Shown: positions 1-64,000 of the stretch, in pieces
Position numbering within the stretch: position 1 is the stretch's first letter
How the letters are laid out: every line of letters begins with the position of its first letter
NCBI GenBank assembly: GCA_012932295.1
Contig: JAAONU010000123.1
Coordinates: 5,828,001-5,892,000, forward strand
Source of the DNA: Cyclina sinensis
Taxonomy: Eukaryota > Mollusca > Bivalvia > Venerida > Veneridae
Length of the DNA stretch: 64,000 nucleotides
Direction: 5' to 3'
The notes under the pieces: model-generated
What the model was told of the DNA's origin: nothing
The model's input: the letters and a program-made list of their open reading frames with translations, nothing else
The model's database searches: none
Made by a program: the position numbers and the translations under genes

Positions 1-3000
1 CGTCTGTGACTAAATAAACCACAGATAGAGAGAATAAATGCACAAAAAGCAAGAAATGTGGTATCTTTTTTTCTAAATGGAAGAATCAGATTCTAAATCA
101 CCTTGACAGTGATTTGTGCCGGATCCTTGGGTCTTTTTCGCGACAAGTCATCTTAATTTGAGGAACATTTGTGGCAAATTATATCAAACCTTTTTGAAAA
201 GTGAGTGAGTAACAGAAAAGATATAAACGTACAGGTAGACATTATTCCATATTATTTCTCAGGACAGTTTGACTGACAGACAGGCAAAGGGGCTGTTTGC
301 AACATCTTGCCTTTGTATGGTGAACTCTTAGTATGGTGAGTTTTGGCACAGATAAGGTAGGTATAACATGATATCCTGTGATATACCAGGAAGTCACAAA
401 GTGGATCCGAACATGCAGACTGGCAGTGTAATAAATTATTTGGACAATGATTTGTGACTGGTTCCAGGTTTTAATTGTGACACGTCTGAATGTAAAATGA
501 AGTGTTACAAAGCGGACACGATTGTACAGGGACGGACGGTGCGATTACTGTATGCCTTTTAGCAAGAAGATTTATCTTCACTCTTATTATGACCATTATT
601 CAAATAGAAGAAAACGAATTCATGAATATAACTAGAAAAAGCAATGCCATTAAAGAGTTAAGTAAAATTACAGAAATTGAACTTGACAATGCTCATATAA
701 TACAGCAATCATTGCACAATAATATTTCTTTTATATATGAGACTGCCAAAGAAGCAGTTTTATGCGACATGTCATTTCCATTTAAATGTCTTTTCTCCCA
801 CTAATATCTTCATTCTGTATCATTGACCAAAATCAAACGATATTGGAAAATTTTACAACCCATTTATAGTTTCGGTACATAGGCAAATCTGAACGCAGCA
901 GGTTACTGATTCAAGGGTATTTCTCTCCGTCAAAATATTTCTGCAGTACCACGAAGGAAGATTACAATACAACAATTTATCCTAAACACTTCGCTTACTA
1001 ACAGAGTTCATAAGTTAACCGTAGCCAATATTTACCATGGAAGCAGTTTGAAATATTTTTGAAGCAGTTCACCAGACAAGATTTTAGAGCTTTCGGATTT
1101 GTGGTTTTAGGCATGAAGATAACCAATTTTTTCGCTATGTATTTCTATGTAAAATATGTGCCCGCAGGCAGTGCAAAAGATGGTTGTAAAATTTGATCAA
1201 TATTACTAGATATCCACTAGTAAATTCTTCTCTGTGATTTTAGTTCTAGGCAATAGAATTTAAAAGATTTTCTTAATATTTCTGTGTTACAGATGTGAAC
1301 CCTTCTAGTGAACAGCTGAAATAAGCAGAGGGGCATACATTGAAATATCTTGCAAAATGTTCACTTAACTATATATTTATTTTCAGAAGCTCAGGGAAAT
1401 ATTTTCAGACATGAATTTTAACTTTTGACTTTATGAATCTAACGTTGGCGTGGAGCCAATGATAGTACCAGGGTAAAAGCTTGAGCTCTACTTGGCAATG
1501 CTTTATACAAAATGTCATACAAATGTTTGGGTTCTTGAAGTTTCAGACTATTTGACAACCAATGTGGGAGAAAATTATGATCTCAGTGGCATAATTTGAT
1601 CAATACGGATACATGTCCGTTAAAGCTTCATACACAATTTCAGAACTCTTGGCTTTATGGTTTCAGACTGAAAATATTTCAAGTTTTTCTTACGTATTTC
1701 TTCAAACATGTGACCTTCTGGCAGCAAATAATGATCTTAGAGACACAATTTAAAAATACTGTTAGAAGTCTACTGACGCTGCACTTAGCAAAACTTCAGA
1801 ACCCGAGGCATGTGGTTTCAGATAGATTTTATTGATATTTCTACAAAAAGATATGTGACATTTTATGCAAAATATGACCTCAGAGGAATAATATGGAAAA
1901 AAATCTATATAGAAGGCCACTTGACAATACAACATACCAATTTAAGAAGTTTCAACCTTAGATAAGAAGGACTGCGATGAAAGTTTGCCGAAATAGGTTG
2001 TAGTACAACAACTGATTGGAGCCAATGATAATTCAAGCCCTGTATTTGTCCACTACGCATTGCTTCAAGCAAAAGGTCATATTTTTTGTTTTCAGACAAG
2101 CAGATTTTAATAGATTTTTAAAGATATTTCTGGGCAGAACATATGACACTTTCGGCGGGACAAATTAAGTCTCCGATGAATAAAACGATAAATCTTTATA
2201 CAAGGTCACAAGACAATGCAAAATACCAATTATAAGCAGTCTCAACTAAACAGTTTCAGATAAGAAAATTCTAAGAAAAGTTTCTCGATATTGGTCGTAG
2301 TCTAACACCTGATTGCCGGGTGATGCTTGGAATTATCCTTGGGACAAAGTTTGAGCAATCTTGATACAGTCACTATGCATAACTTTGTAACTTGTGGTTT
2401 CACACAAGAGGTATTTTTAAAAAATTCCGATATGTTTCTATATGTAAAACAAGTTACCCTCCCCCACCCTTTCGGCGTGTGGCTAAAACGACAGCTTTGG
2501 GATATTTTGAACAATCTTATTAGAAGTTCATTTAACAATGAAATAAACCAAATTTCAACTTGGTTGCGTTTGGCAGAAGATTTTATTATGTTAAAGTCTG
2601 AAAATCATCTGTAGCCTAGGGTAACCAATATCACCACCTATAAAACTCAATATTCTTGGGCTTGTAGTTTCAGATTAGAACAATTTAAAGAGGTACCTAT
2701 GTATTTGTTTGTAAAATATGTGATCCCTAGGGGCGGGGGCAGGGCCAAAAAGTGAATCTTGAGAAACATAATTGAAACAACAAAGGTTCACAAGTTAATA
2801 CTTTATACCAACTTTTAAGCAATACATTAGGTTACATCTGTTATTTGTTAAGGCATGCATGCTCTTTAAAACTGTTTCAAGTGAAAATAGATTAAACAAA
2901 TCATGGTTTAACATGCAGTATAACACTGACTGCAGATAAGTGATTACTGGTTCTTTACATCAAATGTATATCGTCTATTCTCGTAGAGAATTTTATATCT

Positions 3001-3010
3001 TCTCATTTTC
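1..3010. repeat. Gene-free region with degenerate ~200-bp dispersed repeat units
   Basis: No supported gene. From about 1430 to 2740 a diverged unit recurs: a colour-like series of phrases such as ttgacaatgc, ccaattt, gtttcagata(a/g) and atgtgaccc. The same family appears at 5840-6740, 10130-11100 and 29630-29900. Open frames at 502-804 and 2327-2614 look random. Bases 1-1400 show no clear structure. Confidence 0.5.
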
Positions 3011-6000
3011 ATTTTAGTATTTGAAACAAGTCTTCACTAAAATGCATAAAAATATAAGAAAAATCTAATAACAGTTAATGATAAAAAGTTGCAACAATCG
3101 TAAAGCATTCTGGAATTGTAATACCATCTGAACAACTGAAAGTCCGGTGATAACATTTGATATCTCCTCTCATTCAGAATAATACCCAAAGGGACTGCAG
3201 TATTTGGCAGATAAGACCTTAACAAATTTTAGAAGTTATCATCTGCTGACTACTTCCCCTGAGAAAATTAATTTTATTTATGAAAGGCAGAACACAAAAA
3301 TAAATCCATTCTTCCTTTTAAACAACATAATTGTATTATATATGAGGATATTCAGAATGGAATGTATATCTCAGTTTCCTAAGGACACTCTAATTTGCAA
3401 ATTTCAGCTAGCTGTCAAACAGTCTTACAGGTTCTTTTTTGTCAGCTAATTATCTAATGACATCAAATGAATATATAATACTTACAAGTTAGTCTTCCCA
3501 CTGTAAGACGTCAATCAATTCTCTCAATGAGATATAAACTTAATACGATCAGATGTTACCGAAGCTAACCAAATGACAATCTCAACACGTCGGATGATTG
3601 ATATTTTTTTATGACTGATGTTCTTTACATAACAGCTGCAAGAAAAGCAATAACAAAAAAACATCAAATGTAATTATCTAGAAAATTACACCATCATAAT
3701 CATTATGTATGGTTCTAGAACACTTACTTTTCTTTATTTCTGTAGAAAGTGTCAATAAAATTGACGTCGATTACTTCTGAAGACAAAAATCTTAAATTTC
3801 CAACGGCTTTCATTCTTACATTTTCGTGTGATGTTAATAGTTTATACATTTGTTTATATACTCAATAAAGGAAATCATCAAGATACACATAAAATATTAA
3901 AGCTTTCAATTACTTTGCTCTCTGAAGTAGACAACAGAAGCGTTTGTTTTACGCACTTCCTGTCTGAAAGAATTGCCAGTCACATGCAATTTGTTGAAAT
4001 AGATGCGTTATATTTCCTTATCCAGAAAACATCTTTTCAAATTAGTGCAGCCAGTGACAAAAGCATTACTTTTTCACAACACTGCAGACAGCACGGTCTA
4101 CTAAGATAACGTCTCTAATGGTTGCGTAAATCTTGCCCTCAAATCTAAAACATTTCTAAGATACAACAACAAGGTCACATGAACTGTAAAGGACGTTTCA
4201 CATTCTAGGAAATAAAGTTAACCACCACAACATTGTTATTTTGTAGCCTTCAAATAAACAACAATCTTCAGAGATTTTTGATCCTTTTACAACAACCTCC
4301 ACGCCGTAAAAATTGATTTTGATTTCTTTTCGCACTAACTTTATGCCATTTTCTTACTAAGAAATGTTAAAATCTAAGGATCAAGTTCACATGACCATTC
4401 AGGTTTAAAGGATAACATTTCAAATCTAATTCACCAATCATAGATATTATTTTACCTTTCAAATTCAGGACAATATTTCGAGATATATTATTTTACCTCA
4501 ATATTTTGAGCCTGCATTCAATAGCTGGATCTGTAATGTCATCATGTGTTATTTGGGATCAAGAAAACCATTCAGTTTTAATGATAATGTTATACTATAT
4601 GGCTATGCATGCAGGGTTTCTTTGTTTCAACTTGTTCGAATATCTGAAAAATATATCATCCAGAATTATATAGGAATATTTTCAGAAAATATAGGACAAC
4701 AGAGAAGAAGTTGGTCTATTGCATGTTGTTTTCCATCTGTTTATATAAGTCACCGATACATGATAAGCAAAGACACTTAGATGATAATGTTTTGGACATT
4801 GCTCATTACAAATAACTCATCTTTTCATCCAAAAGGCTCAGGACCATAGATTAACCTTTGCGACAAATGTGGTTATATTACCAGTTAGAGGACCAAATTT
4901 TGGTTGTTACATTTGAACAATTCATTGCAATGTTTTACGCTTGGTTTTGGTCATTTTAGTCTCAGTGTCATTGCCATTGACCTTAGTCACCTAAAATTCC
5001 AACCCAAGGGCAAATGTCCATGAATATCTATGATATCAACACTATGGTGGAAAATAGAAAACATGTTTTAGCCTCGGTGACCTTGACCCCAGTGAACGGC
5101 AGAGATTCATGCAACGTGCCTTTGTACCAAAATATGTAAGATATCGGTCAATAAATTAAGGCCCTTTCATGAAAAGTAAAAAAAATGCTACTTTTATTTA
5201 GCCTCGGTGAGTTAGTTTTGATCCCAGGGCCAAGTTTACACTTTTAAAATCTATTTTTAGCTCCTGTGGCCGAGATCTGCTATGGACTAAAACCATTTGA
5301 ACAACTTTGACAGAGCTTTATGCAAAGAACAATACAGGCAAGTTTTATCGAATTTGTTCTTGATCTAGTGGTTTCAGAGGAGGTGTTCTTTGAGGTAATA
5401 GTGGACGGATCCTAAAAGTTCACTTGAACACTATGTGCTCAGGTGAGCTAAAAAGTATGGAAGCCATTCTCCTGTCGATGTTATGTATTCACCACAGTCT
5501 CTTTAACTATTAACCAATTAAGATGACCGACACAGACAACCTCTGTAGGTTAACATTTTAAAGGACATTCTATTTTTTGTCTAACAGTTTTTTGTTGTTG
5601 CTTTTTTTGTAGGGCGGGGGATCTTAACACAGACAAAGTAAGTAGTGATATTCACAGAATGATTCATCATTTCAGCTATTGAAGCTGTTACGTAATGAAT
5701 GTTGTTAAGTTAAATTCAAATTCTCGAAGTATATTGTTTACCCTACTAGAATGTCTATAAACAAATCGAGAATAAGACCTGAGCTCAGTACAAATAAGGA
5801 AAAAAGAAAGAAAATGTCACAACAATTAAGGCATACAGTTCCAGACAAGACGATTTTCAAAGATTAAATATTTTACAAAAAGGACCCCGAGGTGGGACTA
5901 ATTTTGACCCTAGAGACATATTTTGAACAAACTTGGTAGAATTTTATTAGACTATGCAACACATAAAATACTAAAGCTGTAAGGCACAAGGTTTCAGAAA

Positions 6001-7440
6001 ATAAGATTTTTAAGTCCTACCTTTATAAGCCTATGTAGAATCAGGTGACACAAAGCGAAAAAACGGAAATACGACATGGCGTAAATCATCCTTCATAAGT
6101 GACCCAGAGTCAGGGAAGAGAAGACCCCAATGGCATAATTAGAACAATCTTTGTAGAGTACATTTAATCGATGCTCAATGCAAAATATCTAAGGTCTAAA
6201 GGTTACTGTTTCTTATAAGAAGATTTTCAAAGATTAAATATTTTACACAAATAGGACCCCCGGGGTGGGGCTAATTTTGACCCAAGGGATAAACTTGGTA
6301 GAGGTCTAAAACACGGAGCTTCATGTTGAGTCCCTGAACTTAAAGCTTTGTGGTTTCAGACAAGCAGTTGTTATAAGATTTTCTTCTACACTTCTATGTT
6401 AAATATCTGACCCCGTGGGCGAGGTCCCATGGACATTATTTGAACAAACTTGTCAGAGGTCCATTAGACAATGCTACACACTAAACTTTAGACCTTAGGC
6501 TCAGCAGTTTTAGATTTTTAACGATTTCACTCTTAATTTTCTTTTAGTTATAAAACATGTGACCACTAAGACTGGGCCAATAGTGATCTTAGGGACATTA
6601 TATGAACAAACTTGGTAGAGGTCTACTAGATAATGCTTCATGCCAAATTTGATAACTCTAAGCCTTATGATTTCAGACAAGAAGATTTTCTTATATTCCT
6701 CTATATTTCTATGTAAAACTTGTGACGACCCGGGCGGAGCCAAAAGTGTCCTTTCGTTAACTTAAGAAAGTATTACCATGTGACTTTACTACTGTACAAA
6801 CGCACTAAGTTTCATTGCATTACACCATCTTCTCCCGACCCCTGGCCACAAAAATCCAATAAAAATAACTACGTTTGTGGGGGTTAAATGAATTTCTTAC
6901 CATTTAACTATTATATTACGTAATTTCTGTATAATCTAATACATTACAATTGTAAATTATTGTACTATGTACAAGCTGGTACTATATTCAGTCCAAACTC
7001 AGTTAATCAAATACAATGTACATGTACTTCAGTCACACAGCCCTTAAAACAGACCGTTTAATAAATCGTGTAGAATATCTGGCGAGTATTTTATAAGACA
7101 TTTTGAAATAAGTTAAAGGAATGCTTTGTGTTCTATATTGTATTATATTAAACAGTGAACTGCCTTTTGGCTAAAAAGGGTAAAGTTCCAATTAAAATGG
7201 CTAACAAAATAAGTTCTGAATTATGTAAACCAGTATTTACTTACAAATGAAACCGTTACTTGTTAGTGGGTTATGAATCAATTCAAGCAACTTATCATTA
7301 TACACAATACCAATTAAATGGAAATATAAAGTGAAATACTGATTTTTACAGCAACAAAATATATGAAATTTGAAATCCATTTGTCAAAAATAAGGCTAAA
7401 AAACAAAATATGCTATAGGTTGTACTGTCATTTAATTTTA
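3010..7440. repeat. Segmental duplication, copy 1
   Basis: This block is colinear with 7440-13270. Matched landmarks are TAACAGTTAATG near 3070 and 7770, TGGGATCAAGAAAACCATTC at 4554 and 9604, GAGCTAAAAAGTATGG at 5446 with its counterpart at about 11700, and AGAAAGTATTACCATG at 6764 and 12331. Parts of it (3120-3650 and 3840-4100) also match the SLC2A13 intron/exon region at 30520-30990 and 34930-35235. It contains no intact gene. Confidence 0.85.
3486..3640 (-). pseudogene. Decayed copy of the SLC2A13 TM8 exon (duplication copy 1)
   Basis: Shares GAGATATAAAC and TGTTACCGAAGCTAACCAAATG with the real exon 30796-30959 on the same strand. An internal deletion of about 16 bp breaks the frame. 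The splice acceptor region (ACAGCTGCAAG) is altered, and flanking intron sequence is also duplicated. Confidence 0.85.
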
Positions 7441-7600
7441 GTATATGTAATTGGAAAGCTCTTGACTAAAATGCCTAAAAATATAAGAAAGAGAATATAT
7501 ATCAAAAACATACTCATACGTTACAATAAACACTCTATTATGTAAACCTCCAGTAACATAAAAAATATCACTTGTTACTGCTTAATGCATTGTCATTGAA

Positions 7601-7742
7601 AAAAATAGGATAGAATAGAGAGAATAAAATAGGATAGAATAGAGAAAATAAAATAGGATAGAATAGAGATAATAATCAGGATAGAATAGAGAGAATAAAA
7701 TAGGATAGACAATAGAGAATTAATTGGGATAGAATAGAGATA
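7601..7742. repeat. ~22-bp minisatellite
   Basis: About six copies of a purine-rich unit, ATAGGATAGAATAGAGAGAA and variants. It lies near the junction of the two large duplicated blocks. Confidence 0.9.
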
Positions 7743-7840
7743 TATAACTACAAAGCTCAATCATTAATAACAGTTAATGGTCAAAAGGTTGCAACAATTG
7801 TAAAGGAATATTTTATTCAACACCAGTACTTTATTTCATT

Positions 7841-7975
7841 AACATTTAATTAATTTTATTTATTGTGCAGGTCACAAGATATGTAAACATTTAATTAATT
7901 TTATTTATTGTGCAGGTCACAAGATATGTAAACATTTATTTAATTTTATTTATTGTGCAGGTCACAAGATATGTA
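7841..7975. repeat. 45-bp tandem triplication
   Basis: Three nearly identical units, each ending GTGCAGGTCACAAGATATGT. They differ by one or two bases, which suggests recent expansion. Confidence 0.95.
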
Positions 7976-8394
7976 TTGTTTTCTTCAGTTTTGCTGCCAA
8001 TAAACGTTGCATTTTGAAATTTAAATACCTTTCAAACAAATTGATTGAGAAAATTGAAAGGCAGTTAAGTTGAAACATTCAATATCTCCTCTTATTCAGT
8101 AAGATATCCAAAGGGACTGCAGTATTTGGTAGATAAAACCTTCATAGATTTTGTTAAGTTATAAGAAATTTATCACTTACTTCCGTTCTGTTACTTCTGA
8201 AAAACGGAAGATAAGAAATTTGCAGCAAATTTGTAGTGTAGACAGCGACATTCAGAACGGAATGTATCTCAACTTCCCCGGGACTCTTATGTCTGCGAGT
8301 TTCATCTAGATGTCAAACAGTCTTGCAACTTCTCTGTTTGTCAACTCGCTTTATATCATCAAATGAATATATAAAACTTACATGTAAGTTTTCC

Positions 8395-8507
8395 CAGTGA
8401 TAGACGTCAACCAATTTTTTCACTGAGATATAAACGAAATATAACTATGTTACCAATCGGATGCTTGATATTTTTATGACTGATGTGACTAACATTATAC
8501 CTGCAAG
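8395..8507 (-). pseudogene. Decayed copy of the SLC2A13 TM8 exon (duplication copy 2)
   Basis: Aligns with 3486-3640 and, more weakly, with the real exon 30796-30959 (shared blocks agacgtc, gagatataaac, atgttacc, and acctgcaa at the acceptor). More bases are deleted than in copy 1, so it cannot encode TM8. Confidence 0.75.
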
Positions 8508-9314
8508 AAATTCACGAATGAAAAAGACATCAAGGGTTTTATTCTAGAAGATAACACCATCAGAATAAGTATTTATGGTGCTAGAACACTTCCCTAATTT
8601 TTTTCTGTAGAAATTGTCATTAAATTTAGGTCGATAATATCTGAAGACAATAGTCTTAAATTTCAAACCGATTTTATTCTTACATTTCGTGTCATTTTAA
8701 TAGTTTATACGATTGATTGACGAAGTAACCAAGATACACATGAAATATTAAAGATTTCAATTATGTTACCTTCTGAAACAGACAACATAAGCGTTTATTT
8801 TACGTACTTCATGACTAAAAGAATTGCTAATCCCATGCAATTAATTGAAATGCATGCGTTATATTTCCTTATCCAGAAAACAAGTATCAAGTAAGTGAAG
8901 ACAGCGGACAAAAACATTTCTTTTTTTACAACACTACAGACAGCACGGTCTACTTAAATAACGTATCTAATGGTTGCGTAAATATTGCCCTTAATTCCAA
9001 AACAGCTCGAAGAAACAACAGCAAGGTCGCATTAACTGTAGAGGACGTTTCACATTCTAGAAAATACTGATAACCACCTTAACATCGATTTTTTATTGCC
9101 TTCAAATAAACAACAATCTTCTGAGGTTTATGTTCCTTTTGCAACAACTTCCACGCCGTAAAATAATTAGAATGAATTTATGTTTTCGCACTAACTTTAT
9201 GCCATTCTCTTGCTAAGAAATGTTAAATTTCTGATCTCAAAACTAATGATAATGCTCACATGACCATTCATGTTTAATAAGATAACATTTAAAATCTAAT
9301 TCGCCAATCATAGA

Positions 9315-9560
9315 TATTATTTTACCTTTTAATGTTCAGGACATTATTTCGAGATATATTATCTATCTGTCAATGTTCCGGACAATATTTCGAGATATAT
9401 TGTTTACCTGTCAATGTTCAGGACAATATTTCGAGATAAACCATTCACCTGTAAATGTTCTGGGCATTATATCGAGAAATATTATTTACCAGTTAATGTT
9501 CAGAACAATATTTCGAGATATATTATTTTACCTGTCAATGTTTAGGACAATATTTCTAGC
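9315..9560. repeat. ~40-bp tandem array
   Basis: About six units built on CAATGTTCAGGACAATATTT and CGAGATATATTATTTTACCT. The matching place in duplication copy 1 (about 4446-4510) has only about 1.5 units. Confidence 0.9.
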
Positions 9561-11321
9561 CTGCATTCAATACCCGGATTTGTAAAAGTCATCATGTGTT
9601 ATTTGGGATCAAGAAAACCATTCAGTTCTAATGATAACGTTATACTATATGGCTATGCATGCAAGGTTTCTTTGTTTCTGCTTGTTTTAATATCTGGAAA
9701 ATATATCATCCATTATTATATAGAAATATTTTCAGAAAATATAGGACAACAGAGAAGAAGTAAGTCTATTGCATGCTGTTTTCCTTCTATTTGTAGAGAT
9801 CTGACAATAGAGAAATATAACACTTATACATCATTAACAAAAAGACTTATAGATTAGGATTTTTTGACATTGTTCATTACCAATAACTAGTATTTTCATC
9901 CAAAGACTCAGGACCATTGATTAACCTTTGCGACAAATAGAGGACTTATTTTTGTCAAGTTATATTTAAACAGTTTCTTGCAATGTTTTAAGCTTAGTTT
10001 TGGTGTCTTATGAGAGGGGACTTTAATACACCCGGCGTTCGTCCGTCTGTCCGTAAAATCTGGTCGATGCAATCCCTCAACAAGAGGACCATGATGGCCT
10101 TTCTTATCGCTCACTTGAGTACAGCTGCAACAACTTTCAATCGCATACCAAATATCTAGACTCCAGGTCTTGTGGTTTCTGAAAATAAGATTTTTTTAAA
10201 GCTTTACCAATGTCAGTCTATGTAAAACCAAGTGACCCTTTGGTTGGGGCCAATTTGGATTTTTTAGCCTCAGTGACCTTGACCTCCGTGACATAAAATC
10301 CAACCCAAGGGAATATGTCCATGGTACATACATACCAAATATCTAAGATATCAGTTTGACATTTTAATTATCTAAATATAGAAATCAGTCAATAAATGAA
10401 AACACAAATAGAAAAGTCTGTTTTTAGCCTTGGTAACCTTGACCCCAGTGAACGCAAGATTCATGCAACGTGCCTATATACCAAATTTCTAAGATATCGG
10501 TCAATAGACTTTTTTAAGAAAAGCAGAAAAGTCTATTTTTATTAAGCCTCGGTGACCCAGGGGCAGGGCCAATTTTTACCCTAGGGCCAAGATTTGAACA
10601 AACCTGATAGAGGGCTACTAGGTCATGATACACATCAAATATCATAAAACTAGGCTTTGTTGTTTCTTACAAGATTTTGAAATAATTTTCCTAAGCAAGT
10701 CTTTAAAAAATAAAGTGACCATTGGGGAGGGTTAATTTTGACCCCAGGAGCATAGTTTAAACAATCTTGGTAGAAAATTTCTAGATGATCCTCTATGGAA
10801 AATATCTACCCCTTTAGGGCCTTGGAATTTCATGGAAGAGTTTTCCCTACATATACCTATATAGCAGTATTTGTAGAGGACCTCTAGGTGATTCTGTATG
10901 CCAAATATCAAACCCCAAAGCATAAGATTGAAATTTACCTATATAAGCCTATATAAAATAATGTTGCAGATGGGTTGTGGCAAATTTTTACCCTAAGGCC
11001 ATGATTTGAACAAATTTGGTTGCGGTTCATTATATGATGCTTCATACCAAATATCTAAACCTTCGGAGAAGAAGACTTTTTGAAGTTTTCACTTTTATAA
11101 TCTATTTCTAGCTCCTGTGGTCGAAATCTGCAATGGACTGGGACCATTTGAACAAATTTGACAGAGCTTTGTGCAAGGAATATTACAAGCAGGTTTTATC
11201 AAATTTGTTTTAGTAGTTTCAGGAGGTTTTCTTTGAAGAAATTGTGGATGACAGACAGCATTCAAAAGCTAATGTAGCCGGGTACAGGTTTATAGGTGAT
11301 TAATTGATAAGGCAGAACCGC

Positions 11322-11395
11322 GTGGCTTGGTAGCTCAGTTGGTAGTGTCCGCCCTGTAAGTGGAAGGCCCTGGGTTCGAGTCCCGGTCGAGCCAC
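11322..11395 (+). ncRNA. tRNA-like module in the 5' LTR
   Basis: The ends GTGGCTT and GAGCCAC can pair as a 7-bp acceptor stem. It has the A-box TAGCTCAGTTGG and B-box GGTTCGAGTCC. Compared with the 3' LTR it lacks two bases after the A box, so it is unlikely to make a working tRNA. Confidence 0.75.
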
Positions 11396-11590
11396 GATAT
11401 TTCACCACCTGTTACATTTGGGGCCCAACGTAAATAACCTACGTTATAATTTGGCTACTGCTTCGGCACCTCATGAATGTTTCACAATATTCTCTGTGAC
11501 TCTGAGAATTCGGGACGAATTCTAAATTTGGAGGGGGTATATGTAGCCAGGTACAGGTTTATAGGTGATTAATCGATAAGGCAGAACTGT

Positions 11591-11666
11591 GTGGCTTGGT
11601 AGCTCAGTTGGTAGAGTGTCGGCCCTGTAAGTGGAAGGCCCTGGGTTCGAGTCCCGGTTGAGCCAC
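11591..11666 (+). ncRNA. tRNA-like module in the 3' LTR
   Basis: 76 nt with a 7-bp acceptor pairing (GTGGCTT with GAGCCAC), D-arm TAGCTCAGTTGGTAGAG and T-arm CTGGG-TTCGAGT-CCCGG. The anticodon stem pairs poorly and two extra bases sit before the 3' acceptor strand. It is therefore tRNA-derived rather than a functional tRNA. Confidence 0.75.
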
Positions 11667-13695
11667 GATTTTTCACCACCTGTTATATGAGCACTATGTA
11701 CTCGGGTAAACTAAAAAGTATGGAAGCTATGCTCACGTTGATGCTACTAACAGTGTGAAAATGAATTCATCACAGTCTCTTTATCCATCAACCAATTAAG
11801 GTGGCAGACATGGACACCCTCTGTAGATTAACACTTGGAAGGATAATTCACAAATTCAGTTTTGTCTAACAGTTTTTTTTTTGGTTTCTTAAGATAGACA
11901 AAGGTAGGAATGATATTCACAGAATCTTCAGCATTTCAGTTGTTGAGGCTGTAACGTAATGGATATTGTTAAGTTAAATGAATATTCTCAGGCAATATTG
12001 TTTACTGTACTAGAATTTCTATAGACAAATCAAGAATAGAGACCAGTGCTCAGGGCAAATAAGGAAATAAGGAAAAAAGCAAATGTCACAACAATTTTAT
12101 TTCCAAAAATATCACAACAACTTGTCACTTATGGACATTATATATATCTCTCTGGGAAAACAATAAACATTTACATAATGACTTACTGATAAAAGGTATT
12201 AAACAAAATTAGAAGTATGTCAATTTATGATAAATAAAAATCTAAAATTAAAAACAAAATCTCCCCATAAGTATCAATAAATATCTGAATATAGTTAATA
12301 TCTTAAAAAATATAATCCTTTCCTTAACTTTAGAAAGTATTACCATGGGACTTTACTACTGTACAAATACACTTAGTCCATCCCAAAATGAAGTTATTGG
12401 TGAAAACAAAAACGTTTTTCTATTTTGATTAACAGTGTCCTTGACATTCATTACTGACACCCCGAACTCAATCCCATTCTACAGTTACATAAAAAATACC
12501 TACAAATGAAGTTTCATATAGAGTGACAACCCATTCTCTTTTTATCATCGAGAAAAGGTAAAAAGTAACAGGACAGACCAGTCAACAAACACACAAATAT
12601 TCTCGTCCCATTCTCTGGCCACAGAAACAAACAACATAAAATAACTAAGTTTGGGGGGTATAATGAGTTTTACACCATTAAACTATTATATTACCTTGCA
12701 TCTATGTATAATTACATAAAGTATATACAATTGTAAATTACTGCACTGTGTACAACAAGCTGGTACCATATTCAGTCCAAATTCAGTAAATCAAATACAA
12801 TGTACATGTATTTCAATCACACAGCCCTTAAAACAGACCGTTTAATACATCAATCAGACCATCTGGGAATTATCTTAACACACATTTTGAAATAAGTTAA
12901 AGGAATGCATTGTGTTCACTGATGTATTAAACTTAACAGTGAAATATCTTTTGGCTATAAAGGGTAAAGTTCCAGTTAAAATGGCTAAGAAAATAACTTC
13001 TGAATTATGTAAACCAGTACATACAAACAAAAGAAACTGTTTGTTAATTCTTAAGTTTTAAAGAAGAATCATTTCATGCAACTTTTCTCATCATTGTGCA
13101 AAAAATACCAATTTAATGAAAACATAAAGTTACTTTATATAGCAACAATAAATTATGAATTTAGAATATCATTTATCAAACAATAAGGCTAAAACAATAT
13201 ACCGGTATGCAATAAGTTGTACTGCATTTGAATCAGTCATTTACCTATTACATATACAAATTGAAAAATGTACAAGATATATATATGTATGTAAATTTGG
13301 CATTTCTGAACACCACAAATAAAAAAGGCAGATATCTTAACATTTACTTCATCACATCTGAAGAGTTTGGTTACAGACCTAATCTACCACTTTACAATGT
13401 CTGAACTACGCCAAACTGTGGTACTACATTCACATACTTAAAACAGCTAATAAACATTAATATATTTTGGCATGGATAGCTTGTCATTGCAATATAAAGA
13501 AATACAAGAAATAGAACTATAACTAAGACAAACACACTTATAAATAGGTAAAAACTGAATATTTCTCCACAGTGGATGAACACTTCATGTTATGTACATA
13601 ACAAATTGAAGACTATGTACCAATATAAAGTGTCAATTGTTGTTTGTCATTTTTTGTATTATTATCAGCATCTGCTAAACATATGTTTATTTCAG

Positions 13696-13838
13696 CTTCA
13701 ATACTTTTCAACGCTGTTACACCAATTGTACTAAAGGAAATATCAGAGAGGAATCAAGGTGATGATTCTGATGAAGCTGGCCAAAATTTAAGAAGTACCA
13801 TTGTGTGCAAAATCTTTGTTTATAGTTTCCAAGTTTGA
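13696..13838 (+). CDS. Possible terminal exon of an unrecognised gene, tail-to-tail with SLC2A13
   Basis: After TTTATTTCAG an open frame reads ASILFNAVTPIVLKEISE, then RNQGDDSDEAGQNL, then a short hydrophobic end and TGA. Codon content looks more protein-like than in the surrounding repeats, and AATAAA follows at 13930-13935. No upstream partner exon was recognised and the sequence matches no family I know. It may be chance. Confidence 0.2.
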
Positions 13839-14387
13839 ATTTACAGATCATATATTTAGATTCGGGAAAAATATCTATGAGTATGCATGTTCTCAGAACA
13901 GACTGAAGATGGCATTTTAAGACTTTTTTAATAAATATTGTCAAAGAACAGGGTTTTGTGTATTATATTGAAAAATATCTTTATACTTTTTTCATAGTTT
14001 TAGGTTGAAAATTTACATATCATCAATTCCATGCTTCACCATGAACTGCAATACAGTAAATGAAGTATGGATGCACATTGTTTCCAAAAGATCCAACATC
14101 ATTCCTAGTGCTGGTTAAGTGGGTAACATATGGATGTTCTAAGCAAGGCTTTGTCCATAAGTACCAAATAATATACTTCTTTATATGCAAGCTAAAATAC
14201 AACTTGTAAGTACATGTACTATATATAATTACAAAAAATGCTAAATAAACTGAACTATCACAGGACTCTAGTTTCCCAAAAAATCAGCTGTGTTTGACAA
14301 CATATATGCCATACAAGCTGTGTCTTGGCAGCTGTGCTATTCTGCAATGTCTGCCTTTGAAACTAACTATACCAATAAGCATAAAGT

Positions 14388-14393
14388 TTTATT
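14388..14393 (-). terminator. Candidate polyadenylation signal of SLC2A13
   Basis: AATAAA on the minus strand, about 145 bp past the stop codon. It is the first such hexamer after the stop. Chance occurrence in AT-rich DNA cannot be excluded. Confidence 0.35.
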
Positions 14394-14537
14394 ACACAAC
14401 ATCTTTGTACAGTACTATTTACTGGCAGCATTTTCATTCAAGGAGTAACATTGATCTTTCACTCTGAAAACTAGGTTACAGGACTGTTTTAGGTACACAG
14501 AGTGGGCTAGAACAACTGATAACTTTTCCAGTTTAGT

Positions 14538-14764
14538 TCACTCTGGTGAATCCAGTTCTGACTCTCGACCATCTCTGTTTAGTCCTCGGATGTGAACATA
14601 CTGTATTGTCTTTGTGTTATAATCTGAATTTGAAGAGACCCCACACCAGGGGCTGGCAAAAAGGCCTTCAACTTCCTCTAGGCTCTTCCCTTTGGTCTCT
14701 GGCAGCCATACAAACAGCAATAAGGCCCCTAGCAATGACAAACCAGCATACAACAAGAATGTCC
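14538..14764 (-). CDS. SLC2A13: SLC2A13 last coding exon (TM12 and C-terminal tail, TGA stop)
   Basis: It starts after TTTTTCAG and encodes [20 protein letters not shown] (TM12), the [12 protein letters not shown] motif, and a cytoplasmic tail of about 40 residues rich in Ser, Asp and Glu that ends at TGA (14540-14538). The tail length is similar to that of vertebrate HMIT. Confidence 0.94.
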
Positions 14765-17700
14765 CTGAAAAACAAAAACAAAAATCAAAACTGAATAGAA
14801 TCTTTGAGCAATAATCATGATTTAATGAAATTTTAAGGCAAATCAAATCTTAATACAGGTAACTGACATAGTGTTTTGAGTAGAGATAATCATAATATAT
14901 AAATACATACAAATATATAAATACTCAATTTTACAATCAAAATTACACTATCAGTTGTTCCCTACTTGCTATTGGAGCTGGAACTGAACAGACCTAGACA
15001 GACAAGGATCAATATAAAGAAGAAGGAACATAAAGTTTAGCAGCTTTACAAGCATCATACCACAGATTCTTTACTACTGAACAACTTGCTTTAACAAATG
15101 CTACAAAAAGATGCTCATTAGTTTGATTTAGAGTAAGTTTATTTTTTGCTGATATCAGAATATAAAAGGGCAACCACATATCTACCACCATAGATCACAA
15201 AACAAAGACATGGCTGAAAGAAACAGTCTCTTCCAAAGTTGTTGTTGTTTATTGGGGTTTAATGCCGATTTCAACATCTAGGTTATATCTCGGCGGTCAG
15301 TCCACCTAACCGGTTTTCCTGGATAACTGACCAGTAATTACCAATTTCTCCGCAAGTGACTGACTACTGTTCCCACTTGATCTACTCTGAATCAGCGGTG
15401 AGAGACAAATGAACATCAGACACAATGCCTGAGATCAATTTTCACAGAGAAATTTTGCCCCGCCCAGGGGTCGAACCAGGGGCTCATGGATTACTAATCC
15501 AGTGGTCTACCTATTGAGCTAAGTGGGCAGGCTTACTCTTCCAAAGAGACTGACACACAAAGACATATCTTTCTCAGTGATAATCATGGTATAACACATG
15601 AACTGGAAGAAACACACATTGGTCTCTTCTGAAGAAAGAATGTGACCATATTCCTTAATTTATTGCTTCCTCATAACTAATCTATGAAAGCCAATTGCCA
15701 CAAAATATTGACACAGGAGCAGTTAAGCCATAAAGTTCTTTGTAATTTATGGCTTTCACAAAGAAATTACTTCATTGACTGTAATAAATACTATAAGATA
15801 AAAAACAAATGTGAGAAAACATTATTTCAAACACTTAATCTTTGTAGAAGATTAAAAAATGTAGCAACCAAGATTTCTTTTTTTTTCTATAAAACAACCT
15901 CAATTGCTTTACCCAACAGATTTTAGGGAGACCTGGGAAGAAAGTGTAAGTCCATATATTAGGCAATATTAATGAACACATTTCATTACATGTCTAGATG
16001 TTCTAGATAAATGTCCTCAAATACAATAACCATAAGTAATGTATCTACTATACTGTCTGTACATATCCTGCTATATAGACTTCTGGTCTTTCAAGAATAT
16101 ATGGGGGATAAAAATGTTGAATAACTGAGGCAGAATTCTGAGAAGTTGGTTAATGGCCTCATTTCTGGGCTAAGGTTTAAAGTGCTGACTTTTAAAAGGA
16201 TATATAAAATTAGTTACATAAAAAAAAATGCTTGTAAAAACAGCAGTAACATATGTAATTCTACCCAAGATTGTTCAGGGAGTTTATATTACTGTACTCT
16301 CTTAAATTTCTGTGAATACCTTTTTATTGCAATGTTTAAATAAAAAATGGCTTGTATCTTTGCAAAAAGTCTTTGTCTTAAATTTAATCAAAATATAAAG
16401 AGGCACCGATATTCTTGGCTGAATCAATCAGAAAAAACTATCCACTTCCTTAGAATGTCAGGCAGCATTTAACTGGAAAACTCTATGTCACAACAGGCTC
16501 ATAGGTATTGTTTACTACAAATGGATTTTATTGATGGCAAGTCTGCAGAAGGAAAATCTCACAGAAAACCCAAAGGTGGTATTAAAATAAACAATGGAAA
16601 TTTTAATTCCATTTCCCAATAAACAGGACTGGTGCGCCTTATTGATTAGCTGGTCTTAAGTTGGACACTGATTATCCACAACAGAGAATTATGTTGCAGT
16701 ATCCTGTGATTAATTGTGCAGTTTCAAAAATATTCTTGTAATATAAAAAGGAGCCATAGTTTTAAGTCATGCTTGTCAAATTTAAAACAAACAAAAAATA
16801 CAAACACACATTTTTTAAAATTAAATAGTGAAATATGATTATTTTTGTAGACTTTATCTTGTTGTAAAACTGACAGCAACTATTTAAGACTACAGTATAA
16901 TTTTATTTTAACTTATAAGTACAGTTTAGAAAAATTATTTCAAGTCATATAATTGCAAATAAATGCACCCTACATGTCAAAGTTTAAAATAAAAAGGAGT
17001 AATCATGGACAGCCAAATCCCAGGCCCAAAGTTAAAAGGAATCTAGTGATTTCTGTGGTGCAACATCAGAAGTCAGCAGTAATAATTGAAGTTAAATTTA
17101 ACCATAACAAATAGTAAACCATGAACTTCATAAACAGGAAAAAGTTCAGTATTTTGTTTTAATGGTGAATAGACACATACTACTGTTGACTATCACCTAT
17201 GGTTAATAAAAAACAAATACTTGAATGCAAATGATGGAGAATGGGTAGTCTATGAACTAAAATTTAAAAAAATATGGTATCCTTTAAATGATGAAAAATG
17301 TTAAAAAATGTCTGACAACTCCCTGTAGACATATTTATTAGAAGCAGGTCCCTTAACTTACACAACAATCAACAGGATCAGTTCTAACTTGCAGTCATTT
17401 ATATATTTGCAACTTTGGTACTCATAAACTCATAACAGCTAATTTAATGACTGCTTTTGTTTTTAAGGAAGTTATTGACAGATTAAACAACAATACAGCT
17501 CAATACTGGTTTAAAAGAGGTATTTACTTTGGATAATGCCAAGATGTAAAGGCTAATAATGGGGTTCAAGGAGCCAATTAAAAATGTCATAAATCTTTTC
17601 TGATGAAGAAAAGTTTCGTGCATATTAAGTACCTACTGCATTATTATCACTGTATTGAATGTAAAACTTTATCAATTGCTTCCCTCTCAGAGGAAAATGC

Positions 17701-20700
17701 TGCAACTTGATTTTATGGAGTCTCTTGGCATATATTCTGTACCTAATATATTTAATCACTGTATAGAAAGTAAAACTTTATCAATTGCTTCCCTCTCAGA
17801 GGAAAATGCTGCAACTTGATTTTATGGAGTCTCTTGGTAAATTCTTTCAAGTAACTGTTCAGTTGAAAATATTGAAATTTAAGTCTCATTGAAGAATTTG
17901 TTGAGAAAGTATCCATTCTGTAAGCTAAATGATTGACTGCATTAATATAAATGCAGAAGATGTGGAATTTACTTTTTTTATATTTTTTTTTTATTATTTA
18001 ATTTTTTATTTTTATGGGAAATATAACAGACAGTAACTGGGGTGAACATGGCTGTATAATATATGTGTATGTGCTGTCATCATTTGTGAAAACTTTTAAC
18101 AACTTACTCATTTCAAATCGGTTTGTGCATAAATGAAATTGGTTCCCTTTTACATAAATATAGAAATGACAAATATATTGTGTTCTAATAATTACAGACC
18201 AGACTAGAAAGAAACTTGGAGCCATAATGGTTGTAAAGTTGACTTTTAGATAATAATATATTTTATGACATCGTCCAACCAGTGCTACTGTCATGTCAGA
18301 ACAAAGAGGTCTACTTATTTCTTGTTAAATACAATAAAATCTGTAAATATCACAGGCAATAGGAACATTTTTTCCTTCTTTGACAGGTGGCATCCACATG
18401 AATTAACAATAAGATTACATCACTAACTGAAACTACTATATGTCCTCTACCTATTTGCATGGCTGGTAAAACTAATAAATTTCCGAAACTGATGTGTTTC
18501 AAAAGATATTGATGTAGTTCTTGGTACCTATAGGGCACCACATGTCTTTTACGGAAAAAGTGTTTCAAAAAAGTTTCTTATCTTACAACTTTTTAATTTC
18601 TATGCTCCATTTGAACAACATTGGTGAAAATATACATGTAGTTCAATTACAAAACTGTAGGAGTTGTGCACAGATGCAATATTAAGTAAAATTAAACAAA
18701 GGGCAATAACTCCAGAAACCTGAGTGTTTGCACTGCAGCACTTGATAATGATCATTCTGTGAGAATTTGGTGAAAATCACATGGGAAACGTAGGAGCAGT
18801 TGTGTACACAAGAAATATTAAGTAAAATTAAACAAAGGCCAATAGCTCCACCAAAAATAATCAAATCGCATGAGAATATGCATTGCAGCACTTGGCAATG
18901 ATCATTCTGTGAAAAGTTGGTCAAAATCAAATGAGAATTGTAGTAAGGGTTGAGCACATCAGATAGGACAGACAGACAAACTGAATAACAGAAGGACAGT
19001 GTGACTACTATATGCCACCCTAAGGGAGCATAAAAAACCATAAAAGTTTCACTTTGAGAGTAAGAAATGAAGTTGACTTTTAAAATTCTCACAAAACCAG
19101 TCATTTATCATTCAAGTGACATCAAATTCATTAAAATATTCTCAAACCCTCTTTAGAGATACATGTATGATAAGAGTAAGGCATGAATTATGGAATTTAC
19201 TACTTTTTTCTCAGGATTTCATGAGATCTGAACATGATTGTAAAATTACTTACCAAACCTTGTCAGGTTTTCCATGAGGGTTAAGAATGTCATTGACACA
19301 ACTAGATTAAATACCCAGTTTGTAAAGGTAGATATGGAAATTGCAGTGCTTCTTGCCCACAGTGGATAGATTTCAGAATTTATTGTCCATGGCATTGGTC
19401 CCATACCTAAAATAATATCGATAAACAAACTTCTGTTTTATAGTTATCTCTTTATTCAAAATAGCATGCTGAATTTAAAACAAATCTGTCTTTCAAGTGC
19501 AATTCTGTCTAGACTACACTGGGAAAGATCTCAAATACTTTAAAAATCTTGGTCCTTCTGCCTGTCATATAAATCTGGACATCCTTTCTAGTTTTTTATT
19601 AAACATCTATGCATTTACACAGTTTTATTACACAAACATTTTTCAAGACATTACCATGCTGAATGGTGCTAAACATATTCCTTGACAAAAATTAATGAAA
19701 TTTACGAAAAGGTAAGAAGTATAACTTTGAACTTACCTGGAGCAAAGGTCACAAGGTATAAAATAAGGCCAACCATTGGCATCCACGAATATGGTGATGG
19801 ACAGTAGTCATATGCCCAGGTCAGTTTTCCTGGTAAAGCCTGCACATTACACCTCCCAGAAACGGACACCCAGGGGTTGTCTGGACTTGCTTGTAAACAC
19901 GAAGTATTTGATAAACCTGATCCATGACCATCAACAAAACAGAAGCCACATGCTAAATCCATCATGCAGTCATTACATGTACTGTAAAAAGAATGAAGTG
20001 TGAGAAGCATTTGTTATGACACAGCTTTTTTCACACAAAAAATATGACCCCAAAAAAATCAAAATCAAGTTCTTTTCTGTCTCACGAGTTTTGTAGTTCA
20101 GTCAAGGACTAACATACCCAAACGAACACTGATTATTGCTTGATAGGACACCTGCCTTATAATGGAAAATGTGCCTGAGTGTGCACAGAGCTTAATGACT
20201 TACTTAGAATACCTTTTGTCTGGTTGCAGGTAGTATCTGAAATTAATAACTTCTTGGAAATAAAATGATCAAACCTAAAATGGTTTAAATGTAAGAAACC
20301 AAGAAAAATTCTGGTGAAATCAGGTGATAGGGTTTCAAATATGTAAAGACAAAATTTCCATTTCTAGTGCAGACAAATAAATTTCTTCATTGAAAAACCA
20401 GAATGTCAAGTATTTCCTACCTGACAAAATCTAGTAATATGAAATATGGTTAAAAAGACACTAATCAAATATTACTAGACAGCCTTAAAAGACTACCGTA
20501 TATTAAATCTGTCATTCTAAACTAATGCAAATTCCCGAAATCAGACAAATACAATTTGAATGCCAGACATTGCAGTGATCCAGGCAGTTTCAAATTACAG
20601 TAATAGAGTATTAATATAAAGTATTTAAAACGGGATAAAAAGTTTCAGACAGGGATTTCTGTGAGATATTGTTACCAGACATTGAATTCAAAAGGTCTCA

Positions 20701-23700
20701 GTAATGTTAATTACTGTTTTAAAAGATGAAATTATACATGAAACATTATCCTTCCCATATATATACAGATGCAATCAAAGGACCAACCATTTCTAACGAA
20801 AATACCGTATTCACCCCATCTAGCGCCCATGCCCAAAAAAGTGCCCCTGATGTATCTTTTGACCTCCAAATGAATAGGCACCCCTTTTATGCAGTAGGAA
20901 ATTTGTAAATGAACATGTTTTTGCATTGTTGTTTCATTTCCATTTTGAAATGGCAAATACAGCCTTTACTACCGTCTTGCAAAATAAACTTCTAGTTTCA
21001 ATTTTACAAACTTTCTTGCATCTTGAACTAGACAGTAAGCTTTATATTAGTACTCATTTAAGCGTCCCTCTTCTCTCGAATTTTCTAAGCACCCTGGGTG
21101 CTAGATGGGGTGAATACAGTATTTGTGAAACTAAAGTTGTTCTTTTACAAGTAGTTCACAATAACTTCATATAAATCATGTTCGCAGTAATATTCACAAG
21201 TACAAGGAGCATAACTCGGTAGAACATCAATAGGCCGAACTTCAATAATCTGAACTTAATCACTTGTTTAAAGAGTTTTCTTTGTCCATTTTTTTCCAAA
21301 TAATTTAACTGAATAAACTTGGAGAAATCTGAAGTGTTGAAATCCGAAACACTGTATTAATAGTCCTTAGCAAAATCGTCAGTCCCTACATGACAGTTTC
21401 TTCATTAATATCAATCAGTAATGCGAAGTTGATAATTGCTGTCTGCATAATTGCCGCCTGTGACTCATTTGTTTTTCACACCTATCAGTGTCTTCCCAGC
21501 AGGGATGAATAACAAACAGTTAAACTGGTTGTGTCACAATTACAGTGACAAGTTGAGTAAATAATGACATGTGTGTAAGTGCTCCAAACAATTTTGTTAT
21601 TGGCAATATAAACTCTTGCTTTCTTATAAATTTTGTCAGTTTGTCTCAGTTGCTTTCTTGAAAAGTAATACAATGTCACCAGAAAAACTCAATTTCATAC
21701 ATATTCTTTGATTATATGTTTCCATGGATACATTTTTCTGTACGGAAAATTGCCAGTATTATATTCCTATATGTACAATTTGAGCGGGGTTAGTGTTATC
21801 CAATATTATGTAATTCTATGTTTTGATTGGCTGTTAGAAGATCCGATTATTGCCGAAGCATTACGTATTTTTACGATGTAGTACCTGTTGAATCAATTTG
21901 CGATGTTGTGTTATTCCGGAAATCCTCGAACAGAATTACGGACAGAATCACGTGACTGTCTGGTAATATTGTGTAGGAACATTGAATGTTATTGTTTTGA
22001 AATCTATTAATAGTAACAAGTAACTGATAAGAGATACAGGTAACTTTTTGAAGGCTGGCACAAATATGGCTGTTGATAAAAATGCAAAACAGAGTAATTT
22101 TGTAATTACAGTTGCAAAGTCATTTTTCATCAAACAATTAAATATTTTATATCATTTAAGAGGTCTGTAAACTCATATTTTTTACATATATAAAAAATAA
22201 TTTTCAAAACTGTTCACTTTCCTGTTGTTTGTAAATGGCTAAACTTAGTGCATCTAAGCTGCTAGAAAAATGCTGAAAAATGCTGAAACGACAGGTATAA
22301 ATTAGTTTAGTTTTCTTTTTTAAAAGCAAAAATTCAAAATCTGCTTATATTTTCAAAATATGAATTTAAAGAGCTTTCAAATGATTTAAAATGATTCAAT
22401 GTTTATGTTTAATGTTAAATAATGTTAATTAAAATTTGGCTCACAAAGAAAAAATACATCTAAAGTTAAAAATTCTGTCTGGTTTCCGGTGGTACTTTGC
22501 TACGACAGTGACTGTTCCTCACCTGGTCTTTAATATGTTGAATTATATCAAAGTAATCAAAGCATGGTCATAGTTTATTATCATAATTGTTATTACAAGT
22601 ATATTTGTTATTCTATTCTTCTGTTCAAGCATGTTATTCCATGAAATTCATATTATTTTGTTACTTAACAAAACAAACACTGTTTCAGTATCATAATTAT
22701 CACCATTAACATCAAGAGATATATGGAAATAAAAGGTTGAACAAATATGTTGTTGTTGTTCTTCAAAAAATGGGCATTACCTTAGTTATAATTTGTCTGA
22801 ACAGACAGGTCTTCAATTTAAAGATATATATTAAATTTCTTTTTATTAGCCTCTGCAAACTAAAGTTTGAGAGTGCTTTAGCTTAAGGTTCCTTAAAGAT
22901 ACAGTAAAAACCGTACACTCAAACGGACTCGAGTCCATTTGAATTTTCCTTGTTTCCAAATGTGCTATGGAAAATTTAAGCATGTCTATATTTTATTCAT
23001 GCAGTTTGTTCAATTAAAATGAAAATAAAATAGAAAAAGAACCTATGTTTTCTCATAGATTATATTGTTAAGTTTCCTACAGCCATTTACACATACTCTC
23101 ACAACAGAAGTGTGACTGGTGTTAAATCAGAATTATTGGTATTCCTGGCGACTTCAAACTAGTGATGTTCCAATGTATGTGTGAATGAAAGTCACAGCTT
23201 TTCACTAACTGTCATATGTTACATGTATGTAAAAAGGTAAACAACTAGGTATTCACATCCATCACGTATACACAAAAATTAGTAGAATTATTTGCTCATA
23301 TTCTAATAATGGGGGAGGGTGAGAGTGGGGTTGAGGGATTAAATTCCAAGTATCCAAATATTTTACTTTAATTATATTTCTTCCAAATATCTATGCCTTG
23401 TATTACTGTCAATTCCATATAGTTATTTTTAGGGATGTAAACGAATATTTAAAACGGTATCCGGATACTCGTATAGACTATCTGGATACTATCCGGATAC
23501 TCGTATAAAATCGACGACTAGACGATCTCAATGTTCCAATTCCTAGGCTTAACATTTGATGTATGTTTTACATATTGTTCCGGTAGTCATATTACAGGTG
23601 ATAAGACAGTTTCACAAAACAATAACTGTTTTGTATCTACTTGTAAATAAAGATGATAATACAAAGACATGTTTTTGACCGTTTTTAATTTCCTCGTGGC

Positions 23701-26700
23701 CACTGAAGTATATTTTCCCGCCAATACGCATGTGCGGCAAGTCTAAGTTTCTAACGAAAACGTCATTCGTCCGTTTATTGTTTCTTTATTTTTTCCATGG
23801 TCTGTCCTTTTTACTTTCTAAATATGGTAAGTCATTTAAACTTTTTTAAAGATATCATTTTAATATCACCGTATATCAAAATGTTATTTTATTAATCTAT
23901 TCTTTCATACTGGTACATGTATTTATGCAGCTTACGGTACTATGTGAGCGCAAACAAAATAAGACAAAACAATGATTTCAAACGTGTTAGAAGTTTTAAT
24001 AGACTTCAAAACGATTCTGCCTGTTTGTTTTTCGCTGTTTTGCTTTCCGATCACGTGAAGTATTTCCACACGTCGGATGCTATTTTAGGAGGCATGTTGC
24101 TGAGAATGGTTCTTATTTTTTTTAATATGAATGCTTTGGAATTCTAGATAAGAATGATTGTTTGACACATTAAAATTATAACGGTTGTTTTAGAAAATCA
24201 TTGATTGAATACATCGTTTGAGTACTCACATTTTGATTGGATATTCTTTTAGTATTGCGTTAAAACTGTTATAGGATTATTTACGGAAGTTACCGTGTAC
24301 CCCATAATTGCCATGTTTGACACTGCTAATTGATTTACAATAGGACAAGATATTCTTATATAGACTCTATAAACATAATGGATTAAGGTAATTAAAACAC
24401 AATGGGGTGTCGCATTGTATCTTAGCAGTTTGCAAGACGAATACACGGCATGCGACAATAAACCAATTAAGTGATATGTCGCAGGCAGTCAATAGACACG
24501 ATTTTGTTTAGCGTCATGAAATTCTCAAATTAATTTTGCCAGTGTTTGATTTTTTTCTATCAAAGTTAAATTTCACTGTTATTTTTATTTTGTATACAAA
24601 TATTCGTATAGAAAATTAGTATCCGAATACCAACATAGTATCCGGATATCCGAGTACTCGGATACTCGTTGACATCCCTAGTTATTTTGTCTGTCCCCCT
24701 TGATTAAAAATTCATTAATCTAGACAAAGACATCACCTCTCAACACATTTTGTTTGATTACAGTGATGAATTTCATTTAATTTTTAAAACATAAAGTCAT
24801 AGAGTTTAAAGAGTAATAAGGAAACCATTAAAATGTTGCTGATATATCATTGCAGGTGGGCAACATAATAATGTACGACTAGGAAGTCAGGTACCACAAT
24901 ATTACATTTGTACTAGGATGTTCACTTTATTCTTTCAACTTACAAATGCAACAACTTTTATTTCAAGTGGAACAAAGGTCATTTATCATTAACCACTATG
25001 AAACTTCATTATCCTCATAGTCTTTTGTGAACTGCTCCTGTTTAAGTAAACTGATGCCACGACACCTCTGAGAGTGCTAAGAAAGTACAAAGGTGTCCTA
25101 AGCAGTTCAAATAACCAAGAAAATCTTTAGCTGACAAGCTCAAAATAGTCAAAATGAGAAAGAGTTTCACCGAGAAGGAACAATAATGAGCAAAGAAATT
25201 CACCCTAACTGCAAAACAAAAGCTTGATAATTAGGTGAAAAGTAAACAAAAATTGTCTGTTATTATCAGGAAGGTCATCTACAAGTGAAGCAATCTACAA
25301 GTGAAGCAAATCAAACCAGTCAGCATATAAAATAATGACAATGTGTTGAAGGAGCAGAGCAGAGCAAACTTAGGTAACCAAAAAGTCAACTGTTCAAAGC
25401 TACAACAAATCAATCCTGTTTGCATCCTATTGGTAAGAAAGCTAACAACAATTATCTGAATATGTCAGCAAGGTCAATTAAGAGAACAGACAATCAAACC
25501 TGTCTGCAATCCTGTTGACAAGACAGCAAACCACAACTATCTGAACAATCAATAAGGAGAACAGCAAATCAAACCTGTCTGCAATCTATTGTCAAGACAG
25601 CAAACAAAAACCATCTGAAAATATCAGCAAGGCTAATTAAGAGAACAATATATCAAGCCTGTCTGCAAGCCTTTTAGCAAGACAGCAAACCACATCTATG
25701 ATCTATCTGGACATGTTAGCAAGTTCAATTAAGGGAACAACATATCAAGCCAGTCTGCAATCCTTTTAGCAAGACAGCAAACCACATCTATTTGGACATG
25801 TTAGCAAGTTCAATTAAGGGAACAACATATCAAGCCAGTCTGCAATCCTTTTAGCTAGAAAGCAAACTACAACCAACTGAACATGTCAGGAAGGTCAATT
25901 ATGAGAACAATATATCAAGCCTGTCTGCAATCCTTTTGGCAAGACAGCAAACCACATCTATTTGGACATGTTAGCAAGTTCAATTAAGGGAACAACATAT
26001 CAAGCCAGTCTGCAATCCTTTTAGCAAGAAAGCAAACTACAACCAACTGAACATGTCCGCAAGGTCAATTAAGAGAACAATATATCAAGCCTGTCTGCAA
26101 TCCTTTTGGCAAGACAACAAACCACATTTATCTGGACATGTTAGCAAGGTCAATTAAGAGAACAATATATCAACCCTGTCTGCAATCCTTTTGGCAAGAC
26201 AGCAAACCACATTTATCTGGACATGTTAGCAAGGTCAATTAAGAGAACAATATTATCAAGCCTGTCTGCAATCCTTTTAGCAAGACAGCAAACCAGATTT
26301 ATATGGACATATTAGCAAGGTCAATTAAGAGAACAATTTATCAACCCTGTCTGCAATCCTTTTAGCAAGACAGCAAACCACATCTATTTGGACATGTTTG
26401 CAAGTTCAATTAAGGGAACAACATATCAAGCCAGTCTGCAATCCTTTTAGCAAGAAAGCAAACTACAACCAACTGAACATGTCAGGAAGGTCAATTCAGA
26501 GAACAATATATCAAGCCTGTCTGCAATCCTTTTGGCAAGACAGCAAACCACATTTATCTGGACATGTTAGCAAGTTCAATTAAGGGAAAAACATATCAAG
26601 CCAGTCTGCAATCCTTTTGGCAAGAGAGCAAACCACAGCCAACTGACCATGTCAGCAAGGTCAATTAAGAGAACAACATATTAAGCCTGTCTGCAATCCT

Positions 26701-29700
26701 TTTGGCAAGGTAGCAAACCACAACCAACTGAACATGTCAGGAAGGTCAATTCAGAGAACAATATATCAAGCCTGTCTGCAATCTTTTGGCAAACCACAAC
26801 CAACTGAACATTTCAGCAAGGTCAATTAAGAGAACAGCAAATCAAACCATTCAACATATAAAATAATGACAATGTATAGTCGGAGCATTGCTGAGCAAAC
26901 GTAGGTGTAGGTTACAGAAAGCTGAAGCTACAACAAATCAATCTTGTCTGCAATCGTTCTGGCAAGACAGCAAACCACAGCTATTTGAACATGTTAGCAA
27001 GGTCAATAAAGAGAAATACATATCAAGCCTGTCTGCAATTCTTCTGGGAATACAGCAAACCACAACTATCTGAACATGTCAACAAGATCAATTAAGAGTA
27101 CAGCAAATCAATCCTGTCTGCAATCCTATTGGCAAGACAGCATGCCCATCTGCCAGCCTGCCCAACAACATCATTCTAATAACCAGTTTTCTACTTCATT
27201 ACCAGGTTAAAAACACTACAAAGATTCCTTTAAATAACTTAGCTCTTTAAAGTTATTTAGCATCCCTTTGTCTCTGAATTTACAAAATGCCTCTAGAATT
27301 TTCTATGATGCACCTTAAATCTCTATCTTATCAGTTTACTCAAAAGTATCAAAAACAGGCTGTTCATTAAAATGTAATTTAGAATGTAAAGAATGGGGCT
27401 TTGGCCTTCTTCAAGCCTTTAACAGTGTCTTAAATTTGCAATGTGATGTCACCAAATTGTAATGAAAGAAAAAATGCAGAAACCATTGAGTCTGATGCCG
27501 TCTGCATGCCCAAACAATAACATCATTTTAATAGCTGGTTTCATCATTGAAAACCTCCTTGAAAATGACTTATCATTTCCTAAGAAACTATTAAAGAGAC
27601 TGGCCTCCAGATGACAAAAAAAGAAAGTTTTCTTGTATTATAAATTTCTTGTAATATTTTTGACTAATGCTTAAAAACTAACTAACTGACAAAAAATAAG
27701 TCAGATAATCACATTTTACATTGATTTTTTTCCTTTCATAGTGCTATACCGTAACGCGACGGTATAACTATACCGAATATAATTTAAAGTAAATTACTGT
27801 TATTTCACTTGCCGCGATAGTGGTGACAGTAACAGCATTGGTAACATTTTGTTAACATGAGGGTCCAGAGTTAAGCTGAAGCGAATATATTTTTTTTGTT
27901 CTATTTTGACTTTAATAATCAGTTTTGAAGTAAAATATCATGTTATTATAATCTCACAGCATCTAGACATTTAATTTATGTAAAAAATATTTTCATATCA
28001 AATCTGGAGTACAGCCCCTTGAAATATTATATGTTTTTATACATTTATGTATTCTTTCCCTAGGAACTATTCTTCTCATGTAAGAGAATTATTTATACCT
28101 AATGCATACTTCTTATAAAATATATCATAATATATCAGAAGGAGTCAAGATTCTCTGACAGTAATGGCAGAAATAAGGAGCTGCTTGCACAATTAATTCA
28201 CGATCTGACCTTTTCCAAGATAAAGCTGGCTAAAGACATCCTCAATCAATATAAGAGATTGTTTGCAAAAAGACTTTCAAGATTTTTCTGTTAATGACTA
28301 GTGGATTACATAAAGAAAATCATTACAAGTGACTTCAAGAAAAGAGCAACATTTGTCCACAAGTATCATTCTGAGAACAATTAATTTCTCTGCCCTTATT
28401 TTCAATTATGATGTTAGGTGCCAGCTGCCTTTACATATATTTCCTTTCTTTGGCATATTCTGAATCGAAAATACTTGCACTTCTTCCATAGAAAACTGAG
28501 ATAATAGGACTTTATTTCATTACAGCTTGTTCTTTCCCCCCATCCCCCACCCCCGACCCCGCTCCCTTCCTCCACCACCCATGAACACAGACATTTACTT
28601 TTGAGACAATACTTTAAATATACAGTCCTTTCCAGTGAGTGTTAAACATAGTGTCATACAATAGCAAGAACTGAAAACCCCTACACGTGTGATCTTTCCT
28701 GAAAGAAAACAATATGTGTCTCTATCTTAAGAAGCAAATGCAGACAAAAGAATTCAGTAACTATAAAAGAGGGATATGTAAGGAACATTTCTGTAAAATT
28801 TGGTGGAAAATCACCCAGCCGTTCAGGAGAAGATATTGTTTGAATTTTTTTTCTATTTTTAGCTTTTGCAGCCCTTATGTGCAATGGAGCAGAACGGTTT
28901 GAGCAATTTTAGAAAAGGGTATTAGAAGCAACATTTCTGTCAAATTTGATTTAAAATGGCCAAGTAGTTTTCGAAGAGATGTCATTTGAAACCAAATATT
29001 GACGAAAATCTATTTTTAGCTCTGGCGGCCATTTTGTTCAATGCAGCTAAACAATTTTAGCAATTTTAAAAGAGGGCTATGTAAAGAACATTTCTGTGAA
29101 ATTTGGTGGAAAATCAATTAGCCGTTCAGGAGAAGATGTTGTTTTAAGATTTTTTTATTTTAAGCTTTTGCAGCCCTTATGTGTAATGGAGCAGAACAGT
29201 TTGGGCAATTTTAGAAACAGGCTTTAGAAGGAACATTTCTGTCAAATTTGATTTAAAATGGCCAATTTGTTTTGGAGGAGATGTCATTTGAAGCCAAATA
29301 TTGACGAAAATCTATTTTTAACTCTGGCGGCCATTTTGTTGAATGGAATGGAACCATTTTAGCAATTTTAAAAGAGGGCTACGTAAGGAACATTTCTGTG
29401 AAATTTGGTGGAAAATCACCAGCAGTTCAGGAGGAAATGTTGTTTTAATTTTTTGTCTATTTTTAGCTTTTGCTGCCCTTATGTGCAATGGAGCAGAATG
29501 GTTTGAGCAATTTTAAAAAAGGGCAATATAAGGAACATTTCTGTAAAGTTTGGTTAAAAATAGCTTTGTGGTTTAGGAGGAGATGTCATTTAAAGTAAAA
29601 TGTTGAGCATTTGATCAGGTGAGCTAAAAATGTGACCCCTGGTGCAGGAGCAAATTATGACCCCTGGGGCAGTGTTTGAAAAATCTTGATAGCTGTCCAC

Positions 29701-32700
29701 TAGACAATGCTTCAAACCAAATCACAGAGTTCTTGGCTTTTTGGTTTCAGGCAAAATGAGCTAATATATTTTCATGTAAAACCTCTGACCCTTGGAGTTG
29801 AGTTTAATTCTCCCTGGGGCATAATATGAATTAAAGGTTCACTGGACAATAGTACATATTAAATTTCAGAACTGTCAAGATTTGTTGTTCTGATAATCTT
29901 TTAAAAAATAAGTGCCTTATATAAAACTATGTTAGACATACGACCCTTGTTGTTGGGCATGACTGAAACAATGTACGTTGGTTGAATGGTAAAATAAATG
30001 AGTCTAAAGTACATGTAAAGCAAAACCAGATCTTCAAATGTGGGGAATGGGGTAGGATGGAGGGGTCGGTGGGATGGGGGTGACAATAACTATAATGAAA
30101 GAAATCATACACATTAAAATGAGGTAAGCACTCACCTATGAGATGCACAGGATGAATTCGGAAGAGATTTTTCGGTCATAGATATTTTTGGTGTGTTCAA
30201 AGAAGCCACATGAAAACCAACAGCAAGTAACACCAGACTTACAATAGCACCTGTAATAGAAAAAGATAACAACTGTCTCTCTGTTTAGCTACAATTATGC
30301 TTAAATGAACTCTCTAGTTTATGAAAATCCTTCTGTAAAACCTAACTTACATAAGAAAGCATACCATGAAAACTATTCTATTTACCTTACCAAATGATTC
30401 TTGTTTGCTGTGTTGGTCATGTATTAAGATTTGTTAATTTTTGCAGCCAACTTGACAATATAGATTTCTAACAAAGGTATCAATTTTTTTTAAAGTTTAG
30501 TACCGTATTAACACAGAATATTGAAAGGGTAACATTCAGATGTGTGAACATTCAATATCTCCTGTCATATTCAATATCCCCTCTGGGAATACTGTATTCA
30601 AGCAGTAAGACCATCACAGATTTCAGAAGTTATCACCCTGTTCCCTTGAGAAAAATATATTTTGTTATTTGTGAGAAACGCAACATATGCATTAGCAGAC
30701 ACGTTAATATGCCTGTTTTAACATTCGGACTTGCTAACTTCTTTACATGTGTCTACTGATTACGTAATGATATCAAATGAATATTTACTACCTACCAGTT
30801 AGACTTCCAAGTGTTAAAGGACGTCTGCCAATTTTCTCAACAAGATATAAACCAAGTAAGGTGAACAGAAAATTTACTGCGGCTGTTACCGAAGCTAACC
30901 AAATGGCAACCTCGTCACTTCGGACGCCTGACATTTTTATAATTGTTGCACTGTAGTACCTGCAATAAAAATACATGACAAAATACAGAATCAAACATCA
31001 AACCAGCAATCATGCTATAAGCGACATTGGCAAAGTGGTCAATTTCATGGCTTATTTCAAAGCAAAAAACAACAAGAGCCACCGCAAGCGGGGGCCTTGC
31101 TCGACTTTTTTCTATTTCCAAAGGCAAACACATCAGAGGAAGCACATTGTGGTGAAGGGATTTCAAATGATACATCATTTGGAAATATAATTATACATAA
31201 CAAAGTTATGGCCAATTTTAGCAACATTCAGAAATTTGACCTTAAAGGTCTAGGTCAAGTTCAGTTTAACCTTCCTGGAGGTATTGTCTAAAAAGTAGTT
31301 ATGTCCAAGCATGAAGACACTACATCCATTAACAACAAAGATATAGCCAAGTTAAGTAATGTCAAGGTCATTTAAAGGTCAAGGTAATGCTTGAATTGTT
31401 TAACACGTTTCTTTTATTCTCAGTGTTGTTTTGTCCCTGTATAGATCAAATCCGTCCATAAAACCGGAAGTATGGCTATTTGAGCAAAATGCAATAATTA
31501 GAAATTTGACTGTAAAGGTCATTTAAAGGTTAAGGTCATACTTGAATAATTTAACATGTAGGTTTTGTCATAAGCCTTGTTTTGTCCAAGTATTAATAAA
31601 CAAGAGGGCCAATGGCCCTAAAGCACTAACCTGGGTTCAAAGATGAAAGAAATTTTTATGAATGTAATGATGCATATCACAGAAATGGACCAATGCAATT
31701 TCATTGCCATAGCTCCAAAAACAAAGAGGAGGTCAGTAGGTCAAAATATAGGTCATGAGATGACATTTTTGAAATCTGAACGAAAAGCTGTACACACAGT
31801 TCAAATTTCATAGCCAGTAGCTTTAAAACAAAAAAGTAGGTCAGTAGGTCAAAAATATAGGTCATGCTATGACATTTTTGAAATCTGAACAAAAACTGTA
31901 TACATGGACCAAATTTCATTGCCATAGCTCCAAAAACAAAAAAGTAGGTCAGTAGGTCAAAAATGTAGGTCATGCGATGACATTTTTGAAATCGGAACGA
32001 AAAACTGTGCACATGGTCCAAATTTCATTGCTGTAGCTAAAAAACAAAAAAGTAGGTCAGTAGGTCAAAAATATAGGTCATGCTATGACGTTTTTGAAAT
32101 TGGAACAAAAAACTGTGTACATGGTCCAAATTTCATTGCCATAGCTCCAAAAACAAAAAGTAGGTCAGTAGGTCAAAGAAATAGGTAATGCGATGACATT
32201 TTTGAAATCGGAAAGAAAAACTGTGCACACAGTCCTAAATTTCATTGCTGTAGCTACAAAACAAAAAATTAGGTCAGCAGATCAAAAATATAGGTCATGC
32301 TATGACATTTTTGAAATTGGAACAAAAAACTGTGTACATGGTCCAAATTTCATTGCCATAGCTCCAAAAACAAAAAGTAAGTCAGTAGGTCAAAAAAAAT
32401 AGGTCATGCGATGACATTTTTGAAATTGAAACTGAGAAACTGTGCACATGGTCCAAATTTTATTGCTGTAGCTAAAAAACAAAAAAGTAGGTCAGTAGGT
32501 CAAAAATATAGGTCATGCCATGACGTTTTTGAATTCGAAACGAAAAACTGTGCACACGGTCCAAATTTCATTGCCACATCTCCAAAAAGAAAAAGTAGGT
32601 CAGTAGGTCAAAAATATAGGTCATGCTATGACATTTCTGAAATTGAAACGAAAAACTGTGCACACAGTCCAAATTTCATTGCTGTAGCTAAAAAAAACAA

Positions 32701-35700
32701 AAAAGTAGGTCAGTAAGGTCAAAAATATAGGTCATGCTATGACGTTTTTGAAATCGGAAGAAAAAACTGTATACAAGGTCCAAATTTCATTGCCATAGCT
32801 CCAAAAACAAAAAGTAGGTTAGTAGGTCAAAAAAAAATAGGTCATGCGATGACATTTTTGAAATCGAAATAAAAAACTGTGCACACAGTCCAAATTTCAT
32901 TGCTGTAGCTCAAAACCAGAAAGTAGGTCAGTAGGTCAAAAATATAGGTCATTGCGATGACATTTTTGAAATCGAAACGAAAAAGTGTTGTTTAGTCCAA
33001 GTTTGAATTAAATCTATAAATAAATGAGAAAGTTATGACAATTTAAGCAAAATTCAATCATCTGACCTTGACGGTCAAGGTAATTTTAAGGTCATTGTCA
33101 AATCTGAGTTATTCAACATGTCGGTTTTGTCATAAGTGTTGTTTTGTCCAAGTATAAATCAAATCCAACCATAAATACTAATGTTATGGTCAATTTTAGC
33201 AAAATTCAATAATTTGACCTTGAAGGTGAAGGTCATTTATGAGTCAAGGTCAAGTTTAGTCTGGTCAGCTTGAAGGTCTTGTCCAAAGGGTTGTTGTGTC
33301 CAAGCATAAAGAGAATCCACCTATTAATAATAAAGTTATGGCCAATTTTAGCAAAATTCAATATTTTGACCTTGAATATGAAGGTCATTTATGAGTCAAG
33401 GTCAAGTTTAGTCTGGTCAGCTTGAAGGTCTTCTCCAAAGGGTTGTTGTGTCCAAGAATTAAGAGAAACCATCTAATAATAATAAAGTTATGGCCAATTT
33501 TAACAAAATTCAATAATTTGACCTTGAATATGAAGGTCATTTTAGGATGGCCTAATAAAATTCACCAGTTGATATTGCCCACAAACAGCTCTCCAATGCT
33601 GATACGGACAATGAAGGTTCCACTTCTGTTGTGAAAATTGAAAGTAAAGATAATGAATTCATGACAGCAGATGAAAATTAAATTTAAGTCTTTATCTACA
33701 CATTTATATACCAACTTTCAAGGTTTTTATTTTCTTCTTAAAGAGATGCTTTACAAAGATGATTTTCCAACCACACAAACCATACATTTTCCAATTCACA
33801 TCCAAAAACAATTTGTCCCAATGAAAACTCCTCACTGCTAAAAGTGATTCTGAACTAAGGGTATTACAACTGATTCCAGCAAATGTTTGGTGCCATAAAT
33901 GAGAAATTTTCTGTAAAAAGTTGCAACTGGCACATATTTTCGCCCCCTTGCTGACAGAAACAGGGCTGTGGTGTTTTATTTCAAGAAATTTATAGTTATA
34001 ACTAACTTATGACATTAAATCTCTGGTCATGTTAGTTAAAAATTACCATTGTTTTATTTCTTTATAAAACAGCCGTTTTTGGTCAATATGGAGGTTAAAG
34101 AGACTGACTCACAGATGGGCCGACGATGAAAAAAAACAGAAAATGTTTATACATCTTGAAATTCTTGCTGTAATTGTGAAGAACATATCTAAACTAAGTT
34201 ACTGACTTATTTTTTGTTACAGAAAAAGATCAAAATATAAAGTTTTACACACTTTAATTGGTAGAAAATTTACCCCGTTACTCACGGGGTAGATGCTTTA
34301 GTTATAACATTAGTTTTGACAAAACTTGATAACTAGTCTCTGTTGCTGAGTGGTGTAGATCGTCGCTCTATATTTTACCAACTGAAAGGTCATGGGTTCC
34401 AATTCTGGTTAAGTCAAAACTTTTTCATTCAGTTTTCATGGTGTATGTTCTTTCCATAGTATATAAACTTCTCTAATTTTAAAGAAAAAAAGATTTCGGC
34501 TGAATTCTGTGAGTCAGTCGCTTTAATTCCCTAACTGTATCATGACAAAATATTACAATTTCCCAGTTCAAATGCTTCTTTAAAAATTCTCAATTTGGAA
34601 GTAATTACAGCATAATTTTTTTTTCAATTTCTATGGTTTTGACATGTGGCCTCACATGACTTCTCCCTATTTTGTTAAAACTTCGCCTTACTTTCCCTTG
34701 AGGGAATTTTTCCTTGCTCAAGTTTTTTGAAAACTCAAATCAATTTGGAATACCACAAAAATTCATTATTGGCTGAAATATGTGTTGTTTTATAAAGAAA
34801 AACAGAAAAACTGGCAATGAAAAAATTTTTTTTTCTAAATGTCAATGTCAGTATAAGAATCCTAATCAAGTAGAAAATGTCAGAAAACAGTGATGTTGGT
34901 TCTTTTATAAATAAAAAAAAAAGTCATCCATTATCAGCAGTTCTCAGGTTCTAACATATCGAGGTAATGTTAATAGACTATACACTCAATCAAGGGAATA
35001 AATAAGAAACTCATGAAATATTAAAGCTTCAAATTACTTTGGTTTCTGAAACAGACAACGGAAGTGTTTGCTTTATACACTTTCAGCCAAACAATAACAT
35101 GCACATTAAAAGCCATTAATTGAAATGCATGTCAGTTTATTTCAGGTATCTAGAATGCAATACTAATCAAATTAGTCTAGTGAAGCAAGCAGGACAAAGG
35201 CAACACTGCAGACAGCACCTGTCTGCCAGCTTTAGGTCTCTTAAGACTGTGCACTTAATGCCCTTAAATTTAGATCAGCCATTCGGTGTGCAACTAACCA
35301 GTCAAATGAACTGAGCAGCCGAATTAACATTTAAACCAAAGCTGGTTACTTACACTACTGCGTAGTTTCGTAACCTTCACATGGATAATGATGCATAGAA
35401 ATTGTTCTTGCTCTAAATGTATAAAAGTATTCTGGATCAATATAATGAATACGACACCTACTGACCTTGACTTTTGACCTATACATTGTAACATTTGAAC
35501 CAATCACTTAAACAAGATAGAACTCATACCAGATTATTCTTTAAGTGATACTAGTACCTGAAGGAAAAAAGATTTTTGTACAAACCTAACTCTGTTATGA
35601 ATTATTATAAAAGCAAGTAAATTTTCAAAGAACAACCAAAATAAGTCAAAGACTTTAGATGTAGACATTGTCTCTGAGTAAAACAGCTTTTTCACTTGAA

Positions 35701-38700
35701 TTCTGTATAATATCTTCTCATCAACAGCCCTTAAAATATCTTGTGAATATATCCAACTTGACAAGTCCATTAGACAAAATTTAGGATGAAGCTGTCTTGC
35801 ATATTACATCCTCCCAATTCTTAATTTTAATAGACTCCAGCAAGATGGGCATGCTATTAGCTACCTGACTGGAGGGTGTCTAAGATTACAAAATAAATAT
35901 CTAAGAGATATATATCCATGAGATGTGTCCTGTAATTCTGCAAATATCTGACCCTACAGTAAAACAATAGCTGAGATTTGAAATCAGAGACATATGACCT
36001 CCATACACTGCAAGAATAGACTTCTCAATTAGTAATTCTGTCACTGTCCATTAGCAATAAATATCTTTGTTTCACCCTTAGGACTGAATACAACAACATT
36101 AAATCAAATCTGTTTGACAAACTAGGTACATGTAAAATCAATAGTTTGGAGACAAAAAGTAGGTTAATATACATTTTATGGTGCTATAAAATGCCTTCTT
36201 CTAAATGTAAATCCGATTTTCTGACAGCCTGCAATTCAGTTTATTAAGCTTTAACTACAACTTGTTGCTAATGAATTGTGTCTTCGACAAATTATTCTCA
36301 AGCAGAAAGATCTGTGAATTTTAGAAACAACATAATATGACCAGGTTCAATTGCAAATGAAATTGGGGAATTATTTAGGGAAACTGGCATCTTTAATTAT
36401 GTTAAAAATATCCTATACATTTCAACTCCCTTATAATGAAAGTACTAGAGTGGTCAGACCAATGCTCGGCGTAAAATCAAAGGAATTTCTTTGAAGAGAC
36501 TAAACTAATTACTCATTTCATGTTATGAACTAATTATATTCAAGAGTAAACTTTGCTAAATCCTTACGAAGTTTCCCCATGTGAAACAACCGTGACGTAA
36601 ACAACAGGGCAGGCTATAAATAGACTTAGTAAAGCATGTGCAGTTTGCACAAAATTGTACCAATGCTCGGCGTACCGTAGATGACCTTATCGGCGACCTT
36701 TCAAAAAGAAATCTTTTGTAATTATACAAAAAACCTTTCTTGAACACAAAATGAATAAAGTATTAAATAGATTGTTTCTATTCATTGCACATCAAACAGC
36801 GGAAGAACATGATCTCGCGTAGAAAACAATGCGTTTTGTCTGTTTTATCCAATGGGATCCCCTTCCTTCTGCTATGCTTAAGTCACGTGATGATACTGGA
36901 AGTTCCGAGAGCCGTGAAAAGATAGACGAAATGACACTTAACTCGAATTAAAGAAGAGTTTTAAATCACTTCTAAGAAAAAATATCAATTCCGTGAAAAA
37001 AACAGATTTACGCCGAGCGTTGGTATACGCCGAGCATTGGTCCAAGCACTCTACAAAAAAGCTGGAGTTGTAGAGAAACGAAACACTTGCCTAACGTAAA
37101 AAGAGACAATATCATTTAACTCAATTTGACATCAAAATGTATTTAATTTCATGTTGGCACTAGATTAATATGGTAGGTTTTCTGAACTTTATAGTTCACA
37201 CCATTTCACTCTGTGCCTAACAGTTAATCAACATCTGGTGATTTTTAGCTCACCTGAGCTGGCTCAGGATGAGCTATTAGGATCAACGAATGTCCGTCGT
37301 CCATCGTCCTTTCACACTTAGTTCATTAACACTCTACTGGTCACATTTTTGCTCCAATTGTCACGAAACTTGGTCAGGATGTTTGTCCCAGTAATTACTT
37401 GGACGAGTTCGAATATGGGTCATCTGGGATCAAAAACTAGGTCACGGAGCCCAAAAATAGAAAAATCTTGTTAACACTCTAGAGGTTACATTTTCAGCAC
37501 AAATAATTTGGAAATTTGTCAGAAAGGTTGCTTCTATGATTTCTAGCTCAGGTTCCAATATGGGTCATCTGGAGTCAAAAACTAGGTCACAGAGCCAAAA
37601 AATAGAACATTCTTGTTAACACTGTAGAGGTTACATTTTCAGCCCAAATAAGCTGGAAATTTGTCAGAAAGGTTGTTTCCATGATTTCTAGCTCAAGTTC
37701 GAATATGGGTCATCTGGGGTCAAAAACTAGGTCACAGAGCCCAAATATGGAAAAACCTTGTTAATACTTTAGAGGTCACATTTTCAGTCCAAATGTTCTT
37801 GTAGTATGTCAGAAAGGTTATTTGGGTAATTTCTAGCGCAAGTTCGAATATGGGTCATCTGCGGTCAAAAACTACATGTAGATCTCAAAGCCCAAATATG
37901 GAAAAAGCTTGTTAACACTTTAGAGGTCACATTTTCAGCACAAATATCCTTGTAATCTATCAGAAAGGTTATTTGGATGATTTCTAGCCCAGGTTCGAAT
38001 ATGGGTCATCTGGGGTCAAAAACTAGGTCACTGAGACCAAATATTGAAAAACCTTTTTATCACTCTAGAGGTAACATTTTCAGCCCAAATATCCTGGAAA
38101 TATGTCAGAATGGTTGTTTTGATGATTTCTAGCTCAAGTTTGAATATGGGTCATGTGGGGTCAAAAACTAGGTCACACAGCCCAAATACGGTAAAACCTT
38201 GTAAACACTCTAGAGGTAACATTTTCAGCCCAAATTTCCTGAAAAACTGTCAGAAAGCTTGTTAAGATGATTTCTAGCTCAAGTTGGAATACTGTAACCC
38301 AATTTATATTCGCGAATACAAATTTCCGCGTTTTGCCGAGGTCGGACATATTCGCGAATATTAATTTCCGCGTTTTCTTGATTTCCGAAAAAAAATATTC
38401 GCGGATTCGAAAGTCAGATGGGGCCGTAAAATCTATGATTCCGACTATTAATCTTCAATAATCGAGCCCATTATTAGTGTATTAAATGGGATTAACAATA
38501 TGTTAGCCTTATATATTGTATTGTATATTTATAATATTCATTGCTTCCTGACAGGTGCCCGTAAAATTCGAATACATCCGGTCATGTAGCTTTGCATCGA
38601 CGCTGCATCAACGCATCAACAACGCCTAAAATAAAATATTCTCTCCAATTTATTCGCAAAATCCTGCGGACTTATTCGCGCAAACAAATATTCGCGCTTT

Positions 38701-41700
38701 GTGGCCATCCGCGAATAAAGCGAATATTAATTGGTCGCGAATATTCGTTGGGTTACAGTATGGGTCATGTGGGGTCAAAAACTAGGTCACACAGCCTGTA
38801 TATGGAAAAACCTTGTTAACACTCTAGAGGTAACATTTTCAGCCCAAAAATCCTGGAAATATGTCAGATAGGTTGTTTCGATGATTTCAAGGTCAAGTTT
38901 GAATATGGGTCATCTGGGGCCAAAAACTAGGTCACACAGCCTGAATATGGAAAAACCTTGTTAACACTCTAGAGGTAATATTTTCAGCCCAAATAAGCTG
39001 GAAATATGTCAGAAAGGTTGTATCGATGATTTCTAGCCCAAGTTCAAATATGGGTCATCTGGGGTCAAAAACTAGGTCACAGAGCTTAAATTTGAAAAAT
39101 CCTTGTTTACACTCTACAGGTAACATTTTCAGCACAAATACTCTGGAAATATGTCAGAGAGGTTATTTCGATGCTTTCTAGGTCAAGTTCGAATATGGGT
39201 CATCTGGGGTCAAAAACTAGGTCACAGAGCCCAAAAATAGATATATCTTGTTAAGGCTCTAGAGGCTACTGTTTCAGTCGAAATATCCTGGCAGTTTGTC
39301 AGAAAGGTTGCTTGGTTGTTCAAATTATTAGATTAGGTTAAAGGTCACAGAGGCTAAAAATAGATTTATCTACTGTACCTCATAAAGCCTTCATTTATAG
39401 ACCAATATCTTTGATATTCAATATATAGGTTCCTTGCATGGACCTCTACCCATGGGTAGGGTTTGAGGTCACTGGGTCAAGGTCAAGGTCACCATAGCTT
39501 ATAATAGATATTTCTACTTTCTGTCACAGAGCCTTTATTTATTGACTGATATTTTACATATTTGGTTTGTAGGCACTTATATATTTTCAATTAAAAAATG
39601 AAATACTGCTTAACAGCAAACCTACAGCCAAAGTACTCAGGTGAGCGATCCAGGGCCATCATGGCCCTCTTGTTTTAATACTGAGTATTTGAGGAATATG
39701 CACAATATGTGCAATATCAGTTAAGGGAATTGATAAGTGACTTTATTAATTGACAAATTGGCTGTCTCTAAAAATAGAAAGAAGTGTCACATCCTTCTAA
39801 AACAGATAATTTCATGTCATTTGAGAGGTAGAAACTGGTACAATTCCGTTATCATTCAAAAGACCAACTTTCCTAAAGGCCACTGACAGGCTCAAAGCCA
39901 TAGGGGCACAATCACAGGGCTTCTAGAAGCCTCTTAACTTCTAGGTGACTGACTTCTTTTTTTTTGTAAAAATAATAAAAAGTAATAAATCAAACTTCTA
40001 TCAACAACGCATGACTTTAGACAGTTACCTCTCTGATAAATTATATCATCCATTTCAATAATTCTCAATCTCAGCCAATCAACAGTGTTTTTTCAACTCT
40101 GCTTTGCAGATCAATAATTCTATGACTGACTGTTTTGGCAAACATGAAGAGAGCCACCCAGAAGTGGGCGGAGTACTAATTCACATATGAAAAGTTTAAA
40201 CAAATCAAGTGCTACAATAGATGATGCTCCCTAGCACTTAATTTGTTTAAAATTCTAATATATGAGCTATGACCTGTGCTAAAGAGGCATACCCTAAAAT
40301 ATGGAGTATTCCATTTTATTCAAACACATGTAAGTGTGAATGTTATTGAATAAATTGTTACCCAGTCAAAATGATAAACTTAATGCAATAATATTGGTCT
40401 TTATATAAAGAGCTGTATAGATTTTGTACCATTTTTGGATGTATAGCCATTTATTACAAATGAGCATTTTCTAGGTGTCTAAATACTTAAAGGCAAAAAA
40501 ATGAACATATGTTTTTCGGTTATGCCCTTTGGGGCATCACCCAGTACAGTGGCCAGTTTTCATTTGTGACAGATGCAGCAGATCATCTAAAAATGCTATT
40601 TTTGCTTAATAAGGGGTCATAAGTCTGCCGTTCTCCAATAAATTTGCGTCAAAATACCAAGATGCGAAAGTTCACATGCTTACAACTATTCTTAGAAAGT
40701 TTCATGGCTCTTGCAGTTATACGTTTGGAGTTACACGTGACACAAACCGACCTACATACAGACAGCTTGACAGTGGGACAGCCAGATGGACTGATGGCCT
40801 AAAAGTGGTGGGAGCATTAAAAATACTTTTCTAAATATTCAAATCATTCACTTTTTAAACAAGCGCTATGTTTAAATAAACACATCAGTGGGTCGGGCTA
40901 ACTTTAAACCTCATCAAGGTGCATGCACCTATGAAGTTTTATGTGACTGTGTTATGGTCAAGATTAAAGCTTTGTGACAAACAAACAAGCAAACACACAG
41001 ACAGACCAAAAACAATATGCCCCCGTCTGGGACCATAAAAATATTTTAAAATCTTGAAAAGGTCTCAATTTTCATTTTTAATACAAAGGGCTGCAATCTA
41101 AATATATGTAATACATAAAAAATTCCAACTATGAGAAATAGGCGACAGACCCCTGACAATACTATATGGTACTTGTTGACACGGTAAGTCACATAAGCAA
41201 AATGAAGGTTCATTGACTGTTTTGTGTCAGCAAAACTATTGCAAACATGGCATCTAGTCCAAAACGACTGTAAATATGGTGTCAAGTCCAAAACTATTTT
41301 AAAAACAGTTAAAATAAGAAAGAGATACAACATTTTGCCTAAGTGCCATAAAATACTATATATAAATGAACAACAACAATCTGGTTCTGATGTTAGGCTT
41401 CCATACATTGATATTCATGTATTGACAGTTGGAGGCAGAAATCAATGAAACCAATACAAGCAGTCCTTGTGACTCTGCTAGATTAATTGCTGTAATCAAT
41501 TGCTTCATGTAGGATCTAGCATGCTAATTTTAGGATATTTCTGTTTTATATATAGTTTAGTGAAAAGATGACATGCCACGTGTTTTTGGAAACCAGTTTA
41601 CACAACATGAGACGGATCTAATTTCTAAGCATTGCCTTATAGATAACTAAGTCTCTTTTGTTACTAATGTTATATTATGATGTTCGATGACCATATGATG

Positions 41701-44700
41701 TGGAGATAAGAATAAGTTAAAGATTGACAAATGTGTTCTACCTACAACTTAACCCATTAATGCCTAGCATCTACTAAAGTTGTCATAGGCAAACACAGCA
41801 GACCCAGATCAGACACTGTTTCGTTCCAAAACAGAATAACATGAAAAATTTTTACCAGAGACCCTTTTACTTGAAAATTGTCCAATTGTCCAACTGACAA
41901 GAATGGCATAATCCATTACAGGCATAAATGGGCTAATGTAACTATATTGTAAGAGTGTGGGTACCTAACTCAATTACTGACCCTGTGACCTCTTATATGT
42001 TAAAAGGTTAACAACTCTAAGACTCTACATCTCTAACCATATACTATTACAGAAGTATTATTACAATTTTAAATGAAACAGTTTAAGTATGAATACACTC
42101 TTTAAAGTATTGCTTAAATGTTATAGCCATGCAATTAGATTTTTAGTCTAACACTAGCTATAACATTCATGAAAAATATGTAGCACCTAACAGAGTGAGC
42201 ATTCTCTTTGGAATCAAAACCTGATGCATATATTATAACTGCCACATTGCCACTTTATATATCTAACCAATTAAGTAGGAAATTCTTTCAACTAATTAAA
42301 CCCATGTTTACTTTTATTGCTCACTTTCAATCATGAGTAACTTAATTTTTCCGAGTCTTGGCAGGAGATTGTGGTTGCCTAGTAACTCTGACGTCTGCAA
42401 ATAGTAGAAAAGCTATTTCCTGATTTAAAGCAGATAGCTATTTAAGGCCAATTGCTCAATCTCTTATTCAATTACATGGTTGGAATATGATACCAAAACC
42501 TATATTGTGCTTGTTTCAAAGGAAATGCCACTTGTTAAGAAGACCTGTTGATTCTGTTATGGAACATCGGGTACATAGAACAGATTTTAGACTCAGACAT
42601 AGCGAAGAGTTTGTGAACTTGGTGCATTATGAAGAAATATGGTCTCATCTTGTGCTAAGCCCTTGAGATATACTGAATAACTGTAATATGTGACCTGTAG
42701 CAAAGAGTTAAAGCTTTTGAAAATCGTGATATCCATATATCATAAATTCTCAACAGTCAATCCAACATTGATATGCAAATTGTAATACTGATTCAATCTA
42801 GAATGTCACAAAGCAATAAATGAAACAAACACTAACTCTACAATATCATCTCTGAGTATATTTTTTGCCATTAAAATCCTTCCTCAGATATAAATGGAGG
42901 CAGCCATTAGTCATTGTACACGCATGCATCTCTGTGTTTCTTGTCGGTTTATTTTTATATAAAACAAGCATAACCAACACCATGATAACAGGTTTTATCT
43001 ATATTCTACTGCGTTTTATTATAATTAATTAGGTCTGCTTATACTTGGGTCACTGCCGATACAATATGGGGGTCCCAGTATGAAAATGTACCAGTACAAA
43101 TATGTGAAATGTATTATATGCATACGTAATATAAATTTCGTGATGTTGTTTTTCTATCATTGGTTGGCAATTTTTGTTGCTCCCTATCAACTTTCGGTGG
43201 GTTAATAATCTTAACCCTCTAAATACATGTATTTGCAAATACAGTTTTAAAAGAAGAATAGTGTATCTCCTTTTGATAAATAATTTATAATTCATTTTAC
43301 ATTTCACTGCATTAGGTAGCTGATCTTTAAAGTATCCTATTAACTTGTCCTATAGATGCTGGAATTCCCGCTATATATAGAACCATTATTAAAGAATGGA
43401 ATGGTAGTGTGTTTAAAGCAGATTTGCTTACTACAGTTTTGTTGAAAGAAGTTAAATGTTTGTTTTCAAAGTTTCTGAAACATTCTCATTGAAATTTATA
43501 TGTGATAAAGGTCAAGGTCATATTGGGATAGGACAGGAGGTGGGCCATATATATCCCAAGGCCTTGTACCACAGTAAACCAGTACCATGCACATATAGCT
43601 ACAGCCCTATATTTAACCCTGAACATGCTGAAATTTTGTAATGGATTTGCCCAGCTTTGAATTTGGAACAGTCCATTCAAGTTTAAGGGATTTCAATATC
43701 AAAATACAAAAATGGAGCTACCAACAGAACAGAGCCTGGTCAGACTGCACGGATGTGCAGGCTGGCCTGGCTCTATACTGGTGGCAAAGGCTAATCACTT
43801 TCAGTTCCAGCAGGTTAAGGGTTAATATTAGACCTGATATATTTTCAGTACTTCCCTTTCAATATCTCAATACAAAATTCAATCAATGACAACCCTATTC
43901 TGTTTCGTTTTTAGACTGTAATATCTCATCTGTTCAACCAAACTGTAACGTATATTGTTTCCTATATTTAACAATTTATTATTCATGCATTTTGCCCTCA
44001 AATTCTTACACAAAGTACATATTTTTCTGTTACTGATACAGGTGATATTGAATTGAAGGACTTCAAAATTTGACATACATGTGATATATGTTTTTTTCCA
44101 AAAAAAATTTTGTTCCATAGACAGTTGCATAATACAGATTCCATTTTAAAACAGAATCTTAAAAATGTAATGTTTCTAATTTAAACAAGATTGTACAAGT
44201 GTACTAGTGTAGGTTAAACTTGGTATTTAAAGAAAAAATGTTGCCTAATGCAACCACCATAAGAAAAAACATGGCAAAGCCACATATCAACAAATTAAGC
44301 AATAACATTTTTGAAGAATAGTAAACTAACAGACATACAACTGATTTATTTCTAGGAAGGGTTAAACAATGAACTGTGACCTTCACCTTGACCCAGTGAC
44401 TCTAAGAGCAATTCCAAATGAGGTAATAACATAAGTTACTTAGGAAATAGATTTTAAGTTTGAGTGATATACCGTCTGATATATCACGGTGTCGAGTTCA
44501 GATGCGTAGTAATTTAATCACGAAGGCCGTAGGCCTGAGTGATTAAATAATTATGCATATGAACGAGAAACCGTGATATATACGAAGGTAGATCACGAAA
44601 ATGTTAAAATCTATTTCCATTCTAACACGTACGTATATTTATAAGGGACGTAAGTATGTGCACTATTTAACAGTGGCGTTCTCAGTGACGTCAGCGGGCA

Positions 44701-47700
44701 CGCGCTTGTATTCAGCGTGCTATACTGCCTGATATATCACGCTCAATTCCTTCTTTGTTTATTGTCGGCAAATTGCGGATAGTGTTAGAATTTATAATCA
44801 AGTATTAATACACCATGTGGAACTTAATATAATGCGCAGAAACCAAGACCTATTTTTAGGAACAGTGCATAACCCCTTGATCCCAGTTACCCTTAAAGCG
44901 AGATTTAGGCTACCTTATTATCAAGTGTTACTAGTAATACAGTAGGCCTTGAATAATATTGAGCTAAAACCAAAAATCTATTTTTAGTAACAATGATTGA
45001 CCTATTGACCCCAGTGAAGGTCTTGCTATAAGCTATGAACAGCCAAAGTTTGGTAACACTAGAAAAAGTTGTAAACAATTTTAATGATGGTCTTGCTAAA
45101 TGTGTTAGCTAAAAACTGTACAAGTTTCCAACTTTGTTGAAAACCTGTATACAAATACTGTCCAAAGATTCCAATAATTTACTTATCTCTATTAAGTTAT
45201 TACATATTCCCTTACTCTCTGAATTTATAAAAGGCATCTAGAAATTTCTATGACATACCTAAAACTCTTTATATCTTAAAGTCTTAAAGTTTCCTATTTC
45301 AAAAGCATTGAAAACAGGCTGTTTATTAAAATGTTATAATAATGTATGGAACAGGCCTTTGGCCCTCTTTAAGCTTCTAACAGGGACTTAAATTTGCAAT
45401 GTAATGTCACTAAAATTCCCCTTATGGCTTTTAGCTTTTAACTTGTCATTTTGTCAATACCCTATTACTCTTAAGTGGTGAGAAGCACTTCAAAATGACA
45501 GTCAAAAACAAGAATAAGTCTGCTGGACACTGATGCCCATATATTTTCTAATGTACAGTGTCAGGGGTAAATTGCTGCTTAAAAGTTCTATTAACTTGAA
45601 TGGCTCTTTGCAGATCATGTGCTGATAATTTCTTAGGATTTGTCTGTCTACCAGATGGCAGATTGTGCACTATTGGGAAAAATAAAAGTGAGTTCATGTC
45701 AACTTATCCAATACTTGCCTGTAAAATGATACTGATGCAGAAATAACAAAACTTACTTAATACAAGTGGAGCATAGAGAACACTGGTAATGGCATTAATG
45801 ACTTGAGGCAAATCAGGAAAAAGATCCCACTGATTTTGTATTAATGAGCTAAGTGTCTACTTGAAGTTTCTACAATCGAAGAAAACTGTTCTGTCAAGAA
45901 AGATTCCACATCCTGAGTCTACTTACATGACAGTATTGATTCCCGCCAGTTGTTGTACCATTTGTAATGAACACCCAATTGCTAGAGCACGTCTCAATGC
46001 AGGGAACTGTAACATCTGTAATACGACTGGCATCTTAGCTGAAAATATCAAGAATGATATATAAGAAAACTTCAGCTTCCTTTCAGGTAAGCCAAGATGA
46101 CTTGATGCCAACTTTAAGTCACCAAATCTACATTAGGAAAACAGAAAATTCTCTGAAATTAACAACTGGACCATCAATTAAAAAATTACAGTTCTCCTTT
46201 ATGTTCAGAAAAAGCAGGTTCTTGAATTCTTAAAAATGCTCTCTTATTAAAACTAGTGACATGAATACTTGGTAATCATAACAATCTAAGTACCAGTATG
46301 GCATAACCTTTCACATATCTGAGTACACATTAACTAACATTTGTTATTTGTTACTTGTTCTCTTTAACTGTGCATTTCATTCTGAAAATATACCATCAAA
46401 TCTGACTATCGCACATAACAAGTGGACATGTCTCTTTGATATGTGACAAGTGCATAATTTATTGCTAATTCTATACAAGATCAATAACAACTAAAGGTAC
46501 AATTGATTAATTTCCTTTTCATGATGACAATGCAATCTTCAATAATTATCGTTTTATCAATAGAAGAGGCACTTTTTATTGCGTGTACCTTATCATTCTT
46601 GATAGACAGGAAAAAAACAACTGGAAAAATTATTGTCAATGTTTTAGGAAATGTCATTTTCTTATTTTTGTTTTAACTGTAAATTATTAATTTTGTATAC
46701 TGGCTAAGCAAAACATTCATACAGGCTTTTTTTATCTAACAAATATATGTGTAATAATAACAATAAATACTTTCTTAAATAACTATGTTGCTAGACAAAA
46801 ATTTTTTACCCATCAACTTCAAAGCAACTTCATTTTGTTACGAATTTGGTTGGCATTGTGCTGTCAATATACAAGTTTAAACATAGAAGACAATGCAATG
46901 TAAAATAGCAGAAAGGACTGTGTACTGCTTGACCAGTTTTTATCTATATATTATTATGCATCAAATAGATATAGTTACTTCATCAGAAAAAAGCATGTCA
47001 AATGGAAAGGAATAAAAGATAAAGGTTACTGTGTAATTCTAAGCTTCATGACACAGACACCAACAGCAACAAAGCTTTTACAATTACTGTTTCTCATCTT
47101 AACACAGAAAAGTTTCAAAATGCATATGAAAAGTCGACAAAATCAAGAATGCGCTGAAAGTTTACATTTTAATTTTTCATCTTCCTTCATCTCAAGACTA
47201 TTGGCTTTTATGCTCTCATATTCATCCTCTATATCGAGCTGTCCCCGTATTGACTGTAACACTCGCCGGGCCTTCTCTTCTTGACATGAGACGATCAGCC
47301 ACCGTGGGCTTTCCGGCATAAAGATAAAACCAACAAACTGAAGGAAAGATGGTATTCCTGCTAAACCCAACATGTATCTGAAATGCATAAGTAGATATCA
47401 TAAAGCAATTTGAGAAAATTATATTTAACGGCTCTGCTATTTGTTTCCAAAGTAGAATTTCTAAAAACAACCCTCCAGGAAGATATACTAGTAATAAGAT
47501 AAAAAACTGAAGTAATTTTATAGGACAGTGACCACAAGGAAATGAAAAAATAAGCATAATTGGAACACAGCAGAAATCAATTACTGAAGCAACTCTCATG
47601 GAAATAATACATTCATTGTGAAATAGAAGATACGAGGAAGGCAAGGTAATTTATTTCATGTCTATTTTCATCCTCAGTTTTTAGTGTGTGAATCTGACTT

Positions 47701-47912
47701 GAAGCTTGATCATGACAGCAAAGTGTTAGAAGAAAATGAAAGACAATATTACCTCCATCCATTTTTTTCATCGCCACCAAATATACCGTCAACAATACCA
47801 GCTACAAACTGCCCACATGCTACCATCGCAATGTTGGTTGAAACCAGTCGACCTCGAATACTGACTGGTGAACATTCTGCCAGGTACATGGGTACTGTCG
47901 TAGACATAAGAC
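14538..47912 (-). CDS. SLC2A13: SLC2A13/HMIT-like proton myo-inositol cotransporter, C-terminal 462 residues, eight exons
   Basis: Major facilitator superfamily sugar transporter of the HMIT branch; family members import myo-inositol with protons across plasma or vesicle membranes. Joined exons, in transcript order, are 47912-47753, 47377-47166, 46038-45927, 30959-30796, 30250-30136, 19981-19737, 19406-19254 and 14764-14538. Every junction keeps the reading frame and has GT-AG ends. In the visible fragment I see PESPRWL (75-81, end of TM6), [16 protein letters not shown] (153-168, TM7), EKIGRR (203-208, after TM8), [17 protein letters not shown] (339-355, TM10-11) and [10 protein letters not shown] (409-418, after TM12). 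A long cysteine-rich loop between TM9 and TM10 (about 237-320) with two N-glycosylation sequons separates HMIT from ordinary GLUTs. The N-terminal part (TM1-3, part of TM4) is not found here. Identity rests on remembered family motifs, not a database search; the family is near certain. Confidence 0.95.
15239..15535 (-). mobile_element. tRNA-derived SINE with perfect 11-bp target duplication
   Basis: On the minus strand the head has an A-box-like TTAGCTCAATAGGTAGA and B-box GGTTCGACCCC. The body includes GTCAGTCACTTGCGGAGAA and GGTTAGGTGGACTGACCGCC. The 3' tail reads GGCATTAAACCCCAATAAAC then (AAC)n. CTCTTCCAAAG at 15228-15238 is repeated at 15536-15546. The head-body-tail design is typical of bivalve SINEs. 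Confidence 0.95.
17661..17837. repeat. Exact 68-bp direct duplication
   Basis: 17661-17728 and 17770-17837 appear identical, starting GTAAAACTTTATCAATTGCT. The period is 109 bp with a 41-bp diverged spacer. Confidence 0.9.
18650..19035. repeat. Dispersed repeat with two ~137-bp internal units
   Basis: AATATTAAGTAAAATTAAAC occurs in both units and CACTTGATAATGATCATTCTG recurs with small changes. The block ends with ggacagacagacaaac and ctaagggagcataaaa, a tail also seen at 40620-40830. The 140-codon minus-strand frame across it is a by-product of the repeat. Confidence 0.7.
19254..19406 (-). CDS. SLC2A13: SLC2A13 exon (TM10-11)
   Basis: It encodes [19 protein letters not shown], the conserved GPxPW/EIYP sugar-porter motif, then [15 protein letters not shown] (TM11) and ENLTRF. 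The acceptor is ATTTTAG and the donor GTAAGT. The intron before it is only 330 bp. Confidence 0.95.
19737..19981 (-). CDS. SLC2A13: SLC2A13 exon (Cys-rich extracellular loop to TM10)
   Basis: It encodes [14 protein letters not shown], a sequon NTS, four more hydrophilic blocks with Cys, then [12 protein letters not shown] and the TM10 stretch [11 protein letters not shown]. Seven cysteines in this exon plus one in the preceding exon make eight in the loop, a likely disulfide-bonded domain typical of HMIT proteins. The acceptor is TTTACAG and the donor GTAAGT. Confidence 0.94.
20805..21119. mobile_element. 315-bp MITE with TA target duplication
   Basis: Terminal inverted repeats of about 25 bp: CCGTATTCACCCCATCTAGC at the left, and CTGTATTCACCCCATCTAGC when the right end is read in reverse. 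TA lies on both sides (20803-20804, 21120-21121). TA duplications point to the Tc1/mariner group. No transposase. Confidence 0.9.
23430..24680. mobile_element. 1.25-kb non-autonomous hAT-type element
   Basis: Ends TAGGGATGT and ACATCCCTA are inverted and flanked by a perfect 8-bp duplication GTTATTTT (23422-23429, 24681-24688). Subterminal motifs of the form GTATCCGGATA / ACTCGGATACTCG recur at both ends. TAGGGATG-type ends with 8-bp duplications are diagnostic of hAT. The 76-codon frame at 23917-24147 does not look like a transposase. Confidence 0.93.
25400..27140. repeat. 85-bp tandem array, about 20 units
   Basis: The unit contains TGTCTGCAATCCTTTTGGCA, AGACAGCAAACCACA and CAATTAAG(A/G)GAACAA. 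Units vary by point changes and small indels. Three unit subtypes (starting with agacagcaaaccacat, agaaagcaaactacaa or agagagcaaaccacag) are interspersed. The array is intronic. Short frames at 26398 and 26888 are artefacts of it. Confidence 0.95.
27591..28024. mobile_element. Possible TTAA-type miniature element
   Basis: The left end TTAAAGAGACTGGCCTCCAG and the right end (reverse reading TTTCAAGGGGCTGTACTCCAG) are related inverted repeats. The left end resembles that of 34095-34526. It contains a small palindrome, TATACCGTaacgcgACGGTATA, near 27755. The right TTAA is mutated. Confidence 0.5.
28764..29630. repeat. ~300-bp tandem array ending in GATCAGGTGAGCTAAAAA
   Basis: Nearly three units. 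Each includes GGAACATTTCTGTGAAATTT, TTTTAGCTTTTGCAGCCCTTA and CTCTGGCGGCCATTTTGTT. The right end has the GTGAGCTAAAAA terminus shared with the elements at 5440, 10079-11715 and 37242-39674. 29630-29900 continues into the ~200-bp dispersed repeat family. Confidence 0.85.
30136..30250 (-). CDS. SLC2A13: SLC2A13 exon (TM9 and start of extracellular loop)
   Basis: It encodes [17 protein letters not shown] (TM9), then a hydrophilic stretch with the sequon NSS followed by Cys. The acceptor is ATTACAG and the donor GTGAGT. The last two bases (AG) complete a Ser codon with the next exon, which lies 10.2 kb away. Confidence 0.92.
30796..30959 (-). CDS. SLC2A13: SLC2A13 exon (TM7 end to TM8)
   Basis: It starts after TTGCAG and encodes [12 protein letters not shown], the TM8 stretch [15 protein letters not shown], and [14 protein letters not shown]. 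Two GT donors are possible at the 3' end. The one giving ACTG|GTAGGT keeps the frame into the next exon as T-G-A-I-V, so it was chosen. Decayed copies of this exon occur at 3486-3640 and 8395-8507. Confidence 0.94.
31070..31590. repeat. Degenerate dispersed repeat starting AAGAGCCACCGCAAGC
   Basis: It begins with a GC-richer leader (gagccaccgcaagcgggggcc). Diverged units follow with phrases such as gttatggccaattttagca and ttgaccttaaaggt. These are related to the array at 33000-33560. Confidence 0.6.
31599..33000. repeat. 108-bp tandem array with alternating dimer structure
   Basis: About twelve units with GGTCAGTAGGTCAAAAATAT, GACATTTTTGAAATCGGAAC and GTCCAAATTTCATTGC. Units alternate between GCCATAGCTCC and GCTGTAGCTAA variants, so the true repeat is a ~216-bp dimer. 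The left end AACAAGAGGGCCAATGGCCCT is a diverged form of the shared hairpin terminus. Long frames here (32411-32716 and antisense) come from the unit length being a multiple of three. Confidence 0.93.
33000..33560. repeat. ~145-bp tandem repeat, about four units
   Basis: Shared phrases are AAAGTTATGGCCAATTTTAG, AAAATTCAATAATTTGACCT and GAAGGTCATTTATGAGTCAA. It follows the 108-bp array directly. Confidence 0.85.
34095..34526. mobile_element. TTAA-flanked miniature element with a tRNA-like segment
   Basis: Inverted ends AGAGACTGACTCACAGAT and, in reverse reading, AGCGACTGACTCACAGAAT are flanked by TTAA at 34095-34098 and 34523-34526. Inside, 34338-34418 (TTGCTGAGTGGTGTAGA, GGTTCCAATTC) resembles degenerate pol III A and B boxes. 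TTAA duplications suggest the piggyBac or Kolobok groups. Confidence 0.75.
34930..35235. repeat. Intron segment that is the source of part of the downstream duplication
   Basis: It matches 3840-4100 and 8690-8960. Shared phrases are AATGTTAATAG, GAAATATTAAAGC, CTGAAACAGACAAC and CAACACTGCAGACAGCAC. The first part of the same duplicated block lies at 30520-30990. The ~3.9 kb between them, all array sequence here, is absent from both copies. Confidence 0.75.
36448..37051. mobile_element. 604-bp MITE with TA target duplication and repeated GACCAATGCTCGGCGTA ends
   Basis: Left end GAGTGGTCAGACCAATGCTC; reverse reading of the right end GAGTGCTTGGACCAATGCTC. TA flanks both sides (36446-36447, 37052-37053). 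The motif CCAATGCTCGGCGTA also occurs internally at about 36660 and again inverted near 37010, giving nested inverted repeats. No transposase frame. Confidence 0.85.
37242..39674 (+). mobile_element. Satellite-bearing element, complete, with conserved hairpin terminus
   Basis: Left end TTTTTAGCTCACCTGAGC. Right end GGTGAGCGATCCAGGGCCAT followed by CATGGCCCTCTTGTT, whose AGGGCCAT/ATGGCCCT can form a hairpin. The interior is about 13 units of ~145 bp (GAATATGGGTCATCTGGGGT, AAAAACTAGGTCACAGAGCC, CTCTAGAGGTAACATTTTCA). A tandem core with a terminal hairpin resembles non-autonomous Helentron-related elements. That class is my inference. Confidence 0.75.
38292..38758. mobile_element. 467-bp MITE nested in the 145-bp array
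   Basis: Ends CTGTAACCCAA and TTGGGTTACAG are inverted and flanked by TA (38290-38291, 38759-38760). It splits a GAATATGGGTCAT unit, so the empty site can be read directly from neighbouring units. Subterminal TATTCGCGAATA palindromes recur at both ends. Confidence 0.95.
40184..40265. repeat. Small foldback sequence
   Basis: ATGAAAAGTTTAAACAAATC and AAGTGCT pair with AGCACTTAATTTGTTTAAAA across a ~22-bp loop; stem about 30 bp with a few mismatches. Confidence 0.7.
40620..41040. repeat. Dispersed repeat with gacagacag-type tail
   Basis: It contains acaaaccgacctacatacagacagc, and a second short form near 40990 (aaacacacagacagaccaaaa) ending in ccgtctgggaccataaaa. Tail style matches 18960-19035. 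No coding. Confidence 0.5.
41753..41932. mobile_element. 180-bp TTAA-type MITE
   Basis: Inverted ends CCCATTAATGCC and GGCATAAATGGG. TTAA at the left (41749-41752) and a diverged CTAA at the right. The core phrase CAGACCCAGATCAGAC is shared with the elements at 43617 and 54631. Confidence 0.75.
43617..43821. mobile_element. 205-bp TTAA-type MITE
   Basis: Flanked by TTAA at 43613-43616 and 43822-43825. Ends CCCTGAACATGCTG and, in reverse reading, CCCTTAACCTGCTG. The core includes CCTGGTCAGACTGCACGGAT, a phrase widespread in bivalve DNA in my experience. The overlapping 60-codon frames are not genes. Confidence 0.85.
44443..44618. repeat. 176-bp perfect-ended palindromic (foldback) element
   Basis: GGAAATAGATTTTAA at the left is repeated inverted (TTAAAATCTATTTCC) at the right. 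The whole segment folds back with further matches (ACCGTGATATAT, GTGATTAAAT, GCATATGAAC/GTTCAGATGC) around AAGGCCGTAGGCCTGAG. A related gatatatcac motif lies at 44732-44741. Confidence 0.85.
45927..46038 (-). CDS. SLC2A13: SLC2A13 exon (TM7)
   Basis: The acceptor is ATTTTCAG and the donor a consensus GTAAGT. It encodes [18 protein letters not shown], then [13 protein letters not shown]. The QQLxGIN motif lies in TM7 and helps form the substrate site in sugar porters. The exon ends two bases into the Met codon completed by the next exon, about 15 kb away. Confidence 0.94.
47166..47377 (-). CDS. SLC2A13: SLC2A13 exon (TM6 and start of central loop)
   Basis: It starts after a TTTCAG acceptor and completes the split Arg codon, giving [14 protein letters not shown]. 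It carries PESPRWL, the sugar-porter signature at the end of TM6, then a charged cytoplasmic loop ([21 protein letters not shown]). The GTAAAC donor leaves one base of a Ser codon. The intron to the previous exon is 375 bp. Confidence 0.94.
47753..47912 (-). CDS. SLC2A13: SLC2A13 exon (TM4 end to TM5)
   Basis: The exon begins after a TTCCAG acceptor with the last two bases of a Gly codon and ends with AG before a GTAATA donor. It encodes [14 protein letters not shown], then [10 protein letters not shown], then [14 protein letters not shown] and EKNGW. The PMYLAE..P..RGRL pattern is the classic sugar-porter segment after TM4. The preceding exon should end in the G of a split Gly codon. I found no matching exon between 47913 and 64000. 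Confidence 0.93.
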
Positions 47913-50079
47913 CTGGAATACATGAAAAATAAACTGCATTTAAAATTTTCCTTGAAGTCTGGGTAGATAAAAAAAATGTTGAATATGTCTACCATCTGTC
48001 AGTAAAGCATTTGCTACAAAAGCTCAACAGTACTTTGTCAAATTGGGTAAAACAGATCTTCTCACCAATTATTCTGGTAACTCGTCAATTTACGACTGTA
48101 CAAATTAAACTGACTTTTCAAGGCCTGCTCTCTCAAACTCTGGCCAAAAACACAACAAAAAATATCAAACAAGAAATCTCTTTCTAACGTTTTCGTTCTT
48201 GTAACAAAAAAAAAAAGAAAAACAAAAAACAAACATCAATTGTATTAATCATGCCTAACACAATGAGACTGCCAACAAGCAACCAAATAGCAAAACAAAG
48301 GCTGAAGGATTTAAATGAAGAGGTGATATATAAATAATTTTTAACCTGAAGAGAGGAAAAGAGGTATATCATAGAGTAACTTCTATGAGAAGTAATAAAT
48401 AAAATTACAAGTAGTGTTGGCTTCTCTTTAATGCCAAATTACTGGGTAAATTATGAATATTAAGTAGTTGTTTTCACCAATTTTAATCTTTTACTACAAA
48501 ATGTTTAATATTGTTCAGAATATAATTACTATGTTATGCTCTGCTGTTATAACTGCTAAGTCACAAAAGCATTCAGATTCATACAGCGAAATGTGTTTCT
48601 CTGCTCTACATTGACATATCAGAAATACATTGTTAAAGCTTTATTAAAATATTGAAGAGTGAAGAAATGCACAAAAATTGTCCCTAACTTCCCTGTCAAC
48701 ATTCTGCAAGGAGCACACTTCACTGAAGCCGCAACCAAATAAGACTGTCAAGTAATACTGACTTACACTTCATATTGAAACTTGTTTTCTAAGAAACAAG
48801 CTAAATGGATTACATACAACTGAACAAAATGGAATCAACTTAATTAATTCCATACAAAAAGAACAGATAATGGAATCAACCCACAATACCTATGAGCTCT
48901 GTTATATAAACAGCAAAATCCACTTAAAAGCAATAAGTGCTTTGACCAATTCAACTGGACAATGTCCCAGAATTTGTATTTCCACAATTCAGGGATCCAT
49001 TACCAACACAGAGATATTAAAAGGACCATGTGATTATTTTTTCTCTGAGATAAACAGACAAAAATCTAGTTTGGCTTAACTAGATGGGCTGCACTCTTTT
49101 AACATCTAATAGAAGTTGTCCTCATAAAAGACATTTTTCAAGATACCGTAGAAATGATATAGAAAAGGATCCTAGGAAATGATGGTAAATTAATTCTGTA
49201 TATATTTTGTGAATGTTGAAGAAATGTTAAATGTTCTACTCATTTCCAAGGGAATACTGTAAAACTACGATAATCCCAGGAGTGTAGGGGGGATAAATCA
49301 TTTGCTCAGATAGTGTTTTAATTAAGAGTTTTAATTAAGCCATGTATACCTAATGATTAATTTCGATACCTTTTCATTTGCTGAAACTTTTTCATTTTAT
49401 AAACCTAGGTAATTGTTAATGTAGCAATTCTGTTAGGTAAAATTTACATTTGACAGTTTATTTCTTTTTCTTTATAAAGACTAAAAAAACCTGAAAAGTA
49501 AGTAACTGTTTTGTAATCTTAAATTAGCCAGGAACCTTTAAAAATGCTCTGATTACACTGAATATTGAGAAAATCAATCCAATTTACTGTAATTAAAAAC
49601 TTCACACTTTGTACTAGTTCCATAAGAAATATTCTCAAAACTTGATTCTTTGTAATATAGAATAATATTTCACTCTTGAGAACAGATTTTTTATAGTTCA
49701 GTCAAAGCAATTTTGTTACAATGAATGAGCCTTTCTACTAATTTCCAATGATTTATTATCAAAACTTTTATAATAATGTATTTGTGAAATTTCTATGAAA
49801 TTTTGCTTTGCTTCTTCAGGTAACCGGCTTACAGTTTTTCAGAGGAATAAAAAAGCATATTTCAAATGTCACTTCATTGTAAATTTATACAGAAATAAAC
49901 AAGCCTGATATAAAATGATGTATGCCAATGCCGAGTCTGTAAAAGCCATGATAGTGTCTGTATAGACATGACAAAATGATCTGCAATCAATGTCCATTAG
50001 TTCCTGGACTGTCTATTTTGAATGAGAAGTTTAGACTTTAGCAATTTCATGCACAAGAACCATAATGACTTCTAGAATA

Positions 50080-50550
50080 TGTAACAGTTGGTGAAAATAT
50101 CGTGGCCTAACCAGTACTGGAATCCAGGGCCTTCTGCTTACAGGACGATCAACTAGCCAACCACCAACTGAGCTACCAATTCACACAGTCTATTACATTT
50201 TTATTTATCACCAGTATACCTGTATCTGGCTGTATATAAGCTCTCCAAATTTATAATTCATTAAAAATTCTTAGAGGCAGAGCAAAATCTTTTTAAAGTG
50301 TTCATTTGAGGTGTCAAGCTGTAGCCATTATACCATATGATATTTACGTTGGGAGCGAACTGTAACAGGTGGTAAAACTAGAATGCCCATGGGCAGCATC
50401 TTGAGCCCGCCAATGGAAAGGACAAGCGGGCTTGACAAAAATTGTGGCCCGACCACAACTCAAACCCTGAGCCTTCCACTTACAGGGCTGACACTCTACC
50501 AACTGAGCTACCAAACCACATGGTCTGCTGCCTTTCAATTCATCTGAACA
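50080..50550 (-). mobile_element. Second, older TRIM element with tRNA-like LTRs
   Basis: On the minus strand the 5' LTR (50550-50361) ends ACCACCTGTTACA. It is followed by CTCCCAACGTAAAT (compare GCCCAACGTAAAT in 11273-11687), an interior with ATAATGGCTACAGCTT, a purine stretch TTTGGAGAG, then a 3' LTR (50234-50080) ending CCAACTGTTACA. Both LTRs hold TTGGTAGCTCAGTTGG and the AGGCC(C)..GGNTTNNAGT B-box region. The LTRs are strongly diverged from each other, and the 5' LTR has about 40 extra bases. The 5' boundary is uncertain. Confidence 0.8.
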
Positions 50551-51182
50551 ATATACCTTATTCCCCTTTCCCAGCTCCCTCCTCCAGTGGCTTCTAACAC
50601 CTTGAACACTAAAATACAGATCTATCAGGCAGAATGAGGAAATAATAACTTAAGCAAATGCATCATATTTCACTTCATTCTGTGACAATAACTTCTCATA
50701 ATTGGAATTCATACAAGCTATATGGCTTTTCTAACAAATAAAATTGCAATAATTACTATCTTCAAAGAAAGAAGATGATAGTTTGCAGATTATCTTTTAT
50801 CTTTTATAATAACTGTTCTACAGATGGTCCGGATTGTTTAATTCTGATGCATAATTTCTAACAGTTTTCTAAACAAAAAAAAAAGGTAACTATTTCCCAA
50901 TTTCCTTTTTGATCAAACATTTTTCACTGCTTACAAACTTAAGTGTCTTCGAATTACAGATTTTTGTTAACAACAACTTTATGGGATTCCAAAAAGTGCT
51001 GAAAACTAAAAAGCATAAAAGTTTTCCTTCTGTAATGCTAACAAGAATGATTATATGGATCAAATATTTTTACGAGTGCACCTTATAAAGTAAAGATTTT
51101 CTGACAACAAACAAGGTTAGTCTGAATAAAACAGACAGTATTTACCTAAATGCTGATAAAAGTGCTATATGATGTCATGGCC

Positions 51183-51450
51183 GATGGTTGGTCGTATTGG
51201 GGTTTAACGCCAGTTTAACAGCTAAGGTCATATCCTGGCGGTCAGTCCACCTAACCAGTGTTCCTGGGTATCCAACTAGTGTACTAACCAACTTCTCCGC
51301 AAGTGACTGACTATTTCCTCACTTGCTTCAGAGGTGAGGGACAAATGACCTATATATCAATTATCATGAAGGAATTTTGCCGGCTCTGAGGGGATTATAC
51401 GGGGATCATCAAGATTGACAATTCGATGTTCCACCGATTGAGCTAGCCGG
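51183..51450 (-). mobile_element. tRNA-derived SINE, diverged second copy
   Basis: Same family as 15239-15535. It has the head GCTAGCTCAATCGGTGGAAC, shared body GTCAGTCACTTGCGGAGAA and GGTTAGGTGGACTGACCGCC, and tail GGCGTTAAACCCCAATACG. The B-box is decayed. Flanks GATGTCATGGCC and GATATCATGTCC look like an eroded target duplication. Confidence 0.9.
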
Positions 51451-52139
51451 GATATCATGTCCAAAATTTATTAACTGTTAATACACTAATGACAACATAG
51501 ACTATTTGATCTTAAGACAAACAGTCAAAGTTGTACAGCTCTATTGTTAACTACTGCTTGACCTTAACTCATAACTGTTGAATTTGTAGCCTTATAGTTA
51601 TTTGACTATTGTCCGACTTCAAAACAGTTGAATTTGTATTATAAGCCTCATTACTAATTATTGCTTCATCTTAACACAAAACAGTCAAAATTGTATATCT
51701 GTTTTTCAGTCAATTTTGTATGTATCTGTTTTTCTCAGAAACAGTAAGTTTGAGCATTTAATATGTAGTTGGATTTTAGTCTTTTACTTATTTTAGAAGA
51801 CTTGCACAAAATCAAGCATTTCTTTTACTCTCTGAATATAAAACAGATTTCAACCTTAAACAGGTATACTTTAATAATAAGTAGTGAAGACCTTTGTAAT
51901 GTAACAGATCCTAACTTACACAAGGAGAAGTGTGCACCCAATATCTGATGACACAAAACACACCAGTTAGATTTGTTGTTTTGGGGAAATGGGGTGTTTG
52001 GTTCTCAGATATGATGTCATTCTTTCAAGAACAATTAGAATTTTTCAGACCATCAAAGAAAATATCTGCCAATCATGCAAACAAATATATCTGATGTGGG
52101 GTCTTTCAGTACTACTTATATTAAGAGATTACAAATTTA

Positions 52140-52665
52140 TTCATATAACCAATAACTAAAGATTCATTAATCCATTAACCATGAATTCATTGATTCATAA
52201 ACCAATCATTCACTAACCCATTAACTAAGGATTTCTAGATCTGTTAACAAAGGATTCATTGATCCATTATCTAAGGACTCACTGAACTGTTAACCAAAGA
52301 TTCATTTCACCATTAACTAAGGATTCACTGATCCATTAACCAAGGATTTCTAGATCTGTTAACCAAGGATTCATTGATCCATTAACTAAGGATTAACCGA
52401 ACTGTTAACCAAGGATTCATTGATCCATAAACCAATCATTCACTAACCCATTAACTAAGGATTTCTAGATCTGTTAACAAAGGATTCATTGATCCATTAT
52501 CTAAGGACTCACTGAACTGTTAACCAAAGATTCATTTCACCATTAACTAAGGATTCACTGATCCATTAACCAAGGATTTCTAGATCTGTTAACCAAGGAT
52601 TCATTGATCCATTAACTAAGGATTAACCGAACTGTTAACCAAGGATTCATTGATCCATTTACAAA
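52140..52665. repeat. Short-unit array with an exact 230-bp duplication
   Basis: ~21-24-bp units of the type GGATTCATTGATCCATTAAC(C/T)AA. A 230-bp block starting ACCAATCATTCACTAACCCA at 52201 recurs almost unchanged from 52431, showing a recent higher-order duplication. Confidence 0.95.
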
Positions 52666-54634
52666 TTTTAAACCCAGTAATCATTGATCCAAATCTCAGT
52701 ATGAGGACAATCTGATTATATTCTACAGGATAATGAATCAGAGGCTTTTGTTAGGTAAAGTATTCAAAAGTTCTTGTTTAATTTATTGAACTTTGGCCTC
52801 AAAAACTTGTCATAATACTAAAGACTTTCTCTGTAGGGTAGTTTTTTGCGGATTCACTGAAAAGTACAAAGACTTTGTTCTTCTTTTCTAAATACTTAAT
52901 TTTAAGACGTGCTTTTTTACACTCAATCAGGTTTTCTGTTACGACTTACAAGGTAAGTCAACTCTGTCAGCTATTTTGTATGCTGAGAAACAGAATATTG
53001 GTCCATAATCTTATGTTCATGTCTTATTGCACTGTCTATTTGTAACTGTACAAAGAAGCTCAAACTTCCTATATCAAGAATAACATCAACTGGTTGGCAG
53101 TATGTAGGCATAGATACTAGACATCTGGTCAAGTTTCCAACCTCCATCTTTTATAAGACTGTCTAATTTGACTGATTAAAGAAGCTCAGACTATTGTAAT
53201 TGCACCCATAAGAATCATAACAACTTCCAGAACACAATCAGTGAGACACAGATCCATCAAAATGAATGGCACACTTTACAAGCATTGGTCACTCTTTCTT
53301 GCTCACAAGAAGAAAAAATCTCATTATAGCCATGTATCTACAGATCTGTTTCCAGATATTGACACTTACACCAAACTTACAATATTGTTTCCATCTGCTT
53401 TCAAAAACAGTCACGATTTGGAGCAAACATTTCGATTTTCAGATATCTCTTTGCTTGACATTAATAACAATATAAATCACTGCCAATACAACTTGAATTC
53501 AGACTGACCTGATTTAGTATTGGAAACATAGTTTTTCTATGCTTTCTAATACAGAAAGTAACAATGCAGAGTTTTTGTATTGTTTTTAATTTTTCAGTAC
53601 TGGACAGAATTTCAGGAAGAAGTTTTTAAAATATTGATGCTTAAAAAAACAACAAATTTACACCCAGACCACCAATTACTAGCTGGGCAAAGCACCAAGT
53701 ATTCCTAACTGCAGCAGATTCACACAAAGTCCCACTGGCCAATCTGGATGATAACAGGTCAATGTGATTATTTTCTCTCAGACAAACATTAGAGAAATAC
53801 TGTCCCTGCATAATTATGTATTAATGGGTAAAACAGTTCATGAACTGTTCTTGAACTGTATGTTAACTGGCTTCAAGACTGTTCATGAACAAAGTTGATC
53901 CTGAGCAGTTCCAAAAGAAGTTCAACAATTCCTTTAAAAAGCTCTAGAAATGTTCGCTGTGCCTGAAATATTCTCCAAAAGTTCTTCTTGAACTTTTAAG
54001 AAATGTTAAACAAGTCATTTTTCTTGCATTTTTCTTGAACTATTCAAATACAAAGATAACAGATCCGTCAAAATTAATACAATACTATTAGAACAGTGGA
54101 CAATATATTACTCCTTGCTCAAGAAAGAAAATCTCATAATAGCCTTGTACCACCAGATCAGTTTCTAGATATTGACATTTGGACAAACCTCTGATCGAAA
54201 TAAATCACTACTAAAAGTTACAATAACAATAATGAAGACAGTAATGCTTTGTAATTTTGTCACCAACAATACCACACTCACCCCTGCAACACCCCCCTCC
54301 TTGAAAAAAAAAACTAAACCAGAACATCATTACTAAATCTTGAATATCAAAATCCACAGTGCTTATTCTGCATTCATTTATGACACAAGGAAAGAAGTGA
54401 AGTAAATGCATGTACAGTATTTATAATACTTTAAATTCTGTTTACCCCCGAGCTGATTTGGATCTGCTATTTATGTAGGCAGTACAACATAGTATATTTT
54501 TGGTTGTTGAGCCTATACCGGTATATCAGTAAAGTTGCATTAATATTAGAACAGTCAAAAACCAGTGGTCTTGGTAACAAATTGGTCTTTATAGCCAACC
54601 TTTTTTGTTCTTACTTTCAGATTTGAATTGTTAA

Positions 54635-54875
54635 CAGGGGTGCTTATTGAAAGTTTACTGACTGGATGGCAAATAGTGCAGACCACGATCAGACTGCTTG
54701 GACGTGCAGGTCTTGGTCTGCAGTGGTCTCATAGGCAAACGCAATTGCCACCAGCAGGAGAAGGGTCATCGTCGGAGACCCACGGTTGTTGATCTTCATG
54801 ACCCACGGTTGTTGATCTTCATACAACATGTTGTATGATGATCAACAACCGTGGGTCTCCGACGATGGAGAAGGG
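54635..54875. mobile_element. TTAA-type MITE remnant hosting a nested hairpin MITE
   Basis: TTAA at 54631-54634 and 54876-54879. The core GCAGACCACGATCAGACTGC and the end CCACCAGCAGGAGAAGGGTT resemble the 43617-43821 element. The left end is poorly conserved. The tiny element 54767-54867 sits near the right end. Confidence 0.6.
54767..54867. mobile_element. 101-bp hairpin MITE with perfect 9-bp target duplication
   Basis: Ends CATCGTCGGAGACCCACGG and CCGTGGGTCTCCGACGATG are perfectly inverted. GAGAAGGGT (54758-54766) is repeated at 54868-54876. Inside, ACCCACGGTTGTTGATCTTC occurs twice in tandem and the centre ACAACATGTTGT is palindromic. 9-bp duplications suggest Mutator-like transposition. 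Confidence 0.93.
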
Positions 54876-55494
54876 TTAACAAACAGAATGTTTCCGTAAT
54901 CTTAATAAAACACCAAGAATGTCAAGCAAATATTTATTACTGCTCCAAATTCAGCAGAGGAATTACCAACAAACACTAAAAGGATTATTAATAGTTGCAA
55001 AATTAGATTAACATGATTATAAGACAAAATGAAAAAAAAACTAGTTGCTCAGAACTGCTAATTTGTAAAGAATGACAAATTTTCTTAGAAACAACAAATT
55101 GGCTCACTTATTTCTAAATACAGATGCCATGATTGATAATAGTCTTTCATGTACCAAACTGAACGTAGTGACGTCAGTGTATGAACCAGTGGCATGAAAA
55201 CAAATGGCAGAAGTTGATTGTCCTAAAAAAAAGCTCAATAAGGGAATGACAAATGTCCGAGTTAATTGGAAGAAAAAGATGTTGGAAGAAACAAAATGAC
55301 AAATAGTAGGACATAAATCTTTCAATGAAGGTCGTATATCAAACAATTGCGTTAACTTGAACTTGACAATGAAGAAAGATTTCTGATGTACAAAATGGTA
55401 AAAATATAACAACAAACTTTGCACTAAGACTCGCTGTACTGCATGTTTTTACTATAATATACAGTCGAACTTATCTGGAGCGACCTTAGAAAAT

Positions 55495-57263
55495 CACCCC
55501 TACTAAACGGTGGCTCTTTCACATTTTGGTGATCTGTTTAAATGAGAGCCCTTGACACTTCCGTTGTAGAGCCCTCGACCAAAACAAGGCTGAAAAAGGT
55601 AAGCACATTTTATAAAAATATACGTTTTTAAAGAGCATGCTTGTTTTTCAAAAATCGAAGAATGCCATGCCACATAGAACATTTTTCTCATCATTTTAGA
55701 TGCAATTTCGACAAGAAATATCCCATAATGACGTTGCTAGAACTTGTACGAAATATCAACTCGTGTGTTTTCTTTTACGAGGAAACACATCTTGAGTGAT
55801 TTCTTTACCGTGAAGTAGATGTTGGCTCACATAATCGTCATGTAACATTGTTCCAACCTCCTCTTTGGCTCAACACTAAAAATATTTCACAGAGCTCGGT
55901 TAAAAACAAAATACTCACATTTTTTTAAATGTGATCGAGCCATCGAGAATGTGATGGCGCCATCGGCAATGTGAAAGAGCCCTCGAAAATGTGATGAAGC
56001 CAACACCATCATTCAATAAGTGTTAATATTGTATGTTAAAAAGCACGAAGAATGGCGACGATCTGATTTCTTTTTTTTTCAAAATTGGTAATACTTTATT
56101 TAAAACACCGGACATTGTTTTGTCTTCAATTCCAGCATCATTGTGTATATTGTTTTTAATGTTTTCTGCTTCATATTCCGAACTAATTGAGATAGGTTCT
56201 TCAATATCTGCTACATCGCTATCTGTAAACAATCTCGTCTAATGAGTACAAATAACTTCTTCATCACTGACTGAATGGCTTTCAAGTGAACAATTCAATG
56301 TTCTTTTTGATGTTTTTCTAGGTTTAAAATGTTTAGTTGCTGAAAATATTGTCTTTAATATAGAGTATTTGATTTGCTTTTTAGAACTTGAACCTTGGAT
56401 GCGTTTTCTTTTATTCGTTTTCGCCGATGTGGTGCCTCGAAAATTCTTTTCCCCATGTTTCTTTTATTCATGTTCATTGCTTTGACAATAACTTCTGAGT
56501 CGTGTTGCATTGATTTGACAAAATTTTCTTTTTCGAGCTAATCGCTACTCTGTTCTTAGTTTACCTCTAAAGACCGTTATCTGTGATTAAATTATGAATA
56601 TAATTATAGAGTAATGAAAAACTAGTTCATATGAACGAATCTGATTGAACAATTATTCGAAACATTTCAAGAAAGTAAGTATCAACTCATGCAATTTAAT
56701 CTAACATGAATTTTAATTGGTATAATTCCACAATATCAGCACTTAATGAATGATGGTGTTGGCTCGATCACATTTTCGAGGGCTCTTTCACATTGCCGAT
56801 GGCGCCATCACATTGTCGATGGCTCGATCACATTTAAAAAAATGTATTTTGTTTTTAACCGAGCTCTGTGAAATATTTTTAGTGTTGAACCAATGAGGAG
56901 GTTGGAACTATGTTTCATGACGATTATGTGGGCCAACATCTACTTCACGGTAAAGAAATCACTCAAGATGTGTTTCCTCGTAAAAGAAAACACACGAGTT
57001 GATATTTCGTACAAGTTCTAGCAACGTCATTATGGGATATTTCTTGTCGAAATTGCATCTAAAATGATGAGAAAAATGTTCTACGTGGCATGACATTCTT
57101 CGATTTTTGAAAAACAAGCATGCTCTTTAAAAACGTATATTTTTATAAAATGTGCTTACCTTTTTCAGCCTTGTTTTGGTCGAGGGCTCTACAACGGAAG
57201 TGTCGAGGGCTCTCATTTAAACAGATCACCAAAATGTGAAAGAGCCACCATTTAGTAGGGGTG
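55495..57263. mobile_element. 1.77-kb element with ~525-bp inverted arms
   Basis: The left arm 55495-56022 is repeated inverted at about 56738-57263. The outer ends are CACCCCTACTAAA and TTTAGTAGGGGTG, flanked by AAAAT (55490-55494, 57264-57268). Inner parts of the arms carry ~20-bp subrepeats with GATCGAGCC / GATGGCGCCATCG. The spacer of about 715 bp holds one weak open frame. The superfamily is not assigned; the 5-bp duplication is short and could be chance. Confidence 0.9.
56023..56450 (-). pseudogene. Possible broken coding frame inside the long inverted-arm element
   Basis: One minus-strand frame stays open for about 140 codons except for a single TAG near 56240. The upstream part is basic with an NLS-like KTNKRKR. 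The downstream part is acidic, with DSDVADIEEP and a Leu/Ile stretch NKVLPILKKKE. I recognise no family. An overlapping basic frame exists, so this may be non-coding. Confidence 0.25.
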
Positions 57264-57499
57264 AAAATAGTGAGCTAATTTTGTAAAGGCAATATCTCCA
57301 CTTGCGTCAAACATTGAAAGACCAAAATACTGCATGAAGAACTGTTATTATAGGATTTTTGTTACTACCTTTAAGCAATAATGATTTCTCAACTACTGGA
57401 AAAAGCTTGATAAAACATACATGCACTACAATAATAGAAATCATCTTTCAAAATCTCAATAAGGTACATACATTTTAAACCTAGTCAGGTAGTAACAAT

Positions 57500-57546
57500 T
57501 GACTTGCGTGCCCCTGATTTGCATGCCCCTGATTTGCGTGCCCCTG
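57500..57546. repeat. Short 16-bp tandem repeat
   Basis: Three copies of TTGCGTGCCCCTGATT with small changes, GC-richer than the surroundings. Confidence 0.85.
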
Positions 57547-58335
57547 TATAGAATAACTTACATTGTGGGATTTCTACCACTGCTTTGGTTCCAGCATTTT
57601 TCAAGAAAACAATTTTTAGCTTCATTTGAGAGCTACTTGAAATAGACAACAAATAGTAGCATGTTTAAACCTGTTTTCAAAATGTTTGAAAACTTTAAAT
57701 TCATGCTATTGAGTTTTGACAAGATCTGAACACCTTAACCAGAATGTAAACCCTATAACTGAAACAGTATTTATGATATCCTTTGAGAATTTCCTCAAAA
57801 TAGGAAAAATAAATAGCCACTATGTAGAAAATCTTTATTCCCAAGACAACAAAAAAGTATATCTTTTACATAAGTCTGCAAAAAAACGTGTCATTCCCAG
57901 ATGTCTTTGTAAAAGTTGAAAGAAATCGTCTGTAATAAATTCAATAAATTTCTCTTTCCTAGAAAAAAGGACTTTCTACAATCGAGGCAACTGCCATACA
58001 AACTGATGGAAAACTTCAATCAAATCCTCCTGAAATTCTCCTGTTCCATTATAGCAAGTTAGATGAAGATTTACTGTAAAGTTTTGCAAACAGTATAATT
58101 CATTTTTCACAGAAACTGAAATACACCATAAGAGATTTATTGTAATTTTTGTTTATGACAGATTTTTCAACTAGAAATCTGAGATTTTCTACATACCAGT
58201 ACATGTTAAGCAGATTTCTTGTTCCAATAAAATTCTGTAATCAAAGTTCTGTAAGAACTATTAAAAGAGAGTCAATAATAAATGACTCATAGCAGAAAGT
58301 AACATATATAATAAATCAGTTAGTTCTTTATTGTC

Positions 58336-58360
58336 CCCCCCCCCCCCCCACACACACAAC
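58336..58360. repeat. Poly-C tract followed by (CA)n
   Basis: A run of about 13-15 C followed by ACACACACA. Length of such runs is often unreliable in assemblies. Confidence 0.9.
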
Positions 58361-59029
58361 CCCTGGAAAATTTTGAAATTTAGCGCGCTTCATTTCCTGC
58401 ATTTTGGGCTATATTTATACTATTCAAAGGCACCATTTGAAGGCCCATTTTTTGGCATATTTTAATGCAAACATGTGTTTAAAGTATCTACATTGCATGG
58501 CAGTATGATACTACCTAGTCAAAATAATTCAAGTGGCATCTTGAGCAAATTCTGAGATATTTTTGTTATGGGTCAGAATCACGCTATAACAGAGGCGAGA
58601 ACTTTTTAACAAGCTGAAGGCTGAGGTCATTGCTATGGAAACACATTAAACCAGACTTGCATATCATACAACAATATATCCTTTCCTTGATAATGACAGA
58701 AGTATGATTATGACAATGCAGCATAAAGGGTAGGATTTGCAAATCAGAAACTTCAGACTGAAAAACAGTCTGCTCTTGTGACATCTAAAAACACATCATG
58801 TAAAAGTAAAGTATCATTTATGAATATTCCGTTCGTCATGTTGTAATACAATATCAAACAGTTCTGACAGATGATTCACCATTGTTGTTTACACCACATA
58901 GTGGGATGGGAGACATATTGTTTTTGTACGCTCTGTCTCTCTGTATGTCTGTTAGTCTGTAGGTCAGAAAGTTTGTTAGTGCTTCTTCTCCATAACAGAT
59001 GGTTGGATTTCAATGGAACTTGCTATGAT

Positions 59030-59740
59030 TTATTAATACGGTATTATACCAAGCCTAGTTGAGGCATTTTCCAGTTCAGAGATTTTCAGCAAACTTACGG
59101 GCCCTGATTTGTCCAAATTTGAACACATACAGGCATACCTCCATAACCACTTGTCTGATTTTGACAAAACTTCACAGAAATTATTGTCAGTAAGTGTAAT
59201 TAAAGTATTATTAATGTATTCCGGTTGACTGATTTTTAGTGGAGTTATGACTCTTGATTTGTCCAAATTTGAATACATTTCAGAATATCTCCATAACCGC
59301 TGATCGAATTTTGAGGAAACTTCACAGAAATGATTTTTAGCAAGTGTAGTTACCAGTATTATCAATGTATTCTGGTCAGCTGATTTTTAGTGTTGTCATG
59401 GGCCTTGATTTGTCCAAATTTGAATCATCTGGGCATATCTCCATAACTGCTGGAAATTTGAGGAAATTTAACAGGAATGCTTGTAAGTGAGTGTAGTTAT
59501 GCATTTTTTGTTGTGTTCCAGTCTGACTATTCTAGTGAAGTTATGGCCCTTGCTTTGTCAAAATCTCAATACAGTCAGGCATATCTCCATAACTGGTGGT
59601 GAGATTTTGAAGAAACTTCACAGGAATGATCATTGGCAGTGTAGTTATGCATATTATTGGCTTATACTGGTCAGATGATTTTTAGCAGAGTTGCAGCCCT
59701 TGATTTGTCCAAATTTGAATACAGTTATAACTAGTTTTCT
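59030..59740. repeat. ~150-bp tandem array, nearly five units
   Basis: Shared phrases are CTTGATTTGTCCAAATTTGA, GGCATATCTCCATAACTG and GAGGAAACTTCACAGAAATG. A 110-codon minus-strand frame is a by-product. Confidence 0.9.
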
Positions 59741-59937
59741 TCAGGGTAAATGACATGTGGGGGAGACATATGTTTTTTCAAAAACAATCTCTAGTTATTC
59801 TTTAAAGTTCTAATACAATATTTGATTTGTCACATCTGAGTTTCAAGTTTGAACCCATCTACATCTCACAGACAATATGCTGTTGGCTTCCTATAAACAT
59901 GTCTGACCATTTGTTATATGAAAAAAAAACAAGTGAG

Positions 59938-60720
59938 CCATGATGGTCCTTTATCTCTCATCTGAGAACCATATTGTTGGATTTTTCCTTGCTGTTACTT
60001 CAAAAAATAGAACATAGGTCAGTATATCAAGGTAAAAATCTGTTTTCATAATTGTCTATACTTCTTTTTAACCAACATAAAAGGAATAAATATGATACTG
60101 GTCCACTAAAGGAACATTTCTGTGAAATAACTCTGAAATCTGGCCAGCCATTTCTGCATTATCATGAGATTTTCAAAGTTTTCCATAAGTTTGGTGAAAA
60201 CACTGTCTGCCAATTTTTTTACAAACCAACATGGCTTAAAGGTATTTGATAAAAAGTCACCACAGGAACATTTCTATGAAATTATTTTGAAACTGGACAA
60301 AGGATTTCTGAGTTTCCCCATTCTCTGTCAGCCTGGTACTTTTACAAACCAAAATTACTCAAAGAAATTTAATAAAGATCCAGGTAAGAAACATTTCTGT
60401 GAAATTATTATGTAATTGGGACAGTAATTTGAGGAGACAATTTTCTATGTTTTCCATATAGTAATGAAAAGTGCAAATAGGCCTGGCCCTCTGATGTTTT
60501 TAAGGACCAATATTGCATATGAAGGACTTTAAGGACCACCTAAACAACATTTCTGTAAAATTATTTAGAAATGCAGGTGGTTACTGAAGAGAAGATTTTC
60601 AAAGTTTTTTGTTTTATTTTGGTTGCCATATCAACCAAAGTTTTAAATGGAACCATGTAATTTTAAAGAATTTGAAGAAGGACCATCTAAGAAACATGCT
60701 TTTGTTATATTATATATTGT
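59938..60720. repeat. Repeat block starting with the shared hairpin-type terminus
   Basis: It starts AACAAGTGAGCCATGATGGT, a diverged form of the AACAAGAGGGCCATNATGG terminus. Degenerate ~120-bp units with GAACATTTCTGTGAAATTAT follow. The right end is not defined. Confidence 0.6.
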
Positions 60721-63097
60721 TCAGCTGTTGATGAAAATTTCAAAAGTGAAAAAACAACAAATACTCGTTTTATGCAAAAGAAAAATCAAGAATTATGACT
60801 GTTAAACTTAAGTTACTATGGGTACCAGTACTATTCAGGGAAACAATGAAACCAACAACACTGGGGGAAAAATATTAAATTTAGTTTGATAATGACATAA
60901 ATGATGGGTCTCTCATCATGATGAATGTGAACAAGTAATGATTTATGAAGATCAGGGTGTGAGAGAGAAGAAGACTTGTCAACTAACAGCATTATATTAT
61001 GATGTTAACATGATATGCAACAGTATGAGGAACTCCCACAGTTGAATTAATAAAAATAAAAAAAATAAATATATTTTAGCTCGTTTGGATTCAGGGGAAT
61101 TGCTACCGTTAGAAATTAACAGGACTGAAGCATGTAGCAGAATTCTATTCAGACGGGTTTTTTTTTCCTTTTCTTTTTTTTTCTTCAAAATATCTCAAAC
61201 AATTATCTGACAAGGTTTCAATTAGAAATGCAACTTGAACAGTTTGAAAAGATTTTGTATTTTCAAACAGATGATTTATTTTTCTTTTATCTCATCACGA
61301 CATACAAAGTATATAGGTATGAAATAACCATTTTATAAATACAGAATAAAAAATCTGAGTTTGTTACTAACTGAGATATTTCCAAACAAAAACAAAAAAC
61401 AAAAAAAACCACAAGTTTGACTAGAACTCCTTTTTATGTGGTATAAGTCATAAATCTTTAATGATTGTCAGTTGTAGTAGAAATAATCTAACAAATACAG
61501 ATTTTAGCAAGTTTACAGAAATAACAAGGACCGAAACAGCAAAGATTTGCAACAATACATTTTAAGGTTTTTGTAATAAAGCAAATATGTTAATGATTCC
61601 AGGTTTGAATTTGAGATCAAGATTTTTGTTTTCAAATTTTCCACAGTTAATTTTAGTTTTCAGCAAAAATTCTCAACACGACCAAGGTCCTATGTTCGAG
61701 TCAAGTTTGAGGCAAGAGCTCTCTCTTGAATTCCATTGAATTACAAAATGTAAATGACCTAGAGTGTTCAGTATGCAAAGGCAAACAATGTGTCTCTTTG
61801 GCAAGAAAACTAACTGAAGGGAAAGTGAGAAAAGCTGATTTTGGGCTCTGCAACATCATGAATTAAGTGGTTTTTGTGTTTTTTTGTAGTTGAATTTCAC
61901 AGAACTGCAATAAAATTCCCAAAATGTGACAAATTCCCAGTCCAAATGGTATAGGTCATATTCCCAAAATGATTGCGGGGGTGGGGGGAGAAGCGAAAAA
62001 ACTGATTGAACTATGAAACCATTTTTTTTTCTAATCCTTTCAATATTTTTCCTGTCAGAATCTAAGTATTAAACAAATTAAAAAAAAACAACTGCCCTCT
62101 TACAAACCATAAAGCATCATCCTCTGTGTCAAATAACCTTTAATGAGAGATTTGTCTTGTGTCATTTAACAGAAATGAGACTTTGAAAGTAGTAGATAGA
62201 CCTGGATTCAGGACTGAACTGTTATTTATAGAATGAGGTAGAGAATGTGTTGATAGCTTACAGATAAATTGAAATTTGTTTAATGATGCTGCTTTCTTCA
62301 CTGCCTCATTTTGGTATCAAGTTTTTCTCCAAAATTGAATTACTGAATCATTTTAAGAGAAATATGACTATTCCATTTCAATGATTGTCTTAATTTCAAC
62401 TAATTGCTTATAATTATTTCAATATCTCTAAGGAAATCTGCTGGAAATTTAAACTAATTTCAAGTTATTACTTGAAATCTAATTCTTAATAATTCTTTGC
62501 TGCAATATGACCTTCAGTGTGTGTGGATGCGCTGTAAAACTCATCAAAATAAACAAACAAAAATAATTCTTAAAAGAGAGATTAAATTGGGAAATACATG
62601 AACATGTACCTGGAACACACTCTTTCACTAAAATTTCGTACTTCTTCCCTCAGCCTAACATCACAAAACAAATTTGCAAACCATGCGCGGGGCTGAATGC
62701 AAAAAAAGTGTCATCATTCTGCTTCTTTATTCTATCAGACTGAGAACTTTTGAAATCATTTTCATTGCAGTATTTAGTGATGAGTATTGTATTTTTTGTA
62801 CCCAGTAAGTTCAAAAACAGCCGCTAGCTATGGTTAAACTGATTATTATCAAATTATGTGCAGTCCAAATTTGGTGGAAATATTTGAGACATATGGTCAC
62901 ATTGGCAAATGACATTTCTAGGATAGGGATGTTTAAACTACATGAAAACTAAAAAAAAAATAATAGCAGGAATGAATTTAAAAAGAAAGCCTGGCACAGT
63001 TATGCACCTTGTACAGTGTACTTATGTTTAATATCCCTTTTCACTGTGAAGTTTCAACATGTTCCATGAAAAAAAATTTAATTTGAGTAATGCTCCT

Positions 63098-63722
63098 CTG
63101 AAGCCAGGCAGAGTTATATGTCTTGTTCTTTGCATTTCCTCTGAAGCCAGGCAGAGTTATATGTCTTGTTCTTTGCATTTCTTTTGAAGCCAGGCAGAGT
63201 TATATGTCTTGTTCTTTGATTTCCTCTGAAGCCAGGCAGAGTTATATGTCTTGTTCTTTGCATTTCCTCTGAAGCCAGGCAGAGTTATATGTCTTGTTCT
63301 TTGCATTTCCTCTGAAGCCAGGCAGAGTTATATGTCTTGTTCTTTGCATTTCCTCTGAAGCCAGGCAGAGCTATATGTCTTGTTCTTTGCATTTCTTCTG
63401 AAGCCAGGCAGAGTTCATCGTCGGAACCCACGTTCGCTTAATACGCTATGCTTCTTAATCGACCGTATATAATGTAGTGGACACGGAATATATACAGTGG
63501 GTTCCGACGATGGGCAGAGTTATATGTCTTGTTCTTTGCATTTCTTCTGAAGCCAGGCAGAGATATATGTATTGTTCTTTGCATTTCCTCTGAAGCCAGG
63601 CAGAGTTATATGTCTTGTTCTTTGCATTTCTTCTGAAGCCAGGCAGAGTTATATGTATTGTTCTTTGCATTTCCTCTGAAGCCAGGCAGAGTTATATGTC
63701 TTGTTCTGCACATTTCCTCTAA
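63098..63722. repeat. 43-bp tandem array
   Basis: About 12 well-conserved units of CTGAAGCCAGGCAGAGTTAT plus ATGTCTTGTTCTTTGCATTT, interrupted by a 97-bp MITE at 63416-63512. Confidence 0.97.
63416..63512. mobile_element. 97-bp hairpin-ended MITE with perfect 9-bp target duplication
   Basis: Ends CATCGTCGGAACCCAC and GTGGGTTCCGACGATG are perfectly inverted. GGCAGAGTT (63407-63415) is repeated at 63513-63521. It interrupts a 43-bp unit, so the empty site is visible in the neighbours. The terminus is the same as in 54767-54867. Confidence 0.96.
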
Positions 63723-64000
63723 TCATTCTTTTTCTCTGTATAAAGTCCCTCTTGTAAATACTGAGTTTTGGTCCAGACAAAAAAAAACATAATAAAGAGA
63801 AATATTTATAAATAAGGCAGAGTTATGATTCTTGCACAGTGCACTCCGCCTCACCAAGGTCTGTCTAGAATAAACAGAATTTATGTCCTTGTTATACTCA
63901 AAGAATGGTTATTGTGCAAGAGGAATAAATCTGAACCCTGAATACTGGAAACCTTTGTCTATTTGTCCAAAGCCTTTTCTCAGAATATCAGAAATAAAGT

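What the first reader, a model, noticed from the sequence alone, without database searches (positions are those of the whole stretch)
11273..11687. Miniature LTR retrotransposon whose LTRs carry a tRNA-like pol III module
The sequence shows TG...CA direct repeats, a primer-site-like start (TGGGGCCCAACG), a polypurine tract and no coding capacity. Each ~145-bp LTR embeds a ~75-nt tRNA-like unit with A and B boxes. Plant Cassandra elements do the same with 5S rRNA. Here a tRNA appears to have been captured, which would give the element a pol III promoter in each LTR.
Basis: partly seen in the sequence, partly recalled or inferred. Interest (0 to 1): 0.85.

Follow-up and report, generated by a model that had tools for sequence, protein, structure and literature searches.

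The report
Scallop mini-retrotransposon with tRNA-bearing LTRs
This is a real, recently active miniature jumping element, probably from a scallop, whose two end repeats each contain a tRNA-like gene that probably drives its transcription; the kind was described in 2024 under the name Helenus, so the find is sound but not new.

Summary
Window 11273-11687 is a 415-bp non-coding element (LTR 144, internal 125, LTR 146 bp); each LTR carries a tRNA-Thr(TGT)-like unit. 26 of 39 best-matching loci have exact 4-bp target duplications, against 23 of 1482 mismatched pairs. 28 of 33 two-LTR copies have a perfect 12-nt tRNA-Lys1,2 primer site. 3 of 8 single LTRs keep a duplication. 9 of 33 copies have identical LTRs. 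So it is not a SINE dimer. It fits Helenus (Kojima 2024, PMC10886601): tRNA-bearing TRIMs with 4-bp duplications in animals, listed for bivalves including P. maximus.

Added here: a T5 tract follows the tRNA unit in 33 of 33 3' LTRs; AATAAA and ATTAAA are absent from 66 LTRs; pre-insertion variants avoid the tRNA unit (14 of 93, against 114 of 270 post-insertion differences), though not significantly if each variant counts once. A sister family shares the primer block but has no detectable tRNA. Pol III transcription is inferred, not shown. No autonomous partner was found.

The parts
11273..11416 (+). 5' LTR, 144 bp, TG..CA
11324..11395 (+). tRNA-Thr(TGT)-like unit of the 5' LTR (2 bp shorter in the D loop than the 3' unit)
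   Evidence: ARAGORN; Rfam 45.4 bits; alignment
11331..11342 (+). A box TAGCTCAGTTGG, 5' LTR
   Evidence: sequence; box pattern in 57 of 66 LTRs, (box consensus recalled)
11373..11383 (+). B box GGTTCGAGTCC, 5' LTR
   Evidence: sequence; box pattern in 61 of 66 LTRs, (box consensus recalled)
11417..11541 (+). internal region, 125 bp, non-coding
11419..11430 (+). primer binding site, 11 of 12 to the tRNA-Lys1,2 site
   Evidence: perfect in 28 of 33 copies
11530..11537 (+). polypurine tract GGAGGGGG
   Evidence: in 29 of 33 copies
11542..11687 (+). 3' LTR, 146 bp (ends TGTTATA; the other 32 of the 33 two-LTR copies end TGTTACA)
11593..11666 (+). tRNA-Thr(TGT)-like unit of the 3' LTR
   Evidence: ARAGORN; Rfam 49.5 bits
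11600..11611 (+). A box, 3' LTR
   Evidence: sequence
11644..11654 (+). B box, 3' LTR
   Evidence: sequence
11669..11673 (+). TTTTT, candidate pol III terminator just after the tRNA unit; the only T4+ run of this copy
   Evidence: present in 33 of 33 3' LTRs
5232..5827 (+). diverged paralogue of both flanks without the element (empty site near 5405-5425)
50080..50590 (-). second, old and decayed copy of the same family (5' LTR start uncertain, extra insertion in its 5' LTR)

Best explanation
[quoted passage not shown] Shown: LTR-internal-LTR anatomy, integrase-type 4-bp target duplications, a tRNA-Lys primer site, a purine tract, single LTRs, recent activity, and no gag or pol. Inferred: pol III binds the A and B boxes of the tRNA unit in the 5' LTR and starts just upstream of the unit. 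It often stops at the T5 right after the unit, giving a short pre-tRNA-like RNA, and sometimes reads through to the T5 of the 3' LTR. The full RNA, about 360 nt, then carries the tRNA unit as its terminal repeat R at both ends, with a 14-nt U5 and a U3 of about 40 nt. It is packaged and copied by the proteins of an autonomous element, probably Gypsy-type, that uses a tRNA-Lys primer, and integrated by that element's integrase.
For: 4-bp duplications in 26 of 39 loci, control 23 of 1482; 12 of 18 further two-LTR copies. PBS perfect in 28 of 33. 9 of 33 copies with identical LTRs; 64 of 66 LTRs called tRNA-Thr(tgt). Of 6 copies with identical LTRs checked, 5 score 62.5 bits as tRNA in both LTRs and one 53.4. 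T5 after the tRNA unit in 31 of 33 5' LTRs and 33 of 33 3' LTRs; another T4+ run in 1 of 33. AATAAA or ATTAAA in 0 of 66 LTRs. In 51 two-LTR copies, variants carried by both LTRs avoid the tRNA unit (14 of 93) more than differences between the two LTRs do (114 of 270), Fisher p 1.3e-6 on element-sites; 14 of 89 against 102 of 248, p 8.5e-6, after dropping two duplicated loci. Single LTRs at 8 of 20 loci, 3 with duplications.
Against: No transcript data. Counted once each, distinct shared variants give 13 in the tRNA unit and 28 outside, p 0.23 (0.30), so the selection signal rests on recurring, related variants; recurring ones alone are 1 in the tRNA unit and 12 upstream, p 0.017, or 1 and 10 without duplicated loci, p 0.054. 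410 of 2000 shuffles of the window copy also lack TTTT. GATAAA, a weak poly(A) variant, is in 21 of 33 5' and 20 of 33 3' LTRs. A T5 in the 5' LTR should stop many transcripts early. The window copy has no target duplication and only TTT in its 5' LTR. 13 of 39 first-set loci lack an exact 4-bp duplication. No autonomous partner was identified. The six sister-family copies listed have a TTTT about 50 nt into the LTR, at the start of the tRNA-like part.
Confidence: 0.83

Rival explanations
1. The element is a genuine TRIM but is transcribed by pol II; the tRNA unit is a passenger captured with a SINE and has no role.
For: A TATA-like TTTATAG is in 28 of 33 3' LTRs and GATAAA in 20 of 33. A sister family with the same primer block has no tRNA that ARAGORN or Rfam (three loci) can see. 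A terminator in the 5' LTR is awkward for pol III. With each variant counted once the avoidance of the tRNA unit is not significant.
Against: 0 of 66 LTRs hold AATAAA or ATTAAA. Pre-insertion variants avoid the tRNA unit when counted per copy. The sister family keeps a B-box-like AGTTCAAACCC and a run of 4 to 6 T after it in 11 of 12 LTRs of six copies.
Confidence: 0.12
2. The LTRs are maintained because they make a working tRNA-Thr(UGU); the element multiplies tRNA genes.
For: The one alignment printed for a young copy has no non-standard pair, 62.5 bits; 64 of 66 LTRs keep the TGT anticodon call. Kojima notes seven bivalve families that could encode tRNA-Thr.
Against: A promoter alone explains the same conservation; older copies such as those in the window decay. 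[quoted passage not shown] No identity-element or charging test was made.
Confidence: 0.04
3. Tandem tRNA pseudogenes or a SINE dimer.
For: Two tRNA-like units in direct orientation; a SINE-like tRNA unit is in the window (15456-15528).
Against: TG..CA ends with 4-bp duplications at the LTR ends, PBS and purine tract beside the LTRs, single LTRs with duplications.
Confidence: 0.01

Closest known systems
Helenus (TRIMp3; Kojima 2024, PMC10886601)
   Same: [quoted passage not shown] reported from five orders of pteriomorphian bivalves, including Pecten maximus; tRNA-Lys is among the bivalve primers and seven bivalve families could encode tRNA-Thr.
   Different: No structural difference found. 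The published consensus sequences are in Repbase and a supplement that I could not read, so identity with a named family is untested. The T5, poly(A) and shared-versus-private variant results are not in the parts of the paper I read.
Cassandra (plant TRIM with 5S rRNA in its LTRs; PMC7215508, passages)
   Same: Pol III promoter and terminator inside each LTR of a miniature LTR element; tandem arrays.
   Different: 5S rRNA instead of tRNA; different PBS; plants. PMC10886601 calls it the only validated TRIMp3.
biv-TRIM (bivalve TRIM, PMC6934838)
   Same: Bivalve TRIM with two terminal repeats, purine tract, solo repeats and tandem arrays.
   Different: 202-218 bp repeats, 77-80 bp internal domain, no unambiguous PBS, and no tRNA unit in the repeats mentioned in the part I read.
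Ajax (nemertean TRIM with a 5S promoter, PMC10886601)
   Same: Small-RNA promoter inside the LTR of a TRIM.
   Different: Partial 5S rRNA, 5-bp duplications, tRNA-Leu primer site.

Membership tests
Helenus | Two LTRs with a tRNA-derived sequence in each | tested here: met
   64 of 66 LTRs tRNA-Thr(tgt), one tRNA-Ile(tat), one none
Helenus | TRIM size (under 1000 bp in the screen; 311-1263 bp among reported families) and no coding capacity | tested here: met
   414-422 bp in 33 two-LTR copies; longest ATG ORF median 22 aa, maximum 108 aa, not searched against families
Helenus | PBS and purine tract between the LTRs | tested here: met
   PBS perfect in 28 of 33; GGAGGGGG in 29 of 33
Helenus | 4-bp target duplications in animals | tested here: met
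   26 of 39, control 23 of 1482; 12 of 18 further copies. The window copy itself has none
Helenus | PBS shared with an autonomous Gypsy element | tested here: inconclusive
   tRNA-Lys1,2 site met; no Gypsy partner identified; the integrase search did not complete
Helenus | Match to a published Helenus consensus | not tested
   Repbase and the supplement were not available here
Helenus / TRIMp3 | Transcription by RNA polymerase III | not testable with these tools
   needs RNA or ChIP data; the paper itself lists it as unvalidated for Helenus
tRNA-derived SINE | No LTRs, PBS or 4-bp integrase-type duplications | tested here: not met
biv-TRIM | 202-218 bp repeats, 77-80 bp internal domain | tested here: not met
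   144-152 bp and 124-129 bp in the 33 two-LTR copies; biv-TRIM figures

The most novel reading that the evidence does not exclude
Selection in the transposing lineage keeps the whole tRNA-Thr cloverleaf, not only the A and B boxes. Each LTR would then be a working pol III gene that mostly makes a short tRNA-Thr(UGU)-like RNA ending at T5, with rare read-through giving the element's genome, and the cloverleaf in R would itself act in reverse transcription, packaging or end formation. Each insertion would add two potential tRNA genes to the host.
Probability: 0.13. Interest if true: 0.6.

Novelty: already known. Interest (0 to 1): 0.3.

Why it matters
It confirms by an independent route that LTR retrotransposons of animals carry a tRNA-like gene as a likely internal promoter. 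It also gives a young family with hundreds of LTR copies in which pol III transcription of an LTR element could be tested. Such families can inflate tRNA gene counts in bivalve genomes and should be masked before tRNA annotation.

Tried and rejected
Rejected: SINE dimer and tandem tRNA pseudogenes. Rejected: recombination between two elements as the cause of the missing duplication in the window copy, because both flanks match the same paralogous site; a small loss at the right junction is more likely. Led nowhere: exact-pattern scans of viral contigs and genome contigs (0 hits) and a distant BLAST of plasmids (no match); by their descriptions these collections are not of animal genomes. A thermodynamic fold of one unit is no better than shuffles (z -0.24); the covariance model scores it as tRNA. 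L081 looked like a possible autonomous partner because a different sequence precedes its primer block, but its six ORFs of 100 aa or more did not look like gag or pol to me (read by eye, no family search) and no second LTR was found. 12 of the 59 sites, with the spacer AA before the primer site, remain possible partners, not inspected.

Full report
What is there. Window 11273-11687 holds two direct repeats of 144 and 146 bp around 125 bp. Each repeat contains a tRNA-Thr(TGT)-like unit (ARAGORN; Rfam 45.4 and 49.5 bits, gathering score 29). Two bases after LTR1 comes TGGGGCCCAACG, 11 of 12 to TGGCGCCCAACG; that TGGCGCCCAACGTGGGGC is the Lys1,2 site I saw in a passage of PMC1084362. GGAGGGGG and TATA precede LTR2. 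A second copy on the minus strand at about 50080-50590 is about 25% diverged from the family; among 40 of 1237 candidates scored, no other place matches it at more than 75% over its longer part.

Insertion. A diverged paralogue of both flanks lies at 5232-5405 and 5425-5827, 82% and 74% identical, and lacks the element. The match resumes within a few bases of the LTR ends, so the 415 bp went in as a unit. The window copy shows no target duplication (ctaa, tgag); some bases at the right junction seem to be lost, and LTR2 ends TA instead of CA. With 5.6% it has the most different LTR pair of the first set of 33; of the later 51 copies, eight are more different.

Host. The window's genome is held: 902,855,857 bases, 154 contigs. 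I infer Pecten maximus or a close scallop: published figures (19 chromosomes, 918 Mb, N90 32,483,354; passages of PMC7191990) resemble the contigs here (C18 32,480,536), but C1 at 71.3 Mb is longer than the published maximum of 60.1 Mb. No gene-level test of the species was made.

Genome copies. One search scored 40 of 1070 first-look candidates and gave 49 matches: the window and 48 at 39 other loci, all of which I fetched. These are the best matches to the window copy, so intact and young copies are over-represented. 26 of 39 have an exact 4-bp duplication at the outer LTR ends, one more a 5-bp one; mismatched left-right pairs give 23 of 1482. Some loci share flanks (L014 and L016), so they are not all independent. 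Seven of the 39 hold 3 or 4 LTR matches. The other 32 and the window copy make the set of 33.

In these 33, all 5' LTRs start TGTAGCC, and 32 of the 33 3' LTRs end TGTTACA. The primer site is perfect in 28 and GGAGGGGG is present in 29. LTR pairs are identical in 9, median difference 1.4%. Of 66 LTRs, ARAGORN tRNA-Thr(tgt), one tRNA-Ile(tat), one none. Six copies with identical LTRs score 62.5 bits in both LTRs (five) or 53.4 (one); the one alignment printed shows no non-standard pair.

Genome-wide, an LTR pattern with up to 3 mismatches hits 641 times and an internal pattern 302 times, reversed controls 0. From the 100 LTR places listed I fetched 20 on C1-C3 without an exact partner nearby. 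8 are single LTRs without internal region, some of them truncated; 3 of the 8 have a 4-bp duplication.

Evidence for a pol III life style. The box A pattern is met in 57 and box B in 61 of 66 LTRs (consensus recalled). A T5 follows the tRNA unit in 31 of 33 5' LTRs (not in the window copy and L041) and in 33 of 33 3' LTRs, and only L032 has another T run of 4 or more. Since 410 of 2000 shuffles of the window copy also lack TTTT, the absence of other runs is weak evidence. AATAAA and ATTAAA are absent from all 66 LTRs, but GATAAA, a weak variant, is in 41 of 66. The layout resembles what PMC10886601 says of Cassandra transcripts, which start in the 5' LTR and stop in the 3' LTR (passage).

Selection. 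Both LTRs of a new copy are identical, so a variant found in both predates insertion and a difference between them postdates it. In the 33 copies, pre-insertion variants fall in the tRNA unit 7 of 45 times, post-insertion differences 36 of 73, p 1.9e-4; distinct variants 7 of 19, p 0.44. With 18 more copies, those of 33 further loci that passed a two-LTR filter, the figures are 14 of 93 and 114 of 270, p 1.3e-6; distinct variants 13 of 41, p 0.23. Without two duplicated loci: 14 of 89 and 102 of 248, p 8.5e-6; distinct p 0.30. Of 13 variants recurring in two or more copies, 12 are in the 51 bases upstream and 1 in the tRNA unit (L066 and L095), p 0.017; without duplicated loci 10 and 1, p 0.054. 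I read this as suggestive, not proven, purifying selection on the module while it transposes.

Sister family. The primer block TGGCGCCCAACGTAAATAAC occurs 539 times with up to one mismatch, reversed control 0. Of 20 exact sites on C1 and C2 that I fetched (of 100 listed), 4 are the window's family (L068, L076, L077, L087), one is unexplained (L081), and the other 15 look like a second TRIM with an LTR of about 143 bp that starts TGTAGCAG. A simple script read 4-bp duplications in 6 of 9 of these; in the three failures it had found no outer end (L078, L085) or taken a stray one (L084). The family has a B-box-like AGTTCAAACCC and a partial A box, and 4 to 6 T after it in 11 of 12 LTRs of six copies, but ARAGORN finds no tRNA in any of the 15 and Rfam none in the three tried. 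So the cloverleaf can be lost while the LTR element goes on. A TTTT near the start of its tRNA-like part in those six copies speaks against efficient pol III transcription there.

Literature. Of PMC10886601 I read the abstract, Results, Discussion, legends and tables, one Methods section and passages. It defines Helenus as TRIMs with tRNA-derived LTRs, reports 51 families in pteriomorphian bivalves, lists Pecten maximus, gives 4-bp duplications for animals, tRNA-Lys among bivalve primers, and seven bivalve families that could encode tRNA-Thr. It says pol III function is not validated for Helenus. A search for papers holding Helenus, TRIM, tRNA and LTR retrotransposon found only that paper. For PMC6934838 I read the abstract and part 1 of 2 of the Results; for PMC7215508, PMC7191990, PMC10294476, PMC1084362 and PMC3386198, passages only.

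Verdict. I rate the finding as already known; whether this very family has a Repbase entry is untested. Modest added value comes from the terminator, poly(A) and variant results.

Noticed in passing
window 15456-15528 (-), tail to about 15240: A tRNA-like unit (Rfam 33.1 bits) followed by a body ending in AACAACAACAAC: looks like a tRNA-derived SINE.
   Followed up: no
window 50080-50590 (-): Old copy of the same element with an insertion of roughly 55 bp, partly palindromic (AGCCCGC..GCGGGCT), inside its 5' LTR.
   Followed up: partly
L069-L075, L078-L080, L082-L086: Second TRIM family sharing the primer block; no tRNA detected, B-box-like motif and T run kept.
   Followed up: partly
G000 sites with TTACAAATGGCGCCCAACGT (12 of 59 sites, two of them 4864 bp apart on C1): Primer sites with a spacer unlike either TRIM family; possible autonomous partner using tRNA-Lys.
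   Followed up: no
L009, L026, L027, L028, L037, L039, L043: Loci with 3 or 4 LTR matches, probably tandem arrays as known for Cassandra and biv-TRIM.
   Followed up: partly
window 3152-7433 and 8074-13229: Diverged direct duplication (pieces about 74-82% identical) that supplies the empty site.
   Followed up: partly
window 55494-56032 and 56730-57264: Inverted repeat of about 539 bp, 96.5% identical.
   Followed up: no
window 25402-27142, 31697-32988, 37406-38291, 52149-52659, 63094-63415: Tandem repeat arrays with listed periods from 43 to 441 bp.
   Followed up: no
window 14538-20013 (-): Exons of a sugar-transporter gene (Pfam PF00083: one piece above the curated cut-off, one just below it); SLC2A13-like by my recall.
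   Followed up: partly
L081 6626-8339 (-): ORFs that look like a pogo-type DNA transposon transposase, by eye.
   Followed up: no
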